This document shows positions 1-64,000 of a stretch of DNA of 64,000 nt, in pieces. This DNA comes from an uncultured Desulfobacter sp. Lineage in GTDB: Bacteria; Desulfobacterota; Desulfobacteria; Desulfobacterales; Desulfobacteraceae. The stretch's first letter is position 1, and each line of letters opens with the position of its first letter. The position numbers and the translations under genes are program-made. The notes under the pieces were generated by a model. It was not told the origin of the DNA. It did no database searches and saw only the letters and a list, made by a program, of their open reading frames with translations. The DNA lies in NCBI RefSeq assembly GCF_963665355.1, contig NZ_OY762229.1, forward strand, positions 930,001 to 994,000, read 5' to 3'.

Positions 1-81
1 TGGATTGATGACAATACCTGTCGCCTGATATCATTTTTGAGCGGCGCATTTTGATCTGAACCTTACATTTGGGAGAAATCC

Positions 82-1527
82 ATGCATCGTGAAAATTATA
101 TGAATGCCCTTCGGGAAGATATCGTGGATACCATAACGAAGTACCTGACACCCATGGCCCAGCGCTACGGTTACAGCGATATCCCTTTGGAGACCAATGT
201 AAAATGGCGGCCCATGGTGCTGGTCATCGGCAATTATTCATCAGGGAAATCTTCTCTGATCAATGAGTTTCTCGGTGCAAAGATTCAGGATACAGGCCAG
301 GCCCCCACAGATGATTCATTCACCGTACTGACCTATGATGATACCGTGCCGGAAGCAGAAGGAATACGGGTGGTGGAACACCGGGACGGCAAAGCCCTGC
401 TTAATGATCCAGAATTTCCCTTTTCCACCCTTCGCAAGCACGGCCAGCGTTTTGCAGCCCATTTTCAACTGAAAAGAATTAACTCTCCTTTTTTAAAAAA
501 TTTGGCCATCATTGACACCCCGGGTATGCTTGACAGTATTACCGAGCGTGACCGGGGGTATGATTATCAGGAGGTCATCGGGGATCTGGCCCAAAAGGCG
601 GGACTCGTTCTGGTTCTGTTTGACGCCCACAAGGCCGGAACCGTGCGGGAGGCATATAAAAGCATTCGGGATACCCTGACCGCCCATACCTTTGAAGACC
701 GGATCATCTTTGTGCTCAATCGTATTGATGAGTGCACCACTTTCAATGATTTGCTGCGGGTTTACGGAACCCTGTGCTGGAATTTATCTCAGATTACGGG
801 TCGGAAGGATATCCCCATGATCCGGATGACCTATTCGGCAAATGCAGCCGCCAGCAGTAACAATTCAGCTCATCTGCCCTCGTTTCTTCCCCTTCTTGAG
901 AATCAGCGGGAGGATCTCAGGCAGATCATTTTACAGACTCCCCTGCGCAGACTGGACCATCTGGCTTCTTATCTGGAGATTCACGGGGAGCGTCTGTCCC
1001 ATTATATTGAAGCGCTTCAGAACTTTGCGCTGGAATTCCAAAGTTTCAGACTGCAGAAAATTTTTATCGGGTTTCTGATCAGCCTTCTGGGGGGAGGCCT
1101 GATTGCCTTTCTCGTGATGATGACGGCCGGGATAGCCGCGCCCAATGCCCTGTTGTCTGTGGGCGGTATCGGTGCTGGCCTGATTATGATTTTATGGATG
1201 TCATTTTTTCAGAAAAAGCTGGACCAGAAATTCCGCACCAGGCGGCTGGAAAATCTTGATACGCTTACACCTGTGGCAGACCAGACCCGCAAAGACAGTT
1301 GGAGCGCCATCCGGGATCTGGTGGGCCAGACTCTGAGAAAAAACAAAGGCGACTATACCCTTTATGACCTCAAAATGGATCTGTTTGACATCCGGCAGGT
1401 TAATAATGTCGTCACCCAGAAGATTCGGGAGGCATTGAGCGATTTCCGGGGCATGTCTGACCATGATTTGGAAGAGTGGGGAAAAGATGCCTGGTCCGTG
1501 ACGCCCAAGAAGCCGTCAAAGCTTTAA
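82..1527 (+). CDS. EHD/dynamin-like membrane GTPase
   Basis: A 481-residue GTPase of the dynamin superfamily. Visible nucleotide motifs are the P-loop GNYSSGKS at residues 50-57, DTPG at 145-148 and NRID at 213-216. The order and the phrase before the P-loop (PMVLVIG) resemble EHD/sarcalumenin-type GTPases rather than small Ras-like ones. Two hydrophobic segments at about 327-351 and 356-376 suggest anchoring in the inner membrane, followed by about 100 soluble residues. Such proteins remodel or tether membranes; the exact role here is unknown. The ATG is preceded by a GGGAGAA ribosome-binding site. It is monocistronic as far as can be seen and converges with the TPR lipoprotein gene. Confidence 0.8.
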   Translation: MHRENYMNALREDIVDTITKYLTPMAQRYGYSDIPLETNVKWRPMVLVIGNYSSGKSSLINEFLGAKIQDTGQAPTDDSFTVLTYDDTVPEAEGIRVVEHRDGKALLNDPEFPFSTLRKHGQRFAAHFQLKRINSPFLKNLAIIDTPGMLDSITERDRGYDYQEVIGDLAQKAGLVLVLFDAHKAGTVREAYKSIRDTLTAHTFEDRIIFVLNRIDECTTFNDLLRVYGTLCWNLSQITGRKDIPMIRMTYSANAAASSNNSAHLPSFLPLLENQREDLRQIILQTPLRRLDHLASYLEIHGERLSHYIEALQNFALEFQSFRLQKIFIGFLISLLGGGLIAFLVMMTAGIAAPNALLSVGGIGAGLIMILWMSFFQKKLDQKFRTRRLENLDTLTPVADQTRKDSWSAIRDLVGQTLRKNKGDYTLYDLKMDLFDIRQVNNVVTQKIREALSDFRGMSDHDLEEWGKDAWSVTPKKPSKL

Positions 1528-1559
1528 TTCGGACATTTTATCTTGGTCTAATCTGGCTT

Positions 1560-2327
1560 TCACCGCAGTTCGAATAGACGTTGTTCTGCCTTCTGGTAAA
1601 GGCTTGAATTTTCAGGGGCCAGTTGCATGACCTCCTGCCAGGATCTAATGGCCTGGCGGGTCCTTCCGCATGTTTCATATGCCTGGGCAAGATCTGCATG
1701 GAGTATGGCAATACCCGGATATCTTCGTATGTTTTTATCCAGATAATCAATGGCCCTGTCTGTCTGGCCGCAACGGATATACAGCAGGGAGAGGCCATGA
1801 ATGGCATTAATGTGCCCTGGCTTTTCCTGTAATGCTTTAAGAAAATATTGCTGTGCCAAAGGGTAGTTGTTCAATTCCATATATGCCGACCCGATATTGG
1901 TCAAGGGGTGTTCGGGGGTGGGATAGGCGATGTCTTCAAGGACCTTGTTGAATGTTTTAATGGCAATGCCCCACTGCTTTTCAAGAAGATAGGCTGCCCC
2001 AAGGTTGTTCAGGGCCTCGGTGTTATTGGGCTTGGATGCTATGGATTTTTTAAAGGCGTTTATGGCCAGGTCATACCTGCTTTTTCCCATGTAGGCCAGC
2101 CCCAGGCTGTATTGTATATCTGGATCGTCCGGCATGATTTTTTCTGCTTCAAAAAGTTTGCCCAATGCTGCCGTGTAGTCCCCCTGGACATAGTATACAT
2201 CCCCCTCCCTCTTGATGGCCTGGGCGATTCTGTTCTCTTTTTGGGCCTGCAGCGCCGAAGTGCAGGAGGCCATCACCATACAGATACAAATACAGATGCA
2301 CGCCGGGAAAAAGAGTTTTGTTTTCAT
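1560..2327 (-). CDS. TPR-repeat lipoprotein
   Basis: A 255-residue protein with a lipoprotein signal peptide (hydrophobic run rich in Ile/Cys, lipobox-like MASC with Cys22) followed by tandem tetratricopeptide repeats covering most of the rest (for example the repeat around PDIQYSLGLAYMGKSRYDL). The pattern resembles PilF/PilW-type TPR lipoproteins that assist pilus or secretin assembly, but no pilus genes are nearby, so that role is not claimed. It lies 12 bases downstream of the LysM-protein gene on the same strand and is probably co-transcribed, which suggests a shared cell-envelope function. Confidence 0.75.
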   Translation of the reverse strand: MKTKLFFPACICICICMVMASCTSALQAQKENRIAQAIKREGDVYYVQGDYTAALGKLFEAEKIMPDDPDIQYSLGLAYMGKSRYDLAINAFKKSIASKPNNTEALNNLGAAYLLEKQWGIAIKTFNKVLEDIAYPTPEHPLTNIGSAYMELNNYPLAQQYFLKALQEKPGHINAIHGLSLLYIRCGQTDRAIDYLDKNIRRYPGIAILHADLAQAYETCGRTRQAIRSWQEVMQLAPENSSLYQKAEQRLFELR

Positions 2328-2339
2328 GGGACAGGCTCC

Positions 2340-3833
2340 TTATTCAAGCAGGATCACATTTACGTTTTCATTTTCCAGAAAGCTCAGAGCTTCTTTAAAA
2401 AGAGACGTTCTGGTTAAAAAAAGCCTCTCCACTCCTTTTTCAGCATAAACCCCTGAAAGATTGTTTACTTTCCGGCCTGCATTGAATGCGGGGTTTTTCC
2501 ATACCTGGTACCCGAGCTGGGAGAAAAGGCGGATACAGATCTCTTCAACGGTGAAATCCCAAGGCAGATCAAGGATCTGGTATCCCTGGCTTTTTAAGAT
2601 ATCAAGGGCGGAGCCGTAAACGCTTCCCGAATTTATCAATATATCAGGGTCGTGGGCATGGCTGATCCTGCCAAGTGAGACGCTCATCTCTACATTGTTT
2701 AGGGAGACGGGGATAACAGCCTTTGGATCATAGGCATAGGATGTTGCCGCCAGAAGAGTCTCTATCAATGATTCCTGGCAGCTGGGAACATCTTCCATGG
2801 AGTGGGCGCCGAGCCGGTCCCTGTCTTGGAGGATCTCACTGATTTTTTTAAATTCCAGATCCTTCCAGTAGGCTTTCATGGCGGCAACAAGATCTGAATC
2901 CATGGTCTCTTCAGTGATATCCGGCCCCAGAAGCACTGTTTTATTGCCGGCATCATTGCTGAGGACAGGTGTTTGTGACAAGTCAATGAATTCAGGCTTT
3001 CTCCCCTGGCTGCCGGGTGGAAAAAACAGCTTTCCCCGGTGCATAAGACGGCCCCGGATAAGCCGGGTGTAGCGTTTTAAATAAGCCAGATCCTGCTTGG
3101 ATAAAGGGGGGAAGGCAGGCGTCGGGGATTTTTTTTCCCCGGCAATACCGGCGGGTTTCGTCCACCCAGGCCCAAGGATTTTCTCCCCCATAACAACGAA
3201 ATCGTTAAACCAGGGCTGGGAAAGAATTGAAGGGTCAGGAATGACTATCTTTGCTCCCTGGTAGATGAGATTAATGTTTTTTATGGTCGGATTCAGGTGA
3301 AAAATGGTTTTTTCCCCGACCTTGGATACATTGCCCCCAGAAGTTAAAAATTCTTTGGAAAGCAGTCGGGATAACGTGTCCCCAGCTTTAACCTCGTGTT
3401 TGTAAGTGTGTTGGGATACAGCGGCTGGATTAATCTGGGCACTGAATTCCAGTACCGGAACCTCAACGGTTCCGTTATTGTCGTGTTCGTAATCGTTTTT
3501 ATCCACCGGTTTAAGGGGAATCAGAATCCGACTGCCCGGAGAGATGGCGTCAATATTGCTGATTTGCGGATTAATGGTTTTAAATATTTTTAGGAACAGC
3601 GGAAAATCCGATGAGGATATTTCTCCTTTCTGGCGTAAAATTTTATACAGCCATTCATCCTTCTGAACCAGGTAGGGTTCGCAAAGATAACTGCGGTCAT
3701 TGTAGGTGAACAGGGAGTAGGTTTTAAAACTGGTTTTCACCCCTTGGGCTGAAAAGCCGGGGCAAGGGGTGATAAGAACCAGTATGACCGGGCAGATAAC
3801 AAGACAATATATGCTGGCCCGGAAAAAAGACAT
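2340..3833 (-). CDS. exported LysM-domain protein
   Basis: A 497-residue protein beginning with a signal peptide (hydrophobic residues about 8-28, FSAQ cleavage region). A LysM-like module is visible at about 56-110, ending in PGSRILIPL, and a clearer LysM at about 143-200 (HEVKAGDTLSRLL to YQGAKIVIP). LysM modules bind peptidoglycan glycan chains. The C-terminal 200 residues have no motif I recognise; they mention no obvious catalytic pattern. It is the first gene of a pair with the TPR lipoprotein and starts 3 bases after the threonine synthase stop, so it may be read through from thrC and serS. Confidence 0.7.
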   Translation of the reverse strand: MSFFRASIYCLVICPVILVLITPCPGFSAQGVKTSFKTYSLFTYNDRSYLCEPYLVQKDEWLYKILRQKGEISSSDFPLFLKIFKTINPQISNIDAISPGSRILIPLKPVDKNDYEHDNNGTVEVPVLEFSAQINPAAVSQHTYKHEVKAGDTLSRLLSKEFLTSGGNVSKVGEKTIFHLNPTIKNINLIYQGAKIVIPDPSILSQPWFNDFVVMGEKILGPGWTKPAGIAGEKKSPTPAFPPLSKQDLAYLKRYTRLIRGRLMHRGKLFFPPGSQGRKPEFIDLSQTPVLSNDAGNKTVLLGPDITEETMDSDLVAAMKAYWKDLEFKKISEILQDRDRLGAHSMEDVPSCQESLIETLLAATSYAYDPKAVIPVSLNNVEMSVSLGRISHAHDPDILINSGSVYGSALDILKSQGYQILDLPWDFTVEEICIRLFSQLGYQVWKNPAFNAGRKVNNLSGVYAEKGVERLFLTRTSLFKEALSFLENENVNVILLE

Positions 3834-3836
3834 GAA

Positions 3837-5330
3837 TCAAAACCCTAAACGGGCAGCTATTCTTTCGGAGACATCCTTTACAAATTTCTGGAACTGGGAT
3901 GGCCCGAGGGGTTTCTCCTGGCTTGGAATCAATTCGGGATCATCGGGTGAAACAAAATCCGGTAAATTGATAAACCGGCTGTCTGATGAAATGCCATAGC
4001 CGTCTGCCAGTTCACCTTTAAAATAAAGGTCCTGGAAAGCATAGAATTTAATGGCATGGGCCGTGGCGTCCAGAATTACGGTTTCGCTGTCATCCACAAG
4101 GTTTAATGCCTTTGCCTGGACCATACCTGCAAGACATTCGCCACCCTGGGTACAGGTGATATGTCCGTTCTGGTTGGCTGTAAGCTGCCAGTCCATGATC
4201 TGCTGTTCTTTGGCCTGGACCACGAAAACATTTTTATGACCGCTGGTGGCATCATATTCCCGGGCAATCTGAATCACCCTGGGCATGGATACAGGATTGC
4301 CGATCATGGAGGCCTGGGCCACGCTTGGCTGGGTCTGGACCGGAATAAATTCGCGCTTGCTTTCATCGGGCTCAAGGTAATAACGGTATACTGGGTCGGC
4401 GTGTTCAGACTGCACCCCGATGATTTTCGGCAGTTTTTTGATGATGCCCGTGTTGTAAAATTTTAAGAAGCCGTTCATGAGCGCGGAGATATTTCCGGCA
4501 TTGCCGACGGGGACCATGACCACTTTTTTATCCATATCCCAGTCAAAGTCCTGGGCAATTTCATAGGCGTAGGACTCCTGTCCCAGAATCCGCCATGCGT
4601 TTTTGGAATTGAGCAGTGCCACAGGATAGCTTGAGGACAGATACTCCACAACTTTCATGCAGTCATCAAAAACTCCTGGTATTTCAAAAACCCTGGCACC
4701 GCTTCCCAGGGGCTGGGCCAGTTGGGCTGAGGTGACTTTTTTATGGGGCAGAATTACAGCTGATTTTACTTCAGGCCCAAAATAGGAGCCATAAAGGGCC
4801 GCAGATGCCGATGTGTCGCCTGTGGAGGCGCATACCGAGATCACTTCGGAGACAAGTCCCTGGTCAATAAGATACTTTATGCTGGACAGGGCAGAGGCCA
4901 TGCCCCTGTCCTTAAATGAGGCGGACGGGTTCTGGCCGTCGTTTTTGTAGTAAAACTTTAATCCTGTTTTTTCCTGGAGCACGGTATTGGCTTCGATCAT
5001 CGGCGTATGTCCTTCACCCAGATAGATGATGGAGTCAAGGGGGATGCTGGGGCCAATGAATTCATGGTACCGGTAAATCCCTTTCAGGGCTGGGACCTTG
5101 AGCATTTTGCGGTAATCAAAAATTTTTTGCCAGGTTTCACCCGGAATGTCTTTGAGTTTATCTTTGTTCCGGTCATGGATCAGCAGTACCTGATTGCAGG
5201 CCGGACACACATACAAAAGTTCCTGGATGCCGTATTCTGCACCGCAGCCAAGGCATTTATAGTACATTTCCCCCTTGGGCGAGGGGATGATATATGGTCT
5301 GATATCCTCAGGGAATAAATTAAGATTCAT
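3837..5330 (-). CDS. thrC: threonine synthase
   Basis: Converts O-phosphohomoserine to threonine with pyridoxal phosphate. The PLP lysine lies in the typical phrase [10 protein letters not shown] (Lys140). An N-terminal zinc ribbon is visible (CLGC at 26-29, CPAC at 42-45), a feature of one long threonine synthase class; 497 residues fits that class. The start codon lies inside the end of serS on the same strand (11-base overlap), so the two are translationally coupled. The downstream LysM gene follows after 3 bases. Cytoplasmic amino-acid biosynthesis. Confidence 0.93.
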
Positions 5331-6600
5331 GTTTAATTACTTCTATCCCTCCCATATACGGTACCAGTGCCTTGGGGACTTGGACGGTTCCGTCTTTCAT
5401 TTGATAGTTTTCAAGTATTGCTGCAAAGGTTCTGCCCACGGCCAGTCCGGACCCGTTGAGGGTGTGGCAGAACTCGGGTTTTTTAGTGTTTTCCCGTCTG
5501 AACCGGATATTTGCCCGCCTGGCTTGAAAATCAAGACAGTTGGAGCATGAGGAGATCTCTCTGTATTTATCCTGGCCGGGCATCCACACTTCAAGGTCAT
5601 AGGTCTTGGTGGCGGAAAACCCCAGGTCCCCGGTGCACAGGGTGACCACCTGGTAGGGCAGTTCCAGGCGCTGGAGTATATCTTCCGCATTGGCCCGCAG
5701 TGATTCAAGCTCGTCAAATGAGGTCTCGGGGGCGGTTATTTTCACCATTTCCACCTTGTTGAACTGGTGCTGGCGAATCAGCCCCTTGGTGTCTTTGCCG
5801 TAGGAGCCTGCTTCGGACCTGAAACAGGGGGTAAATGCCGTATATTTCAAGGGAAGTTTGGATTCATCCAGGATCTCTCCGGCCGGGATGTTGGTCATGG
5901 GTACCTCTGATGTGGGGATCAGGTAGTAATCCCAGTTCTCAAGTTTAAAGAGATCTTCCTCAAATTTAGGCAACTGGCCCGTACCGGTCATGGTTTCCCT
6001 GTTTACGATAAAGGGAGGCAGGACTTCCTTATATCCGTGCTCTGTAGTGTGAATATCCAGCATGAAGTTGATTAAAGCCCGCTCCAGACGGGCGCCAGCA
6101 CCCAGATACAAAGGGAATCTGGAGCCGGCAAGCTTTGCGGCACACCCAAGATTGAGAATTCCTAAGCCTTCGGCAATGTCGGCATGATCTTTGATCTCAA
6201 AATCAAAGGACCTGGGCGTTCCCCATGTTTTTTCAAGGCGGTTTTCAGTGTCATCTTTTCCCGTGGGAACATCTTCATGGGGCAGGTTGGGAATATGAAT
6301 AAGGAAATCCTTGATCCATGAATCCAACTCGTTGAGATCCTTGTCCATTTCCTTGATTCGCTCAGAAACGCCTTTCATTTTATCAATGCTTGGCTGGGCG
6401 TCCTGGCCGGATTTCTTCATTTGGGCAATTTCATCAGAAACAGTATTTCTTAGATGGCGTAACTCTTCAATATCAACTAAAAGGGATTTCCTTTTTTCCT
6501 CATTTTCAAGGAACGGGGAGAAGTCAATATCAGCCCGGCGCTTTTTCATGCCCTGGACAACAGTGTCCAGGTTGTTTTTAATCAATTTAATATCAAGCAT
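5320..6600 (-). CDS. serS: seryl-tRNA synthetase
   Basis: Class II aminoacyl-tRNA synthetase that charges tRNA-Ser. The 426-residue length is normal. The N-terminal 110 residues form the expected charged coiled-coil arm. Motif 2 is seen in [20 protein letters not shown] and motif 3 in [18 protein letters not shown] near the C-terminus. It leads a likely serS-thrC-LysM-TPR transcription unit on the minus strand and is divergent from the 5-formyl-THF cyclo-ligase gene. Confidence 0.95.
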
Positions 6601-6711
6601 TTTTGATTTTTGTCCTGCATGATTATAGGGTTGAAAGGTGGCTGGTTATAATATTTTTACAATTGTATTCAGATAACACGGGCTATGTAAACAGTCAACG
6701 ATTATTGCCGG

Positions 6712-6739
6712 TTGACAATTCCCCAACAGTGTATAATAT
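6712..6739 (+). promoter_or_regulatory. candidate sigma-70 promoter of the cyclo-ligase gene
   Basis: TTGACA at 6712-6717 is followed after 16 bases by TAATAT at 6734-6739 (TATAAT at 6732 is also present but gives only a 14-base spacer). It lies about 35 bases upstream of the next plus-strand start codon in the 170-base divergent gap with serS. Confidence 0.45.
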
Positions 6740-6772
6740 TTCTCAAAACTTTTTGCGCACTAATTAAGGAAT

Positions 6773-7366
6773 GTGACTATGGATGAAACTAAAAGCGGTA
6801 AAAACAGTGTGTTAAGCCTTGTGGCGGAACGTATGAATGCCCTGTCCCCGGAACAGGTTGAAGAAAAATACAACACCATTGAAAATAAACTGTTTGACTT
6901 TGCAAATTTCCTGGAATCCCAGCAGGTACTCCTCTATCCGCCCGGAAGTAAGGAAATTCCTACGGAAAAGATTATTCGCAAGGCCATGGAAATTGAAAAA
7001 AGTGTTATTCTTCCAGTGTTTACGGATGTTAAAAATACTTTTCTTTTGTACAAAATAAGTCATTTTGACAGGGATCTTATTACCAATGCCCACGACATGC
7101 TTGAGCCCAATCCGGAACGGTGTAAAAAAATCGCCCTGGATGATGTGGATATTGCCATTATCCCGGGCCTGGCCTTTGATGACAAGGGCGGGCGCATGGG
7201 ATTCGGCAACAACTATTACTCAAAGCTGATAACAAAATTGCCGGAAACCTGCCGCAAGGTTTCTCTGGCGTATGAAGAGCAGATTGTAGACCAGATTCAG
7301 ATGGAATCAAGAAAATATACAGTGGACATTATTATTACCGATACCCGGGTTATTTACAAAATTTAA
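6773..7366 (+). CDS. 5-formyltetrahydrofolate cyclo-ligase family protein
   Basis: A 197-residue member of the family that converts 5-formyl-THF to 5,10-methenyl-THF with ATP. The family's C-terminal signature is clear: IIPGLAFDDKGGRMGFGNNYY, followed by the SLAYEEQIV and D-I-I-I-T-D-T-R end pattern. The start was chosen at the ATG after AAGGAATGTGACT; an alternative ATG lies 6 bases downstream. The gene converges with the TrkA-N channel gene and their stop codons overlap by 4 bases. Confidence 0.88.
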   Translation: MTMDETKSGKNSVLSLVAERMNALSPEQVEEKYNTIENKLFDFANFLESQQVLLYPPGSKEIPTEKIIRKAMEIEKSVILPVFTDVKNTFLLYKISHFDRDLITNAHDMLEPNPERCKKIALDDVDIAIIPGLAFDDKGGRMGFGNNYYSKLITKLPETCRKVSLAYEEQIVDQIQMESRKYTVDIIITDTRVIYKI

Positions 7367-8364
7367 CTATTGCCCAACGCACGCCTGAACGCCGTTAAAT
7401 CTGCGGTCTTGCCCATGACAATCAGAGTGTCGCGGGGGTGGATAATGGTTTCAAAATGGGGGGCAAATTCCATGTGGCCGGACTTCTCTTTGATTGCAAT
7501 GATAATCAGATTGTAATTCTGCCGGATACCCGAATCTTTAAGTTGTTTTCCTACATAGTCCGATGTCTCCGGTACAAATGCCTCCTCAATCTGGATGGCA
7601 TCGCTTTGCCGGGACAGCGCTGTATCCAGAAAGTTGGAAACCGTGGGGCGCAGCAACTTTAAACCCATGGAAACCCCACCGATATCATAGGGGGATTCCA
7701 CCTGGTTGGCACCGGCCACATAGAATTTTTTTCTCACCATGGGGTTTGATGCCCGGGCCATAATATAGATGTCGGGATTGAGCTGTCTGGCAGTGAGCAC
7801 CAGGAACACATTTGCTGTATCTGTTGCAAGAACTGCCACTATGGCCCTGGCCCGTTTGATCCCGGCTTTTTCCAGCACATCCTCGTCTCCGGCATCTCCG
7901 ATGATATAGTGGATTTTATCCTGTTCCAGGGTCTCTTTGAGCTCCTCACTTTGTTCTACGACGACGAGGTCCTTGGTGTCTTCAGCCACGAATTTGCAAA
8001 GGACCCTTCCGATGCGGCCGTATCCGCAGACAATGTAATGGTTATTCAATTTTTTTATTTTGTTGTCCAAACGCTGTCTCCCCAGCATGCGTTTAATTTC
8101 ACCATCCACCACGGAACTGATGAAAACGCCGCCCATATAAAGAAAGTAGCCCACACCTGTAAATATCAGAAGAATGGTGAACAGCCGCCCACCGTCCGAC
8201 AGGTCGTGGACTTCCAGAAAACCCACCGTACTCAGGGTAATGGCCGTCATATAGGCGGAATCAAGGATGCCCCAGCCTTCAATGGCCATGTATCCGCCAG
8301 TGCCGAGTATAAAAAACAGAACTGCGACAAATACGGTGACCTTCATTTTTAACGTTTTATCCAT
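7363..8364 (-). CDS. two-TM ion channel with TrkA-N/RCK domain
   Basis: A 333-residue protein with TM1 at about 8-28, a pore region, TM2 at about 62-84, then a Rossmann NAD-binding TrkA-N domain (GYGRIG at 114-119) and a C-terminal TrkA-C-like domain. This is the MthK-like potassium channel plan. The selectivity filter, normally TVGYGD, reads TVGFLE (residues 46-51), so potassium selectivity is uncertain. It may be a regulated cation channel gated by nucleotide or ligand binding to the RCK domain. Monocistronic by position; its stop overlaps the convergent cyclo-ligase stop. Confidence 0.85.
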   Translation of the reverse strand: MDKTLKMKVTVFVAVLFFILGTGGYMAIEGWGILDSAYMTAITLSTVGFLEVHDLSDGGRLFTILLIFTGVGYFLYMGGVFISSVVDGEIKRMLGRQRLDNKIKKLNNHYIVCGYGRIGRVLCKFVAEDTKDLVVVEQSEELKETLEQDKIHYIIGDAGDEDVLEKAGIKRARAIVAVLATDTANVFLVLTARQLNPDIYIMARASNPMVRKKFYVAGANQVESPYDIGGVSMGLKLLRPTVSNFLDTALSRQSDAIQIEEAFVPETSDYVGKQLKDSGIRQNYNLIIIAIKEKSGHMEFAPHFETIIHPRDTLIVMGKTADLTAFRRALGNS

Positions 8365-8504
8365 GGCTGTTTATGTACTTTTACTTACGTCCAAATGCAA
8401 GGGAAAGATGTGCGGATGAAAAATCCCCCAACCGCTTTGGTTACGGGCTTTAAACTCGTTTTCTAAAGCTTGACGCCCCCGGCGGTTGCTGCTATTAAAA
8501 AGCC

Positions 8505-9161
8505 ATGAGTGATGAACCCGCAAAATTTTCGCGCTGGCGCAGGGATATGGTGGAAACCCAGATCATCGCCAGGGGCATAAGTGATCCTCTGGTGATCCAG
8601 GCCATGACCCATGTTCCCCGCCACCTGTTTGTCAGCGAAGCCCTGGTGGACAGTGCCTATGGGGACTTTCCGCTTCCCATCGGTGAGGGGCAGACAATTT
8701 CCCAGCCTTTTATCATTGCCGAGATGACCCAGAGCCTGGCCCTCACAGGCCAGGAACGTGTGCTTGAGATCGGCACAGGGTCCGGATACCAGGCGGCTGT
8801 GCTGTCGCGCATTGTTTACAAGGTATATACCATTGAGCGGAATAATACCTTATATTTACAGACCCGCAAGCTGTTTGACCGTCTGAGATACCACAACATC
8901 GTAACCCGGTATTCCGACGGCACCCAGGGCTGGAAAGCCGAAAGCCCCTTTGACGCCATCATTGTCACGGCCGGGGGAAACCAGGTCCCCGAGCCTTTGG
9001 TGAATCAGCTTGCCGAGGGCGGCCGCCTGGTCATACCCGTGGGGGGGCTGCATGTCCAGGAGCTTTTGCGTGTTGAGAAAACCAGCACCGGCATCAGAAC
9101 CGTTAATCTTGGGGGATGCCGTTTTGTGAAGCTTATCGGCGAACACGGGTGGTCAGCGTAA
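8505..9161 (+). CDS. pcm: protein-L-isoaspartate O-methyltransferase
   Basis: Repairs isomerised aspartyl residues by methylating L-isoaspartate with S-adenosylmethionine. The SAM-binding motif VLEIGTGSGYQAAVLS is clear, and the preceding PIGEGQTISQPFIIAEM phrase is diagnostic of the family. 218 residues is the usual bacterial length. No strong operon partner; the DUF368 gene starts 112 bases downstream. Confidence 0.94.
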   Translation: MSDEPAKFSRWRRDMVETQIIARGISDPLVIQAMTHVPRHLFVSEALVDSAYGDFPLPIGEGQTISQPFIIAEMTQSLALTGQERVLEIGTGSGYQAAVLSRIVYKVYTIERNNTLYLQTRKLFDRLRYHNIVTRYSDGTQGWKAESPFDAIIVTAGGNQVPEPLVNQLAEGGRLVIPVGGLHVQELLRVEKTSTGIRTVNLGGCRFVKLIGEHGWSA

Positions 9162-9273
9162 TTCCTGCTGAACTTAAACCCGTGTTTGGACGCTATTGAC
9201 GACCGATATCTTGAACTGACCTGAATATTCTGAACTAAATATCCTGGCCCGAATCTAAAAGAGGTAACTTTTC

Positions 9274-10410
9274 ATGTTCTTTTCTTCTTCCTCCTTGACA
9301 ACCATCAAAGAGTTGCTCATGGGGTTTTGTCTGGGCGTTGCCAATATTATTCCCGGGGTTTCCGGCGGAACCTTTCTGCTGGTTTTCGGGATATATGAAC
9401 GGGTATTTTCAACCTTAAACCGGATCAATAAATCCTTTATTCTGAAATGCCTTGGACTTGTTCTCTCCTGTTTCACGAACCCGGTTCAGGGAATTAAAAA
9501 TTTATCTGTATTTTTTACCCAAAATGGTTTCTTTTTCCTGTTTAAACTTGCCGCCGGTACTGCTGTGGCCATTCTATCCCTGTCAAGCCTGATGAAATAT
9601 CTTCTGCTTCACCATTTTTGTGTCACCTATTCGCTTTTTTTCGGGCTGATTCTGGTCTCCATCATTATTCCGGTAAAAATGCTCAAGAGGTTTGATGCCT
9701 GGGCCGTTGTTTGTCTTCTGGCCGGGATCGGCATCACCGTGTGGGTATCTGCCATGGTAAACCCCTATGACAAAATCAAGATGAAGTCCGATCATCTGGC
9801 CCGGGCCTATCAGGTTCAGTCCGTTCCTGCCGCCGGTCTGGATCATTCCGGGCCTGAATCGGAAAAAACCGTTTCATCTGTCCAAGGATATTCTTCGGGG
9901 GATTATCTGTACATTGCACTGTGCGGAGCCCTTGCCATTTCCGCCACTGTGCTGCCGGGCATCAGCGGTTCACTGGTGCTGATTTTAATGGGTGCCTATT
10001 TTGATGTGATTTCGGCCATCTCCGAATTAAAATCCCTGCATCTGGAGACGTTCATCTTTCTTGGCATATTCGGCCTGGGGGTGGTGGTGGGCGGTCTTTT
10101 GTTTGCCCGGCTGGTCAGTTTTGTCCTTGCCCGATATTATAATCCCACCATGGCTTTTTTGGGCGGTCTGATGGCAGGATCTCTTTATGCCCTGTGGCCC
10201 TTTAAAGAGACCGTGCTCATGGCCCAGCAGTATGTAAAACAGGCCGGAGAAGTGGTCTGCCTTGAAAACGTGGTAGTCCAGACCAACATCAATATTCTTC
10301 CCACAGGCGATGATCCTTTGATGGCGGCATTTATCTTCTTTGTCCTGGGCGGTATTATCATGATGCTTTTTGTCAGAAAAGAGACAGCTGTTGCACCGGC
10401 AGACCGGTAA
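9274..10410 (+). CDS. DUF368 membrane protein, PopT-type undecaprenyl phosphate transporter
   Basis: A 378-residue polytopic membrane protein. The N-terminal motif GVANIIPGVSGGTF and its internal echo (VLPGISGSLVLILMG) are the two re-entrant signatures of DUF368. DUF368 proteins have been shown to recycle undecaprenyl phosphate across the inner membrane (PopT). About eight to nine hydrophobic segments can be seen, with a polar loop around residues 165-205. GAGGTAAC precedes the ATG at suitable spacing. Another gene of undecaprenyl metabolism, uppP, lies at 48 kb but is not linked. Confidence 0.85.
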   Translation: MFFSSSSLTTIKELLMGFCLGVANIIPGVSGGTFLLVFGIYERVFSTLNRINKSFILKCLGLVLSCFTNPVQGIKNLSVFFTQNGFFFLFKLAAGTAVAILSLSSLMKYLLLHHFCVTYSLFFGLILVSIIIPVKMLKRFDAWAVVCLLAGIGITVWVSAMVNPYDKIKMKSDHLARAYQVQSVPAAGLDHSGPESEKTVSSVQGYSSGDYLYIALCGALAISATVLPGISGSLVLILMGAYFDVISAISELKSLHLETFIFLGIFGLGVVVGGLLFARLVSFVLARYYNPTMAFLGGLMAGSLYALWPFKETVLMAQQYVKQAGEVVCLENVVVQTNINILPTGDDPLMAAFIFFVLGGIIMMLFVRKETAVAPADR

Positions 10411-10465
10411 GCTTATATGATTTAAAGTGTTCCCCCCCATTGTTTGTAAACAGGCCTGATCCATA

Positions 10466-11263
10466 ATGACCCCCGACGATTTTTTACAAATAGAAAAACA
10501 GTTTTATGCCTATACCATGCCCTTTGTTGACAGGGCCGAAGATCCCTACCCGTTTGTGCTCAAACAGGAGCACACGACCCGGGTCTGCAGGGCCATGGAA
10601 ATGCTTTGCGCATCCCTTGGTCTCGACGGCCCGACAACTGTCCGGGCCTGTGCTGCTGCCATGGTTCATGATATGGGCCGGTTTCCCCAGTTTGCTGTTT
10701 TTCATACCTATTCGGATGCCCGATCCAAAAATCATGCCGCCCTGAGCTGCCGGGAAATAGTGCGCAGCAACATTCTTTCCCGATTATCCGTTACAGACAG
10801 GCAGCTGATTTTACGGGCCGTGGCCCTGCATAACCGCCCCCGGCTTTCCTCAAATCTTGGGCGTGATTTAGATCTTCTGGCCCGCCTGCTCAGGGATGCC
10901 GACAAGATGGATATTTTTTATGTGATGAAAGACCATTATCTGAATCTGGAGTTAAGTCACAGCTTTATTACCCATGATCTGCACGATGACGGCAAAATAC
11001 CGGAAAAGGTTGCTCTATCCCTTCTTGAAACACGCCAAAATAGTTTAAGACATGTCAACACGCTCAATGGCATGAGGATCTTCCAGGCCGGGATGGTTTA
11101 TGATTTGAATTTTCCGGCTGCCGCCGCCGCCATACTGGAACTGGACGTTATTCCGGTTCTGCTGGGCGGCATCCCTTCTTCAGATCTGATTGCCCGGCTG
11201 GAGCAGGCGCTTTTGGCTCACCTGAGATCTCTTGCGGCATCCGGGACTCGGGCGTTTAGTTAA
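10466..11263 (+). CDS. HD-domain metal-dependent phosphohydrolase
   Basis: A 265-residue protein with an HD-superfamily metal site: His36, His68-Asp69 (MVHDMGRFPQF), further His at 90 and 122, and Asp144/Asp146 (RDADKMD). The substrate cannot be told from sequence. It follows the DUF368 gene after 55 bases on the same strand and may be co-transcribed. Its stop codon overlaps the convergent hslO stop by 8 bases. Confidence 0.75.
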   Translation: MTPDDFLQIEKQFYAYTMPFVDRAEDPYPFVLKQEHTTRVCRAMEMLCASLGLDGPTTVRACAAAMVHDMGRFPQFAVFHTYSDARSKNHAALSCREIVRSNILSRLSVTDRQLILRAVALHNRPRLSSNLGRDLDLLARLLRDADKMDIFYVMKDHYLNLELSHSFITHDLHDDGKIPEKVALSLLETRQNSLRHVNTLNGMRIFQAGMVYDLNFPAAAAAILELDVIPVLLGGIPSSDLIARLEQALLAHLRSLAASGTRAFS

Positions 11264-12188
11264 AAACGTTGGCTAATTCTTCTTTACTGAACCCATAGAC
11301 TGAATTGCAGTGATGGCATCTGAGCTCCAAGGGGAAGGGACCGTTGGCCAGGATGTCGGTACGGTCTTCTCCGGGCAGCTGCTTGAGGTAGTCTGCCATT
11401 CTCTCCTTTGAGCAACGGCAGTAAAACTCAACCCGGGAACTGCCCAGAGGTCTGGGGGACAAGTCGGCAAAAGCGGTTTCGATGACGGACTCCGGTGTAT
11501 GGTCGGTTTGATCGAAGGCGAAACAGTGGCCTAACGTGTCAATTTTCCGGATCATGGCTTCGGCCCGGGCAACATTCTCTGGCTGTGCACCCGGCAGTGC
11601 CTGCAGAAAGATACCGCCGGCACCGGTAACGTTTTCATTGTCATCAAAAGCCACGCTCAGAGTGAAGCCGGAAGGAATCTGTTCCGAAGTCAGAAAGTAT
11701 TCAGCCAGGTCTTCGGCAATGGACCCGTGGACCAGGGCAATCTGGCCGGTGTAGGGTCGGTTGGCATCCTCTATGTATCGGGTTACCGACAAAAAACCTG
11801 CCCCGTAAAGGGTGGAGAGCCATTTGATTTTTTCGGGATTTTCCACTTCTATGGGGTTGGCCTTTAAATACCCCCGGATCTCTCCAAAGGCATTGGCCTC
11901 CACATCAAGGCCCTTTATGGGGCCGGAACACTGGATATTCATTGCAATTCGGTCCCGTCCCTTCAAGGGCGCGCTCAACAGGGCGGCTGCAATGTATGCC
12001 TGGCCCAGGACCAGGGTTTCCAAAGGGCCAAGATCATGGTTTGCCTGCATCTCTTTGACCATCCGGGTGGCATGTACCACCACCCCTTTGATCTGGTCAT
12101 CCGCCATGAAGAACCGGTACATCCGTTCATTGGCCGAGGCCTGGAACTGGGCTTTTACATCATGATTAAATATATCTTTTTTTATCAT
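11256..12188 (-). CDS. hslO: Hsp33 redox-regulated chaperone
   Basis: A 310-residue Hsp33. The C-terminal zinc redox switch has the family arrangement: CRC (in VEFYCRCSKERM), about 30 residues, then CHHC (ELRCHHCNSVYGF). On oxidation the four cysteines release zinc and activate holdase activity, protecting an anaerobe from disulfide stress. It is divergent from the cobalamin operon and converges with the HD gene. Confidence 0.93.
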   Translation of the reverse strand: MIKKDIFNHDVKAQFQASANERMYRFFMADDQIKGVVVHATRMVKEMQANHDLGPLETLVLGQAYIAAALLSAPLKGRDRIAMNIQCSGPIKGLDVEANAFGEIRGYLKANPIEVENPEKIKWLSTLYGAGFLSVTRYIEDANRPYTGQIALVHGSIAEDLAEYFLTSEQIPSGFTLSVAFDDNENVTGAGGIFLQALPGAQPENVARAEAMIRKIDTLGHCFAFDQTDHTPESVIETAFADLSPRPLGSSRVEFYCRCSKERMADYLKQLPGEDRTDILANGPFPLELRCHHCNSVYGFSKEELANVFN

Positions 12189-12275
12189 TTTCTAATTCCC
12201 AAAAGTCATTAATGCCAGGGTATTATAAGGCCTGATTTATAAATGTAAACCGTTGCGGATTAATCAAGTCCGTCC

Positions 12276-12304
12276 TTGACACAGGTATTTTATTGGGCGA
12301 TTAT
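12276..12304 (+). promoter_or_regulatory. promoter of the cobalamin operon
   Basis: TTGACA at 12276-12281, a 17-base spacer and GATTAT at 12299-12304 (four of six matches to the -10 consensus). It lies immediately ahead of the cobalamin riboswitch, which is where its promoter is expected. Confidence 0.6.
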
Positions 12305-12310
12305 GGGCCC

Positions 12311-12510
12311 GTGTTGAGGTGCCCGTTGGGGCCTAACAGGGAATTCCGTTAGAATCGGAAGCGGTCCCGCCGCTGTAACCGGGGACAAAACCTGCACATA
12401 GCCACTGTTCGTTTCAGTTTCAAGGCGAATGGGAAGGCGCAGGCGTTTGGATGATCCGGGAGCCAGAAGACCTGCCTGAACAGATGACCTGCGTTGTGCG
12501 GAGGGAGCCG
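12311..12510 (+). promoter_or_regulatory. cobalamin (B12) riboswitch
   Basis: An adenosylcobalamin aptamer. Conserved blocks in order are GGTGCCCGT, AACAGGGAA, GCGGTCCCGCCGCTGTAA, GCCACTGT and the B12 box AGCCAGAAGACCTGCCT at about 12461-12477. It precedes a 12-bp hairpin with a T tract and then cbiK. Ligand binding should favour that terminator and turn off the downstream cobalt-chelation, transport and corrin genes. The ends are approximate. Confidence 0.93.
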
Positions 12511-12553
12511 CTGATGTTGCCATAACCAAATACAGGGCCAAGAAAACTGGGTG

Positions 12554-12596
12554 CAGCCCTTCAAGTCATAACAGGCTTGAAGGGCTGTTTTGTTTT
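12554..12596 (+). terminator. riboswitch expression-platform terminator
   Basis: Perfect 12-bp stem (CAGCCCTTCAAG at 12554-12565 with CTTGAAGGGCTG at 12576-12587), 10-base loop and TTTTGTTTT tail. It lies between the aptamer and the cbiK ribosome-binding site, so it is the likely off-state structure. Confidence 0.88.
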
Positions 12597-12667
12597 GGGC
12601 GCGCTGGGGGTTCCGGACGGCTTACAACGCATTTTTCTTAAATCCAGGAAGATAAGGAGAAAGTTGT

Positions 12668-13540
12668 ATGAGAAAGTTGATTTCTGCGGCAGTCGTGTTG
12701 GCCATGGTGTTGTGTGCAGCAAATGTTTACGCCCACAAGGAAGCAAGACCGATGAAAAAAGGCATTCTTCTGGTGGCGTTCGGTACCAGTGAGGCCTCGG
12801 CAAAGGTCTCTTTTCAAAACATTGAGGCAAAAGTGAAAAAGGCGTTTCCCGGCGTTGATGTATTCTGGGCCTATACCTCCCATATCATCCGCCATAAACT
12901 GGCCAAGCAGGGTGAAAATATTCTTTCCCCGGCCGAAGCCCTGGCCAAAATGATGGATGAAGGGTACACCCATGTGGCGGTTCAATCCCTTCACACCATA
13001 CCGGGGGAAGAGTACCATGAACTGACCATGACCGTGAATGGTTTCAAGGCCATGCCCGGTGGGTTTGACAAGCTCATCCTGGGCTTTCCCATGCTGGGTG
13101 CCCAGGACACGGTTGCCAGGGCTGTGGATGCCGTCATCGCCACGCTGCCCGGGGCGCGTAAGGCCAATGAACCTGTTGTGCTCATGGGTCACGGCACCCA
13201 CCATCCGGGAAATATTTACTACTCTGCCATGAACTGGCAGCTTCAGCAAAAAGATCCCAACATCATCATGGGCACCGTGGAAGGGTATCCTGAACTTTCA
13301 GATGTAATTGCCTGGCTTACGGCAAAAAAAGCCAAAAAAATCTGGGTGATGCCGTTTATGTCGGTTGCCGGTGATCATGCCAAAAATGATATGGCCGGCG
13401 ACGAGGAAGACTCCTGGAAATCCCAGCTTACCAAAGCGGGATTCTTGTGTGAGACCGTGCTTAAAGGTACGGCTGAATATGATGAATTTGCCGACATCTG
13501 GGTGGGGCAGCTGGCAAAGGCAATGGCCCATTTCAAGTAA
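12668..13540 (+). CDS. cbiK: exported sirohydrochlorin cobaltochelatase CbiK
   Basis: Inserts cobalt into sirohydrochlorin, the entry step of the anaerobic B12 pathway. The 290-residue protein carries a clear signal peptide (MRKLISAAVVLAMVLCAANVYA, cleavage near residue 22), so it is a periplasmic CbiK-P form as known from Desulfovibrio. Metal-site candidates are the HTIPGEEYHE stretch (His109, Glu114/115, His117) and GHGTHH (His175-His179). An AGGAGAAAGTTGT site precedes the ATG. It is the first gene after the riboswitch. Why a chelatase for a cytoplasmic pathway is exported remains unclear; the adjoining ABC transporter may return product or import metal. Confidence 0.92.
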   Translation: MRKLISAAVVLAMVLCAANVYAHKEARPMKKGILLVAFGTSEASAKVSFQNIEAKVKKAFPGVDVFWAYTSHIIRHKLAKQGENILSPAEALAKMMDEGYTHVAVQSLHTIPGEEYHELTMTVNGFKAMPGGFDKLILGFPMLGAQDTVARAVDAVIATLPGARKANEPVVLMGHGTHHPGNIYYSAMNWQLQQKDPNIIMGTVEGYPELSDVIAWLTAKKAKKIWVMPFMSVAGDHAKNDMAGDEEDSWKSQLTKAGFLCETVLKGTAEYDEFADIWVGQLAKAMAHFK

Positions 13541-13567
13541 GAAAAGCTGAAAGGAAGTTTATTAACG

Positions 13568-14605
13568 TTGCCGGCTGTAACAGGCATAAAAAGTTCCCCC
13601 GCCCGGGTGACGATAGGTCTTGGCTTGCTGCTGGGCGGGGTCATTGTTTTGTCTGCGGCCATGGGCGTGGTTCATCTGTCTTTTGTACAGGTGGTGGTCG
13701 TGATCTGGGAACAACTTTCGGGACGGCAGCCCGCGGACGCCCTGGCTTCGGCCATTATCTGGGATGTTCGTCTCCCCAGGATTTTTACGGCCGCCATTGT
13801 GGGGGCCGGGCTCTCTGTTTCCGGGGTGGTGTTCCAGGGGATTTTGAGAAATCCCCTGGCAGATCCCTATACCCTGGGTATTTCAGCAGGGGCTGCCTTT
13901 GGGGCCTGCGTGGCCTTTCTTTTCAACATGAGCTTCTTTCCGGGGTTGAGTGTGGGTTTGTGCGCCTTTGCCGGTGCCGTTATGACTTTGGTTGTGGTGC
14001 TGTATCTGTCCGGCGGCACTGCCGGCGGGTATTCGTCCAACAATTTGATTCTTTCGGGGATTATCGTTGCCGCCATTCTTTCAGCCGGGATCAGTTTTTT
14101 AAAATATGCGGCTGACGAACGGGTTTCGGTCATTATTTTCTGGCTTTTGGGCAGTTTTGTCTCCAGGACCTGGATGGATGTGGGGATCTCATTTATCTTT
14201 GTTGGCATTGGCACCGCGGTGTGTCTGTGTTTTGGCCGGGACTTGAACCTCATGGCTTTAGGCGACAGGACCGCCGCCTCCCTTGGTGTGGATGTAAAAA
14301 AATCCCGTCTGATTCTTTTGGCCACCGCGTCCCTCATGGCGGCAGTGTGCGTGTCCGTGTCCGGCATTATCGGGTTTGTGGGGCTTTTAGTGCCCCATAT
14401 GATGCGCGGTGTCCTAGGCGCGGACAACCAGTGGCTGATGCCGGTGTCCCTTCTGGCAGGGGCGGTGCTGCTGCTGGGTGCGGACACCTTTACCCGGGCT
14501 GTCCTGCCCTGGGAACTGCCCATTGGGGTGCTCACGGCATTGATCGGGGGGCCTTTTTTTTGTTATGTGTTTAAACGGCAGTTTTCCGGAACACAAAAGT
14601 TCTAA
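13568..14605 (+). CDS. FecCD/BtuC-type ABC transporter permease
   Basis: A 345-residue membrane permease of the siderophore/B12/heme importer class with about ten hydrophobic helices and the conserved PLADPYTLGISAGAAFG and GLLVPHMMR phrases. It begins with TTG after a GAAAGGAAG site and sits 27 bases after cbiK. With the next two genes it forms a complete importer (permease, ATPase, binding protein) controlled by the B12 riboswitch, so the cargo is probably a corrinoid, a tetrapyrrole or a cobalt complex. Confidence 0.88.
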   Translation: MPAVTGIKSSPARVTIGLGLLLGGVIVLSAAMGVVHLSFVQVVVVIWEQLSGRQPADALASAIIWDVRLPRIFTAAIVGAGLSVSGVVFQGILRNPLADPYTLGISAGAAFGACVAFLFNMSFFPGLSVGLCAFAGAVMTLVVVLYLSGGTAGGYSSNNLILSGIIVAAILSAGISFLKYAADERVSVIIFWLLGSFVSRTWMDVGISFIFVGIGTAVCLCFGRDLNLMALGDRTAASLGVDVKKSRLILLATASLMAAVCVSVSGIIGFVGLLVPHMMRGVLGADNQWLMPVSLLAGAVLLLGADTFTRAVLPWELPIGVLTALIGGPFFCYVFKRQFSGTQKF

Positions 14606-14610
14606 AGCCC

Positions 14611-15381
14611 ATGGGATACACATTAAAGGATATCTGGTTTTCCTATGAAAACCGGCCCATTTTTTCAGGCATCAGCCTTGAAATTCAGACCGGTTGTTTC
14701 CATGGTGTGCTTGGCCCCAACGGCAGTGGAAAAACCACCCTGCTTGATTTGATCACAGGGCATTTAAAACCGGGAAAAGGCAGTATCATTATGGATGATC
14801 GGCCTCTGGCTGGGTTGAGCGCCAACGAACTGGCAAAACAATGTGCGCTGGTGCCCCAGGATTTCCAGGTGAACTTTCCTTTTACCGTGTATCAGGTGGT
14901 GATGATGGGCCGGTATCCCCATCTGGGCCGGTTCAGTGCCCCGGATGCAAAGGACCGGGACCTGGTTGACCAGGCCATGGCTGCCACGGGGATCCATGAT
15001 TTTTCCCAGCGCCTGGTTACGGAACTGTCCGGCGGGGAGCGTCAGCGGGTGGTGTTTGCCCGGGCCCTGGCCCAGGACGCCGCCTGCCTGATTCTGGACG
15101 AGGCCACCTCCAATCTGGACATCCGCCATACCCTGGCGCTGATGGCTCTGGCTGCGGACAGGGTGAAAAATAAGGGGCTCACGGTCATCAGTGTCATGCA
15201 GGATATCAATCTGGCCGCCCGGTTCTGCAAATTTCTGCTCTTTTTAAAAAATGGTCGGGTCCAAGCCCATGGGACGGTGGATGAGGTGTTAACCGAATCG
15301 GTAATTCATAAGGTCTTTCAAGTATCGTCCAGGGTCTATTACGATGAACGCATCAATTGCAAACAGGTGGTCTTTTTATAG
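14611..15381 (+). CDS. ABC transporter ATP-binding protein (FecE/BtuD type)
   Basis: A 256-residue ATPase with Walker A GPNGSGKTT (35-43), signature LSGGERQ (139-145), Walker B ILDEA (161-165) and the Q-loop VPQDF. It starts 5 bases after the permease gene and its stop codon shares one base with the start of the binding-protein gene, so the three are translationally coupled. Confidence 0.92.
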   Translation: MGYTLKDIWFSYENRPIFSGISLEIQTGCFHGVLGPNGSGKTTLLDLITGHLKPGKGSIIMDDRPLAGLSANELAKQCALVPQDFQVNFPFTVYQVVMMGRYPHLGRFSAPDAKDRDLVDQAMAATGIHDFSQRLVTELSGGERQRVVFARALAQDAACLILDEATSNLDIRHTLALMALAADRVKNKGLTVISVMQDINLAARFCKFLLFLKNGRVQAHGTVDEVLTESVIHKVFQVSSRVYYDERINCKQVVFL

Positions 15382-16304
15382 TGAAAATTAAAAATTTGAT
15401 CATGGTCATATTTTTTTCAGTTGTTCCGGCCTTGGCCGTGCCGGTGCCAAGCCATGCCGGAAATGCGGTTACCGATGCTGCGGGGCGCAGCATTCAGGTT
15501 GATGCACCCTTTACCCGGATTATCAGCCTGTACGGCGCCCATACTCTGAATTTGAAGACCCTTGGGCTTAACGATGAAATCATCGGGGTTTGTCCCATGG
15601 ACGAGTGGGCGGGCAAACCGGAATACTCCTACCATGACGGACTTGAAAAGTTTCTGGCTGCCCGGCCGGACCTGGTTTTGATCCGGCCCATGATCGACCG
15701 GGCCTATGCTGCGCTGGTCAAGGGCCTGGAAAAAGCAGGTATTGTTGTTGTCTCCCTTCAGCCCGGCAGTCTGGACGAAATGTTTGATTACTGGGTGGTT
15801 CTGGGTACCCTGACCGGCAAAGGTGACCGGGCACGGCAGATGATCGCCTCATTCAAGGATGAAGTTGCAAAAATTGGGACCCTGACCCGTGCGCTTCCCA
15901 ATAAAAAGCGGGTCTATTTTGAGGCCATTCATTCCCGGATGAAAACCTTTACACCCGGCTCCATGGCCATCTTTGCCCTGGAAACAGCAGGCGGGGTGAA
16001 CCTTGCCCGGGACGCGTCGTCCGTCAGGGGCACCAATATCGCCTTTTACGGCAAGGAACGCATTTTATCCCATGCCCATGAGATTGATGTCTATCTTGCC
16101 CAGAAAGGCACCATGAACCAGCCCACCCTGGAGATGATTAAAGATGAGCCAGGGTTTAATGTGATCCGGGCGGTAAAGGAAAATCAGATCTTTATTGTGG
16201 ATGAAAAAATCGTATCCCGTCCCACCATGGATCTGCTCAAGGGCATTCACACCATTGCAGAGATTCTTTATCCCGGGCTGCTTGACAAAGGCGCTGCCCA
16301 ATGA
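15381..16304 (+). CDS. ABC transporter substrate-binding protein (BtuF/FepB class)
   Basis: A periplasmic binding protein of about 307 residues. The GTG at 15381 is preferred because it overlaps the ATPase stop by one base and gives a clean signal peptide (KIKNLIMVIFFSVVPALAV, cleavage near SHAG). The mature part has the class III pattern: an N-terminal DAAGRSIQVDAPFTRIISL and a RPDLVLIRPM phrase. It belongs to the cobalamin-regulated importer. Ligand not determinable from sequence; heme, corrinoid or cobalt chelate are all possible. Confidence 0.87.
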   Translation: MKIKNLIMVIFFSVVPALAVPVPSHAGNAVTDAAGRSIQVDAPFTRIISLYGAHTLNLKTLGLNDEIIGVCPMDEWAGKPEYSYHDGLEKFLAARPDLVLIRPMIDRAYAALVKGLEKAGIVVVSLQPGSLDEMFDYWVVLGTLTGKGDRARQMIASFKDEVAKIGTLTRALPNKKRVYFEAIHSRMKTFTPGSMAIFALETAGGVNLARDASSVRGTNIAFYGKERILSHAHEIDVYLAQKGTMNQPTLEMIKDEPGFNVIRAVKENQIFIVDEKIVSRPTMDLLKGIHTIAEILYPGLLDKGAAQ

Positions 16305-17701
16305 GGGGGATCGTGGTGGCAGGAACGCACTCCGGGTGCGGAAAAACCACCATAACCCTGGGGCTGATGGCGGCATTCCGGCGCCGGGGACTGCGTGTGG
16401 CACCCTTTAAGACAGGTCCTGATTTCATTGATCCGGGGCACCACACCGCCATCACAGGCGTTGCCGGCCGGAATCTCGATGGGTGGATGCTGGAAAAACA
16501 GACAAACCTGGAGATTTTTAAACAAAACACGCGCCAGGCCGACATTGCCGTGGTGGAAGGGGTGATGGGGCTGTTTGACGGGTATGACGGAAAAAGCGAG
16601 GCCGGTTCCACGGCCCAGCTGGCCAAATGGCTGGACCTTCCCGTGCTGCTGGTGGTGGATGCCCGGAGCATGGCCCGGAGCGCAGGAGCCCTGGTCCAGG
16701 GGTTTGAAAACTTTGACCCGGATCTTAAATTTGCAGGGGTTGTGTTCAACAGGGTGGGCAGCCCCGTCCATCTGGACTACCTGACCCAGGCCCTGGAGGG
16801 CAATGTAAAGATGCCGTGCCTGGGCGGGGTGGGCCGCAATCAGGACATTGAAATCCCTTCCCGGCATCTGGGCCTTGTCACCAGCCACGATCATGGCCTT
16901 TCACGCAAGATGAAAAATGACCTGGCTGATCTGGTGGAAAGCGCCATGGATCTTGATGCGCTGCTGGACTCACTGCCGTTTCGCCCCATATACACCCCCG
17001 CATACACCCCCGCATACACATTGACAGCTTCGAAAAAGATAAAATCGTTCGTACGCATCGCCGTGGCCAGGGATGCGGCCTTTTGTTTTTATTATCCTGA
17101 AAATATTGAACTGCTGGAACAGGCCGGTGCACATATTATTTATTTTTCGCCCCTTGCAGATCCCGGTCTTCCGGACAACATAGACGGCCTGTATTTGGGG
17201 GGCGGATACCCTGAACTGCATGCCGCAACTCTTACTCACAATACCGGATTCAGACAGGCTGTTTTTTGGGCAAGTCAAAACGGGATGCCCATTTATGCCG
17301 AATGCGGTGGATTCATGGCCCTGTGCCGCACCCTGGAGGACTTAAGCGGACAATGCCATGACATGGTGGGCTGTTTTGGATTTACCTGCCGCATGTCCAA
17401 AACCTTGCGGGCTTTGGGATATCGGGAAATCACCTTGAACCGGGACACGATCCTGGGGGCTGCGGGTGTTACAGCCCGGGGGCATGAGTTCCATTACTCC
17501 GGTCTGGATGACCATATGGAAAAAAGCGTTTATAATGCCAGTGACCGGACCGGCAGCATGCGTGCCGTGCCGGGATTTGCAGTCAACCGGACCCTTGGCA
17601 GCTATCTGCACCTGCACTTTAAAAGCAACCCGGACGTGCCCCGAAATTTTGTACAGGCGTGTTTTCAATATCAAAGTGAAAGGAAATTCCCAGAAAAATG
17701 A
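16301..17701 (+). CDS. cbiA: cobyrinate a,c-diamide synthase
   Basis: Amidates the a and c side chains of (cobyrinate) using glutamine and ATP. The N-terminus has the P-loop GTHSGCGKT (8-16) followed by PFKTGPDFIDPGHH; the C-terminal half is a class I glutamine amidotransferase with the nucleophile in YAECGG (Cys335). 466 residues is normal. The start overlaps the preceding stop by four bases (ATGA). A small odd feature is a tandem YTPA repeat at about residues 229-239 in the inter-domain linker, encoded by a near-perfect 12-base DNA repeat. Confidence 0.94.
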   Translation: MRGIVVAGTHSGCGKTTITLGLMAAFRRRGLRVAPFKTGPDFIDPGHHTAITGVAGRNLDGWMLEKQTNLEIFKQNTRQADIAVVEGVMGLFDGYDGKSEAGSTAQLAKWLDLPVLLVVDARSMARSAGALVQGFENFDPDLKFAGVVFNRVGSPVHLDYLTQALEGNVKMPCLGGVGRNQDIEIPSRHLGLVTSHDHGLSRKMKNDLADLVESAMDLDALLDSLPFRPIYTPAYTPAYTLTASKKIKSFVRIAVARDAAFCFYYPENIELLEQAGAHIIYFSPLADPGLPDNIDGLYLGGGYPELHAATLTHNTGFRQAVFWASQNGMPIYAECGGFMALCRTLEDLSGQCHDMVGCFGFTCRMSKTLRALGYREITLNRDTILGAAGVTARGHEFHYSGLDDHMEKSVYNASDRTGSMRAVPGFAVNRTLGSYLHLHFKSNPDVPRNFVQACFQYQSERKFPEK

Positions 17702-18330
17702 AGCCCCATGAAATTGAAGCAAAAAGTTTTGCCATCATTGACCAGGAGGCCGGTCCCCACAATTTTGCCCCGGATGAATGGACCATTGTGCGCCGCATGA
17801 TTCATACCACAGCGGATTTTGAATACATGGAGATGACCAGGTTCTCCGGGGATGCCGTGGCCGCAGGCATCAAAGCCATCCGCAACGGGTTCACCGTAAT
17901 CACGGACACCAATATGGCAAAGGCCGGTATCCGCAAAGGACCTTTGGCGGCTTTTGGCGGCCGTTGTGAATGCCTTATGGCGGATCCCCAGGTGGCGGCG
18001 GAAGCCAAAAAACGAGGGGTGACCAAGGCCCATGTGGCTGTGGAACACGCCAGATTCATGATGAAAAACGGTATTTATGTGGTGGGTAATGCCCCCACGG
18101 CTTTGCTTCGACTGCTGGATATGATAAATAAGAGACAGGCTGAGCCGGCCCTTGTTGTGGGACTTCCCGTGGGATTCGTCAATGCGGCGGAATCCAAGGC
18201 AGACCTGATGAAAACCGGCATTCCATATATTTCAAATGTAGGTCGCAAAGGTGGTTCCAATGTGGCGGCTAGTGTGATTAATGCGTTGGCTTTAATTGCA
18301 GGAGAGAAGATTGCCGGTGAAAGGAGGTAA
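17698..18330 (+). CDS. cbiC: cobalt-precorrin-8 methylmutase
   Basis: Moves the C11 methyl group to C12 in the corrin ring. Diagnostic phrases are RMIHTTADFEYM with the catalytic-type His36, VGNAPTALLRLLD and VGLPVGFVNAAESK. 210 residues is standard. ATGA overlap with cbiA and a 1-base gap to the cbiL start show tight coupling within the operon. Confidence 0.95.
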   Translation: MKPHEIEAKSFAIIDQEAGPHNFAPDEWTIVRRMIHTTADFEYMEMTRFSGDAVAAGIKAIRNGFTVITDTNMAKAGIRKGPLAAFGGRCECLMADPQVAAEAKKRGVTKAHVAVEHARFMMKNGIYVVGNAPTALLRLLDMINKRQAEPALVVGLPVGFVNAAESKADLMKTGIPYISNVGRKGGSNVAASVINALALIAGEKIAGERR

Positions 18331-18331
18331 A

Positions 18332-19072
18332 ATGGCCCAGGGCATTTTGTACGGCATCGGTGTGGGGCCCGGAGACCCGGATTTCATCACCTTGAAAGCC
18401 GTTAGAATTTTAAGCCAGGTGGATATTGTGTTTGCCGCCTCCTCTGCCAGAAACACTCACAGCCAGGCGGTGGAGATCGCCAAACCCCATTTAAAGGCCG
18501 GTGTGCCCATTCAAATGATTTCCTTTCCCATGATACGGGACAAGAAGGCCATGGAGGCAGCGTGGCAGGATAATGCCAGAACCGTCATCAAGGTACTGGA
18601 ACAAGGTAAGAATGCGGCTTTCATCACCCTTGGGGATTGTCTGACCTACTCCACCTACGGGTATGTGCTTAAACATATCCAGAAACTTGCCCCGCACATT
18701 GAAATCTGCTCCATCCCGGGCATCACTTCCTACCAGGCGGCCGCAGCCCGCATCAACACGCCTCTGGTGGAAGGAGAGGAATCCATGATGCTTGTATCCG
18801 GGGTCACGGGCGGGGACAAGTTCCGCAAGCTCAGTGACCGTGCAGACAATGTGGTTTTTCTTAAAGCGTATAGAAATGCCCATGACATCACAAAGGCCCT
18901 GGATGAGGCCGGAATGGCCGACAAGAGCGTGGGGATTGTCAGGTGCGGGCTTGAAGGCGAACAGATTATCAGCGATATGGATGTGTTTCAGAAGAAAAAA
19001 CCAGATTACTGGACCCTGATCATATCTAAGAAAAGCGGGCTTTGTGTCCAAGACAAGAAAGAAACAGAATAA
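18332..19072 (+). CDS. cbiL: cobalt-precorrin-2 C20-methyltransferase
   Basis: SAM-dependent methylation of cobalt-factor II at C20. The protein (246 residues from this start) begins GILYGIGVGPGDPDFITLKA, the glycine-rich N-terminus of the precorrin methylase family, and has GITSYQAAAARINTPL and LGDCLTYSTYGY later. The ATG at 18332 was chosen because AAAGGAGG precedes it and it falls right after the cbiC stop; an upstream in-frame TTG would only add an untypical tail. Bases 18404-18469 recur in the decayed duplicate at 25075-25140. Confidence 0.93.
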   Translation: MAQGILYGIGVGPGDPDFITLKAVRILSQVDIVFAASSARNTHSQAVEIAKPHLKAGVPIQMISFPMIRDKKAMEAAWQDNARTVIKVLEQGKNAAFITLGDCLTYSTYGYVLKHIQKLAPHIEICSIPGITSYQAAAARINTPLVEGEESMMLVSGVTGGDKFRKLSDRADNVVFLKAYRNAHDITKALDEAGMADKSVGIVRCGLEGEQIISDMDVFQKKKPDYWTLIISKKSGLCVQDKKETE

Positions 19073-20111
19073 CGCCCTGGCGCTTTTAGCCGGGCTTGTG
19101 ATCACAGTTTCCGTGATTGCCGCAGGGCTTGTCTGGGTGGATGGCGTTACCGCGGCAAAGCTGCCCAGGCGTCTGCTCTGGCCGCTTTCCCGGATGCTGG
19201 CCTATGTCGGCATCGGTCTTGTGGTGGCCCAGGCCATTGATGACACGGGCTGGACCCGCAAACTGGGAATTTTTGCGGCCCCGGTCTTCAGATTTGCCAA
19301 CCTGGGGCATCGGTGTTCCGCCGCATTCACCGCGGCCTTTTTTTCAGGGGTGTCGGCCAATGCCATGCTCCTGGATTTTTACAAGGAAAATCAGATTACC
19401 AGGCGGCAGCTTTTTTTGACCAACTTTATCAATCAGTTTCCGGCCTATTTTCTGCACCTTCCCACCACTTTTTTTATTGTGGTGCCCTTAACCCGTACGG
19501 CAGGACTGCTCTATTTCCTTTTAACCTTTCTGGCCACCTGTGTTCGCACATTTGCGTTTGTCCTGTTCGGACACTTTTTTGTGGGGGGCAAAGAGCCCCA
19601 AAAAATAGAGAGTGAAGATGCTTATGCCGGAAACACCCAGGGCGTTTCAAAAAAGAAAAGACCGCTGATGCACTCCATAAAGGAAAAACTTCCCGCCCGG
19701 TTTGCCAGGGTTGTGGCCTTTGTGATTCCGGTCTACACCGTGGTCTATGTACTGACCGCGGCAGGCGCCTTTGATGCCATTGAAACCTTTATGACCCGGT
19801 TTGCCGTCCAGAATTTTGTTCCGGCCCAGTCTTTGAGCGTCGTGGTTCTCAGTTTTGTCTCGGAGTTTACGGCAGGATTTGCCGCAGCCGGCGCCCTGAT
19901 GGATGCCGGCACCATCACCATGAAACAGACAGTGATTGCATTGCTTTTGGGCAACATCATCGCCTTTCCCATCCGGGCCATCCGTCATCAGCTTCCCCGG
20001 TACATGGGCATTTTTTCGCCGGGCATGGGCCTTTCCATGCTGCTCATGGGCCAGGCGTTCAGGGTGGCAAGCATTGTTTTTGTGGGATTGGTGTACTGGA
20101 TTGTCGGATAG
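19044..20111 (+). CDS. Gate (nucleoside-recognition) domain membrane protein of the cobalamin operon
   Basis: A 355-residue polytopic membrane protein starting with GTG inside the end of cbiL (29-base overlap). Hydrophobic helices occur at about 12-32, 43-63, 85-105 and through to the C-terminus; two repeated Gate-like modules can be seen (RLLWPLSRMLAYVGIGLVVAQ and the late FAAAGALMDAGTITMKQTVI). Similar proteins are found in B12-regulated operons of anaerobes, where cobalt or corrinoid transport has been suggested; no function is proven. Its last 62 bases recur intact in the decayed copy at 25133. Confidence 0.72.
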   Translation: MSKTRKKQNNALALLAGLVITVSVIAAGLVWVDGVTAAKLPRRLLWPLSRMLAYVGIGLVVAQAIDDTGWTRKLGIFAAPVFRFANLGHRCSAAFTAAFFSGVSANAMLLDFYKENQITRRQLFLTNFINQFPAYFLHLPTTFFIVVPLTRTAGLLYFLLTFLATCVRTFAFVLFGHFFVGGKEPQKIESEDAYAGNTQGVSKKKRPLMHSIKEKLPARFARVVAFVIPVYTVVYVLTAAGAFDAIETFMTRFAVQNFVPAQSLSVVVLSFVSEFTAGFAAAGALMDAGTITMKQTVIALLLGNIIAFPIRAIRHQLPRYMGIFSPGMGLSMLLMGQAFRVASIVFVGLVYWIVG

Positions 20112-21210
20112 AGAAAAAAAAACATTAAGAACAGGATTTACCACAGGCACGGCAGCTGCCGCCGCAGTCAAAGCCGCCCTTGTGTATCTGTTTACAAAAC
20201 AGATTCCCGGATCGGTAAACATAAATCTGCTCAACGGCCAGGTCATTGCGATTCCCGTTGATTCGGTATCCGTCCGCAATGGCCTGGTGCGGGCCGTTGT
20301 GGTCAAGGATGCAGGGGATGACCCGGATATTACACATCTGTCCAGAATAGGTGCTGTGGTGGAGCTGACTGCTGATTCCGGGGCTGTGCAGATCACCGGC
20401 GGCCAAGGCGTGGGCATGGTCACCAAACCCGGCCTTGAAATTTCGCCGGGGGAACCTGCTATCAATCCCGGCCCCCGGAAAATGATTCGTGAATCGGCCC
20501 TGCAGGTGCTCAGCCGTCATCACAGCCATGCCGGCGTGAGCGCTGAAATTTTTGTGGAAAACGGGGAGGCCCTGGCCGAAAAAACCCTGAACCGCCGGCT
20601 GGGCATAGAGGGTGGGTTGTCCATTCTGGGCACCACAGGACTTGTAAAGCCTTTGTCCCACCAGGCTTACATCTCCACCATCCGGTCCGCCATGTCCGTG
20701 GCCGGCGCCTGTGGATGCGATCATGTGGTCCTGACCACGGGCCGGCGCAGCGAGAGGTTTTCCCAGCAGATTTTTACCGATCTCAATGAAGAAGCTTTTA
20801 TTCAGATCGGCGATTTTTTCGGCATGTCCATGAAATGCCTTGGTGAGAATAAGATCCCCCATGCCACCCTGGCCGTATTTTTCGGCAAAGCCCTGAAAAT
20901 GGCCCAGGGCTTTGACCATACCCATGCCGCCAAGTCCGAGCTCACCATGGAGTGGCTTTCGGATGTGGTCCAGAATGTGACCCGGGATGAAAACCTGGCC
21001 CGGAAAGTCTTGGACGCCAACACGGCCCGGCACGCCTTTGGGATGGTCTGGCCTGCATACCCGGAAGTGCTGGAAAAGGTCGGCTGCGCCATGATTCGCT
21101 CCGCAGAAAAATTTTGTCCGGCACCATGCCGGTTCCGGACCATTATTTATGATTTTCAGGGGACCATTGCCTTTGATTCCCATAAGATCGAAGGAGATGA
21201 AACTGCATAA
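20101..21210 (+). CDS. cbiD: cobalt-precorrin-5B C1-methyltransferase
   Basis: Methylates C1 of the corrin macrocycle with SAM in the anaerobic pathway. The hallmark FTTGTAAAAAVKAAL lies near the N-terminus and GTTGLVKPLSHQAYISTI in the middle. The TTG at 20101 gives a 369-residue protein of normal length and an 11-base overlap with the preceding gene; longer in-frame starts would give a nonsense tail. It is the last gene of the operon and converges on a DUF4150 gene. A second, broken copy lies at 25184-26131. Confidence 0.92.
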   Translation: MSDREKKTLRTGFTTGTAAAAAVKAALVYLFTKQIPGSVNINLLNGQVIAIPVDSVSVRNGLVRAVVVKDAGDDPDITHLSRIGAVVELTADSGAVQITGGQGVGMVTKPGLEISPGEPAINPGPRKMIRESALQVLSRHHSHAGVSAEIFVENGEALAEKTLNRRLGIEGGLSILGTTGLVKPLSHQAYISTIRSAMSVAGACGCDHVVLTTGRRSERFSQQIFTDLNEEAFIQIGDFFGMSMKCLGENKIPHATLAVFFGKALKMAQGFDHTHAAKSELTMEWLSDVVQNVTRDENLARKVLDANTARHAFGMVWPAYPEVLEKVGCAMIRSAEKFCPAPCRFRTIIYDFQGTIAFDSHKIEGDETA

Positions 21211-21223
21211 TTTAATTTGCAGA

Positions 21224-21640
21224 TCAGAGACCGACGATAACTTTGGCCTGGCTGCAGCTCACCACAAGCCCTGAGGGCATATTGGCGTTTGAACCGTTGT
21301 GACTGGTGGGAGAAGTCAGGTGGATGCAGCCGTGTCCCTCAATGATCACCTTTGAGCTGCCCTTTTTAAACATAATTTTGTCCATGTTGGTCCCCGAGAC
21401 GACCCCACCGTTGACCCCGGCTTCGTCCCCCTGGCTTTTGGGGATTTCAGATTTTTCCGTGAGTACGGGTTTGCCTGCGAACAGTACCTTTTGGGAGGTC
21501 TTGCGTGCCTGGGCCGAATCCCCTGTGTTGGGAAAGGGGGTGGGGATGTCCGGGGCCGGAGGCGCCGGGACCCGGCAGACATCGGGAAAGCCGAAGCATT
21601 GCCCGCCGGCCTTGGTGAGCGCATTAAAAAACGCAGTCAT
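21224..21640 (-). CDS. DUF4150 PAAR-like tip protein, copy 1
   Basis: A 138-residue protein of the DUF4150 (PAAR-like) family, small spike-capping proteins associated with VgrG. Diagnostic are the N-terminal CFGFPDVCRVPAPPAPDIPTPFPN and GVVSGTNMDKIMFKKGSSKV, and the ending NMPSGLVVSCSQAKVIVGL. It is almost identical to copy 2 at 26145-26561, differing at residues 4 and 16 (Phe for Ile and Phe for Leu). Here it has lost its upstream partner: the adjoining DUF3540 gene is a short fragment cut by a transposase remnant, so the gene may lack its promoter. Confidence 0.85.
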   Translation of the reverse strand: MTAFFNALTKAGGQCFGFPDVCRVPAPPAPDIPTPFPNTGDSAQARKTSQKVLFAGKPVLTEKSEIPKSQGDEAGVNGGVVSGTNMDKIMFKKGSSKVIIEGHGCIHLTSPTSHNGSNANMPSGLVVSCSQAKVIVGL

Positions 21641-21666
21641 ATGATTGCTCCTTGTGATGAAACGAA

Positions 21667-21843
21667 TTATCCCAGATGGATCTTATCCCCTTTGATTTTT
21701 ACATCCTGTTCCGCTTTGACAAAAACTTTCCGGCTTTTGAAATGAAGGCTTTCTTCCACCAGGGTCCGTATCCGCCCGGCTGTTGTCTGGCAAAGGCCTC
21801 CACGGTCTGGTAAACATCTTTTACCTGCTGAACCATTTCCCGG
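21667..21843 (-). pseudogene. DUF3540 3' fragment
   Basis: These 177 bases match the 3' end of the intact DUF3540 gene (26588-26765) with about five substitutions and a 1-base deletion (GGCCTCC against GGCCCTCC) that shifts the frame. The match stops at CCATTTCCCGG, where an IS1380-type transposase fragment begins. It can encode only a broken C-terminus. Confidence 0.88.
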
Positions 21844-22278
21844 AGCCTGGTTTTGCTGGATGACCGAAACGTTGAAAATGTTCGCAGATTATCCAGATCC
21901 TTTGTGATCAGCGGTTTGCAGCGGGAACAAATTTCAAGGCGGACCATGGATTTTGATGGTTCAGTCCTTTCTACCAAAGGCCATGCCGAGGGCTCTGCTA
22001 TTGGATTCAATAAGGTCAAAAAAGGGGCTCGCAGTTATTATCCATTATTCTGTACCGTTGCCCAGACTGGGCGGTTTTTTGATATGCCCCATCGACCGGG
22101 GAATGTCCATGACTCCAATGGTGCTGCTGAATTTATGAAAGACTGCTTTTATCACATGCGCTCCCAAGTTCCGGGCTGCATCCTTGAGGCACGCATGGAC
22201 GGGGTTTTTTCTCAAGATAAGAACTTTTCCAACGATTTTTTAAAACGTTGGGGTATAGAATATGAGTTGTTTAAATAG
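21844..22278 (+). mobile_element. IS1380-type transposase fragment
   Basis: An open frame of about 144 codons encodes the middle of a DDE transposase of the IS1380 (DDE_Tnp_1 group 1) type: MDFDGSVLSTKGHAEG with the first acidic residue, GARSYYPLFCTVAQTG, PGNVHDSNGA and EARMDG. Both ends are missing: the left end is joined directly to the DUF3540 fragment and the right end stops early at TAG (22276-22278), well short of the usual 400-plus residues. No terminal inverted repeat was found. It is an inactive relic marking one boundary of the duplication. Confidence 0.78.
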
Positions 22279-22348
22279 ATATCTATAATAGAATGCCAGT
22301 GAGAGAATACGCTCTCGCCAAACAATATACGTCATCGGGAGGCGGCCA

Positions 22349-24979
22349 ATGAAAATAAAATATAATTCAGGGTTAACGGGTATCCTATATATGTTGATTT
22401 TGTTTTTGGTTTTTGGTTGCAGCAGTGACCATTCCAGCGATCATGACAATACCCCACCCAATATCATTTCAGCCACGCTTATCAATAACAGCCTCCCTGA
22501 AGTCAGTGCCTCGACAGAATCTTTTTGGGTGGGAAACCAATTGGGATTTCAATTGCATGGGGAAGATGCGGACGGGGATGCATGTAAGTTAATTACAACA
22601 ATGGCGTATTTCGAAAATGATAATTGGATTTCTTTAGATCCGGTGGCAGTGGATTTGGAATTGGAAGATCCGGTTGATTTTACCTATGCCCATGATGATT
22701 TTTATACAATTACAACACCTTCAGGTGAATGGCGCATTTCTTTTCAATTGGAGGATGCCAAAGGGAATAAGAGTGAAATTGTTGAAATGGTATTTTCTGT
22801 GGCAGAAAATTCTCCTCCGGTAAGTTCGTTTGAAAGGGTTTCAACAAATTATGGACAAGCGATCACTGTTGACTTGTCTGACTGTATCTCTGATCCGGAT
22901 GGCGACGCCTTGACTATCACAGAAGTTACGATAGAAAATATTGGGCTGGGTGTTAATAATGGCGATGGTACCATAACTGTCATACCGGTTGAAGGGTTTA
23001 TTGGTAGAATTATATGTTATTATATGGTTAGCGATGGGAAAGGTGGAATGGTAAGGGGGCAGTTATTGGTTGATGTTGAGACTCCGGAAAAAGATGCGTA
23101 TATCAAAATTTTTGATTTTAACAATACGGAAATGAACTACATCGCATCGTTAACCTTGCCGGAAGCGTCTGACGAGGGCTTTTGGAGCATGAACATCGAT
23201 AATTCATGGGCGGCTACGGATACCGTTACACTTTCCATGTCTGGGGTTTTGAAAGAAAATGGTGAAACGCCTGTTTTTCTGGCCTTTAGTGCAAGTGAAC
23301 CCGTAACCGTTGATGTTACGGTGTTTGATACCAATTTGAATATCGGTGGCCTAAACATGGAAGTTCTTCAACAATCGCCCACCGGTGAACGCGAAAACAT
23401 ATATGGCCCGGTTGCTGTCGTATCCGGAGGAAGTTATTCAGTGTCAATACCGGAGGAAGGATTTTACATTATAAATGTTTTTAGCTCTGAGGATTCGGAA
23501 AGAGGAGTGTGCCGAATAGATCTGACAGGTTCATCCCTGGTTAACGGCTTTATTGCAGGGGGATGGATCGATCATCGGGAGGAAAGTGGTCTGTTCTGTT
23601 ATGCCGTTCTGATGAGGGCATCCGATCGGTACTCATGGGGGAGTTGCAATATATCAGTTTTATTTGGCGAAAATTATGGAGAATGGGGTGCAGAATCTCC
23701 CGAACTCAAAGTCTATATGGATAACTCAGGAGAGTTGACACAGTACTGGCCTGATCCTATTGACTATATCGTTTCACCAGGAAGAACCACAAGAATATCC
23801 CTTAATGCGGATGGCAGTGAATCTGAAGGCAGTTCTATTTATTCTGGCATTGTGTGGCCTTGTGTAAGCGAGGATGGACGCTACGTGGTTTTTTCATCCG
23901 AAGCTTCGGACCTGGTTGATAATGATCTAAACGATAGCTCTGATATCTTTTTATATGACCAGGATACCGGACAAATTGAACGGATTTCGGAAAACGCTTC
24001 CGGTGAAGAAGGGGATGAGGATTCGGAGAAGCCCCAAATAAGCGCTGATGGCCAGTATGTGGCGTATCAATCCTTTGCTAAAAACCTCATCGAATATGAT
24101 GGTAATCGAACAACCCATGTTTTCCTTTATTCTGTAAAGACCGGTGAAACTACTTTGGTATCCGCTGATGAATCGGGAAATGCCGGGGACGACATGAGTT
24201 ATATGCCTGCGATATCCGGTTCCGGACATTTTGTCGCCTATAAATCCTATGCAAACAATCTGGTAGACGGAAAGACGGCAGGAGTGTTCATGTATGATTG
24301 GGAAACGAAGAAAACGAGTTACTTAACCGGCGGGTATTCTGTCGATAATATTTCGATAGGCGGGAATGGCAGTTATGTGGCCTATGTTACCCGTGAGGAT
24401 GTTGTTTCGGATGATACGAACAATTTCTATCAGGATATTTATGTGTATGATAGAAATACCGGAGAAAATCGGTTGGTGTCGGCAGATAGCTCCGGTATTG
24501 TGGGTATTTATGGAGGAGATTCTCCTGCAATTTCGGAGGACGGCAGGTATGTTGTTTTTGAATCCTCATCGACCAATTTGATTGATAATGACACAAATCA
24601 CGTGAGCGATATTTTCCTTCATGATTTAACGACAGGTGAAACCATCCGTGTATCTGTCGGCAGTTCGGGGGAGGAATTGTTGTCGGGCTCCCGGAGACCT
24701 TCTATTTCTGCTGACGGCAGATACATTTCATTTGTTTATCAAAGTGTAGACGGCAGCCAGCAAATTTTCGTAAAAGACCGGACAACCGGTGAGTTGAAAC
24801 TGGTCACGGTTAATATCTATGGAAAAATTTCGGAAAATGAGAGTCTTTATAGCTGGATATATCAGTCTATAAGCGGCAGCGGGGAATTCATTGTGTTTTC
24901 CTCCGCTGCAGGAGATCTTGTCCAGAATGACACAAACGGGCGTGAGGATGTCTTCATCCATTCGTTGGTTGACGATTAA
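22349..24979 (+). CDS. large lipoprotein with cadherin-like and TolB/PD40-like repeats
   Basis: An 876-residue protein with a lipoprotein signal (MLILFLVFGC, Cys24). Residues about 35-240 contain Ig/cadherin-like beta modules (DPDGDALTITEV, ISDPDGD), about 245-460 an unassigned beta-rich part, and about 470-870 repeated blocks of the form ISEDGRYVVFSSEASDLV / DIFLYDxxTGxxxxVS, typical of TolB-like beta-propellers (PD40). It has a good ribosome-binding site (GGGAGGCGG). Base composition is visibly more AT-rich than its neighbours. It is flanked by the two duplication copies and an IS fragment, so it is likely acquired cargo. Role unknown; a surface or periplasmic binding protein is the safest description. 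Confidence 0.8.
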   Translation: MKIKYNSGLTGILYMLILFLVFGCSSDHSSDHDNTPPNIISATLINNSLPEVSASTESFWVGNQLGFQLHGEDADGDACKLITTMAYFENDNWISLDPVAVDLELEDPVDFTYAHDDFYTITTPSGEWRISFQLEDAKGNKSEIVEMVFSVAENSPPVSSFERVSTNYGQAITVDLSDCISDPDGDALTITEVTIENIGLGVNNGDGTITVIPVEGFIGRIICYYMVSDGKGGMVRGQLLVDVETPEKDAYIKIFDFNNTEMNYIASLTLPEASDEGFWSMNIDNSWAATDTVTLSMSGVLKENGETPVFLAFSASEPVTVDVTVFDTNLNIGGLNMEVLQQSPTGERENIYGPVAVVSGGSYSVSIPEEGFYIINVFSSEDSERGVCRIDLTGSSLVNGFIAGGWIDHREESGLFCYAVLMRASDRYSWGSCNISVLFGENYGEWGAESPELKVYMDNSGELTQYWPDPIDYIVSPGRTTRISLNADGSESEGSSIYSGIVWPCVSEDGRYVVFSSEASDLVDNDLNDSSDIFLYDQDTGQIERISENASGEEGDEDSEKPQISADGQYVAYQSFAKNLIEYDGNRTTHVFLYSVKTGETTLVSADESGNAGDDMSYMPAISGSGHFVAYKSYANNLVDGKTAGVFMYDWETKKTSYLTGGYSVDNISIGGNGSYVAYVTREDVVSDDTNNFYQDIYVYDRNTGENRLVSADSSGIVGIYGGDSPAISEDGRYVVFESSSTNLIDNDTNHVSDIFLHDLTTGETIRVSVGSSGEELLSGSRRPSISADGRYISFVYQSVDGSQQIFVKDRTTGELKLVTVNIYGKISENESLYSWIYQSISGSGEFIVFSSAAGDLVQNDTNGREDVFIHSLVDD

Positions 24980-25074
24980 AATTGTATGGATGTAAAATAT
25001 CGAGAGAGGGGATCAAGAAAATAATTGTTATATTCATGCTTATAAGTTGTTTTGGGAGTGTGGCAATTAGTGAA
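24980..25074 (+). other. probable truncated 5' end of a secreted-protein gene
   Basis: Just after the lipoprotein stop, a GAGAGGGG motif is followed by codons for KKIIVIFMLISCFGSVAIS, which reads like a signal peptide. At 25075 the duplicated cbiL sequence takes over. It may be the front of a gene cut by the duplication; no clear start codon was found. Confidence 0.35.
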
Positions 25075-25194
25075 AGAATTTTAAGCCAGGTGGATATTGT
25101 GTTTGCCGCCTCCTCTGCCAGAAACACACACCGCCAGGCGTTCAGGGTGGCAAGCATTGTTTTTGTGGGATTGGTGTACTGGATTGTCGGATAG
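25075..25194 (+). pseudogene. cbiL-Gate-protein fusion remnant
   Basis: Bases 25075-25140 match cbiL (18404-18469) and 25133-25194 match the end of the Gate membrane protein gene (20050-20111). The join is at the shared octamer GCCAGGCG and is in frame, so it reads ILSQVDIVFAASSARNTHRQ then AFRVASIVFVGLVYWIVG. Both parents are truncated; no function is expected. Confidence 0.85.
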
Positions 25195-26131
25195 AGAAAA
25201 AAAACATTACGAACAGGATTTACCACAGGCACGGCAGCTGCGGCTGCAGTCAAAGCCGCCCTTGTGTATCTGTTTACAAAACAGATTCCTAAATCGGTAA
25301 ACATCAATCTGCTCCGCCGGCACCACAGCAATGCCGGAGTGAGTGCTGAAATTTTTGTGGAAAACGGGGAGGCCCTGGCCGAAAAAACCCTGAACCGCCG
25401 GCTGGGCATAGAAGGCGGCTTGTCCATTCTGGGGACCACAGGGCTTGTAAAACCGTTGTCCCACCAGGCGTACATCTCCACCATCCGGTTCGCCATGTCC
25501 GTGGCCGGCGCCTGTGGATGCGATCATGTGGTTCTGACCACGGGCAGGCGCAGCGAGAGGTTTTCCCAGCAGATTTTTACCGATCTCAATGAAGAAGCCT
25601 TTATACAAATCGGCGATTTTTTCGGTATGTCCATGAAATGCCTTGCCGAAAATAAAATCCCCCATGCCACCCTGGCCGTGTTTTTCGGCAAAGCATTGAA
25701 AATGGCCCAGGGCTTTGCCCATACCCATGCCGCCAAGTCCGAGCTCACCATGGAGTGGCTTTCGGATGTGGTTAGAGACGTGGGCACTGGGCTCGTATCA
25801 TTCTGCGTAGCAGAAAATCCACAAGATATCGTGGGTTTTCAATTTTAAAAAGCACAACTTATGGTGTTCTGGAATAGTACGAGCCCAGTACCGAGACGTG
25901 ACCTGGGATGAAAACCTGGCCCGGAAGGTCTTGGACGCCAACACGGCCCGGCATGCCTTTGGGATGGTCTGGCCTGCATACCCGGAAGTGCTGGAAAAGG
26001 TCGGCTGCGCCATGATTCGCTCCGCAGAAAAATTTTGTCCGGCACCATGCCGGTTCCGGACCATTATTTATGATTTTCAGGGGACCATTGCCTTTGATTC
26101 CCATAAGATCGAAGGAGATGAAACTGCATAA
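25184..26131 (+). pseudogene. cbiD: broken second copy of cbiD
   Basis: Relative to the intact gene it has (1) eight instead of nine A residues after GAG near the start, shifting frame; (2) an in-frame 279-base (93-codon) deletion joined at TGCTC; (3) a 110-base element inserted at 25783 that brings a stop codon. The long middle part keeps a clean frame (to 25848) and the last 233 bases match cbiD almost perfectly. Not expected to give active enzyme. Confidence 0.92.
25775..25900. mobile_element. MITE-like element with 8-bp target duplication
   Basis: A 110-base non-coding insert (25783-25892) bounded by direct repeats GAGACGTG (25775-25782 and 25893-25900). Its ends are inverted repeats: left GGCACTGGGCTCGTA, right TACGAGCCCAGTACC, matching in 14 of 15 positions. 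Comparison with copy 1 shows the uninterrupted sequence with a single target. Inside are small stems (TCTGC-GTA-GCAGA; GAAAATCCAC with GTGGGTTTTC). It has no transposase and would be moved in trans. The parent IS family was not identified. Confidence 0.9.
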
Positions 26132-26144
26132 TTTAATTTGCAGA

Positions 26145-26561
26145 TCAGAGACCGACGATAACTTTGGCCTGGCTGCAGCTCACCACAAGCCCTGAGGGCA
26201 TATTGGCGTTTGAACCGTTGTGACTGGTGGGAGAAGTCAGGTGGATGCAGCCGTGTCCCTCAATGATCACCTTTGAGCTGCCCTTTTTAAACATAATTTT
26301 GTCCATGTTGGTCCCCGAGACGACCCCACCGTTGACCCCGGCTTCGTCCCCCTGGCTTTTGGGGATTTCAGATTTTTCCGTGAGTACGGGTTTGCCTGCG
26401 AACAGTACCTTTTGGGAGGTCTTGCGTGCCTGGGCCGAATCCCCTGTGTTGGGAAAGGGGGTGGGGATGTCCGGGGCCGGAGGCGCCGGGACCCGGCAGA
26501 CATCGGGAAAGCCGAGGCATTGCCCGCCGGCCTTGGTGAGCGCATTAAAAATCGCGGTCAT
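26145..26561 (-). CDS. DUF4150 PAAR-like tip protein, copy 2
   Basis: 138 residues, the island's own PAAR-like spike cap, with the same family phrases as copy 1 (DVCRVPAPPAPDIPTPFPN, SGTNMDKIMFKKG). It is the last gene of the leftward vgrG operon, 26 bases downstream of DUF3540. In related clusters the next gene is often the effector, but here the decayed cbiD copy follows on the other strand, so no cargo gene is seen at this position. Confidence 0.87.
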   Translation of the reverse strand: MTAIFNALTKAGGQCLGFPDVCRVPAPPAPDIPTPFPNTGDSAQARKTSQKVLFAGKPVLTEKSEIPKSQGDEAGVNGGVVSGTNMDKIMFKKGSSKVIIEGHGCIHLTSPTSHNGSNANMPSGLVVSCSQAKVIVGL

Positions 26562-26587
26562 ACGATTGCTCCTTGTGATGAAACGAA

Positions 26588-27490
26588 TTATCCCAGATGG
26601 ATCTTATCCCCTTTGATTTTTACATCCTGTTCCGCCTTGACAAAAATTTTCCGGCTTTTGAAATGGAGGCTTTCTTCCACCATGGTCCGTATCCGCCCGG
26701 CTGTTGTCTGGCAAAGGCCCTCCACGGTCTGGTAAACATCTTTTACCTGCTGCACCATTTCCCGGGCAATGGTTTCCATCTTGTCTGCTGAAAGCCTTAT
26801 ATCCTGTGCAGTGAAATCCAGCCAGTTGCCTTTGACACATGCCTTTTCCATATTCAGATGTCCTGACCGGGCACGGATGTCCACCTGGTCCGACTCCGCC
26901 GCCATCACGCCCGGCTTCAGCTCTATAGAAGACCTGTTCGTTTTTTCATCCGGACCGCTCACCGAAAGGGATAACCCCTCCTGACTGCTCAGGGCCAGGG
27001 GGCCGCCGGAAACAAACCGGAATCCCTCTGCGGCAAAAAAATCCATCCGGCCCCGGTCAGCGCTGAATGCCATGTCCCCCGAAGGCAGGTTCACCCGGCA
27101 CTTGCCGCTGGCATCGTCATACTCAAAAACCAGGCCCCCGGTTTGGGAATAAAGCTTCAGTCCGGTGGCATTGCCCACAACATCGGCCCTGGCCCCGCTC
27201 TCGAACCGGATGATTTTATCTGTTTTCTGTCGCCTGCCCAACGCATCCAGAATTCCCACGATATAAAGGATTTCATCCTCCCCCCGGGCCACCAGCACCC
27301 GTTGGCCGGGCCAAAGATCCTGTCCGCCCCCGGAAAGGGCAGGCACGGCGGAAAAGGTTTCAGTTGCTTTCGTACCGGACCCAAGCGCCACCAGCACCTG
27401 GCCGGTTTCGTCATCGATGTTGGCGATCAAAGCCGGTTTCAAATAAAAGGGAGCCCCGGTATCTTCAGGGGATTTTAATGCATGGATCAT
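26588..27490 (-). CDS. DUF3540 spike-associated protein
   Basis: About 300 residues. The N-terminal third has a small OB/beta-barrel look (ALIANIDDETGQVLVAL, WPGQRVLVARGEDEILYIVGIL); the rest has regular beta-strand repeats ending KIFVKAEQDVKIKGDKIHLG, like the beta-helical tips of gp5/VgrG-type proteins. DUF3540 genes are regularly found between vgrG/DUF2169 and DUF4150 genes. The ATG at 27490 with AAGGA upstream is preferred; an in-frame TTG at 27526 overlapping the previous gene would add 12 residues. Its 3' 177 bases occur again at 21667. Confidence 0.82.
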   Translation of the reverse strand: MIHALKSPEDTGAPFYLKPALIANIDDETGQVLVALGSGTKATETFSAVPALSGGGQDLWPGQRVLVARGEDEILYIVGILDALGRRQKTDKIIRFESGARADVVGNATGLKLYSQTGGLVFEYDDASGKCRVNLPSGDMAFSADRGRMDFFAAEGFRFVSGGPLALSSQEGLSLSVSGPDEKTNRSSIELKPGVMAAESDQVDIRARSGHLNMEKACVKGNWLDFTAQDIRLSADKMETIAREMVQQVKDVYQTVEGLCQTTAGRIRTMVEESLHFKSRKIFVKAEQDVKIKGDKIHLG

Positions 27491-27518
27491 GGTTTTTTTT
27501 ATCCTTAAATTGACGTCA

Positions 27519-30005
27519 TCATTCAATGTCTTTCAGCCAGTCTTTAAGAGAGGTGCCTGGTTTGGGCAGGGTGTAATCCTCGGCCCGGGCCAGATCCTCA
27601 TCCGTGTACCGGACATCTGTCAGCAAAGCCCCATCCATCAGGGTTCGATGATCCTTAATACGGTGAAGCCTGGCCTGGAGCAGATTGGCCCTCCTGAAAT
27701 CCGCACAGCTGAGATCGGCATGGGAAAAATCCGAAAAAGAGAGAACCGCTTTTTGAAACAAGGCGTTCGGGCACCGGGCATGGTTGAATTCGGCCCTTTC
27801 CAGTAAAGCGTTTGAGAAATCAGCCGAATCCGCCTCGGCTTTGTCAAGGCGGGCTGATGTCAGCATTGCCCCCTTCAGGTCGGCCCCGGATAACCTGGAA
27901 CCGGAAAAATCAACGGATTTGCCCTGGGCTCCTTTAAGATCTGCCTTGGAAAGATCGGCACCTGAAAAATTCACCTGGTGTAGCTTTGAAAACGAAAGAT
28001 CCGCGCCCTTGAGATTGGCAAGGCTCAGATCTGAATCGGAGAAATCGCACCCTTTAAGATCTGTCCCGGCAAAACAGCATGATTTCAGGCCGCAGAGGAT
28101 AAAGGCCGTGCCAACAATCTTGACCGTGGAGAAATCATTGCCCTGGAGGTCGCTTTGATTGAGCCGGGCTTTTTCAAAATCCGATCCTTCCAGCCGGCAC
28201 TGGCCAAGATCGCAGTAATCCAGCACGGCGCCCCGAAAAACGGCCCCGCCAAGGTCTGCCCCGGCAAGGGTGGTGTCCTTGAGAACAGCCATGGAAAAAT
28301 CAGCTTTGGCAAGGCAGGCATTGGAAAAATCCATATCTTCCAGGGTGCAGCCCGCAAAATTCACCCCGGCCAGCATAGCTCCGCTTAAATCTGCCCCGGA
28401 AAAGGCGTGCCCATTAAGATCAAGTCCGGTAAGGTCACAGTGATGAAACCGGACTGTCTTGAGCAGGGTGTTTGTCAGGTGAGCATTTTTAAGGACCGTG
28501 TCCCTGAATTCCACCCGGCTGAGATCGGCTGCAATGAGATTGGCAGAACCAAGGTCCACCCCCATGAAAAGAGCACCGGCCATCCGGGTGGATGAGAAAT
28601 CGGCGCCCTGAAGTCCGGCCGATGTAAACCGGGCACGGGTGAGCCGGGCACCGGCAAAGCAGGTCTGGCCCAGGTCGGAATGGGACATGCAGACATCTTC
28701 AAGGTTGCCCTGGTCAAAACGGGCCTCCCGGGCCTTTGACCCCGTGATGGTAGCGGCGGTGAGATCGGCGTTGTGAAACATGGCCTTGTCCATGCTGGTG
28801 TCGGATATGGAACAGGCAGCCAAGATCGTTTGTGTAAAATTGCAGGCGCCAAGATTGCACCCTGAAAAAAAGGCCTGGCTGAAAACCGCGCCTTGAAATG
28901 AGGCTGCTTCGGCCATGACCCCGGTAAAACGGGCGCTATCCATGACAGCGGATGAAAAATCCCCATGCCCGATATCGCAGTTTTCAAAAATTGAACGGGA
29001 AAGATCGCTTTTTTGGAATCCGGCATTTTTCAGGTTCACCCCGGAGAATCGAATCCCTTGGAGATCCTGTCCGGAAAAATCCCGATCCCCGAGGTCGGCT
29101 TCGGCGATCACGCACCCGGCCAGGTCGGACGGGAAATTGACCACTGCTTTTAAGTCCACATCAAAGAAGCGGGTCCTTGCCACTCCGGCTTCGGCAAAAT
29201 CGGTCCGGTCCAAGGTGCAGTGGGTAAATCCGGCATCCCGGATATCCGCATTTTTAAACACCGCCCCGGAAAGATCTGTGTGAAAAAATCCGGTATTGAG
29301 AATCCGGGTCTGGTCCAGTCGGGACCCGGCCATGCGGCACTCTTTGAAAACCGCACGGGTCAGATCCGCATGGGAAAACCCGGAATTCCGGAGCCCCACA
29401 GACTCAAACCGGGCCTGAACCATATGGGAGAATGAAAAATCAGCACCGTCAAAGCAACTTTTTCCGGGTTGAAAATCCTCATCCGAGAGCCCCAGGTCCC
29501 CCAGGTCAATATCCATCTCCAATGGATTTTTTTCTGACAGGTCGGTCTGCATCAGATCCAGGGCTTTTTTTGACAGGGTCATCTGCTCCGGGGCCTTTGT
29601 GAGGGTCAAGGATGTGGTGACGGAGAAAGAGGTCAGCACAGCATTCCTGAAGACAGCGCCCCGGGCGGTGGTGTTCTCCATGACGGCTTCCGACAAGTCA
29701 CAACCCGGGAATAGGGCGCCATCCAGATCCACGCCACAAAATTTTGTCCCGGACAGGTCCGCTCCGGTGAAATCAGCGCCTTTTAAACAGGTATTCAGGA
29801 TCATGGCCTCGGACAGGTCTATTCCGGAAAAATTCATCCCTGGAAGGTCAAGTCCCATGAAAATGACACCGGCAAAGGATTCCTTCTGTCGTGCCTTTTG
29901 CCGGACCGTTTCTTCTTCCAGCATCCGGGAGCCAAAATTGCGGAAGGCTGAGGAAAGCTCACTGAAGTTCATGTTTTTAAAATCAAAGGTATCTTTATCA
30001 GCCAT
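27519..30005 (-). CDS. giant pentapeptide-repeat protein of the VgrG island
   Basis: 828 residues made almost wholly of pentapeptide repeats (A[D/N]LXX-type, for example FSGADLSGAMLAGVNFAGC), from about residue 45 to 790. A non-repeat stretch at about 120-180 (KAPEQMTLSKKALDLMQTDL) breaks the series, and the last 35 residues (WLKDIE end) are different. Such repeats fold as a right-handed four-sided beta-helix, roughly 20 residues per turn. The ATG has AAAAGGAG upstream and lies 6 bases after the DUF2169 gene. Function not known; in this setting it may be a structural rod, a loading adaptor or cargo. Confidence 0.88.
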   Translation of the reverse strand: MADKDTFDFKNMNFSELSSAFRNFGSRMLEEETVRQKARQKESFAGVIFMGLDLPGMNFSGIDLSEAMILNTCLKGADFTGADLSGTKFCGVDLDGALFPGCDLSEAVMENTTARGAVFRNAVLTSFSVTTSLTLTKAPEQMTLSKKALDLMQTDLSEKNPLEMDIDLGDLGLSDEDFQPGKSCFDGADFSFSHMVQARFESVGLRNSGFSHADLTRAVFKECRMAGSRLDQTRILNTGFFHTDLSGAVFKNADIRDAGFTHCTLDRTDFAEAGVARTRFFDVDLKAVVNFPSDLAGCVIAEADLGDRDFSGQDLQGIRFSGVNLKNAGFQKSDLSRSIFENCDIGHGDFSSAVMDSARFTGVMAEAASFQGAVFSQAFFSGCNLGACNFTQTILAACSISDTSMDKAMFHNADLTAATITGSKAREARFDQGNLEDVCMSHSDLGQTCFAGARLTRARFTSAGLQGADFSSTRMAGALFMGVDLGSANLIAADLSRVEFRDTVLKNAHLTNTLLKTVRFHHCDLTGLDLNGHAFSGADLSGAMLAGVNFAGCTLEDMDFSNACLAKADFSMAVLKDTTLAGADLGGAVFRGAVLDYCDLGQCRLEGSDFEKARLNQSDLQGNDFSTVKIVGTAFILCGLKSCCFAGTDLKGCDFSDSDLSLANLKGADLSFSKLHQVNFSGADLSKADLKGAQGKSVDFSGSRLSGADLKGAMLTSARLDKAEADSADFSNALLERAEFNHARCPNALFQKAVLSFSDFSHADLSCADFRRANLLQARLHRIKDHRTLMDGALLTDVRYTDEDLARAEDYTLPKPGTSLKDWLKDIE

Positions 30006-30011
30006 GGCGGA

Positions 30012-32372
30012 TCAACTCCTTTTCCCGGCAGCCAGCTTGGTCATGGTCAGGTCGGCTCCGGCCACCAGGGTGTTTTTAAACCGGGAATTGAGGAACTCCA
30101 CCCCATAAAGACAGGCCCCCCGCAAATCAGTACCGTCCAGGTTGGCCCCCTTCAGGCTCCCCTGAAATAGGTTCGCCCGGACAAGGCAGGCCCGGGTAAG
30201 GATGGCCTTGGCGAACCGGGCGAATTTCAGGTTGGAAGCGCCAAGGTTGGCCTTTTCCAAATCCGCGCCCTTAAAATTTGCCCCCTCAAAGGTTGAGAAT
30301 GAAAAGTCCGTATGTTTCAGGACCGCCTGGCGGAAAATTGCCTCGGCCCCGGTGCTTTCCTGAAACCGGCTGTGGGAGAAATCCGAATCGGCGGCCCTGG
30401 CTCCGGTGAGATCCGCCTTTGAAAAATCCGCATGGGTGCAGCGCACCCTTTCAAGGCGGGCTTCCCTGAGAATGGCTCCGGAAAAACGGGCCTGGTCCAT
30501 GACCGCTTCTGAAAAATCCGCGCCGCTGGCATCAGCCCCGGAAAAATCTGCCCCTGTGAGCGTTGCCGTCACAAAAAGGGTATCCCGGGCCTGACAGTCC
30601 CTGAGATCCGCGCCGGTCATGACGGCTTTTTCAAAAACGGCGTCATCCAGCCTTGCCCGGCGGAGTACAGCCCCGTGAAATATGGCGTTGGCAAAATCAA
30701 GGCCCGAAAGATCCAGTCCCGAGAGGTCAAGCCCCGTAAAATTTTCTGATTGAAAAGACTCCCTGGCTGCGGCCCGTTCTTCAACCCGCCTTCGGGTCAG
30801 ATTCGGCTCGGCTGACTCGCCGGACTCCAGGGGTGCCGCCGCCGGAGTCGCAACCTCAGGATGTGGTGATTCCACCGGGGCTGGAGCGATAGGATCCGCC
30901 TGATCCCGGAAAAGGGACAATGCTTGGGCCTGAAGGATCAGAGGTTCCAGATTTTCAGGATCCAGGCCCCTTTTAGGAAAGGCGGCTGCCATGATGCCCT
31001 GGAACTCCTGAAAGGATGGATCCCGGCCAAGGGTGTCGATCTCATCCGCCCCCAAGCCCATGGCTCTAAGAAGCCGGACCTGCTCGGCCCGGGCTTTGGG
31101 TGAAGGTGCAGGGATATGGTCCGGGCCGAAGCCCAGGTCATCCAAGGCACTGCGCTTCAGGATTTCGACATTTTCAAGATTTCCAGCCGTAATTTTTTCC
31201 GGATCGGTTTTCAGGAGCTGATTCACAAGGGCCTTCTGGCGGGATTGGACTTCCTGTCTGGTAACAGGGTCAAGACCGTCAAGCAAAGGATCCAGCCCGG
31301 CCAGAAAAGCCGCCACTTCATCATTTTGCTTTTCTGCGGTATCTTCGACAGCGTCCTCTGCCCAATCCGCCACCGTGCCCGCGCTCCCCGGACTGGAGGG
31401 AACAGGCCCCGATGGCCATGTTTCCTGGGGTAAAGGGACTGTTTTATCAGGCCCGGGAGGCAAAGGCCCAGGTTCCCATTTCCGGTTTTCCCGGTCCAGG
31501 GCCTCGATGAATTTTTCCCGGTAATGGTCCAGGGGCAGCGCCTTTGTTTCCAGGGGTTCAGACAGAATGTAAAGATAATCAATCTCTTCATGGTCCGCAG
31601 ATCCCGTTGTGGTCCATCCCCGCCAGACCAGAATCAGGATCTTTGAATCCGTATTGGCCCACAGGGTATCCAGATTCATGGCAACTTCCGCGAACAAGGG
31701 GCCTTCCGGTCTTTTGCAATCTGGTTTTTTGCAATCTGATTGCTGAACAAAACACCTGACCCGGATGCCGGGCAAAGAAGATTTGAATTCCGGAAGATCC
31801 CGATCCAGATGGCGGAAATATAGGTGCTCATCGCCCTTGAGCCCGCCCTGGACTTGCTGGTCCGGCCAGGCCTGGTTGAAATGGGCAAAATCAAAATCTT
31901 CGGGGAACCAGGGCCACCGGTCCACCTGCCACCGGCCATCAAAGCGGCCCATCCGGCCAAGCCGCTGGGGGCTGTGAACAGGGATGGGACCGAATATTCT
32001 GCCGGACCCGGGAATGCCGGAACATGTCCCCGGAACCATCAGGGTCTTGATGCGGTTCCCGACCCCAAAGGCCACGTCAAAGCTCTTTTCCGGCCGGCTC
32101 TGCAGGTGCCAGCAGGTGCCTGCCAGCAGGAAATCTGCTGCAGGCTTAAAGTACGTGAAATCAGATCCGTAATAGAGCGCCCCGGTTCCGCCCGGATCAT
32201 CGGGATAATAGGTATCTCCGGCAGGCCGGAGCTGGTCGGACGAAAGGACGCAACTTTTGCCTGGTGCCAGCACATAGGTGGCCTTAACCGCCAAGGTTAA
32301 GGAATGGCCGGGAAAGGGAATCCGGCCCGGAATCGGGGCAATGGTGAACGGGGTGTCGTTAATAATTTCCAA
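30012..32372 (-). CDS. DUF2169 adaptor fused to pentapeptide repeats
   Basis: About 786 residues. Residues 1-300 form a DUF2169 domain (LEIINDTPFTIAPIPGR, then PGHSLTLAVKATYVL and WPWFPEDFDFAHFNQAWPDQ), a family linked to loading of type VI effectors onto VgrG. A Pro/Ala-rich linker and a helical part follow, then pentapeptide repeats over the last 230 residues (SGLDLSGLDFANAIFHG). The TTG at 32372, nine bases after AAAAGGA, is preferred because the domain begins there; the longest open frame starts at an ATG at 32447 inside vgrG. It lies between vgrG and the larger pentapeptide gene. Confidence 0.82.
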   Translation of the reverse strand: MEIINDTPFTIAPIPGRIPFPGHSLTLAVKATYVLAPGKSCVLSSDQLRPAGDTYYPDDPGGTGALYYGSDFTYFKPAADFLLAGTCWHLQSRPEKSFDVAFGVGNRIKTLMVPGTCSGIPGSGRIFGPIPVHSPQRLGRMGRFDGRWQVDRWPWFPEDFDFAHFNQAWPDQQVQGGLKGDEHLYFRHLDRDLPEFKSSLPGIRVRCFVQQSDCKKPDCKRPEGPLFAEVAMNLDTLWANTDSKILILVWRGWTTTGSADHEEIDYLYILSEPLETKALPLDHYREKFIEALDRENRKWEPGPLPPGPDKTVPLPQETWPSGPVPSSPGSAGTVADWAEDAVEDTAEKQNDEVAAFLAGLDPLLDGLDPVTRQEVQSRQKALVNQLLKTDPEKITAGNLENVEILKRSALDDLGFGPDHIPAPSPKARAEQVRLLRAMGLGADEIDTLGRDPSFQEFQGIMAAAFPKRGLDPENLEPLILQAQALSLFRDQADPIAPAPVESPHPEVATPAAAPLESGESAEPNLTRRRVEERAAARESFQSENFTGLDLSGLDLSGLDFANAIFHGAVLRRARLDDAVFEKAVMTGADLRDCQARDTLFVTATLTGADFSGADASGADFSEAVMDQARFSGAILREARLERVRCTHADFSKADLTGARAADSDFSHSRFQESTGAEAIFRQAVLKHTDFSFSTFEGANFKGADLEKANLGASNLKFARFAKAILTRACLVRANLFQGSLKGANLDGTDLRGACLYGVEFLNSRFKNTLVAGADLTMTKLAAGKRS

Positions 32373-32400
32373 TTGGATCAGTCCTTTTCTGACACAGTTC

Positions 32401-35298
32401 TTACAGTTGCACTTCCAGATTCCGGTGGATGATTTTGGCCTTGACATTGACGGAGCTGCTTTGAAAAGTGATTTCGCCGTTTCCTGTCGCGGTCAGTTCG
32501 ATATTTCTTCCCGCTCCGCTGGTCAAGGAGATCTTGTCCTTGCTAAACAAGGAAATTTTACCTTCATTTGTTGCCGTGTTATTTAAAAAAATATTTCCCG
32601 AAGACTTTGCAATGGAGATATAAGATGTATTCTCTTGTTCGTCATTAACCTTTATTTCCACACCATTGCCCTTGACCAGAATCTGTGAGTCCGGTTTCGC
32701 CTCTGGATCAGTTCCCCCTTCCCGAATATCGATCCAGTCTTTTTTAATGATGATGTTCGAGCCTTGCCCCAGTTTTTTGCATGAATTAGTGACAATGGGC
32801 TTATTGGGGGATTCAAGTCCTAGAAAATCTTTGAATTTACTCTTAACAGGGGCACTGTTCACTTCGTTCTGGGCGTTATAGAAAAATTGACTGTCTGGTT
32901 CCCCGTCTATTTGCTCATTAACCCCGATGATGATTTTTGCCTTTTTATCAGGCTCGTTCTGCCCTTTGGTGGAAACGATACCGATGGTGCCATCCTCGTA
33001 CATCCAGATTTTCTGGGAAGGTTCCTTATGTGTTGCAGGTTCAATCATGGAATCGGATAAATTATTGCGATGCAGATGCTTTGCCGTGATGGCGGCTGTC
33101 AACATAAAAATCGTCATGGCAATACCGGATACAGCTTCCCCGCCTTTGCTGTTTTTCCGGATGCTTTCCAAAAGGCCGGCCATGGATCCGGCAAAGGCAA
33201 TAAGGGAGACCCCGTTGGCAAGTGCCCATTTTGTATCGTCCTCTATTTTTGAGGTTTCCGTGGGGTAGAACCAGTGGGCCTTGCCGTTTCCTTCGGCGGT
33301 TTCTCCCAGGCAGGCGCCCAGGGACAGCGTAATGCCCTTGCGGGTAGCCCGGATAACGGATTTATTTTTGTTGTCGATGTCATAATTGGAATCTTCTTTG
33401 GGACGCTGGGTTCCGGCGGCCAGGCAGAATTCATCGCCGGCCCCCAGGATAATGTCTTCCCTTGCCGTGATCATGGCATCCTTACTGGTTGACTGTACAA
33501 ACGGCCCCTTGGACCATTCCCAGCGGTACCCCAGGGTCCAGTTATGGGACGCTCCGGCCAGGACATTGTGCTCCGCCCCCATTGTGCCTCCTATCCTTGC
33601 CCCGCCCAGGACATCGATGCCGAAACCGCCGGTGAAGCTGGTATCCGAACCGAATCCGGCCTTAAGGCTGTTTCCCAGGAGCAGCGCAGTCTTGTCAGAA
33701 TCTGTCCATTGTTTTTCACTTCTGCCAAGCTCCCATCCGGAATTGTGGTGGGGGCTATAAAGCCTGATATGCTCATCCCCCGGTGTTGAGTCAAAGATCA
33801 TTTCATTGCCGAAATGGTCCCGGAAAATATTCCGGGTCTGGTTGTTTTCATCCACCGTGCTACGGGTAAGGGGATTGGGCACGGCCCCGGCAATGACCGG
33901 ACGGTCGGGGTCGCCGTTAATAAAGGTGAGCAGAACCTCGGTGTTTTTCCGCAGGGGCAGATGAAAACCGGATGGTAGAGGGCCTCGGCTCTGGTCAGTC
34001 ACAGGAGGCCCGGCATGGGGTTGAAGCATGCGGATAAAACAGGATGCTTTTGCGTCCATATGACTGGAATGGATATCAAAGGGCAGGCGGATCTTGTACC
34101 GGCCTTTTGCATCCAGTTCTGCATAGTCTCCGCTGCCCGATGCATCCACCGTGGCGTGCAGGGTTCCAGGCATTAATGGTCTGGCGGTTTTCCGCTGGGC
34201 TCTGAACTGGACATCGGCCGGGATGGCGGTAAAGGAGTTCCTGTAGGCCACCTCCTGTTCCAGGTGAGCCAAGGCTTTTTGGATTCCTGAAATAAGGTAT
34301 CCGGTCTGGGAACCCTGGTGCATGACCTCCACGATCAGATATTTCTGGTTGAATGCCTGGGTGAAATGGTTGGTGAGTCTGAAAGTATAGCCTGGTGTCA
34401 CATCCGGCACGCTGCTTTCACAAAAAAATTCCTTTTTCCGGCACCTGAGTTCATCCGCCCGGATTCTGGCCAGGGCATCGCCCTCTTCACTGGTGAAAAA
34501 ATGCTCCCCATAAGTATAAACCGATCCCCGGCCGTTTTCGTCCACCACGGCCCGGCCCTCCACATTCATGGACGGCCTTTCATAATTATAATCCTTGAGA
34601 AGAATGTCATGGGGAAGCTGCCGCCGCCGGCAGCTCAGAGACGTCAGAGTATGTTCCATTCTCAATGTTTCCTGGCCCGATGCAGGCTGGTAGGACAGGC
34701 TCGGATGAATTTTCAAATCCGCATGGCAGATGTTGGCATCGGTGAAAATAATTTTTTCACCGTTTTCTGTCTGGTCAAAAAAATAATACAACCCGTCATG
34801 CTCCAGCCACCGGGAAATGAAATTGAAATGACTTTCACCATACTGGCAGACATACTCTTTTTTCGTGCAGGGCGATTTGAGGTTGAAATCAAAACCAATG
34901 CCCTGGAAAATCCTCACCCCTTTGAGCAGGCGGGATATAATGTCATCCAGGCAGTGATCGATAAAGACCTGGTTATTCCGGTTCAGGGTCAGCCACCAGA
35001 GTCTTGGCACCAGTACGGCCCGGTAAAAGAAATAGGGGCCGGTTTGGTGGAGCTGCTCAAATCCGGATAAAACCCCTCTGACGGTCACATCCTTTTCATC
35101 CGTCCCGTGGATGGAAAAACGGGCCGTATGATTCATTGCGGCGTCCATGTCAACATCCGGTTCGTCGGTCACCAGCATGATATCGAATTCAAAGGGTCTG
35201 GAAAGGGCTTCAAACCCTTTGAACATCACCACCCCAAATGTTGCTTCGTCAAGGGCATCGCAAATAAAAGAAAATTTTTGCTGTGTCAGATACTTCAT
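32401..35298 (-). CDS. vgrG: VgrG spike protein with extended, partly hydrophobic C-terminus
   Basis: 965 residues. The N-terminal gp27-like part (to about 370) has the family phrases CQYGESHFNFISRWLEHDGLYYFF and YEVTPGYTFRLTNHF-like order; the gp5 OB fold follows (GRYKIRLPFDIHSSH, SCFIRMLQPHAGP, LPLRKNTEVLLTFINGDPDRPVIAG), then the beta-helix needle (WTDSDKTALLLGNSLKAGFG onward). Unusual are two hydrophobic helices at about 691-711 and 722-742 in the middle of the needle region, after which beta repeats resume to the end. It is the first gene of the leftward operon. No sheath, tube, baseplate or ClpV genes are present in the window. Confidence 0.93.
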   Translation of the reverse strand: MKYLTQQKFSFICDALDEATFGVVMFKGFEALSRPFEFDIMLVTDEPDVDMDAAMNHTARFSIHGTDEKDVTVRGVLSGFEQLHQTGPYFFYRAVLVPRLWWLTLNRNNQVFIDHCLDDIISRLLKGVRIFQGIGFDFNLKSPCTKKEYVCQYGESHFNFISRWLEHDGLYYFFDQTENGEKIIFTDANICHADLKIHPSLSYQPASGQETLRMEHTLTSLSCRRRQLPHDILLKDYNYERPSMNVEGRAVVDENGRGSVYTYGEHFFTSEEGDALARIRADELRCRKKEFFCESSVPDVTPGYTFRLTNHFTQAFNQKYLIVEVMHQGSQTGYLISGIQKALAHLEQEVAYRNSFTAIPADVQFRAQRKTARPLMPGTLHATVDASGSGDYAELDAKGRYKIRLPFDIHSSHMDAKASCFIRMLQPHAGPPVTDQSRGPLPSGFHLPLRKNTEVLLTFINGDPDRPVIAGAVPNPLTRSTVDENNQTRNIFRDHFGNEMIFDSTPGDEHIRLYSPHHNSGWELGRSEKQWTDSDKTALLLGNSLKAGFGSDTSFTGGFGIDVLGGARIGGTMGAEHNVLAGASHNWTLGYRWEWSKGPFVQSTSKDAMITAREDIILGAGDEFCLAAGTQRPKEDSNYDIDNKNKSVIRATRKGITLSLGACLGETAEGNGKAHWFYPTETSKIEDDTKWALANGVSLIAFAGSMAGLLESIRKNSKGGEAVSGIAMTIFMLTAAITAKHLHRNNLSDSMIEPATHKEPSQKIWMYEDGTIGIVSTKGQNEPDKKAKIIIGVNEQIDGEPDSQFFYNAQNEVNSAPVKSKFKDFLGLESPNKPIVTNSCKKLGQGSNIIIKKDWIDIREGGTDPEAKPDSQILVKGNGVEIKVNDEQENTSYISIAKSSGNIFLNNTATNEGKISLFSKDKISLTSGAGRNIELTATGNGEITFQSSSVNVKAKIIHRNLEVQL

Positions 35299-35612
35299 TT
35301 CTTTCCCCCATTTTCTTAAACGCGCTGTTTTACGGGTTGCATTTGCCTGTTTGTGCTTTTTTAATCTGTTCCAGTGAGATGTAATTCAACAGAAGCTGGA
35401 AAAAATCTTGATCTTCATATGATTACTGGTTGTATTCGCTTGAATATGCCGAGTCAAGGGGCGAGATCATCATTTTTGTTGTTATTTTTATCAAAAAGTT
35501 CCAATAACTTGTTTGACTACTTTTCGTCTTTTGTTGTGGGTTGCACCCGGGTGTTGACAGCCCGGACCAGCCCATGGCTGTTCTTGAACATCAACATGAC
35601 TAAGGAGGTACC
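35299..35612. other. intergenic region between vgrG and the SPFH genes
   Basis: 314 bases between divergent transcription units. Its only recognisable content is one copy of the 55-base dispersed repeat (35530-35584) and the AAGGAGG ribosome-binding site of the next gene at about 35602. A 96-codon open frame across it is not supported. Confidence 0.6.
35530..35584 (+). repeat. 55-bp dispersed intergenic repeat, copy A
   Basis: Shares the consensus TTTGTTG-GGG-TG--CC-GGGTGTTGA-AG-CC-G--C-GCCCATGGC-GTTC with 38037-38091 and 57411-57465 (about 76% identity to the third). It lies 28 bases upstream of the SPFH gene start. Confidence 0.7.
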
Positions 35613-36731
35613 ATGGAAACCCCGGATAACTTGGACAAAGATGCCTCAAAGATTATCCATTTAACCGCAGCATTTGGCAAAAAAAACAGACTTCCCAAGT
35701 TCAACTTCAAAGTGCCGCTCATCATTAAGATCGTTGTGGGCGTGGTGGTGCTTGCCGGTATGGGGTACGGTTCGTTTCTGAAGTATATCCGGCCCTATGA
35801 ATACGGCATAAAGGTCAATAAAATCGGCCTGCACCGCGGTGTACAGAAAAATGTTTATGAAACAGGTCTTTACCTGGTGCTTCCCTTTGGGATTCAGGAA
35901 ATGTACAAGCTGCCCAAGGCATTGCAGGTCCTGGAGCTGACCAACAATGATCGGACAGCCGCCTCTGATGCCAGGGTTGAAAAGGCGGCCCATATTCAGA
36001 CCTCTGACGGATTTTTCGTGGATGTGGATGTCTCCATTATTTATCGCATCAGTGACCCTTACAAGGTCTTTACCGACATTGGTCCCGGCCGGCTGTTTGA
36101 AGACAACGGCATTATACCGAAAACAGAGCCTGCCCTTAAAAACAATCTGGGAAAACTGACCACCGAAGAGTTTTTCAACAGCCCCATGAGGGTTGAAAAG
36201 GCCCTGGCGGCCAAACAGGAATTAAATGAAGAGCTCAAAGATAAGGGCATTGTTGTGGAGTATGTCCTGGTCCGTTATTTTCAGTACAGCGATGAGATTC
36301 AGAAGAATATTGAAGAAAAGAAACTCAAAGACCAGCTTGTGTTTAAAAATCAGGCTGAAGCCCGGGCTGCCATTGAAGGTGCCAAATTGACCAAAATTGA
36401 ACAGGAAGGCAAGGTGCGCGTCTCGGTTGAGCTTGAAAAGGGAAAAGCCTATGTCACCAGAAAACAGGCGGAAAAGGATCTGTACTACAGGAAAAAAATG
36501 GCGGAAGCCGACCTTCTTGTAAAACTTGCGGAAGCAGAAAAAATTCATTTAAAAAATGAAGCTCTCCTGGGCAAAGGGGCTGAACGTATGGTGGGGTTGA
36601 AGATGGCCGAGGTGTATAAAGGGATCGATGTCGTCATTCTGCCCAGTGACGGGCCCTCCGGTGTCAACCCCCTTGATCTGAACAATGCCCTGGAACTTTT
36701 TGATGTCCGCACCAAAGGAGGTGCCAAATGA
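35613..36731 (+). CDS. SPFH/band-7 membrane protein (HflK-like)
   Basis: 372 residues with one transmembrane helix at about 34-52, then an SPFH (prohibitin/stomatin) domain (IRPYEYGIKVNKIGL, FFVDVDVSIIYRISDP) and a long charged coiled-coil (about 240-330, rich in AEARAAIEGAKL-type heptads). Such proteins form large cages or rings at the membrane that organise proteases and lipids. AAGGAGG precedes the ATG. The next gene overlaps by ATGA and is a second SPFH protein, giving a two-component arrangement like HflK-HflC. Confidence 0.85.
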   Translation: METPDNLDKDASKIIHLTAAFGKKNRLPKFNFKVPLIIKIVVGVVVLAGMGYGSFLKYIRPYEYGIKVNKIGLHRGVQKNVYETGLYLVLPFGIQEMYKLPKALQVLELTNNDRTAASDARVEKAAHIQTSDGFFVDVDVSIIYRISDPYKVFTDIGPGRLFEDNGIIPKTEPALKNNLGKLTTEEFFNSPMRVEKALAAKQELNEELKDKGIVVEYVLVRYFQYSDEIQKNIEEKKLKDQLVFKNQAEARAAIEGAKLTKIEQEGKVRVSVELEKGKAYVTRKQAEKDLYYRKKMAEADLLVKLAEAEKIHLKNEALLGKGAERMVGLKMAEVYKGIDVVILPSDGPSGVNPLDLNNALELFDVRTKGGAK

Positions 36732-37759
36732 AAGAACTGATGAGAAAACTGATTCTTTTGCCGGCTGTGATCTTGATGGTTCTCCTGGCCGGCTGCGTTC
36801 CCCATTCCACGGACAGCACCGAAGTGGGCGTCAGAACCATCAAATTTTCATTTTTTGGGAAAAAGGGCGTGGAAGACAAATATTATGCGCCGGGTTCCAC
36901 CTACTTTTTCATGCCCTTTATCAATGACTGGAATACCTTTGACACCAAGCTTCAAAACCTTGAAATGACTTATGATTCGAACAAGGGCGACAGAAGGACC
37001 CGGGACGATCTGCTGTTTAAAACCATAGACGGCAACGACATCAGCCTAGATGTTATTATCGTATATAAAATTGATCCTGCAAAGGCCCCCTATATCCTGC
37101 AGCATGTCGCAAAAAACGATCGGGATCTTCGACAGAAAATCGTGCGCACCGTTGCCCGGAGCAAACCCCGGGATATTTTCGGCGAACTGAAAACAGAAGA
37201 GTTTTACGTTGCCGCAAACCGGGGTGCCCAGGCCCAGAAAACAAAGGAATACCTGCAAACCATGTTCAAACCCATGGGCATCATCATTGAAAAGGTGCTG
37301 ACCAAGGATTACCGGTTTAATTCCAAATACCAGAAAGCCATTGAGGATAAAAAGGTGGCTGACCAGCTGGTTGAAAAGAATAAATCTGCCCAGCATGCGG
37401 CCCAGGAAGAGTACAACCGAAAACTCGAGGAGGCCAGGGGCGAAGTCAACCGGATGATCGCCGATGTGGACGGAGAATTCATGAAAGCCAAAATCGAGGC
37501 AGATGCTTATTATGAACAACAGCAGCTGCTTGCCAAAGCCATTCAGGCGGAAGGAGAGGCCGAGGCCAAGGGTATTCAGGAAATGAACAAGGCCATGAGC
37601 AGCGCCGGGGGCGAAGCCCTGGTCAAGATGAAAATCGCCGAAGCTCTACAGGGCAAAAAAGTAATTCTTTTGCCTGTTTCCGAAGGCGGAATGAATTTGA
37701 AAACAACCAATATCAACGAGTTGATCCAGACAATGGGAGTTAAAAAGCTGGCAGACTAA
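36728..37759 (+). CDS. SPFH/band-7 lipoprotein
   Basis: 343 residues with an SPFH domain (ISLDVIIVYKIDPAKAPYILQHV) and a coiled-coil part (about 210-290). Unlike HflC it starts with a lipoprotein signal (MVLLAGC, Cys23) instead of a plain anchor helix. The start overlaps the previous gene's stop by four bases, so the two products are probably made in fixed ratio and assemble together. Lipid anchoring of a band-7 protein is unusual and would place it on the outer face of the inner membrane or on the outer membrane. Confidence 0.83.
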   Translation: MKELMRKLILLPAVILMVLLAGCVPHSTDSTEVGVRTIKFSFFGKKGVEDKYYAPGSTYFFMPFINDWNTFDTKLQNLEMTYDSNKGDRRTRDDLLFKTIDGNDISLDVIIVYKIDPAKAPYILQHVAKNDRDLRQKIVRTVARSKPRDIFGELKTEEFYVAANRGAQAQKTKEYLQTMFKPMGIIIEKVLTKDYRFNSKYQKAIEDKKVADQLVEKNKSAQHAAQEEYNRKLEEARGEVNRMIADVDGEFMKAKIEADAYYEQQQLLAKAIQAEGEAEAKGIQEMNKAMSSAGGEALVKMKIAEALQGKKVILLPVSEGGMNLKTTNINELIQTMGVKKLAD

Positions 37760-38230
37760 CGAATAGCCCGGGCAGGCTTCCTCCGGGCTGGAAAAAGCCT
37801 GTCAGAGGCAAATGCAGCCGGCCGTGAATGATGCCCATAAGGGTGGGGGGGGAGGAGCGGTTCCCATTACCGCTGCTCTTCGCGGTAACGATTTGTTTTA
37901 AAGATAGATATTTTTAATTTGTTTTGATATTATAAGCGCAATGATCTCTTACTAAATCCGTTTTTCCCTTTTCTCAGTCGTAAGCTCATGAAACGCTACA
38001 CGAAAGTGCTAATAAATTAGTAAGTTATCTTCGTGTGTTGCTGTGGGTTGAGCCTGGGAGTTGATAGACCTGGTCGGCCTATGGCAGTTATTAATAGTGA
38101 ATTTGACCTTTTTGATTTTTTTACGAATCCAGCGACTTTATTACATTTGTTAACATTTATTAATTTGTCTAAAGTAAATGTATTAGTATCATGTATGGGA
38201 TGAAATAATAACAGCAACCATGGAGGTGCT
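37760..38230. other. intergenic region upstream of the hydrogenase genes
   Basis: 471 bases. A GC-rich hairpin lies just after the SPFH stop (AGCCCGG with CCGGGCT, about 37765-37789) without a T tract. The second copy of the 55-base repeat is at 38037-38091. The remaining 140 bases to the hydrogenase start are AT-rich and probably hold its promoter, but no convincing -35/-10 pair was found. Confidence 0.5.
38037..38091 (+). repeat. 55-bp dispersed intergenic repeat, copy B
   Basis: Same orientation and spacing pattern as the copies at 35530 and 57411; 44 of 55 bases equal the 57411 copy. It lies 139 bases before the hydrogenase small-subunit start. Confidence 0.7.
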
Positions 38231-39172
38231 ATGGAAACAAATTCCAGCAAAAAATTTTATGAAGTATTAGAATCAAAAGGGGTCTCAAGAAGAGACTTTC
38301 TCAAGTACTGCACAGCCCTGACCGCAACCATGGGCTTGTCTTACTCCTGTGTGGGGCAGGTGGCCGAAAAGATTGAAAAAGCGGCTGCGATACGTCCCCC
38401 GGTGGTGTGGCTGCACTTTTCTGAATGTACCGGGTGTTCAGAAGCATTTCTAAGAACTCCGGATGTGGGCGGCATCATCCTGGAAACCATTTCCGTGGAA
38501 TACCATGAAACCATCATGGCTGCAGCCGGTGAACAGGCCGAAAAAAGCCTCCATGATGCTGTTGAGAAATACAAGGGTAAATTTGTCTGCATTGTGGAAG
38601 GAGCCGTCGGAACCAGCTACAACGGTGCCTACGGTAAGGTTTCCGGTAAAACTTTTCTTGACATTGCCCGGGAAATCATTCCCAAAGCGGCAGCAACCAT
38701 CTGCGTGGGCACCTGTTCCGCCTACGGCGGCATATCAGCTGCCGCACCCAACCCCGGCGGGTATAAAGGTGTAAAAGATGCCATCGGTGTTGAGACCATC
38801 AACCTGCCCGGTTGTCCTTTCAATCCCTTAAACCTGCTTGCCACCATCCTCAAGTATTTAGGCAACGAAAAGATGGAACTTGACGATTACGGCAGACCCC
38901 TCTTTGCTTATGGCGAAACCGTCCATGACAACTGTCCGCGCCTTGAACACTATGATAACGAGGAGTTTGTCGAGGAGTTCGGGTCCAAGGAAGCCGAACT
39001 GGGATACTGTCTTTACAAAATGGGCTGTAAAGGCCCTGAAACCTATAATAATTGTCCCACCGCAAAATTTAACGATGCGACAAGTTTTCCCATCCAGGCC
39101 GGTCATCCCTGCATTGGCTGCAGCGAGCCCGGTTTTTGGGACAACATGACACCGTTCTACGAAGAGATGTAG
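38231..39172 (+). CDS. hynB: periplasmic [NiFe] hydrogenase small subunit
   Basis: 313 residues. A twin-arginine signal is present (SRRDFLK at 19-25 followed by a short hydrophobic run), so the enzyme is exported folded with its large subunit. The iron-sulfur ligands begin with CTGC (Cys66, Cys69) after the signal; VGTCSAYGGISAAAPNP and LPGCPFNP are family signatures and the end carries CIGCSEPGFWD. Three Fe-S clusters relay electrons, normally to cytochrome c3 in sulfate reducers. GGAGG lies upstream of the ATG. The large subunit gene follows after 70 bases. Confidence 0.93.
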   Translation: METNSSKKFYEVLESKGVSRRDFLKYCTALTATMGLSYSCVGQVAEKIEKAAAIRPPVVWLHFSECTGCSEAFLRTPDVGGIILETISVEYHETIMAAAGEQAEKSLHDAVEKYKGKFVCIVEGAVGTSYNGAYGKVSGKTFLDIAREIIPKAAATICVGTCSAYGGISAAAPNPGGYKGVKDAIGVETINLPGCPFNPLNLLATILKYLGNEKMELDDYGRPLFAYGETVHDNCPRLEHYDNEEFVEEFGSKEAELGYCLYKMGCKGPETYNNCPTAKFNDATSFPIQAGHPCIGCSEPGFWDNMTPFYEEM

Positions 39173-39242
39173 AAATATCGTTCAGATAGCGGGCCATCAT
39201 TTAAAACAAAACACAACGCATATGATGTGAAAGGATATTATT

Positions 39243-40880
39243 ATGGGTAAAAGAATTATTGTTGACCCCATTACCAGAATAGAGGGCCACCTTAGAATTG
39301 AGGTGGAAGTTGAAAACGGCAAGGTTGTTGACGCCTGGAGTTCCGGGCAGATGTTCAGGGGTATTGAAATTATGCTCAAGGGCCGGGATCCCAGGGATGC
39401 GCATCATTTTGTCCAGCGTTCCTGCGGCGTGTGCACCTATGTCCATGCACTTGCTTCCGTCCGTGCCGTGGAAAAGGCCTGCAACATACAAATTCCTGAA
39501 AATGCACGGATCATCCGGAACCTTTTGCACGGCACCCAGTTCCAACATGACCACATTGTTCATTTTTATCATCTGCATGCCCTGGACTGGGTGGATATTG
39601 TCAGTGCCCTGTCTGCGGATCCGGCCAAGACGGCAAAACTGTCTGAAAACGTGTCCGGCCGCCCCCAGAACTCCGCCTACTTCAGCGAAGTTCAGACCCG
39701 GCTGAAAACTTTTGTAAACAGCGGACAATTGGGCCCCTTTAACAATGCATACTGGGGACATTCAGCGTACAGCCTTCCGGCCGAAGCCAACCTTATGGCA
39801 GCGTCCCACTACATCGAGGGTCTTAAACTGCAGGCAAAAGCTGCGCGCATGCATGCCATTTTTGGCGGTAAAAACCCCCATCCCCAGTCCCTGGTGGTTG
39901 GCGGTATTACGTCCGTAAAAGATCTGACACCGGAAAGAATTGACGAATATACACAGATCTGGAAAGAGACCAAGGCGTTCATCGACGAAGTGTATATTCC
40001 CGACCTGCTGGCCGTTGCATCTTTTTACAAGGAGTGGGGTGCCATCGGCGGAAACAATGACACCTATCTTGCCTATGGCGAATTTCCCCAGAAAAATATT
40101 GATGATGATCTGCTGCTGCCCGGCGGTGTTGCCGATGCACACCTGGCATGTACGGATGTGGACACAGATAAAATTGCAGAAGATGTGACCCGGGCCTGGT
40201 ATGAAAAAGGTGAGGCCAGACATCCTCTTTCCGGAGAAACCAAACCCATCGCCGGAGAGGTTTCCTATAATACCGACGATAAATACTCCTGGATCAAAGC
40301 GCCCAGATATGCGGGCAAAGCTGCGGAAGTCGGGCCTTTGGCCCGTGTTCTCATCGCCTATGCAAAGGGTCAGGACCACGTGAAAAAGCTGGTTGACCAT
40401 ACCCTGAAGACCCTTGGGGTGGGCAAGGAGGCCCTTTTCTCCACCCTGGGCAGGACAGCGGCCCGGGCCATTGAGACCGCTGTCATTTCAGATGCCATGG
40501 AAGGCTGGATCGAAACATTGAAATCCAATATCGCATCGGGCAATAAAAAAACCTACCAGCCCTGGACCATGCCGGACAAGGGCCAGGGCTGCGGCCTGAA
40601 TGACGTACCCCGCGGTGCGCTTGGGCATTGGATCGATATTGAAGGCGGCAAAATTAAAAATTACCAGTACGTAGTGCCCTCCACCTGGAATTTTGGTCCC
40701 AGCGACGCCAAGAATCAGAAAGGGCCCGTGGAAAGATCTCTCATCGGCACGCCTGTGGCTGATCCTTCCAAACCCCTGGAGGTGCTGCGGACCGTCCACT
40801 CCTTTGATCCGTGCATTGCATGCGCGGTTCATGTGATTGATCCTCACACCAATCAGACCTACGAGGTAAAAGTTATTTAA
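39243..40880 (+). CDS. hynA: [NiFe] hydrogenase large subunit
   Basis: 545 residues. The Ni-Fe site cysteines are in RSCGVCT (Cys61, Cys64) and DPCIACAVH (Cys524, Cys527). All four positions are ordinary cysteine codons, so this is not the selenocysteine type. The protease cleavage site follows His530, leaving a 15-residue tail for removal by the maturation protease encoded downstream. N-terminal ITRIEGHLRIEVEVE is typical. It catalyses reversible hydrogen oxidation in the periplasm. Confidence 0.95.
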   Translation: MGKRIIVDPITRIEGHLRIEVEVENGKVVDAWSSGQMFRGIEIMLKGRDPRDAHHFVQRSCGVCTYVHALASVRAVEKACNIQIPENARIIRNLLHGTQFQHDHIVHFYHLHALDWVDIVSALSADPAKTAKLSENVSGRPQNSAYFSEVQTRLKTFVNSGQLGPFNNAYWGHSAYSLPAEANLMAASHYIEGLKLQAKAARMHAIFGGKNPHPQSLVVGGITSVKDLTPERIDEYTQIWKETKAFIDEVYIPDLLAVASFYKEWGAIGGNNDTYLAYGEFPQKNIDDDLLLPGGVADAHLACTDVDTDKIAEDVTRAWYEKGEARHPLSGETKPIAGEVSYNTDDKYSWIKAPRYAGKAAEVGPLARVLIAYAKGQDHVKKLVDHTLKTLGVGKEALFSTLGRTAARAIETAVISDAMEGWIETLKSNIASGNKKTYQPWTMPDKGQGCGLNDVPRGALGHWIDIEGGKIKNYQYVVPSTWNFGPSDAKNQKGPVERSLIGTPVADPSKPLEVLRTVHSFDPCIACAVHVIDPHTNQTYEVKVI

Positions 40881-40970
40881 ACGGATTCACACAGATCTTT
40901 GAACATCGGGGTGCGGCAGTGTGTGTTGCCGCCCCCCCAATTTATAAACGAAACGGACACAGGCATTTGT

Positions 40971-41459
40971 ATGGACATTAATAATATAACAGTGCTGGGC
41001 GTGGGCAATATTCTTTACTCAGATGACGGTGTCGGTATCCGGGTGGTGGAAAAGCTGGGAAAAGAGTACGAATTCTCTGAAAATGTAGATATCATAGACG
41101 GCGGTGTGCTTGGTGTGAATCTGCTGGGTGTGATATCCAATGCCGGGCGGCTTATTGTGGTGGATACCGTGCTGAATCACGGCCGACCCGGAGATCTGCA
41201 CCGCCTTGACCACGATCAGATCCCCAACAGAATTCTGGCAAAAAATTCGTTGCACCAGGTGGATCTTATTGAGGCGTTAACCTTGTGCAAGGCCCTGGAT
41301 CATGTGCCCAAGCCCACCATCATCGGCATTGAGCCCAAGGATCTTTACACTTTAAATGAACATCTGACCCCGGAAATTGAGGCCCGGCTGAATGACCTTG
41401 TCCAAAATGTTCTGGAAGAAGTAGCCCGCCTTGGCGGATCATTTCAGCCCAGGGCATAA
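40971..41459 (+). CDS. hydrogenase maturation endopeptidase
   Basis: 162 residues of the HyaD/HybD family that clips the C-terminal tail of the large subunit after nickel insertion. GVGNILYSDDGVGIRVVEKL with the nickel-sensing acidic residue, VVDTVLNHGRPGD and GIEPKDL are visible. The ATG at 40971 was chosen since the family starts there; the longer frame to 40899 only adds an unrelated leader. It follows the large subunit after 90 bases. Confidence 0.92.
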   Translation: MDINNITVLGVGNILYSDDGVGIRVVEKLGKEYEFSENVDIIDGGVLGVNLLGVISNAGRLIVVDTVLNHGRPGDLHRLDHDQIPNRILAKNSLHQVDLIEALTLCKALDHVPKPTIIGIEPKDLYTLNEHLTPEIEARLNDLVQNVLEEVARLGGSFQPRA

Positions 41460-41642
41460 CCCTTAAGCTGTTTGCTGACAAAATATGCTCCGGTTAAAAG
41501 AAAGGCTTAAAATGTCCAAAAAAAATCAAAGCCAATGAAGGAGAAACTTGTCCCGGCCAAACTTCTTGTATAGAATGCAAAACAAGTATTCAAACACGAA
41601 AGGCGAAAAACGGGTTGCGCCCCTTATAAGGATGACTGACTG
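41460..41642 (+). other. gap with a possible frameshifted cysteine-rich mini-gene
   Basis: 183 bases between the protease and TauE genes. An ATG at about 41485 opens a short frame that ends after a run of eight A (about 41519-41526). If one A were absent it would read on as KKIKANEGETCPGQTSCIEC and stop at 41627. This may be a decayed or slippage-read gene; support is weak. Confidence 0.25.
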
Positions 41643-42542
41643 ATGAAAATATTGCCCCTGCTGTTCAAGATGCCAAAATACCTCGGCTTTTGGATACTGG
41701 CAGATACGGCATATGTTTTTTTTCTGTCCTTTTTTTTAGACGCCATAGCTCCATTGAGCTTTTCCAAATTTATTTTTGTCCATTTTCTGGCCATTGGTGT
41801 CGGCGCCATGGTGATGTTCACCGGACTGGGGGCCGGTGTCCTCTGGATACCGGTTTTGACTTTTCTGGATGTCAGGCCGTCTGAGGCTGTGGCCATTTCC
41901 ATATTTACCCAGATTGCCGGCAAAGGCACAGGCTCGCTGACCTATTTTTTCAACGGTATGGTGGACGTAAAAACAGCTGCGTCGTTTATCCCCATGGCAT
42001 TGACAGGTGTAACGCTGGGATTTTTAGCCAGCTTCTACATATCCAGGGAATACGAACAACTATTGCTGTGTATTTTTGTGCTCATTGCCGCGTATCTTCT
42101 GATCCGTACCATCCAGTCCCTGAAAACCCCGGTCCCTGTTATTGACTCATCCCCTGTCACCCGGTCTGTTAACCGTTTTAAAAGCTATCCTGTGGTCATT
42201 GTGTCGTCATTTTTCACCGGGCTGCTAAGCATCGGAAATACCGACTGGCTCATCCCCCATATGACTGTGAAACTCAAGATGCCCACCTCCCGGGCCGTAG
42301 CCACCAGCTTGCTCATTATGTTTGCCACCATTATGTTTTATCTTTTTCTGGTCTTCGTCAGTGTACGGCAAGGGTATGCGTCATGGCCCCATGGCACTTA
42401 TCTGCTGTATGCAACCTGCAGCGGGGTTATTGTGGGGGGGCAGATCGGCACCCGTCTGATTCGCATTCCATGGTTTGAAAGATATCAGAAACATACGTTT
42501 ATTGTGCTGCTGGGCCTATCCATTATTCATTTACTGTGCTGA
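41643..42542 (+). CDS. TauE/SafE-family membrane permease
   Basis: 299 residues with about eight hydrophobic helices and the family's repeated signature near the N-terminus (GLGAGVLWIPVLTFLDVRPSEAVAISIFTQ) and again in the second half (TVKLKMPTSRAVATSLLIMF). This family moves organic sulfonates, sulfite, sulfur anions or other small anions across the inner membrane. The substrate cannot be assigned. An AAGGATGACTG stretch precedes the ATG. It sits between the hydrogenase genes and an enoyl-CoA hydratase-like gene. Confidence 0.8.
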   Translation: MKILPLLFKMPKYLGFWILADTAYVFFLSFFLDAIAPLSFSKFIFVHFLAIGVGAMVMFTGLGAGVLWIPVLTFLDVRPSEAVAISIFTQIAGKGTGSLTYFFNGMVDVKTAASFIPMALTGVTLGFLASFYISREYEQLLLCIFVLIAAYLLIRTIQSLKTPVPVIDSSPVTRSVNRFKSYPVVIVSSFFTGLLSIGNTDWLIPHMTVKLKMPTSRAVATSLLIMFATIMFYLFLVFVSVRQGYASWPHGTYLLYATCSGVIVGGQIGTRLIRIPWFERYQKHTFIVLLGLSIIHLLC

Positions 42543-42582
42543 TATGATAACGTCCTAGATAAAATACTAAAGGAGGTATGCT

Positions 42583-43362
42583 ATGACATACGAAACCATT
42601 ATTGCAGAAATCCTTGACGACCATGTGGCCGGTGTGACCCTGAACCGTGCCGAGGCGATGAACACCTTTTCCAGCCAGATGGCAGAGGAACTGTATGACG
42701 CGCTTAAGGAATTTGACGCCGCCCGTGATGTCAGGGTCATTATTATCAAAGGCGCAGGCAGGGCATTTTGCGCCGGTATTGATGTCAATGAGCTCAAAGG
42801 CAAAACAACAAACCAATACCGTGAATGGATTGAAAAAATGGAAGCCCCTCTGGTGCTGATGTCTAAAATGCAGACACCTGTGATGAGCCAGGTCCATGGG
42901 GTCGCGGCAGCCAACGGTATGGGGCTTGTGGCGGCATCTGATCTGGCCATTGCCGCCGATAACTCAAAAATGGGGCTCACCGCCATCAATGTGGGATTAA
43001 ACTGCGTGGGGCCGGTGGTTCCTGTGGCCCGGTGTGTGGGACAAAAAAAGGCATTGGAACTGCTGCTTTACGGGGACCTGATCAAAGCGGAAGAAGCTTT
43101 GAGTTTAGGTCTTATCAACCGGGTGGTACCCAAGGAAGAGTTGGCTGACGCCGCCCTTGCCTGGGCCCGGGACCTGGCCAGAAAAAGTCCTGTGGCTGTA
43201 AGAATTGCCAAATCAGCTTTTTATGCGTCCCGGGACATGGCCTATGATGCCCAGTTCGCATACATGAACGAAGCCTTTGCCAGATTATGCGATACCGATG
43301 ATGCCAAGGAAGGGGTGGCTGCTTTTTTTGAAAAGCGTCCGCCGGTATGGCAGGAGAAATAA
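42583..43362 (+). CDS. enoyl-CoA hydratase/isomerase-family protein
   Basis: 259 residues of the crotonase fold. The CoA-binding/oxyanion motif GAGRAFCAGIDVNELKG is clear, and VHGVAAANGMGLVAASDLAIAA is typical. The strand that normally provides the catalytic glutamate (PEIxLG) here reads LTAINVGLN, so ordinary hydratase chemistry is uncertain. AAAGGAGG precedes the ATG. Positioned 40 bases after the TauE gene. Confidence 0.82.
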   Translation: MTYETIIAEILDDHVAGVTLNRAEAMNTFSSQMAEELYDALKEFDAARDVRVIIIKGAGRAFCAGIDVNELKGKTTNQYREWIEKMEAPLVLMSKMQTPVMSQVHGVAAANGMGLVAASDLAIAADNSKMGLTAINVGLNCVGPVVPVARCVGQKKALELLLYGDLIKAEEALSLGLINRVVPKEELADAALAWARDLARKSPVAVRIAKSAFYASRDMAYDAQFAYMNEAFARLCDTDDAKEGVAAFFEKRPPVWQEK

Positions 43363-43467
43363 ACACAACGGCAAGAAGTTAATTCATGTTCAACGGGATT
43401 AAAGCCCTGGTCTGTAGCTATTTCCAGAGCCGGGGCGTTATTTTTTTTTGTGTGTATTATGATGCTT

Positions 43468-44781
43468 TCAGCCCTTTTTACCCGGGGTCTCTGCATTGCC
43501 CGGAACAACAGCCCGGGGCAGCCGCTGTAAATTCCGGAAGGCAGACTGTCGGCGATACAGTAGGGGAAACACTAGGGTACCCAATACCATGATGAGGCTC
43601 CCGCAGGGAAACGCATAAGAAAGGCTATAGAAGTCCATGGCCAGCCCGGCCATAACCGAACCTGTAAACATACCAAGGGAGTGAGCGGATGTTAAAATGG
43701 CCATCACAGAGCCCAGGGCCTGCCGCTCCTCTCCTTTGACCACGGCAAGGGCTGTCAGGGCCGGCATGGCGATGCCTCCTCCCAGTCCGAAGACACAGAC
43801 ACCTGCAAACAGATCCATAAAAGAAGAGGCCCAGAACGGGTATACAATACCCGCAGCAGACAACATACCGCCGATAATCACCATGATCTTCCTGTTCCAC
43901 CGGTCTGCGGCATAACCCATGGGCACTTGAAGAGCTCCGGAAACAAATACCCCGGCAGTCACAAGCAGTCCGATTTTTCCCCCTGCCAGGCCAAAGGTCT
44001 TGCTGGCATACAAAGGCATAAAACACCACACAATGCCGATGCAGGAGGTATAGGCATACCTGAAAAACACCAGGCCGGCCAGCTCCCGGTCCCGGATCAC
44101 CACCGCCAGGGAGGCCGGGGCCCGTTTCTTGGTACGGATCCGTTCCAGGGACAAAGGGGGCAGAAAGATAAAACAGAGAATGGCTCCCAGGGCAGACAGT
44201 ACGGTCATGCAGTAAAAGGCGGCATTCAAAGACCAGGCCTGCTGAACCACCCCGCCCATCACCGGCCCCAAAGACAGACTTAAAAACATGGACAGGTTAA
44301 ACAGCCCCATGGCGTATCCTTCATTGCCTTCATGGCTGATTTCCCCCACATAGGCCTGGACCACGGGCATGATCATGGCAGAGCCTGCCCCCTGGATAAA
44401 ACGGATGGCGATCAGCCCCTCCACATTGGAGGTCCACACAAAGGCAATGGCCACCAGCATGTATGTTAAAAGTCCTGCCAGGATAAAGGGTTTGCGTCCC
44501 TTTTTATCCGAAAGGGCGCCGAACCAGGGCAGAAAAAACGCCCGGGAAATGGAAAAGGCCCCGAAAATCATGGCCACGTAAATACCTGCCGCGCCAAGAT
44601 CATGGGCATAGATGGGCAGCAGGGGCACCACAATGCCCACTCCCGTCACCGTAATAAAAATAATAAAAAATAGGGTGATGAATACCTTTTTGTGGTCCGA
44701 AGGGATGGCCCGGTACCCGCGGTGCAGAATCCGTGTAGCAGCCTGGGATACGGGTTCTCGTAAGCCGAAAAAAAAATCCAT
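43468..44781 (-). CDS. MFS transporter
   Basis: 437 residues with about twelve hydrophobic helices and the MFS loop motif GALSDKKGRKPFILAG between TM2 and TM3, repeated as GYAADRWNRKIMVIIGG in the second half. It resembles DHA1-type drug efflux carriers. The substrate is unknown. It lies downstream of the uvrD-like gene on the same strand with a 24-base gap and converges with the crotonase gene. Confidence 0.85.
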   Translation of the reverse strand: MDFFFGLREPVSQAATRILHRGYRAIPSDHKKVFITLFFIIFITVTGVGIVVPLLPIYAHDLGAAGIYVAMIFGAFSISRAFFLPWFGALSDKKGRKPFILAGLLTYMLVAIAFVWTSNVEGLIAIRFIQGAGSAMIMPVVQAYVGEISHEGNEGYAMGLFNLSMFLSLSLGPVMGGVVQQAWSLNAAFYCMTVLSALGAILCFIFLPPLSLERIRTKKRAPASLAVVIRDRELAGLVFFRYAYTSCIGIVWCFMPLYASKTFGLAGGKIGLLVTAGVFVSGALQVPMGYAADRWNRKIMVIIGGMLSAAGIVYPFWASSFMDLFAGVCVFGLGGGIAMPALTALAVVKGEERQALGSVMAILTSAHSLGMFTGSVMAGLAMDFYSLSYAFPCGSLIMVLGTLVFPLLYRRQSAFRNLQRLPRAVVPGNAETPGKKG

Positions 44782-44805
44782 GGTAAAACGCTTGCGCCTT
44801 AAGGC

Positions 44806-46665
44806 CTAGGCCAGGCACTCCCTGACCTGGTCAATGAACCGGCTGGGCGTGGCAAAATCGCCTTTGCGGTAATTGACATGGCTCAGGTACAAAAAACGCT
44901 CGGCCCGGGTCATGGCCACATACATGAGCCGCCGTTCTTCGGACAGGGCCATATCGCCCTCGTCAATGGAGCGCCAGTGGGGAAACAATCCCTCTTCGCA
45001 CCCGACAATAAACACCACGTCAAACTCCAGGCCCTTGGCCGAATGGATGGTCAGCAGCCCCACCCCGTTTTCATCCTGGTCGTCCTCGTCTTTGTCCTCC
45101 CGGATCAGGGCGGCCTCTTCCAGGTATTCCAGCATGGTGTCCTTGGCCCGGGCTGTGTGGATCAGCTGTTGGATATTCTCTTTTTTGGAAATGAATTCGC
45201 CCTCGGTTTTTGTCTTGCTTTTCAGATAGTCATAATACCCGGTGCGGTCAATGACGGTTTCCATGGCCATGGCCGGGGCCATGTCATGGATGGCATCCAG
45301 GATATCCAGGGCTTCGGACATATTTTCATGTATCTTTTTGGTCACAAGCCGGTCCCGGACCATGATCCGGGCCGCACCCTGGAGAGAGCCGCCCTGGCTG
45401 CGCAGGTCTGCCAGCTTTTTAATCATGGACGGCCCGATTCCCCGCTTGGGTGTATTGACTATCCGCTCAAAGGAGAGATCGTCATTGGGGAAAAACGAAG
45501 CGCTTAAATAAGAGTTGATGTCCAGTACTTCCATACGTTCAAAAAAGCCCTGGGAGCCCATGAGACGGTAGGGGATGCGAAAGCTTCTGAAAATTTTTTC
45601 AAAGGGCAGGGAGCAGAATTTGGTCCGGTAAACCACGGCCATCCTGTCAAAGGGAATGCCCTGGCCCTGTTTGTGAAGATTTAAGATGCGTCTTGCAGCC
45701 CATTCGGCTTCGTGGGCATCGGACATGAAATCGTAGATCTCCACCACCCCGCCTCTTTTCTGGGAAAAGCAGCGCTTCTCCATTTTGTCGGGGTTGTGGT
45801 CAATGAGATCATTGGCGGCCTGGACGATCTCGTCGGCAGACCTGTAGTTTTCCTCCAGTCTGAAAATTTCTGCATCGTTGTATTTTTGTGCAAATCTTAA
45901 AAAGTGGTTCACATTGGAACCCCGGAATCCATACACCGCCTGCCAGTCATCTCCCACACAGAACAGATTGCGGTGTTCCCCCAGCAAAAGCGAGGTGAGC
46001 TCCTCCTGCAGATTGTTGGTGTCCTGGTACTCATCCACCAGAATATAGGAAAAATGGTTCTGATAAAAATTGCGGACTTCGGCATTGTCCCGGAGCAGAT
46101 CCCGGGTTTTAAGCAGGATATTGTCAAAATCAACGCAGTTCATTTCAGCAAGACGGTTTTCAAACTGGGTATATATGTCGGCCATCTTGATGTTGAGAAA
46201 TCCAGGTTTGCGGTCAAAATATTTGACAGGCTCACCGTCGTTTTTGGCCCGGGAGATGGATGAAAGAATCCGGTTTGCGTATTTTTTGTCGATATTGTTT
46301 TTTACGCACAGCTCTTTGATCAGTTTGTCCTGCTGGTACACGGTGAACACCTGCAGGGGCGGGGTGTACCCCATGATCTGGCAATGCCGTTTCAGGATCA
46401 TCAGGCAGGCGGAGTGATAGGTTCTCACCCATTCAAAGCGCATCTGGGGAAGGCCGGTCATCTCCATGAGCCGATTTTTCATCTCCTGGGCTGCCTTATT
46501 TGTGAAGGTGATGGCCAGAATACGCTGGGGGTCGTGGCCCCTGGCAATGAGGTGGGAAAATTTGGCGGTAAGTGTCCTTGTTTTACCTGAGCCGGCTCCC
46601 GCAACCACGAGGGCCGGGGAGCCGGTATGATCAACAGCATCCTGCTGGGGCTGGGATAATTGCAT
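44806..46665 (-). CDS. UvrD/Rep-like superfamily I DNA helicase
   Basis: 619 residues. Walker A AGAGSGKTRT (22-31), motif II VDEYQDTN, motif III GDDWQAVYGFRGSN, and the late LLTIHSAKGLEFDVVFIVG and SEERRLMYVAMTRA are all present. It is shorter than UvrD/PcrA (about 720) and lacks the long C-terminal tail, closer to Rep-like or short UvrD2-type helicases. It unwinds DNA 3' to 5' in repair or replication restart. Starts 9 bases after the mutase gene. Confidence 0.9.
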   Translation of the reverse strand: MQLSQPQQDAVDHTGSPALVVAGAGSGKTRTLTAKFSHLIARGHDPQRILAITFTNKAAQEMKNRLMEMTGLPQMRFEWVRTYHSACLMILKRHCQIMGYTPPLQVFTVYQQDKLIKELCVKNNIDKKYANRILSSISRAKNDGEPVKYFDRKPGFLNIKMADIYTQFENRLAEMNCVDFDNILLKTRDLLRDNAEVRNFYQNHFSYILVDEYQDTNNLQEELTSLLLGEHRNLFCVGDDWQAVYGFRGSNVNHFLRFAQKYNDAEIFRLEENYRSADEIVQAANDLIDHNPDKMEKRCFSQKRGGVVEIYDFMSDAHEAEWAARRILNLHKQGQGIPFDRMAVVYRTKFCSLPFEKIFRSFRIPYRLMGSQGFFERMEVLDINSYLSASFFPNDDLSFERIVNTPKRGIGPSMIKKLADLRSQGGSLQGAARIMVRDRLVTKKIHENMSEALDILDAIHDMAPAMAMETVIDRTGYYDYLKSKTKTEGEFISKKENIQQLIHTARAKDTMLEYLEEAALIREDKDEDDQDENGVGLLTIHSAKGLEFDVVFIVGCEEGLFPHWRSIDEGDMALSEERRLMYVAMTRAERFLYLSHVNYRKGDFATPSRFIDQVRECLA

Positions 46666-46674
46666 AAAACCTGG

Positions 46675-48027
46675 TTACATGTCCTCTATGATTTTTTTCA
46701 AATCGGTTTCAATTTCGGTTTTAATTTCATTCAGACGGGCTTCGGTCAGGGCCTCAAAGCGCAGCACCAGAGCCGGCTGGGTATTGGAAGCCCGTACAAG
46801 TCCCCACCCGTCTTCATAGATGGCCCGCATCCCGTCAATGTCTATGACCTTCTGCCGGGCTTTATACAATGCCACTATTTTTTCCACAACCTTGAACTTG
46901 ACAGCATCGGGACAGTCAACCCGGATCTCGGGTGTGGTAAATGTTTTGGGCAGGTCTTTAATTAATTCGTCCACTCCAAGGCCTGTGCTGTCCATGATTT
47001 CCAGAAGCCTGCACGAAGCATACAGGGCATCATCATATCCGTAGTAACGATCTTTGAAAAACATGTGCCCGCTCATTTCTCCGGCCAGGGCTGCATTCTC
47101 TTCCTTCATTTTCTTTTTGATCAGGGAGTGGCCTGTGCGCCACATGATGGCATTGCCGCCCATTTTTTCAATCTGATCATACATGACCATGGAGCACTTG
47201 ACCTCGGAGATAAAGGTGGCGCCGGGATGTCTGGACAAAATCTCTTTGGCGTAAATCACCATGAGCTGGTCCCCGTAAATGATGTTGCCGAACCTGTCCA
47301 CCACACCGATGCGATCGGCATCGCCGTCATACCCAATGCCAAGATCCAGATTCTTCTTTTTCACCAGGTCAATGAGGTCTGTCATATTTTTTTTCTGGGT
47401 GGGATCTGCCTCGTGGTTGGGGAAGGTACCGTCCAGATCGCAGTAAATATCATGGACCTCGCAGCCCAGTCCCCGCAGCACCGGTAACGCTGTCATGCCC
47501 CCGGTGCCGTTTCCCGCATCAATGCCCACCCGGATTGTATTCTTCAGTTTGATGTTTTCCTGGATCATGGCCATATAGGGGGTCATCTCATCTGCCGTTG
47601 TCAACGTGCCCTGGCCCTGGGTATAAGCCTTATTTTCTATGATCTTGCGGATATCCTGCAGTCCGTGGCTGTGAATGGATTCCAGTCCGCTCATCAGCTT
47701 GAACCCGTTGTATTCCGGAGGATTGTGGCTGGCCGTAATCATGGCCCCGCCTTCCAGGGAGAGATGAGGAATGGAAAAATAAAGAACCGGTGTGGGGCAG
47801 ACACCAATATCCACCACATCGCATCCTGCGGACAACGCCCCGTCGATAAAGGCCTTTGAATAGGCTTCAGAAGTGATGCGGCAATCCCGGCCCACAGAAA
47901 CTTTTTTACGGTTCTGCCCCATAAGCATTGATCCGTATGCCTTTCCTATGGCCTTGGCGTCCTGTTCGGAAATTTCTTTCCCTGCAATACCGCGAATGTC
48001 ATATTCCCTGAAAATGCCAGGATGCAT
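46675..48027 (-). CDS. phosphomannomutase/phosphoglucomutase
   Basis: 450 residues of the alpha-D-phosphohexomutase family. Catalytic serine phrase TASHNPPEYNGFK, metal-binding DGDADRIG and sugar-binding GEMSGHMFF can all be seen; the C-terminal RASNTQPALVLRFEA binds phosphate. It interconverts mannose or glucose 1- and 6-phosphates for envelope polysaccharide. The ATG at 48027 was chosen because AAAGGAGG is just ahead and the family starts HPGIFREYDIRG; the open frame extends to 48084. Confidence 0.92.
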   Translation of the reverse strand: MHPGIFREYDIRGIAGKEISEQDAKAIGKAYGSMLMGQNRKKVSVGRDCRITSEAYSKAFIDGALSAGCDVVDIGVCPTPVLYFSIPHLSLEGGAMITASHNPPEYNGFKLMSGLESIHSHGLQDIRKIIENKAYTQGQGTLTTADEMTPYMAMIQENIKLKNTIRVGIDAGNGTGGMTALPVLRGLGCEVHDIYCDLDGTFPNHEADPTQKKNMTDLIDLVKKKNLDLGIGYDGDADRIGVVDRFGNIIYGDQLMVIYAKEILSRHPGATFISEVKCSMVMYDQIEKMGGNAIMWRTGHSLIKKKMKEENAALAGEMSGHMFFKDRYYGYDDALYASCRLLEIMDSTGLGVDELIKDLPKTFTTPEIRVDCPDAVKFKVVEKIVALYKARQKVIDIDGMRAIYEDGWGLVRASNTQPALVLRFEALTEARLNEIKTEIETDLKKIIEDM

Positions 48028-48038
48028 AGTTACCTCCT

Positions 48039-48842
48039 TTATATGAAATTTGAAATAAGCGCCAGAATTCCGGCCAGCCAGCAATAGGGTGCAAATAAAT
48101 GAAATTTACCGGTATTGACCAGTTTTAATAAAAGTTTCAGTGCTGCCAGGCCAACGATGAACGAAACGATTGTACCATAAATGGTGGCAGGGTCAATGTG
48201 TCCCTGGGATTCCATCAGATCTTTGATGCTCAGGATCTGGGCACCGAGAATGGCAGGGATGGATAAAAGAAATGAGAACCGGGCCGCTGTTTTTCTGTCC
48301 AGGCCGGTGAAAAGTCCGGTGGCAATGGTGGAGCCGGACCGGGAAATGCCGGGAATGACGGCAAGACCCTGGACAATGCCGATGGTGACAGCCCTGGAAA
48401 CGGTTAACGGTTTACCCTGTTCAATCCTGTAGTAGCGCCTGGAGATCCACAGCAGGCACCCTGTTACCAGAAGCATGGAACCCACCAGCAAAGAGGAGGT
48501 AAATAAAACGTCCTCAAACTTTTTCAGAACCAATCCGATAATTGCCGTGGGCACTGAGCCAATGATAATGGCGGCGGCCAGGGCCAGGTTTGTTTCATGT
48601 CCGGACGTGTCCCGGGTTCCGGCGTAGTATACCAGGCTTTTGAAGATTTCCAGGATATCTTTAAGAAATACAAGGACAACAGCCACCAAGGTCCCCATAT
48701 GCACGGATGCGTCAAAAACGAGGTTGCTCTGGGTAATGTTGAAATAGATCTGGCCCAGGACCAGGTGGCCTGAACTGCTGACCGGCAGAAATTCAGTAAG
48801 TCCTTGAATGATACCCAGGATGATACCCTGATAGATTTCCAT
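48039..48842 (-). CDS. uppP: undecaprenyl-diphosphatase
   Basis: 267 residues, polytopic. The two active-site loops GLTEFLPVSSSGHL and PGISRSGSTIATGL are clear. It dephosphorylates undecaprenyl diphosphate on the outer face of the inner membrane to recycle the lipid carrier for peptidoglycan and polysaccharide. It is 11 bases upstream of the phosphomannomutase gene, fitting an envelope-building operon. Confidence 0.95.
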   Translation of the reverse strand: MEIYQGIILGIIQGLTEFLPVSSSGHLVLGQIYFNITQSNLVFDASVHMGTLVAVVLVFLKDILEIFKSLVYYAGTRDTSGHETNLALAAAIIIGSVPTAIIGLVLKKFEDVLFTSSLLVGSMLLVTGCLLWISRRYYRIEQGKPLTVSRAVTIGIVQGLAVIPGISRSGSTIATGLFTGLDRKTAARFSFLLSIPAILGAQILSIKDLMESQGHIDPATIYGTIVSFIVGLAALKLLLKLVNTGKFHLFAPYCWLAGILALISNFI

Positions 48843-49030
48843 ATTTTTATTCCGACTTATAGTGTTGCAGTAAAGATTAGAAGGTTAATGTTCAAGTTAG
48901 GGAGATATATAATTGTTTAACTTAAATTGCAAGAATCCAAAAGGCCCTGTGTCCACCCTGGATTGAAAAAGAAGTTTTAATTTCATCCATTGTCTTCCAG
49001 GACTTTTAAAATTTTTGCAGGGGTAAACAA

Positions 49031-49064
49031 AAATCCCTGCCGCACATTGGTCCGGCAGGGATTT
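49031..49064 (-). terminator. terminator downstream of the DksA-like gene
   Basis: A 12-bp stem (AAATCCCTGCCG with CGGCAGGGATTT) and 10-base loop, followed on the minus strand by TTTTTGTTT-like sequence. It lies 31 bases past the dksA-like stop. Confidence 0.75.
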
Positions 49065-49094
49065 TCAGCTGGGACAAAATTAAGAATATCAAAT

Positions 49095-49538
49095 TTAAGA
49101 GTATAATGTGGGTCTGGAGATAAACACACTTCTTTGTTCTGCTTCAAATTCTTCTAACGCTTTGATGGACATGGAGGCAAAAGGAATCGCTTCCAGTCTC
49201 GGCAATCCGATCTCATCGCCGGTCAGTTCACAGTATCCGAAACTGCCGTCGTCAATGCGGGCCAGGGCGCGATTCACCTGGTCGATGGCATTTGAATGGC
49301 GTTCAAAACTTTTTACCTCAAGCTCCAGATCAATATATGAGTTGCTCCGGTCAAGGATATCGGCCTGGGCAGCTTCAAGGGTTTTAATTTTTTTGATGGA
49401 GTTGGAAATTCTGTTGCGCAGTTCATCCTTTCTTACCATCAGTTTATCCTTAAAATAAGCGAGCTGTCCTTCACTCATATAAGGCTCATTGTCCAAAGGA
49501 ATATACCTGTCCAAAGATAATTGCGAAATCTGTGTCAT
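49095..49538 (-). CDS. cysteine-poor DksA/TraR-family protein
   Basis: 147 residues. A long coiled-coil (about 25-95) is followed by the DksA globular end GSFGYCELTGDEIGLPRLEAIPFASM. DksA normally holds zinc with four cysteines (C-x2-C, about 17, C-x2-C); here only the first is present, the others being Thr, Ser and Ala. The coiled-coil tip reads DILDRS where DxxDxA is usual. Cys-poor DksA forms are known to work without zinc. It would act in the RNA polymerase secondary channel with ppGpp. The ATG at 49538 has GGAGG upstream; an in-frame ATG at 49562 is possible. Confidence 0.83.
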   Translation of the reverse strand: MTQISQLSLDRYIPLDNEPYMSEGQLAYFKDKLMVRKDELRNRISNSIKKIKTLEAAQADILDRSNSYIDLELEVKSFERHSNAIDQVNRALARIDDGSFGYCELTGDEIGLPRLEAIPFASMSIKALEEFEAEQRSVFISRPTLYS

Positions 49539-49714
49539 TTTCTGTATTTGCCTCCATGACAAAAGAATTGGAAAAATACAGAAAACTGTTTACCAGGCCA
49601 GGGTTAAAAAGAGATTATAATGGTGTTAGAGTACTGTTTTTTTAGAAGAATGGGATAATTCTGCCCATTATTTTGCCGGGCTGAAGGAAGACGTCGTTGT
49701 AATGAGTTTTGAAA

Positions 49715-49744
49715 GGCATCCCGGGTGTGTATGTCCGGGATGCC
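49715..49744 (-). terminator. hairpin downstream of dapL
   Basis: A 10-bp perfect stem (GGCATCCCGG with CCGGGATGCC) about 22 bases past the dapL stop, with only a short T run on the minus strand; a probable terminator. Confidence 0.5.
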
Positions 49745-49766
49745 ATAAGAAGGGTGAACCAACTGA

Positions 49767-50993
49767 TTATTTTAACACCTCTTTCACGCGGGCCATGGCC
49801 CTTGCTACATTTTCAGGGCTGTTGAACGCAGAAATTCTTATATATTGCGCGCCGCACCGGCCAAATCCCTGGCCCGGTGTACAGACCACACCGGCCTTGT
49901 CCAGCAGCAGGTCAAAAAATTCCCAGGAATCCCGGCCTTTGCCGTCAATCCAGATGTATGGGGAATTTTCACCCCCGACATGGTCAAATCCAAGATCTGT
50001 CATGGTCTGGCGAACCACCCGGGCATTGGCCAGATAGTAATCGATATTTGCTTTTACCTGGGCCTGGCCCTCCGGGCTGTAGATCGCTTCGGCAGCCTTT
50101 TGCACCGGGTAGGAGACGCCGTTGAATTTGGTGGTCTGCCGACGATTCCACATGCTATGCAAAGAGACCTTTGACCCGCTGGCTGTATAGACCATGCATG
50201 CTTTGGGAACCACCGTAAATCCGCAGCGGGTACCTGTAAAACCTGCTGTCTTGGACAGGCTTCTGAATTCCACGGCCACCTCTTTGGCTCCGGGGATTTC
50301 ATAAATGCTCCGGGGAAGATTCTCATCCCGGATAAACGCTTCATAGGCGGCATCAAACAGGATCAGGGCTTTATTTTCCCGGGCATAGTCTACCCAGGCT
50401 GCAAGCTGATCCCGGGTGGCTGTGGCCCCTGTGGGATTGTTGGGAAAACAAAGATAAATCAGATCCACGGCCGAATCAGGCAGATCCGGCATAAACCCCT
50501 TTTCTTTCAGGCAATCCATATAGACAATGCCCTGGTACCGTCCATCCCTGAACTCTCCGGTTCTGCCGGCCATGACATTGGTATCAAGATACACAGGATA
50601 AACCGGATCCGGAATGGCAATTTTTATGTCATTGGAGAACAGCTCCTGGAAATTTCCTGTATCACATTTGGCCCCGTCGGACACAAAAACTTCATCGGCC
50701 TCAATATCCGCCCCCCTGGACTGGAAATCACCGGCTGCAATGGCCTGTCTTAAAAACAGATAACCTTGTTCCGGCCCATACCCTTTGAATGTGGCATCAT
50801 CGGACATCTCCTCCACACCTTTTTTAAACGCCTGAACAACAGCGGGGGGGAGCGGCAGGGTCACATCGCCAATGCCAAGGCGAATCACCTCCTTGTCAGG
50901 ATTGCTCTCCTGATAGGCTTGAACCCGTTTGGCTATATCCGCAAACAAATATGAAGCAGTAAGTTTGTTGTAATGTTCATTGGCTGTAATCAC
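49767..50993 (-). CDS. dapL: LL-diaminopimelate aminotransferase
   Basis: 408 residues, PLP-dependent class I/II aminotransferase. DapL turns tetrahydrodipicolinate directly into LL-diaminopimelate, a one-step bypass of the succinylase route to lysine and peptidoglycan. Family features: an N-terminal YLFADIAKRVQAYQ, RLGIGDVTLPLPPAVV, YLCFPNNPTGATAT, and the PLP lysine in RSLSKTAGFTGTRCG. DapL is typical of Deltaproteobacteria, Chlamydiae and cyanobacteria, in line with the inferred host. Monocistronic by position. Confidence 0.93.
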   Translation of the reverse strand: MITANEHYNKLTASYLFADIAKRVQAYQESNPDKEVIRLGIGDVTLPLPPAVVQAFKKGVEEMSDDATFKGYGPEQGYLFLRQAIAAGDFQSRGADIEADEVFVSDGAKCDTGNFQELFSNDIKIAIPDPVYPVYLDTNVMAGRTGEFRDGRYQGIVYMDCLKEKGFMPDLPDSAVDLIYLCFPNNPTGATATRDQLAAWVDYARENKALILFDAAYEAFIRDENLPRSIYEIPGAKEVAVEFRSLSKTAGFTGTRCGFTVVPKACMVYTASGSKVSLHSMWNRRQTTKFNGVSYPVQKAAEAIYSPEGQAQVKANIDYYLANARVVRQTMTDLGFDHVGGENSPYIWIDGKGRDSWEFFDLLLDKAGVVCTPGQGFGRCGAQYIRISAFNSPENVARAMARVKEVLK

Positions 50994-51339
50994 GCGTAAA
51001 TTCCTTATTTCATTATTATCGGTTCCAATTCGCCGGCAGCCTGCCGGGCAGAATTTGTGGTTTCTTAAGACTAACCCCGGTTTTAGTCGAAACAGGCTCT
51101 GATGTCAATTTTCATTAGTTGGCCCCGCCGGCATAGAGACGATTTTTCGATATTGCGATTCTTAAAAAAAAACATTATTTAGCACCAGCTATGCGCAGAT
51201 GGCTTGGTTTGATCCTCACATTAAACATTTAGAAAATTATGCCAATCGTGCGGGTTGAGTATAATGATAAAAGGTAAAAGGTTTATGACAATTATTTTCC
51301 CCGGGCAAACAATTCAAAGGGTGGAAAAGAAAGAAGGTG
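50994..51339. other. divergent intergenic region dapL / acyltransferase
   Basis: About 345 bases of AT-rich DNA between divergent genes. It must hold both promoters, but no convincing box pair, hairpin or small gene was seen. A GAAAGAAGG ribosome-binding site lies at its right end. Confidence 0.5.
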
Positions 51340-51921
51340 ATGATGGGTATTAGTCATTTCTCTGCTGTGTTCAGTGCCCTTGGCAAATTCATTTATGCAT
51401 GCATGGGCTGGACCTACGAGCCCTTACCGGACTATTGGGAGCCCAGGTGTGTGGTCATCGGTTTTCCCCACACAAGCAATATGGATACGGTTCGAGCGCT
51501 TACCTATATCAAGCTTGCCGGGGTGAATGCAAAACTTCTGATCAAATCCGTGTGGTTCTTTTTCCCCATGTCATTTGTTTTGAAAGGCCTTGGCGGACTG
51601 CCGGTAAAGCGAAACAAATCCTGTGGATTTGTGGACAGTGTAATTGAAAAGTTTGAAGAACAGGAGGATCTGGTGGTGGCCATGGTACCCGAAGGTACAC
51701 GCAAGTCCGTGTCCACCATCAGGACGGGATTCTGGTACATTGCCAAAGGTGCAGATGTTCCCATCATTTGCTGGTATCTGGACAACCAGAGCCGGAGAAC
51801 CAGGTGGCTGGGTAAAATACATCCCGGGCAGAGTCTGGAGCAGGATCTGCGGAAAATATATGCGATTTATAAACATGCGGGATTTTCAATTCCGATCCAG
51901 GTAAAAAACAGTAATTTCTGA
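51340..51921 (+). CDS. PlsC-family acyltransferase
   Basis: 193 residues of the lysophospholipid acyltransferase superfamily. The catalytic HX4D box is PHTSNMD, followed by the substrate-binding VPEGTRKSVSTIRTGFWYIA. It is shorter than most PlsC proteins (about 240) and lacks an obvious N-terminal helix, closer to the small MSMEG-type/PlsC-like group. The acyl acceptor is not known. GTG at 51337 and ATGs at 51340 and 51343 are adjacent possible starts. Confidence 0.78.
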   Translation: MMGISHFSAVFSALGKFIYACMGWTYEPLPDYWEPRCVVIGFPHTSNMDTVRALTYIKLAGVNAKLLIKSVWFFFPMSFVLKGLGGLPVKRNKSCGFVDSVIEKFEEQEDLVVAMVPEGTRKSVSTIRTGFWYIAKGADVPIICWYLDNQSRRTRWLGKIHPGQSLEQDLRKIYAIYKHAGFSIPIQVKNSNF

Positions 51922-52219
51922 TACCTTTTTGGCACTTTCTTTAAAGCCTTTTTTGTATGAATTTTTCTGGGTGGCAAATCTTTTGCATATTTTTGTGCGC
52001 CGGGTCGGTGCGTTTGTATGTGGATAAAACTTAATTTTTTTGGCCGGTTATAAAGTTTTATGCATCACTTCCAATATGCCAAAGCCTTGGCCGGCCATGC
52101 TTAACGAAAAAAATAAAGATTGACAGTATTAATAAGTGCCTTTAGTGTTTAAGTTTCGAAATTTTGGCCCGCAGTCTTTTGGCTGCTTAAAGATAAGACC
52201 ATAAGGAGTTGATAAAAAT
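51922..52219. other. region upstream of the glutamate synthase genes
   Basis: 298 bases. A TTGACA at 52120-52125 is followed after 17 bases by a weak TAGTGT; it may be the operon promoter. A GGCCGGTTATAAAG and a later TTGGCCGGCCATG hint at a repeat, but no clear operator was found. Confidence 0.35.
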
Positions 52220-53350
52220 ATGTGTCGTCTGTTTGCAATAACCAGCAAGGATCCTCAGTCGCCCATGCTGGCCATCAAAGCCCTCGACGTGATGAAGGAA
52301 GGGCATGACGGCTCCGGCGTGGGGCTTTTGCTCCAGGACCTTGGTGGCACTTTTGAAGAGATGAAAGATGCCCCGATCCTGTCGGGAATCTTTACGGAAG
52401 AGGGCATCCGCCGTCTGGACCTTTTCATGATGAATCTTGGATTCATGACCAAGCATAAAGTCTCTTTGAAACCACCTAAAACCCAGATCGAAGGTATTCC
52501 AAGACGACATGTCTATCTGATTAGAGCGTATGAACTGCCCGAAGGCTGGGATGCCCTGACCAAGGAAGAACTGGCCACAAGGCTTTTGGATGTGCGCCTT
52601 AAAATACGGGAGATGGGTGAAGAGAAAAATGACATGATCGTGTTTTCTTTCTGGCCGGACACCATCATGCTCAAGGAGATCGGAGACCCCATGAAGCTGG
52701 CCGAATACCTGGGTCTGGACAGAAAAGAACTTGAAGCAAGGACGATCATGGCCCAGGGGCGGCAGAACACAAATTACGCCATCAATCTGTATGCCTGCCA
52801 TCCGTTCTTTATAAAAGGATACTGCACCATGACCAATGGTGAAAATACGGCCTTTATTCCCATCAAGGATTTTCTCTCCTCACGAAATATCCCCGGGTAT
52901 ACAGGCTATCAGTCCGATTCCGAAGTGTTTGCCCACATCCTTCATTTTTCCATGGAAGAGCTGGGTCTGGGCATTGACGGGTATAAGCATGTGATTACAC
53001 CCCTCCAGCGTGACGCCCTTGAAAAGCATCCCAATTTTGAATTCTTGAATCATTTGAAAAAGACCTGCCGCCCCTTAATCATCGACGGTCCCAATATGGT
53101 TATCGGCACTTTGCCGGATCACTCCATGTTCATGGTCCAGGACCGCAAGAAACTGCGGCCCGGCGTGGTGGGAGGCAAGCCGGGTATGTTTGCCTTTTCA
53201 TCCGAGATCTGCGGGTTAGACGCTGTCATACCAGACAGAGACAAAACCATGGACATTCAACCCATGCACCTTGACACAGCCATTGTAAGCCCTGAGCGGC
53301 AGGAGGTAAATATATGTCGTCAAACAGAAGCCTTGAACCTTCCTCTTTAA
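52220..53350 (+). CDS. glutamate synthase glutaminase subunit (class II amidotransferase)
   Basis: 376 residues. The N-terminal Cys2 (MCRLFAITSKD) is the nucleophile of class II glutamine amidotransferases, with KEGHDGSGVGLLLQD further on. It corresponds to the first domain of a normal GltB chain, here a separate protein, as in archaeal and many deltaproteobacterial glutamate synthases. It releases ammonia from glutamine and hands it to the FMN subunit encoded next. The next gene starts 37 bases before its end. Confidence 0.9.
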   Translation: MCRLFAITSKDPQSPMLAIKALDVMKEGHDGSGVGLLLQDLGGTFEEMKDAPILSGIFTEEGIRRLDLFMMNLGFMTKHKVSLKPPKTQIEGIPRRHVYLIRAYELPEGWDALTKEELATRLLDVRLKIREMGEEKNDMIVFSFWPDTIMLKEIGDPMKLAEYLGLDRKELEARTIMAQGRQNTNYAINLYACHPFFIKGYCTMTNGENTAFIPIKDFLSSRNIPGYTGYQSDSEVFAHILHFSMEELGLGIDGYKHVITPLQRDALEKHPNFEFLNHLKKTCRPLIIDGPNMVIGTLPDHSMFMVQDRKKLRPGVVGGKPGMFAFSSEICGLDAVIPDRDKTMDIQPMHLDTAIVSPERQEVNICRQTEALNLPL

Positions 53351-54948
53351 GCCTGAACGATCTGCCCTGGCAGGTCGAATATAATAATGACCGGTGTACC
53401 CTGTGCGGTCAGTGCACGGCTGTGTGTCCGGTCAAGGCCATATCCCTTCATCCGTTCCAGAAGAGGATCATAAAAACGTCTGTGAGCAAAAATGCCCAGC
53501 ACAGTAACGCCTATGATACCTTTTACGGCATCCGGCAGGATACCCGGGTTGAAAATGCCTGCATCGGCTGCGCCATGTGTACCCTGGTCTGTCCCAATGA
53601 TGCCATCAGGCCAAGGCGGAATCCTGGCCTGGACAGGATGAAATTTCACATCAACCAGCATGGCGTTCCCCGGCGCAGAGGCGGTCGGCGTAACGATTCA
53701 GGGTCTGTGCTTGACAGGATCAAGTTCACCAGAATTTCCATGCTCACGGACCCGGCTCTGGATGCCGGACGCCATGAATTTGAGATGCGCACCCTGTTAG
53801 GACGGGTACTCCCCCCCAGGGAAAACATGAAGCGCCTGCGGGAAAAAGGATGGATTCCGCCGGTCAGGGAGATCTATCCTCTGATCATCGGCGGCATGTC
53901 TTTTGGGGCGCTGTCTCCCACCATGTGGGAAGGCCTGCAGATGGGAGTTGCCTACCTGAACGAAGAGATGGGCATGCCCGTTCGCATCTGCACCGGTGAA
54001 GGCGGGTGCCCACCGAGACTGCTGCGCTCCCGGTTCCTGAAATATGTCATTTTGCAGATTGCGTCCGGCTATTTTGGCTGGGATGAGATCATCCACGCCA
54101 TTCCCCATATGAAGGAAGACCCCTGTGCCATTGAGATCAAATACGGACAGGGTGCAAAACCCGGTGACGGCGGCCTGTTGATGTGGCACAAAGTGAATAA
54201 GCTGATTGCCGCCATCCGGGGTGTGCCCCAGGGTGTCAGCCTGCCCAGTCCCCCGACCCATCAGACCCAGTACTCCATCGAAGAGTCCGTGGCCAAGATG
54301 ATCCTGTCCATGTCCATGGCATGGGGGTTCAGGGTTCCGGTTTATCCGAAAATTTCAGCCTCATCCACCTCCCTTGCGGTAATGAACAACCTGACCCGTA
54401 ACGAATATGCGGCGGGACTGGCCATTGACGGTGAAGACGGCGGAACCGGAGCTGCCTACGCCGTGTCCATGGATCACATGGGCCACCCCATTGCCAGCAG
54501 TGTCCGGGACAACTACCTGAATCTGATCTCCATCGGCAAGCAGAACGAGGTTCCCATCTTTGCCGGAGGCGGTATCGGCAAAAACGGCAACATTGCCGCC
54601 AATGCAGCAGCCCTGATTATGCTGGGGGCATCCGGGGTCCAGATCGGAAAATATGTCATGCAGGCAGCAGCCGGCTGCATAGGCACGGAAGAGGACCGGT
54701 GCAACGTATGTAACCTGGGTATCTGCCCCAAGGGCATTACGTCCCAGGATCCCAGACTCTACCGCCGCCTTGATCCGGAAGATGTGGCCCAGCGCCTGGT
54801 GGACATTTTTGTCTCCTTTGACACGCAACTTAAAAAAATTGTAGCGCCCCTGGGACGCTCCACCTCTCTGCCCATCGGCATGTCCGATGCGCTGGGAATC
54901 GATGATAAAAACATTGCTGACCGCCTCAGTATCAAGTACGTGGTGTAA
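53314..54948 (+). CDS. glutamate synthase FMN subunit with ferredoxin domain
   Basis: 544 residues. Two [4Fe-4S] motifs are at the N-terminus (CTLCGQCTAVCPVKA and CIGCAMCTLVCPNDA), then the FMN-binding glutamate synthase barrel (GGMSFGALSPTMWEGL, EIKYGQGAKPGDGG, DGEDGGTGAAYAVSMDH). The 3Fe-4S ligands are in CNVCNLGICPKG. It joins ammonia with 2-oxoglutarate and reduces the product to glutamate. AGGAGG precedes the ATG. Coupled by overlap to the amidotransferase gene and followed after 13 bases by the third subunit. Confidence 0.93.
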   Translation: MSSNRSLEPSSLSLNDLPWQVEYNNDRCTLCGQCTAVCPVKAISLHPFQKRIIKTSVSKNAQHSNAYDTFYGIRQDTRVENACIGCAMCTLVCPNDAIRPRRNPGLDRMKFHINQHGVPRRRGGRRNDSGSVLDRIKFTRISMLTDPALDAGRHEFEMRTLLGRVLPPRENMKRLREKGWIPPVREIYPLIIGGMSFGALSPTMWEGLQMGVAYLNEEMGMPVRICTGEGGCPPRLLRSRFLKYVILQIASGYFGWDEIIHAIPHMKEDPCAIEIKYGQGAKPGDGGLLMWHKVNKLIAAIRGVPQGVSLPSPPTHQTQYSIEESVAKMILSMSMAWGFRVPVYPKISASSTSLAVMNNLTRNEYAAGLAIDGEDGGTGAAYAVSMDHMGHPIASSVRDNYLNLISIGKQNEVPIFAGGGIGKNGNIAANAAALIMLGASGVQIGKYVMQAAAGCIGTEEDRCNVCNLGICPKGITSQDPRLYRRLDPEDVAQRLVDIFVSFDTQLKKIVAPLGRSTSLPIGMSDALGIDDKNIADRLSIKYVV

Positions 54949-54961
54949 AGGAGGACGGGAT

Positions 54962-57292
54962 ATGAAAAAATGTGACTATATTTTTGTAGCAGGTAAAAGA
55001 GACGAGAAACGGATTTCATCCCGGGTGCTTGAAGAGATGATTCAACAGCACGCCAAAAAGGGGAACAGAAAGCTCGAAGTCCAGGCCTTTGGCCAGCACG
55101 GCATTGGCGGACGGCTCTGGGACTCGGCCCCCGACACCATGGACATCCGTATCATTGGTCATTCCGGCCAGCGTACAGGTTCTTTGGGAACGCCCTATAC
55201 CAGAATAGAGATTATGGGTCCTGCCTCGGATGATATTGGCTGGCTTAATGCCGGTGCTGAAATCATTGTGCACGGTTCGGCCTCCAACGGGGCCATGAAC
55301 GGTGCAGCCCAGGGTAAGGTTTTTATCGGCGGCTCCATTGGCGCCCGGGGCATGACCATGACCAAGCGCAACCCCAGATTTGAGCCCCCTGAGCTGTGGG
55401 TGCTGGGGGCGGCCGGGGATTACTTCGGCGAGTTCATGGCCGGCGGCATTGCCGTTATCTGCGGCGTAAACGCGTCCAATCCCAAACAGCTTCTGGGCTA
55501 CAGGCCCCTGGTGGGCATGGTGGGCGGTAAGGTCTTCGTGCGTGGCGAGGTCCAAACTTATTCCGACAAGGATGCCAAGGAAGTAGACCTTGATGATGCT
55601 GAGTGGGAATGGCTGACCCAGGGGCTAAAGACCTTTTTGAAAAAAATCAAACAACCCAAACTGTTTGACGAACTGGCTGTAAGGAAAGAGTGGCGGCTGC
55701 TTGAAGCAAAAAATCCCCAGGAAAAGACCGAAGGGCCGGGTCTGAAATCCATGTCCTGGTTCAGGGAACAGGTCTGGGATGTGGAGCTTGGCCGCGGCGG
55801 CTTGATCGGTGATCTCCAGGCAACTGAAAAGGGTACTGTGCCGGTCATTACCAAGGGTGAGTACAGAAGATATATTCCGGTCTGGGAACAGGGAAAATAT
55901 ATTTCGCCGTGCCAGGCGGCCTGCCCCACTGGAATCCCTGTCCAGCAGCGCTGGGCCATGGTCCGGGCCGATAACATTGACGAGGCCATCTCCATGGGCC
56001 TTGAATACTCCCCGTTCCCGGCAACTGTGTGCGGTCACCTGTGCCCAAGCCCCTGTATGGCCTCCTGCACCCGGAACATGTCATACATGTCACCCATTAA
56101 TGTCCGCCTTCTGGGCCAGGCTGCCCAGAATGTCAAGCCACCCAAGCCGGCCAAGAAATCCCGGAAAAAAGTGGCGGTCATCGGCGGTGGCCCTGGCGGT
56201 ATTTCTGCGGCCTGGCAGCTCACTTTAAAAGGCCACACAGCCACAATATTTGAAGCCGGGCAGACCATTGGCGGCAAAATTTCCGCTGTAATTCCTGAGT
56301 CCCGGATCCCTGCGGAGACCCTGAGTGCTGAAATTGACCGGATCAAGTCCTATGTAAAGGATATCAGGCTGGGAGAAGAAATTGATGCGGAAAAGTTCAA
56401 TGAGATAAAAGACAACTATGACTATGTCATTGTGGCTGCCGGTGCAAAAAAACCCAGATCCCTTCCGGTCAAAGGTGCGGAGCTGGCTCTCTTTGCCAAT
56501 GATTTTCTTGCGCAGGCCAAGGAAAACACGTTGAAACCCGGGAAAAAGGTGGTGATCATCGGTGCGGGCAATGTGGGTTGTGATGTGGCCACTGAAGCCC
56601 ACCGGCTGGGTGCTGATGAGATAACCCTTATTGATGTCCAGAAACCGGCCGCATTCGGCAAGGAGAGAGAGGACGCCGAGAAATGCAGTGCCCAGTTCCG
56701 CTGGCCGGTGTTTACCAAAGAGATTACTTCCAAAGGGGTTAAGCTTGATAGTGGAGAGTTGCTGCCGGCCAATACTGTGGTAATCTCCATCGGTGATGTG
56801 CCTGATCTCTCCTTCCTTGGAGACGGGCTTGAACTTAACAGAGGATATGTCAAGGTGGACGCAGTCGGCCGTTCCTCCGACGAAAAGGTTTTTGCCATCG
56901 GCGATGCCGTGGGACCGGGACTTATTACCGATGCCATCGGGGCAGGCCGACGCACAGCCACGATCATTGATCAGCTTCTCAACGGCCAGGTACCGGATAT
57001 GGACGGCCTTGACCCCATGATCGATACCCGGCGAGTAAGCCTGACCTATTATAACCCCAGACAGGATGCCGACAATCTGGAATCGTGCAGCCATGACTGC
57101 GCCTCCTGCGGAAATTGCAGGGATTGCGGCATCTGCGTGGCCGTCTGTCCAGAAGGGGCCATCAGCCGACTGGAAAAAGAGATCGGCTTTGAATATGTGG
57201 TGGATGAATCCAAATGCATTGGATGTGGTTTCTGCAAGGGGGCCTGTCCCTGCGGTATTTGGGAACTGATACCCAATTCGCCACTGATGTAA
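54962..57292 (+). CDS. glutamate synthase GXGXG domain fused to FAD/NAD oxidoreductase with ferredoxin
   Basis: 776 residues. Residues 1-230 form the GXGXG beta-helix normally at the end of GltB (NGAMNGAAQGKVFIGGSIGARG). About 315-700 is a GltD-like module: an Fe-S part with CQAACPTGIPVQQRW and CGHLCPSPCMASC, an FAD motif VIGGGPGGISAAWQL and an NAD(P)-type motif VVIIGAGNVGCDVATEA. The tail carries two [4Fe-4S] motifs (CGNCRDCGICVAVCPEGA, CIGCGFCKGACPCG). The ATG at 54962 follows AAAGGAGG; the open frame extends further upstream into the previous gene. The electron donor could be NAD(P)H or ferredoxin. Confidence 0.92.
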   Translation: MKKCDYIFVAGKRDEKRISSRVLEEMIQQHAKKGNRKLEVQAFGQHGIGGRLWDSAPDTMDIRIIGHSGQRTGSLGTPYTRIEIMGPASDDIGWLNAGAEIIVHGSASNGAMNGAAQGKVFIGGSIGARGMTMTKRNPRFEPPELWVLGAAGDYFGEFMAGGIAVICGVNASNPKQLLGYRPLVGMVGGKVFVRGEVQTYSDKDAKEVDLDDAEWEWLTQGLKTFLKKIKQPKLFDELAVRKEWRLLEAKNPQEKTEGPGLKSMSWFREQVWDVELGRGGLIGDLQATEKGTVPVITKGEYRRYIPVWEQGKYISPCQAACPTGIPVQQRWAMVRADNIDEAISMGLEYSPFPATVCGHLCPSPCMASCTRNMSYMSPINVRLLGQAAQNVKPPKPAKKSRKKVAVIGGGPGGISAAWQLTLKGHTATIFEAGQTIGGKISAVIPESRIPAETLSAEIDRIKSYVKDIRLGEEIDAEKFNEIKDNYDYVIVAAGAKKPRSLPVKGAELALFANDFLAQAKENTLKPGKKVVIIGAGNVGCDVATEAHRLGADEITLIDVQKPAAFGKEREDAEKCSAQFRWPVFTKEITSKGVKLDSGELLPANTVVISIGDVPDLSFLGDGLELNRGYVKVDAVGRSSDEKVFAIGDAVGPGLITDAIGAGRRTATIIDQLLNGQVPDMDGLDPMIDTRRVSLTYYNPRQDADNLESCSHDCASCGNCRDCGICVAVCPEGAISRLEKEIGFEYVVDESKCIGCGFCKGACPCGIWELIPNSPLM

Positions 57293-57300
57293 CGATACGA

Positions 57301-57334
57301 AATAATTGGGGTCAAGCCGTTGACCCCAATTATT
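57301..57334 (+). terminator. 15-bp perfect inverted repeat after the glutamate synthase operon
   Basis: AATAATTGGGGTCAA, loop GCCG, TTGACCCCAATTATT. It begins 8 bases past the stop. The A/T ends of the stem give a short U-rich 3' side; there is no long T tract after it. Most likely the operon terminator. Confidence 0.6.
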
Positions 57335-57410
57335 CCTACTCCTTTGAAGCCCAACCTTTAAGCTGGTTTTTTATATGAAAGACAGGGTAGCTCACTCAGA
57401 TCTTTCAAAC

Positions 57411-57465
57411 TTTGTTGCGGGCTGTGCCTGGGTGTTGATAGACCAGGTCGGCCCATGGCCGTTCG
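57411..57465 (+). repeat. 55-bp dispersed intergenic repeat, copy C
   Basis: The best-conserved-looking copy; contains CCTGG...CCAGG and GGCCCATGGCC inverted pairs. Located 154 bases before the start of a small HTH/zinc-ribbon gene. Confidence 0.7.
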
Positions 57466-57619
57466 TACATACCTTCAAGCATTTTCACATGCAAATTCAT
57501 CAATAACACACTCTTTTATGTGGTCATCCTGCTGGGCTGCCTTGAAAATAGAGGCTGATACATATATAAACAGAAAAAGAATCAATACACATAACAGCGT
57601 TTACCTTTAAAAGAAAAGA

Positions 57620-57916
57620 ATGATATCAAATCAGACCATCAGACAAAAAATAATAACGCTGCTTGAACACAGGGCCATGACCGTTAAAGATTTGTCCCAG
57701 GAGGCTGGTGTGATGGAAAAGGATGTGGGGTTTCACCTGGCATCCATTGAAAAAAGCCTGCGCCACCAGAAAAAAAAGTTGCACATGTCACCATCCTGCT
57801 GCCTGAAATGCGGATTTGAATTCAGCGGGAAAAGCATGTTCAAACGCCCGGGGAAATGCCCGTCCTGCCGATCGGAAAGAATATCGCTGGCGCTTTTCCG
57901 GATAGAAAATATATAA
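57620..57916 (+). CDS. small winged-helix/zinc-ribbon protein
   Basis: 98 residues. The first 55 look like a winged-helix DNA-binding domain (IRQKIITLLEHRAMTVKDLSQ followed by EKDVGFHLASIEKSL), the last 40 a zinc ribbon with CCLKCGFEF and CPSCRSER. Similar short proteins are annotated as predicted transcriptional regulators. It converges with ilvY with a 7-base gap. Confidence 0.75.
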   Translation: MISNQTIRQKIITLLEHRAMTVKDLSQEAGVMEKDVGFHLASIEKSLRHQKKKLHMSPSCCLKCGFEFSGKSMFKRPGKCPSCRSERISLALFRIENI

Positions 57917-57923
57917 TTTTAAG

Positions 57924-58805
57924 TCAGGATTCTCCGGCTACGATATCCCACAACGCCCGGACCCTGGGATTGGAAAGGTTCGCATCCCGGGTGCAAAGGG
58001 CTATTTCATAAGAGGGCAACTTCGGCATGTTCTCCAGCGCAACAATATCCCGGCAAAGCGGGCTTTTTTCAAGAACCAGCCGGGGAACAAGACCGATGCC
58101 GAATCCAAGATTCACCAGGGCGATAATGGCTTCATGGCCCGTAACTTGGGAGTAGATGCGGGGAACCACGGCATTTTCCAGGAACCATAGATCAATACGC
58201 TCCCGGCTTAAGCCTTTGTCGGCAAGAATTAAGGGGATTTTTCCCCAGTCCGGATTCCCTTGGCTGTCTGTCACCAGGATATCAGGATAGTGCCTGGCAC
58301 CGATAAAAACCAAGGGACTGACAGCCATGTTTAAAAAACTGATCTGTGGACCGGGTTTGGCTGGAAGCGCTGCAATGACAGCGTCTGCATCGCGGCTCAT
58401 CAATCTGCCAAAAGCCTGCGCAGGGTCTCCTGTTTCAAGGTAAATCTGGACGCCGGGGTGCTCGGTCCGGTACCGGGGAATTATCTGGGGCAGAATACTG
58501 TAAGCTGCCGTTACCGAGCAGTAAAGGGAAAGTTGGCCTGACAGGGCCGCATCTTCAGATAATTCTCCCTGGAGTCGTTCAAAACGGCCAAGCACATCCT
58601 CTGCATATTTTTTAAGGACCTGTCCGGCATAAGTCAATTCCACACAGCGCTTGCCCCGGATAAAAAGCTGTTTTCCCACATCTGTTTCCAGGCGCTGGAT
58701 CACCCGGGTAAGGGCCGAAGGCGAGATATTGCACGACTGGCTTGTCCGGGAAAAATGAAGGGAGCCGGCCAGGTGATGAAATAATTCAAGGGTGCGTAGA
58801 TCCAT
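57924..58805 (-). CDS. ilvY: LysR-family regulator IlvY
   Basis: 293 residues. N-terminal helix-turn-helix (LRTLELFHHLAGSLHFSRTSQ ... SPSALTRVIQRLE) and C-terminal ligand-binding domain. The N-terminus and divergent position to ilvC identify it as IlvY, the activator that responds to acetolactate or acetohydroxybutyrate. The 266-base gap to ilvC holds a LysR-type operator at 58871-58893. Arrangement matches gammaproteobacterial ilvY-ilvC. Confidence 0.88.
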   Translation of the reverse strand: MDLRTLELFHHLAGSLHFSRTSQSCNISPSALTRVIQRLETDVGKQLFIRGKRCVELTYAGQVLKKYAEDVLGRFERLQGELSEDAALSGQLSLYCSVTAAYSILPQIIPRYRTEHPGVQIYLETGDPAQAFGRLMSRDADAVIAALPAKPGPQISFLNMAVSPLVFIGARHYPDILVTDSQGNPDWGKIPLILADKGLSRERIDLWFLENAVVPRIYSQVTGHEAIIALVNLGFGIGLVPRLVLEKSPLCRDIVALENMPKLPSYEIALCTRDANLSNPRVRALWDIVAGES

Positions 58806-58870
58806 CTTTTATTTTGAGCCCTGATAGGGTAAACGATTATGGTTTGGGTATTTTAATAGGCTGTTTCATT

Positions 58871-58893
58871 ATTTGCAATGCAAAATTGCAAAT
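58871..58893. promoter_or_regulatory. IlvY operator
   Basis: Perfect inverted repeat ATTTGCAAT-GCAAA-ATTGCAAAT with 9-base arms, the T-N11-A shape of LysR sites. It ends 7 bases upstream of the ilvC -35 box, as expected for an activator site. Confidence 0.8.
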
Positions 58894-58900
58894 GATTCAT

Positions 58901-58929
58901 TTGACGCAATGAGTCTTTTAAGTCATTAT
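58901..58929 (+). promoter_or_regulatory. ilvC promoter
   Basis: TTGACG at 58901-58906, a 17-base spacer, and CATTAT at 58924-58929 (four of six matches to the -10 box), next to the IlvY site. It predicts a leader of roughly 135 bases before ilvC. Confidence 0.6.
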
Positions 58930-59071
58930 CTTCAAAGACTATTTACCTATTGACTGAATGAAAATAAATGTTTGGACTATAATTTGCCCAGATGCAATGC
59001 GGCAGATGGGTGGTTTGGCGAGCATGAGTTCTTTAACGAGCCGTTCAAACATCAAATTAAGGAGTCGAAAA

Positions 59072-60544
59072 ATGGGCACCAATTATTTTAATACTCTGCC
59101 GTTACGGCTGCAACTTGAAGAACTATCCCAGTGCCGTTTCATGGACCCTTCAGAATTTAATGGGGTTGAGGCGCTCAGAGGGAAAAAAATTGTGATTGTG
59201 GGATGCGGGTCCCAGGGCTTGCACCAGGGTCTGAACCTAAGGGACAGCGGCCTGGATGTCTCCTATACACTAAGGGAAGCCGCCATTTCCGGGAAACGGC
59301 AGTCCTGGAAAAATGCCACGGAGAACGGGTTTGCCGTAGGTACCTATGAACAGATGCTGCCTTCCGCAGATCTGGTCATCAACCTGACTCCGGACAAACA
59401 GCACTCCAATGTCATTGAATCCATCATGCCTCTGATCAAAAAGAATGCCTGCCTTTCCTATTCCCATGGGTTCAATATTGTTGAAGAGGGCATGCAGATT
59501 AGAGATGACCTCACCGTTATCATGGTGGCCCCCAAATCCCCGGGAACCGAGGTGAGAGAAGAGTATAAAAGAGGTTTTGGCGTACCCACCCTGATTGCGG
59601 TACACAGGGAAAACGATCCCCAGGGCGTGGGGCTTGAACTTGCCAAAGCCTATGCAGCGGGCACGGGTGGCCACAAGGCCGGTGTTTTGCAATCCTCGTT
59701 TGTGGCCGAAGTTAAATCAGATCTCATGGGCGAACAGACCATTTTATGCGGGGTTCTGCAGACAGGTGCACTGCTGTGCTATGACAAGATGATTGAAGGC
59801 GGCATGGATGAAGGATACGCCTCCAAACTGGTCCAATATGGCTGGGAAACCGTAACCGAAGCCCTGAAACACGGCGGTATCACCAACATGATGGACAGGC
59901 TGTCCAATCCGGCTAAAATCAAGGCCTTTGAATTAAGCGAACAGCTTAAGGAGATCTGGACGCCCTTGTATAACAAGCACATGGATGACATCATGACAGG
60001 CTATTTTTCAAAGACCATGATGGAAGACTGGGCCAATGATGACGCCAATCTGCTCAAATGGCGTGACCAGACCCAGGATACGGCTTTTGAAAAATCAACG
60101 TCCCAAGGTGCAGATATCCCGGAACAGGAATATTTTGACAACGGCATTCTTATGGTGGCCATGATCAAGGCAGGCGTGGAACTAGCCTTTGACACCATGG
60201 TGTCCGCCGGTATTATTCCGGAATCTGCCTATTATGAATCTTTGCATGAGGTGCCGCTGATCTCTAACCTCATTGCCAGGAAAAAACTGTATGAAATGAA
60301 CGTGGTGATCTCAGATACTGCGGAATACGGCTGTTATCTGTTTGCCCATACTGCTGTGCCCCTGCTCAAAGAGTTCATGGCAGGCCTTGATACGGATGTG
60401 ATCGGCAAAGGTCTGACTGTCGAGGACAACAGGGTGGACAACATCCGTCTGATCCAGGTCAACGATGCCATCCGGAATCATCCTGTGGAGATTGTGGGCA
60501 AAAAACTGCGCGGGTATATGGGGGCCATGAAAGCTTTGCGTTAA
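59072..60544 (+). CDS. ilvC: ketol-acid reductoisomerase, class II (long form)
   Basis: 490 residues, the long E. coli-like class II enzyme rather than the 330-residue class I form common in many bacteria. NADPH-binding [23 protein letters not shown] is clear; [19 protein letters not shown] and the two acidic C-terminal knotted-domain repeats follow. It converts acetohydroxy acids to dihydroxy acids in valine, isoleucine and leucine synthesis. The ATG at 59072 has AAGGAG upstream and matches the family start ([17 protein letters not shown]); the open frame reaches back to 58958. Confidence 0.94.
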
Positions 60545-60591
60545 AAATTCAGCTTTTCTGCTGGAACGACACCATGCCAGGTGTGACTTAG

Positions 60592-60620
60592 GCGTTGATG
60601 CAGCCCTCCTGCATCAACGC
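60592..60620. terminator. bidirectional hairpin between ilvC and the kinase gene
   Basis: 12-bp perfect stem GCGTTGATGCAG / CTGCATCAACGC with loop CCCTC between convergent genes. T tracts are poor on both sides, but position and strength suggest a shared terminator. Confidence 0.6.
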
Positions 60621-60625
60621 TTGCC

Positions 60626-62701
60626 CTAAAATTCTATCTTACCAAAAATCTCTTCTTGAACCATCTCGGCCAGTTCCCTTCCGGTTACAGGTTTCTGGAC
60701 ATATCTCCTTATACCCTCCTGCAGAGCGGCTTCCCGTGTGTAGCTTTCATGAAATCCCGTACACAAAATAATCGGCATATCCGGTCTTAGCGCAAGGATG
60801 CCCTTTGCCAGGTCCCTTCCGTTCATTCTGGGCATACCCATGTCTGTTATGACAATATCATACCTGTCAGGGGAATGCTCAAAGGCTTCCATGGCGGCCT
60901 TTCCGTCAATAAAAGCCGTTACCTGGTATCCCAATGTTCTAAGAATTCTCTGGGTGGCCTGGAGTATAAGGACTTCGTCTTCGGCCAGCAAAATTCGTCC
61001 CGTGCCACGAAATATTCCCCGGGGTATGGGCTGAACTGTATTTCCACTGTGTGATGGTTCCGCTATGGGTAAAAAGATATTGAATTTTGTTCCCCGGCCC
61101 ACCTGACTGGTAACAACAATGAACCCCCCATGCTTTTTGATAACCCCTTCCACCACGGCAAGTCCCAGTCCCGTCCCCCGGCTCATCTCCTTGGTGGTGA
61201 AGTACGGATCAAAAATTCTGTCCATGGTCTCCTGCTCAATGCCTTTTCCTGTGTCCGTCACCCTTAACCGCACATAATTGCCGGGGGAACAGCCCTGGCG
61301 AACACGGGTTTCGTCCAGATAGAAATCCTGAAGGGACACGGTAATACGCCCCTGATTGTGGTTTCCAATGGCATGATAGGCGTTGGTGCACAGATTTATG
61401 ATCACCTGGTGGATCTGGGTGGCATCGACCATCACCTGGCTCTGGCTGCTGATAGTTTCTGAAATTTCAATGCTTGTGGGGATGGATGATCGCAAAAATT
61501 TTACGGATTCCCTGACGATTAGATAGAGCTTCAAGGCCTTGTGTTCATGTTCCACCTGCCTGCTGAATGTCAGGATCTGTTGAACAAGATCACCTGCCCG
61601 GGTGGCCCCCTTAATTACATGGGCCAGATTTTTGCGGACCGCTTGGGTGTCGTCGATTTGCATCTCCAGAAGTTGGGCATATCCCAGAATACCGGACAGA
61701 ATATTGTTAAAATCATGGGCAATACCACCGGCCAGAGTGCCGATGGCCTCCATTTTTCTGGAATGCTGGAGCTGCCGTTCCATTTCAAGGTCCTGGCTTA
61801 TATCTCTGGCAATCTCAATCACCTGATGATCATCCAGGGGAACAACATTTACCTTGGCAGGGCACCGGCTTTTATCCGGACGGATGTAAACGATTGTTTC
61901 CGGTGGGATCATGGACTGGGCCGGGCCTGATGTCCGCATGGGATCGCCCACCTCTTTTTCCAGTCCGGTTAAATCATTTCTGGTTAATTTCCGGATCTCT
62001 TTTGTGGAACGGCCGGTGAGTTTCTCTGCGGCTCTGTTGCAGTCCCGGTATTGGCCGTTTTTTTTATCCACAATAAAGATGGCATCATTGGATCTCTCAA
62101 ATAAGGTGCGATATCGGTATTCGCTTTGCTGGAGCGCATCAAAGGCCCGGACCGCCCGTAGGCATTCCTTGGAATAGGAAGCAAGAATAGTTCCGACCTC
62201 CTTGTCCTGGGCAGTGAAGGGTGGTGTTTTTTTGTTGTGGAGGCTGACTACGGCCTCAACCTTTGTGCCGTCGAGGGAGTCAAGAATGGGGAAAATGATG
62301 AGCGAATTGTCTTTATATCCACCCCATGAACTTGAAATAAACTGGTTTTCCCGGGTGATATTCCTGATGAGTAACGGCGTTTGGGTTGTTACCACATGAT
62401 TCAGGATTGAATGTGAAAATAAAGGCGAAGGAAGGGTCACGGCAGCATGCCCCGGATCCAGAGACGCCATAAGTCGCAGCCCGGTGCGGGTTGACATATA
62501 GAAGCTTCCGCCATCGGCATCCATAAGCATTGCAAATTTTTCAAGAAGCAGGCCTGGAAACCTGACCATGTCACTGCACAGATGAAGTCCGCCAACAGTT
62601 TCCACCAGGGAATGCAGACGGCTGTTAAAGTCGGACAGTATTGAACAGGTCTGTTCAAGCTCTGCAGCTTTGTCTGTGACGTTATTTCCAGATTCAGGCA
62701 T
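60626..62701 (-). CDS. hybrid sensor histidine kinase (GAF-PAS-HisKA-HATPase-REC)
   Basis: 691 residues. A GAF-like domain (about 25-175), a PAS domain (about 185-300, YRTLFERSNDAIFIVDKKNG), the phospho-acceptor phrase GGIAHDFNNILSGILGYAQL, ATP-binding DTGKGIEQETMDRIFDPYFTT and GTGLGLAVVEGVIKKHGG, then a receiver domain (ILLAEDEVLILQATQRILR, DIVITDMGMPRMNG). It has no membrane segment, so it is cytosolic. The input signal is unknown. The ATG at 62701 avoids overlap with the upstream gene; the open frame extends to 62830. No partner response regulator gene is adjacent. Confidence 0.87.
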   Translation of the reverse strand: MPESGNNVTDKAAELEQTCSILSDFNSRLHSLVETVGGLHLCSDMVRFPGLLLEKFAMLMDADGGSFYMSTRTGLRLMASLDPGHAAVTLPSPLFSHSILNHVVTTQTPLLIRNITRENQFISSSWGGYKDNSLIIFPILDSLDGTKVEAVVSLHNKKTPPFTAQDKEVGTILASYSKECLRAVRAFDALQQSEYRYRTLFERSNDAIFIVDKKNGQYRDCNRAAEKLTGRSTKEIRKLTRNDLTGLEKEVGDPMRTSGPAQSMIPPETIVYIRPDKSRCPAKVNVVPLDDHQVIEIARDISQDLEMERQLQHSRKMEAIGTLAGGIAHDFNNILSGILGYAQLLEMQIDDTQAVRKNLAHVIKGATRAGDLVQQILTFSRQVEHEHKALKLYLIVRESVKFLRSSIPTSIEISETISSQSQVMVDATQIHQVIINLCTNAYHAIGNHNQGRITVSLQDFYLDETRVRQGCSPGNYVRLRVTDTGKGIEQETMDRIFDPYFTTKEMSRGTGLGLAVVEGVIKKHGGFIVVTSQVGRGTKFNIFLPIAEPSHSGNTVQPIPRGIFRGTGRILLAEDEVLILQATQRILRTLGYQVTAFIDGKAAMEAFEHSPDRYDIVITDMGMPRMNGRDLAKGILALRPDMPIILCTGFHESYTREAALQEGIRRYVQKPVTGRELAEMVQEEIFGKIEF

Positions 62702-62750
62702 GAATAAGCGTATCCGAATTATTTCCCAAGCAGGCCCCCGAAATAGGCAG

Positions 62751-64000
62751 CTACTCCTGCAAAGATTCCTGACTACCTCCCTGTCCTTGAATTTCCTGGG
62801 GGGCAGGGTTGTTGTTGGAAGTGGCCACAAATTTAATCTTCACCGCATCATCCGAGTCCATGGAGACATCAATGCCGAATTCATCGAATGTTTTCAGCAT
62901 CACTGCATTGGCAAACTGCGTGGGCGTACCTTTGTATCTGACCTCCATGATGGCATGGGAAGATCCAAGCTCTTTGGGTGAAATATCTTCAATGTCCTTG
63001 ATCTCTTTGAGCTGATGCTTCAGGGCAATGAACCGGTTCAGAAAATTGTCCCCCTCCACATAGAGATCAAAGGTTTTTTTATCTTTCACGGCTTCGGTCC
63101 AGAACCCTTCAATTTTTTCCTTCAAGGCAAGTCCCGCTGTGTCTGCGGCCAGGGCCAGGGCCTGGCCCGCACCCTGGGTATCGATGCTTTTGGCCGTGGC
63201 CGTGGCCTTGGTCTGGATCACCTCTTTCTGGGAAGCCATGTCCAGCACCGTAAACGAAACGTTGGCTTCAAAGGTTTTTTCATCCCCCATCCGGTTAAAG
63301 GACTCCTGGGTCGATGCCATGCCAAAGATCACCATGTCAGCTTTAAGAGCCTGTCCCAGGGTCATGGCTGCTGTCTGGTCATACATGTCAGAAAATACAA
63401 TATTATATGAAGCAGGGTCCGGGTATTCATTTTCTGTGGCAATCAAAGGTATATGGGCTTTCTTGAACACTGCTTTCAGACTTTTTTCCGTGACGGATGA
63501 GAGTGCGGGCTGGCCTTGTGACGGCCACCACCAGCACCGGGGCTGGATATCTTCAATCCCCTGTTCTGCAATGAGCAGAAGAACCTTTGGATTGTTAAAG
63601 TCCTGGTTGAAGATTCCGGAATCAGACAGGAAATTTTCCACAAGTTCCCGGCTGATTTTTGACTCCACGCCCACAAGATATTCCTGGTTGTGGCTCATGC
63701 CGTTGATGATCCGGTACGTGGTTACAAAATCCATGGTACGGGCAAGAAGCTGATCATAAAGAAAGTCGAGATTTTCGCCCAGTTTCTGCTGGGATACCGC
63801 TGCGGCAAAGGCATTTTGAACAGCTTTTTCCAGGGCGTCCCTCACTGCCGCCTCTTTGGCACCTGAAATATCCTGGCCTTTTATGATATGCCGACCCGTG
63901 GTGATGTGGACACTGTCCTGGGGGGCAGCCATTGCCCCGGTCAGGGGGAAGAAAAAAAATACGGATAGATAAAAAATAGATAAAAACCGTAGGTTGAGCA
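62751..64000 (-). CDS. secreted protein, start beyond window (FlgT-like N-terminus possible)
   Basis: The frame continues past the right edge of the window. Codons between 63932 and 64000 encode NLRFLSIFYLSVFFFFPLTGAM, a signal peptide with cleavage near AMA, so the visible ATG at 63932 is internal. The mature part (about 390 residues) opens with GAKEAAVRDALEKAVQNAFAAAV, which recalls the N-terminal module of flagellar FlgT-like proteins, and has beta-rich blocks (ADMVIFGMAS, EANVSFTVLDMAS) as in lipoprotein-like assembly factors. The function is not assigned. The kinase gene starts 49 bases downstream. Confidence 0.65.
   Translation of the reverse strand, partial: LNLRFLSIFYLSVFFFFPLTGAMAAPQDSVHITTGRHIIKGQDISGAKEAAVRDALEKAVQNAFAAAVSQQKLGENLDFLYDQLLARTMDFVTTYRIINGMSHNQEYLVGVESKISRELVENFLSDSGIFNQDFNNPKVLLLIAEQGIEDIQPRCWWWPSQGQPALSSVTEKSLKAVFKKAHIPLIATENEYPDPASYNIVFSDMYDQTAAMTLGQALKADMVIFGMASTQESFNRMGDEKTFEANVSFTVLDMASQKEVIQTKATATAKSIDTQGAGQALALAADTAGLALKEKIEGFWTEAVKDKKTFDLYVEGDNFLNRFIALKHQLKEIKDIEDISPKELGSSHAIMEVRYKGTPTQFANAVMLKTFDEFGIDVSMDSDDAVKIKFVATSNNNPAPQEIQGQGGSQESLQE

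Follow-up and report, generated by a model that had tools for sequence, protein, structure and literature searches.

Two diverged copies of cbiD in a direct repeat, one of them broken, in an uncultured Desulfobacter

RESULTS

Organization of the locus

The window, that is the whole 64,000-nucleotide stretch of an uncultured Desulfobacter sp. analysed here, carries two direct repeats running from cbiL to DUF3540, at 18404-21843 (3440 bp, copy 1) and 25075-26765 (1691 bp, copy 2), as an earlier note on this DNA had proposed (Table 1). Self-BLAST of the window returned four matching blocks, and global alignment likewise paired the two intervals, in six blocks: 18404-18460 with 25075-25131, 20049-20113 with 25132-25196, 20115-20227 with 25197-25309, 20507-20969 with 25310-25772, 20970-21796 with 25891-26717 and 21797-21843 with 26719-26765. 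Being collinear and in the same orientation, with one copy intact and the other interrupted, they qualify as a direct duplication. Copy 1 begins within cbiL at 18404 and has the intact cbi operon on its left side; the intact VgrG cluster lies on the right side of copy 2, and each gene in the repeat still has one intact reading frame. The start of copy-1 cbiD is approximate, since the open reading frame extends over 19936-21210. The DUF4150 products of the two copies differ by two amino acids.

Table 1. Features of the repeat and its surroundings (positions in the window)
Feature	Position	Strand	Evidence
cbiL (precorrin-2/cobalt-factor II C20-methyltransferase), intact	18332..19072	+	TIGR01467 216 bits, cut-off 163
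Gate-like membrane protein gene, intact, copy 1	19044..20111	+	PF07670 24 bits (below cut-off 29.6)
cbiD (cobalt-precorrin-5B methyltransferase), intact, copy 1	20125..21210	+	TIGR00312 393 bits, cut-off 200; PF01888
PAAR-like DUF4150 gene, intact ORF, copy 1	21224..21640	-	PF13665 116.7 bits
DUF3540 3' fragment, copy 1, 1-base loss relative to copy 2	21667..21843	-	alignment, codon comparison, PF12059 fragment match
IS1380-family remnant: interior of the transposase gene (from 21835) and 3' end, with an internal deletion near 22215-22220	21835..22258	+
Gene for 876-aa product	22349..24979	+	Ig/cadherin-like domain, PD40 repeat; lipoprotein-like N-terminus by eye
Copy 2: cbiL and Gate remnants, broken cbiD, intact DUF4150, 3' part of intact DUF3540	25075..26765	+	self-BLAST, alignment
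Deletion junction, 1588 bp, GCCAGGCG	25133..25140	+	alignment
Deletion junction, 279 bp (in-frame), TGCTC	25310..25314	+	alignment; reading-frame check
110-bp IS1-type MITE inside copy-2 cbiD	25783..25892	+	TIRs GGCACTGGGCTCGTA / GGTACTGGGCTCGTA; GAGACGTG on both sides
PAAR-like DUF4150 gene, intact ORF, copy 2	26145..26561	-	PF13665 116.6 bits
DUF3540 gene, intact, extends past copy 2 into unique sequence	26588..27526	-	PF12059 82.2 bits
VgrG accessory cluster remainder: pentapeptide protein, DUF2169-pentapeptide protein, VgrG	27519..35298	-	profile matches

PAAR-like DUF4150, DUF3540, DUF2169, pentapeptide and VgrG proteins co-occur in type VI secretion VgrG accessory clusters. All these families are present here in one cluster, which differs in adjoining cbiD, an arrangement displayed by none of the 12 fetched relatives. 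In all 12, the DNA match spans the Gate gene. Beyond it, the match leaps from the end of cbiD to window position 35.6 kb in five relatives, other sequence follows cbiD in another five, and in the remaining two the match ends at Gate. DUF4150 and DUF3540 were found beside cbiD at the DNA level in 0 of the 12, nor did DNA of 27519..35298 match beside cbiD or Gate in them. Consequently, the order cbiL-Gate-cbiD-DUF4150-DUF3540, proposed before as ancestral, holds for this lineage only and not in general; the pre-duplication order in this lineage is read most simply by joining the left of copy 1 to the right of copy 2. The genome itself holds a second DUF3540 region. DUF3540 relatives occur in only 4 of 86 family genomes, this one included, and being 32-50% identical they are too distant to serve as outgroups polarising 21595-21843.

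The 3.2 kb between the copies, on which the earlier note did not comment, consist of an IS1380 remnant and the gene for an 876-aa product, and any account of the locus must include them. The remnant matches at 90% an element in one relative (G013) that encodes a 458-aa transposase. Against the IS1380 profile NF033539 (cut-off 180) this protein scores 234 bits, and the truncated remnant in the window 66 bits. The final nine bases of copy 1 (21835-21843, ATTTCCCGG) belong equally to DUF3540 and to the IS1380-type transposase sequence, so that the copy-1 boundary is a microhomology junction, beyond which the 5' part of the copy-1 DUF3540 is absent. An IS1380 element ending exactly at copy 1 was considered and rejected, as the transposase gene is cut internally at the junction. 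The 876-aa gene has a GC content of 42-44%, against 51-59% for the other kilobases between 16 and 32 kb. It has matches in 11 of the 86 family genomes, its own included, and no close one; those outside its own genome are partial, with 27-43% identity among the matches listed. Among plasmids, 24 records matched, all below 60% identity, and gave no close source.

Length differences between the copies

The five length events proposed in the earlier note are all recovered by pairwise alignment, and their sum accounts for the shorter copy (3440-1588-279-1+118+1 = 1691). The 8- and 5-base microhomologies flanking the two large deletions are equally borne out. Copy 1 contains GCCAGGCG at 18462 and 20050, spaced by 1588, and copy 2 contains it once (25133). 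TGCTC is found eight times in copy 1, including 20228 and 20507 (spacing 279); copy 2 has it at 25310 and 26567. When breakpoint pairs were drawn at random in copy 1, microhomology of at least 5 bases appeared in about 0.7% of draws, and of at least 8 bases in about 0.03%.

The 118-bp gain is of the proposed size and due to transposition, and can be specified as a 110-bp IS1-type MITE with an 8-bp target duplication. The MITE has 15-bp TIRs and eight full copies in the 5.54-Mb contig, this one and seven more. A script detected the target duplication of this copy alone (8 bp, one of eight); in another full copy a duplication of 9 bp is seen by eye, and six of the eight have none. By BLAST, the MITE ends match a larger element (L177:1501-2643) at 90% over 20-21 bases; a more stringent pattern search for the right end gave no match. 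The IS1-like transposase of the larger element scores 45.7 bits against the NCBIfam IS1 model (cut-off 100) and has no Pfam match, and is thus a divergent IS1 relative. The MITE resembles IS1-family MITEs in its size, its TIRs, its 8-bp target duplication and ends like those of an element with an IS1-like transposase, and departs from them in this divergent parental transposase and in the target duplication missing from most copies.

Divergence of the two cbiD copies

Across 1572 aligned bases the copies show 54 substitutions. The earlier note was silent on them, although they are the most informative part of the comparison. In cbiD, 30 of the 39 differing codons (77%) are synonymous and nine nonsynonymous. 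Over 208 codons dN is 0.021 and dS 0.257 (dN/dS about 0.08), against a dS of 0.50-0.93 between either copy and ten relatives. Under neutral decay about 71-76% of the changes should be nonsynonymous, and the observed pattern departs from this with P from 8e-12 to 1e-9 (kappa 1 to 4).

The changes are also symmetric. Polarisation places 14 on copy 1 (12 synonymous, two nonsynonymous) and 13 on copy 2, with 16 unresolved. The copy-2 sites are eight synonymous and five nonsynonymous, or nine and four if the third base of codon 20842 is counted as silent; the latter version still departs from neutrality (P 0.0008-0.0033). Thus, even on the broken copy the nonsynonymous fraction (4-5 of 13) stays well below 71-76%, and both copies display divergence under purifying selection. 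Some relaxed selection on copy-2 cbiD is possible, five of 13 changes being nonsynonymous in the first of these counts, against two of 14 on copy 1. Branch lengths from a codon model are 0.042 for intact copy 1 and only 0.035 for the broken copy. The two copies split from the ten relatives with a bootstrap of 100, and copy 1 and copy 2 lie at roughly equal distances from each of these ten, the genus members with cbiD in place.

A silent and symmetric divergence, with the longer branch on the intact copy, indicates that divergence mostly predates decay. To judge from these substitutions, most of it probably arose while both cbiD alleles worked, and the deletions and the MITE came late. Read apart, the three pieces of copy-2 cbiD are all free of internal stop codons, and the 279-bp deletion keeps the frame; hence the decay looks young. 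Copy 2 had been presented as the decayed copy. This is supported in that two deletions removed most of its cbiL and Gate and a segment of its cbiD and that a transposition was gained; that copy 2 is simply the decayed twin of copy 1 is not supported.

The differences form a mosaic: 43 of 627 bases (6.9%) in 20128-21033, none of 561 in 21034-21594 and nine of 249 (3.6%) in 21595-21843. An identical run of 561 bases was reached in none of 20000 permutations (maximum 422), and on this ground the stretch qualifies as a candidate gene-conversion tract. In its comparable part (21034-21180) relatives differ by 17%. The leftmost 135 aligned bases hold two differences against nine expected at 6.9% (P 0.004, for a segment chosen after seeing the data).

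DISCUSSION

We favour a history, at a probability of about 0.5, in which the locus consists of two diverged alleles arranged as a direct repeat, joined by additive insertion beside the resident allele, with conversion. The cbiD alleles diverged by about 7% under purifying selection, as the substitutions show, and would most likely have done so in two separate lineages, perhaps a related strain being one of them. Additive insertion would then have placed the IS1380 remnant, the 876-aa gene and the second allele beside the first, one end of the insertion being the 9-base microhomology junction. Single-crossover integration of a circle is a possible route; alternatively, linear DNA could have been inserted through a homology anchor at one end and illegitimate joining at the other. 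The 561-bp identical tract may mark the crossover, or one copy may have been converted by the other there at a later time. With only two differences in the leftmost 135 bases, one integration and one conversion tract are insufficient, and a second conversion or import is needed. The redundant copy 2 finally lost most of cbiL, Gate and 93 cbiD codons via its two microhomology deletions and gained the MITE. According to this history, the broken copy was probably a working gene for most of its time, perhaps in a related strain.

Two known processes come close to this history, Campbell-type single-crossover integration and homology-facilitated illegitimate recombination (HFIR). HFIR has been documented when S. 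pneumoniae, A. baylyi and P. stutzeri were transformed, with segments of 3 to 10 bp (PMC6382021). Either process would result in an additive insertion with short microhomology at one junction; the present case differs in having no known donor or competence evidence, and the homology anchor and polarity are inferred. We suggest tentatively that the inserted DNA was chromosomal DNA of an unsampled sister Desulfobacter, naturally acquired, and that this genome is a merodiploid midway in its decay back to a single copy, in which the microhomology junction and the conversion tract can still be read. The collections searched yielded no genome of the donor lineage and no conspecific one; the best matches within the genus are 80-84% identical. 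As both copies are about equally far from the ten relatives, neither is assignable to a source, and since they group together, only a close lineage missing from the sample could have been the donor.

Counting against the favoured history, an equally synonymous pattern is expected if one genome kept both copies in working order for long. The repeat would then be an old tandem duplication in place, with both cbiD functional up to a dS of about 0.26, two stretches converted and copy 2 recently decayed. No donor is required, and the copies are indeed nearer to each other than to any of the ten relatives (bootstrap 100). Conversion between direct repeats, an ordinary event, would explain why the 561-bp tract is identical and the left end nearly so. 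However, purifying selection would have had to act on two redundant cbiD over a dS of 0.26, to be compared with 0.50-0.93 between species of the genus. Moreover, because the left edge of the repeat falls within cbiL, copy 2 would have lacked the upstream operon from the outset and carried a cbiL cut at codon 25. We hold this history to be unlikely.

Somewhat more doubtful is a recent tandem duplication in which the cbiD of one copy (20128-21033) was replaced, by homologous recombination, with the allele of a related strain, the repeat itself being young. A single import would account for the silent divergence without long co-existence. The 6.9% tract is flanked by near identity, two of 135 on the left and none of 561 on the right, though relatives differ by 17-24% in the comparable parts of both flanks. 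Yet the nine differences (3.6%) of 21595-21843 would call either for another import or for rapid decay of the fragment in copy 1.

Tandem duplication with pseudogenisation of one copy is a textbook process, and the locus shares with it direct repeats, redundancy, microhomology deletions and a small transposon in the redundant copy; it differs in that divergence is silent, symmetric and mosaic and mostly predates the decay. That copy 2 arose by duplication of copy 1 and then merely decayed is very improbable: every length event is verified by alignment, but simple decay predicts changes that are mostly nonsynonymous, concentrated in copy 2 and evenly spread, and cbiD displays none of the three. 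An assembly error is unlikely, and two strains joined in one contig hardly credible: chimaeric assembly of a mixed culture (contamination estimate 2.94%) could place diverged alleles side by side, but the window lies in a contig of 5.54 Mb, the copies differ by their 54 sites and the MITE, and the spacer, the microhomology junction and a MITE family with seven further full copies in the contig make a real structure far likelier.

The locus is ordinary in kind, and it leaves knowledge of cobalamin synthesis and type VI secretion unchanged. It is a clear small example of the need to look beyond length differences when dating or explaining a broken repeat. The between-lineage origin, if true, would represent chromosomal transfer between close sulfate reducers, caught before the redundant allele was lost.

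Divergence between the two copies

The window lies within a 5.54-Mb contig of a 5.64-Mb genome in three contigs. Self-comparison and alignment confirmed that the two intervals repeat each other in direct orientation and that the gaps are just those reported in the earlier note; the alignment also bore out its length arithmetic and both deletion microhomologies. Random breakpoint pairs in copy 1 share at least 5 bases in about 0.7% of draws and at least 8 in about 0.03%. The measurements of the note stand, but its reading of copy 2 as a decayed twin needs correcting: its silent, symmetric substitutions are those of a diverged allele.

Features of the repeat and of related loci (window positions unless otherwise stated)
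Feature	Position	Particulars
Copy 1	18404-21843	cbiD intact
First tract	18404-20127	2 differences/135 aligned bases
Second tract	20128-21033	43/627
Third tract	21034-21594	0/561
Fourth tract	21595-21843	9/249
Internal deletion of IS1380 remnant	22215-22220	apparent short microhomology too, about 4 bases (by eye)
Reading frame across junctions	25036-25195	52 codons; spacer, cbiL codons, Gate end
Copy 2	25075-26765	cbiD broken
Intergenic repeat, right edge of VgrG cluster	35486-35589	about 100 bp
MITE copy elsewhere in the genome	3461230	9-bp flanking duplication (by eye)
Element sharing MITE ends	L177:1501-2643	1143 bp
Direct repeat of cbiD 3' end, relative G001	L029, reverse complement, 7473-7568 / 10600-10695	85.7% over 98 columns
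Stretch holding a second DUF3540 gene, own genome	G000:C2:5166000-5178000 (L189)	216-aa frame, 171.6 bits

Substitutions separate the copies at 54 of 1572 aligned bases. In cbiD, 30 of the 39 differing codons are synonymous, whereas random mutation of these codons would give 71-76% nonsynonymous changes (kappa 4 to 1; P 8e-12 to 1e-9 for 9/39). For the 208 codons compared, dN comes to 0.021 and dS to 0.257; dS between either copy and the ten relatives whose cbiD is in place is 0.50-0.93. When these ten served as outgroup (one base in at least 70%, the other in at most 20%; 16 sites left out as unresolved), 14 changes fell on the intact copy (12 synonymous, 2 nonsynonymous) and 13 on the broken one (8 synonymous, 5 nonsynonymous, one of the five being a silent third base). 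Tested against the neutral expectation, 4 nonsynonymous of 13 on the broken copy gave P 0.0008-0.0033. In the tree, the branch of copy 1 measures 0.042 and that of copy 2 0.035, and a bootstrap of 100 separates the two from the relatives. Read separately, the pieces of copy-2 cbiD are each free of internal stop codons, and the frame runs on across the 279-bp deletion. Such silent, symmetric divergence, with these branch lengths and open frames, is not what would be expected of a copy left to decay ever since the duplication. The somewhat larger number of nonsynonymous sites on the broken copy makes a late relaxed phase likely for it.

The 561-base identical run is longer than in any of 20000 permutations (maximum 422). 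Comparable identical stretches showed no extra conservation among relatives, which diverge by 24% at 18404-18460, 17.5% at 20049-20127 and 17% at 21034-21180, and by 17-21% in the diverged tract. Such a mosaic indicates that recombination has acted on the repeat, by exchange or homogenisation of parts of it.

Boundaries, spacer and MITE

The right end of copy 1 falls inside DUF3540 and is followed by internal sequence of an IS1380-family transposase gene that carries an internal deletion as well. Since ATTTCCCGG stands at the junction in both copies and also in the IS of the relative G013, this end is a 9-base microhomology junction. Beyond the remnant lies an 876-aa gene (Ig/cadherin-like and PD40 domains, GC 42-44%), for which 86 family genomes yielded no more than remote, partial matches. 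Copy 2 starts mid-cbiL; the frame crossing the junctions is probably a chance product.

What copy 2 gained is a 110-bp MITE whose terminal inverted repeats are 15 bp long and which has GAGACGTG on either side. Its family comprises 8 full copies in the genome, this one included, and a partial one. By script, an exact 8-bp flanking duplication was found in 1/8, the copy-2 one; apart from the copy listed in the table, the other six showed none. The MITE ends match by BLAST both ends of a 1143-bp element, for whose right end a stricter pattern search found nothing. The element encodes a protein of 343 aa that is akin to IS1 transposases (45.7 bits, under the curated cut-off of 100) and has no Pfam match.

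The locus in relatives

The copy-1 region is matched in 17 of the 19 genus genomes searched, our own counted, and stretches of 12 relatives were fetched for comparison. In five (G001, G005, G015, G016, G018) the match leaps from the end of cbiD to 35.6 kb in the window, the G005 contig ending shortly after; in five others (G002, G003, G007, G013, G014) different sequence follows cbiD, with a single 134-bp match to 36.2 kb farther along in G003; in G012 and G017 the match stops at Gate. None of the 12 has a DNA match to DUF4150/DUF3540 at the locus, and only 4 of 86 family genomes carry DUF3540 relatives, within the genus just our own (1/19). The most economical reading of the VgrG cluster is thus an insertion specific to this lineage, and the order cbiL-Gate-cbiD-DUF4150-DUF3540, previously proposed as ancestral, is so with respect to the duplication but not beyond it.

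The intergenic repeat at the cluster's right edge has many diverged copies, in at least 15 of the 19 genus genomes. About 7 kb from the second DUF3540 gene, 128 bp match the VgrG gene of the window. In G001, an independent direct repeat of the cbiD 3' end brackets 3 kb of DNA containing three reading frames, and its second copy sits where a 450-aa reading frame opens. Insertions seem to recur in the region 3' of cbiD within the genus.

History of the repeat

We suppose, with a probability of about one half, that a diverged allele from another lineage was inserted. On this account, which explains the silent and symmetric substitutions most simply, the two alleles would have diverged while functional in separate cells and been brought together by recombination, and the redundant one would have broken afterwards. 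An additive insertion, by single-crossover integration or as homology-anchored linear DNA, with microhomology at one of its junctions, would account jointly for repeat, spacer and junction; PMC6382021 describes HFIR in transformable bacteria. However, no donor turned up among the relatives compared, and a second conversion would be needed for the left end, whose near-identity was tested after the fact (P 0.004). In-place duplication with long retention in one genome would give the same silent pattern if both copies were needed, and we consider it unlikely. A recent duplication plus allele import appears slightly less likely again. Processes of the kind seen at this repeat are all already known.
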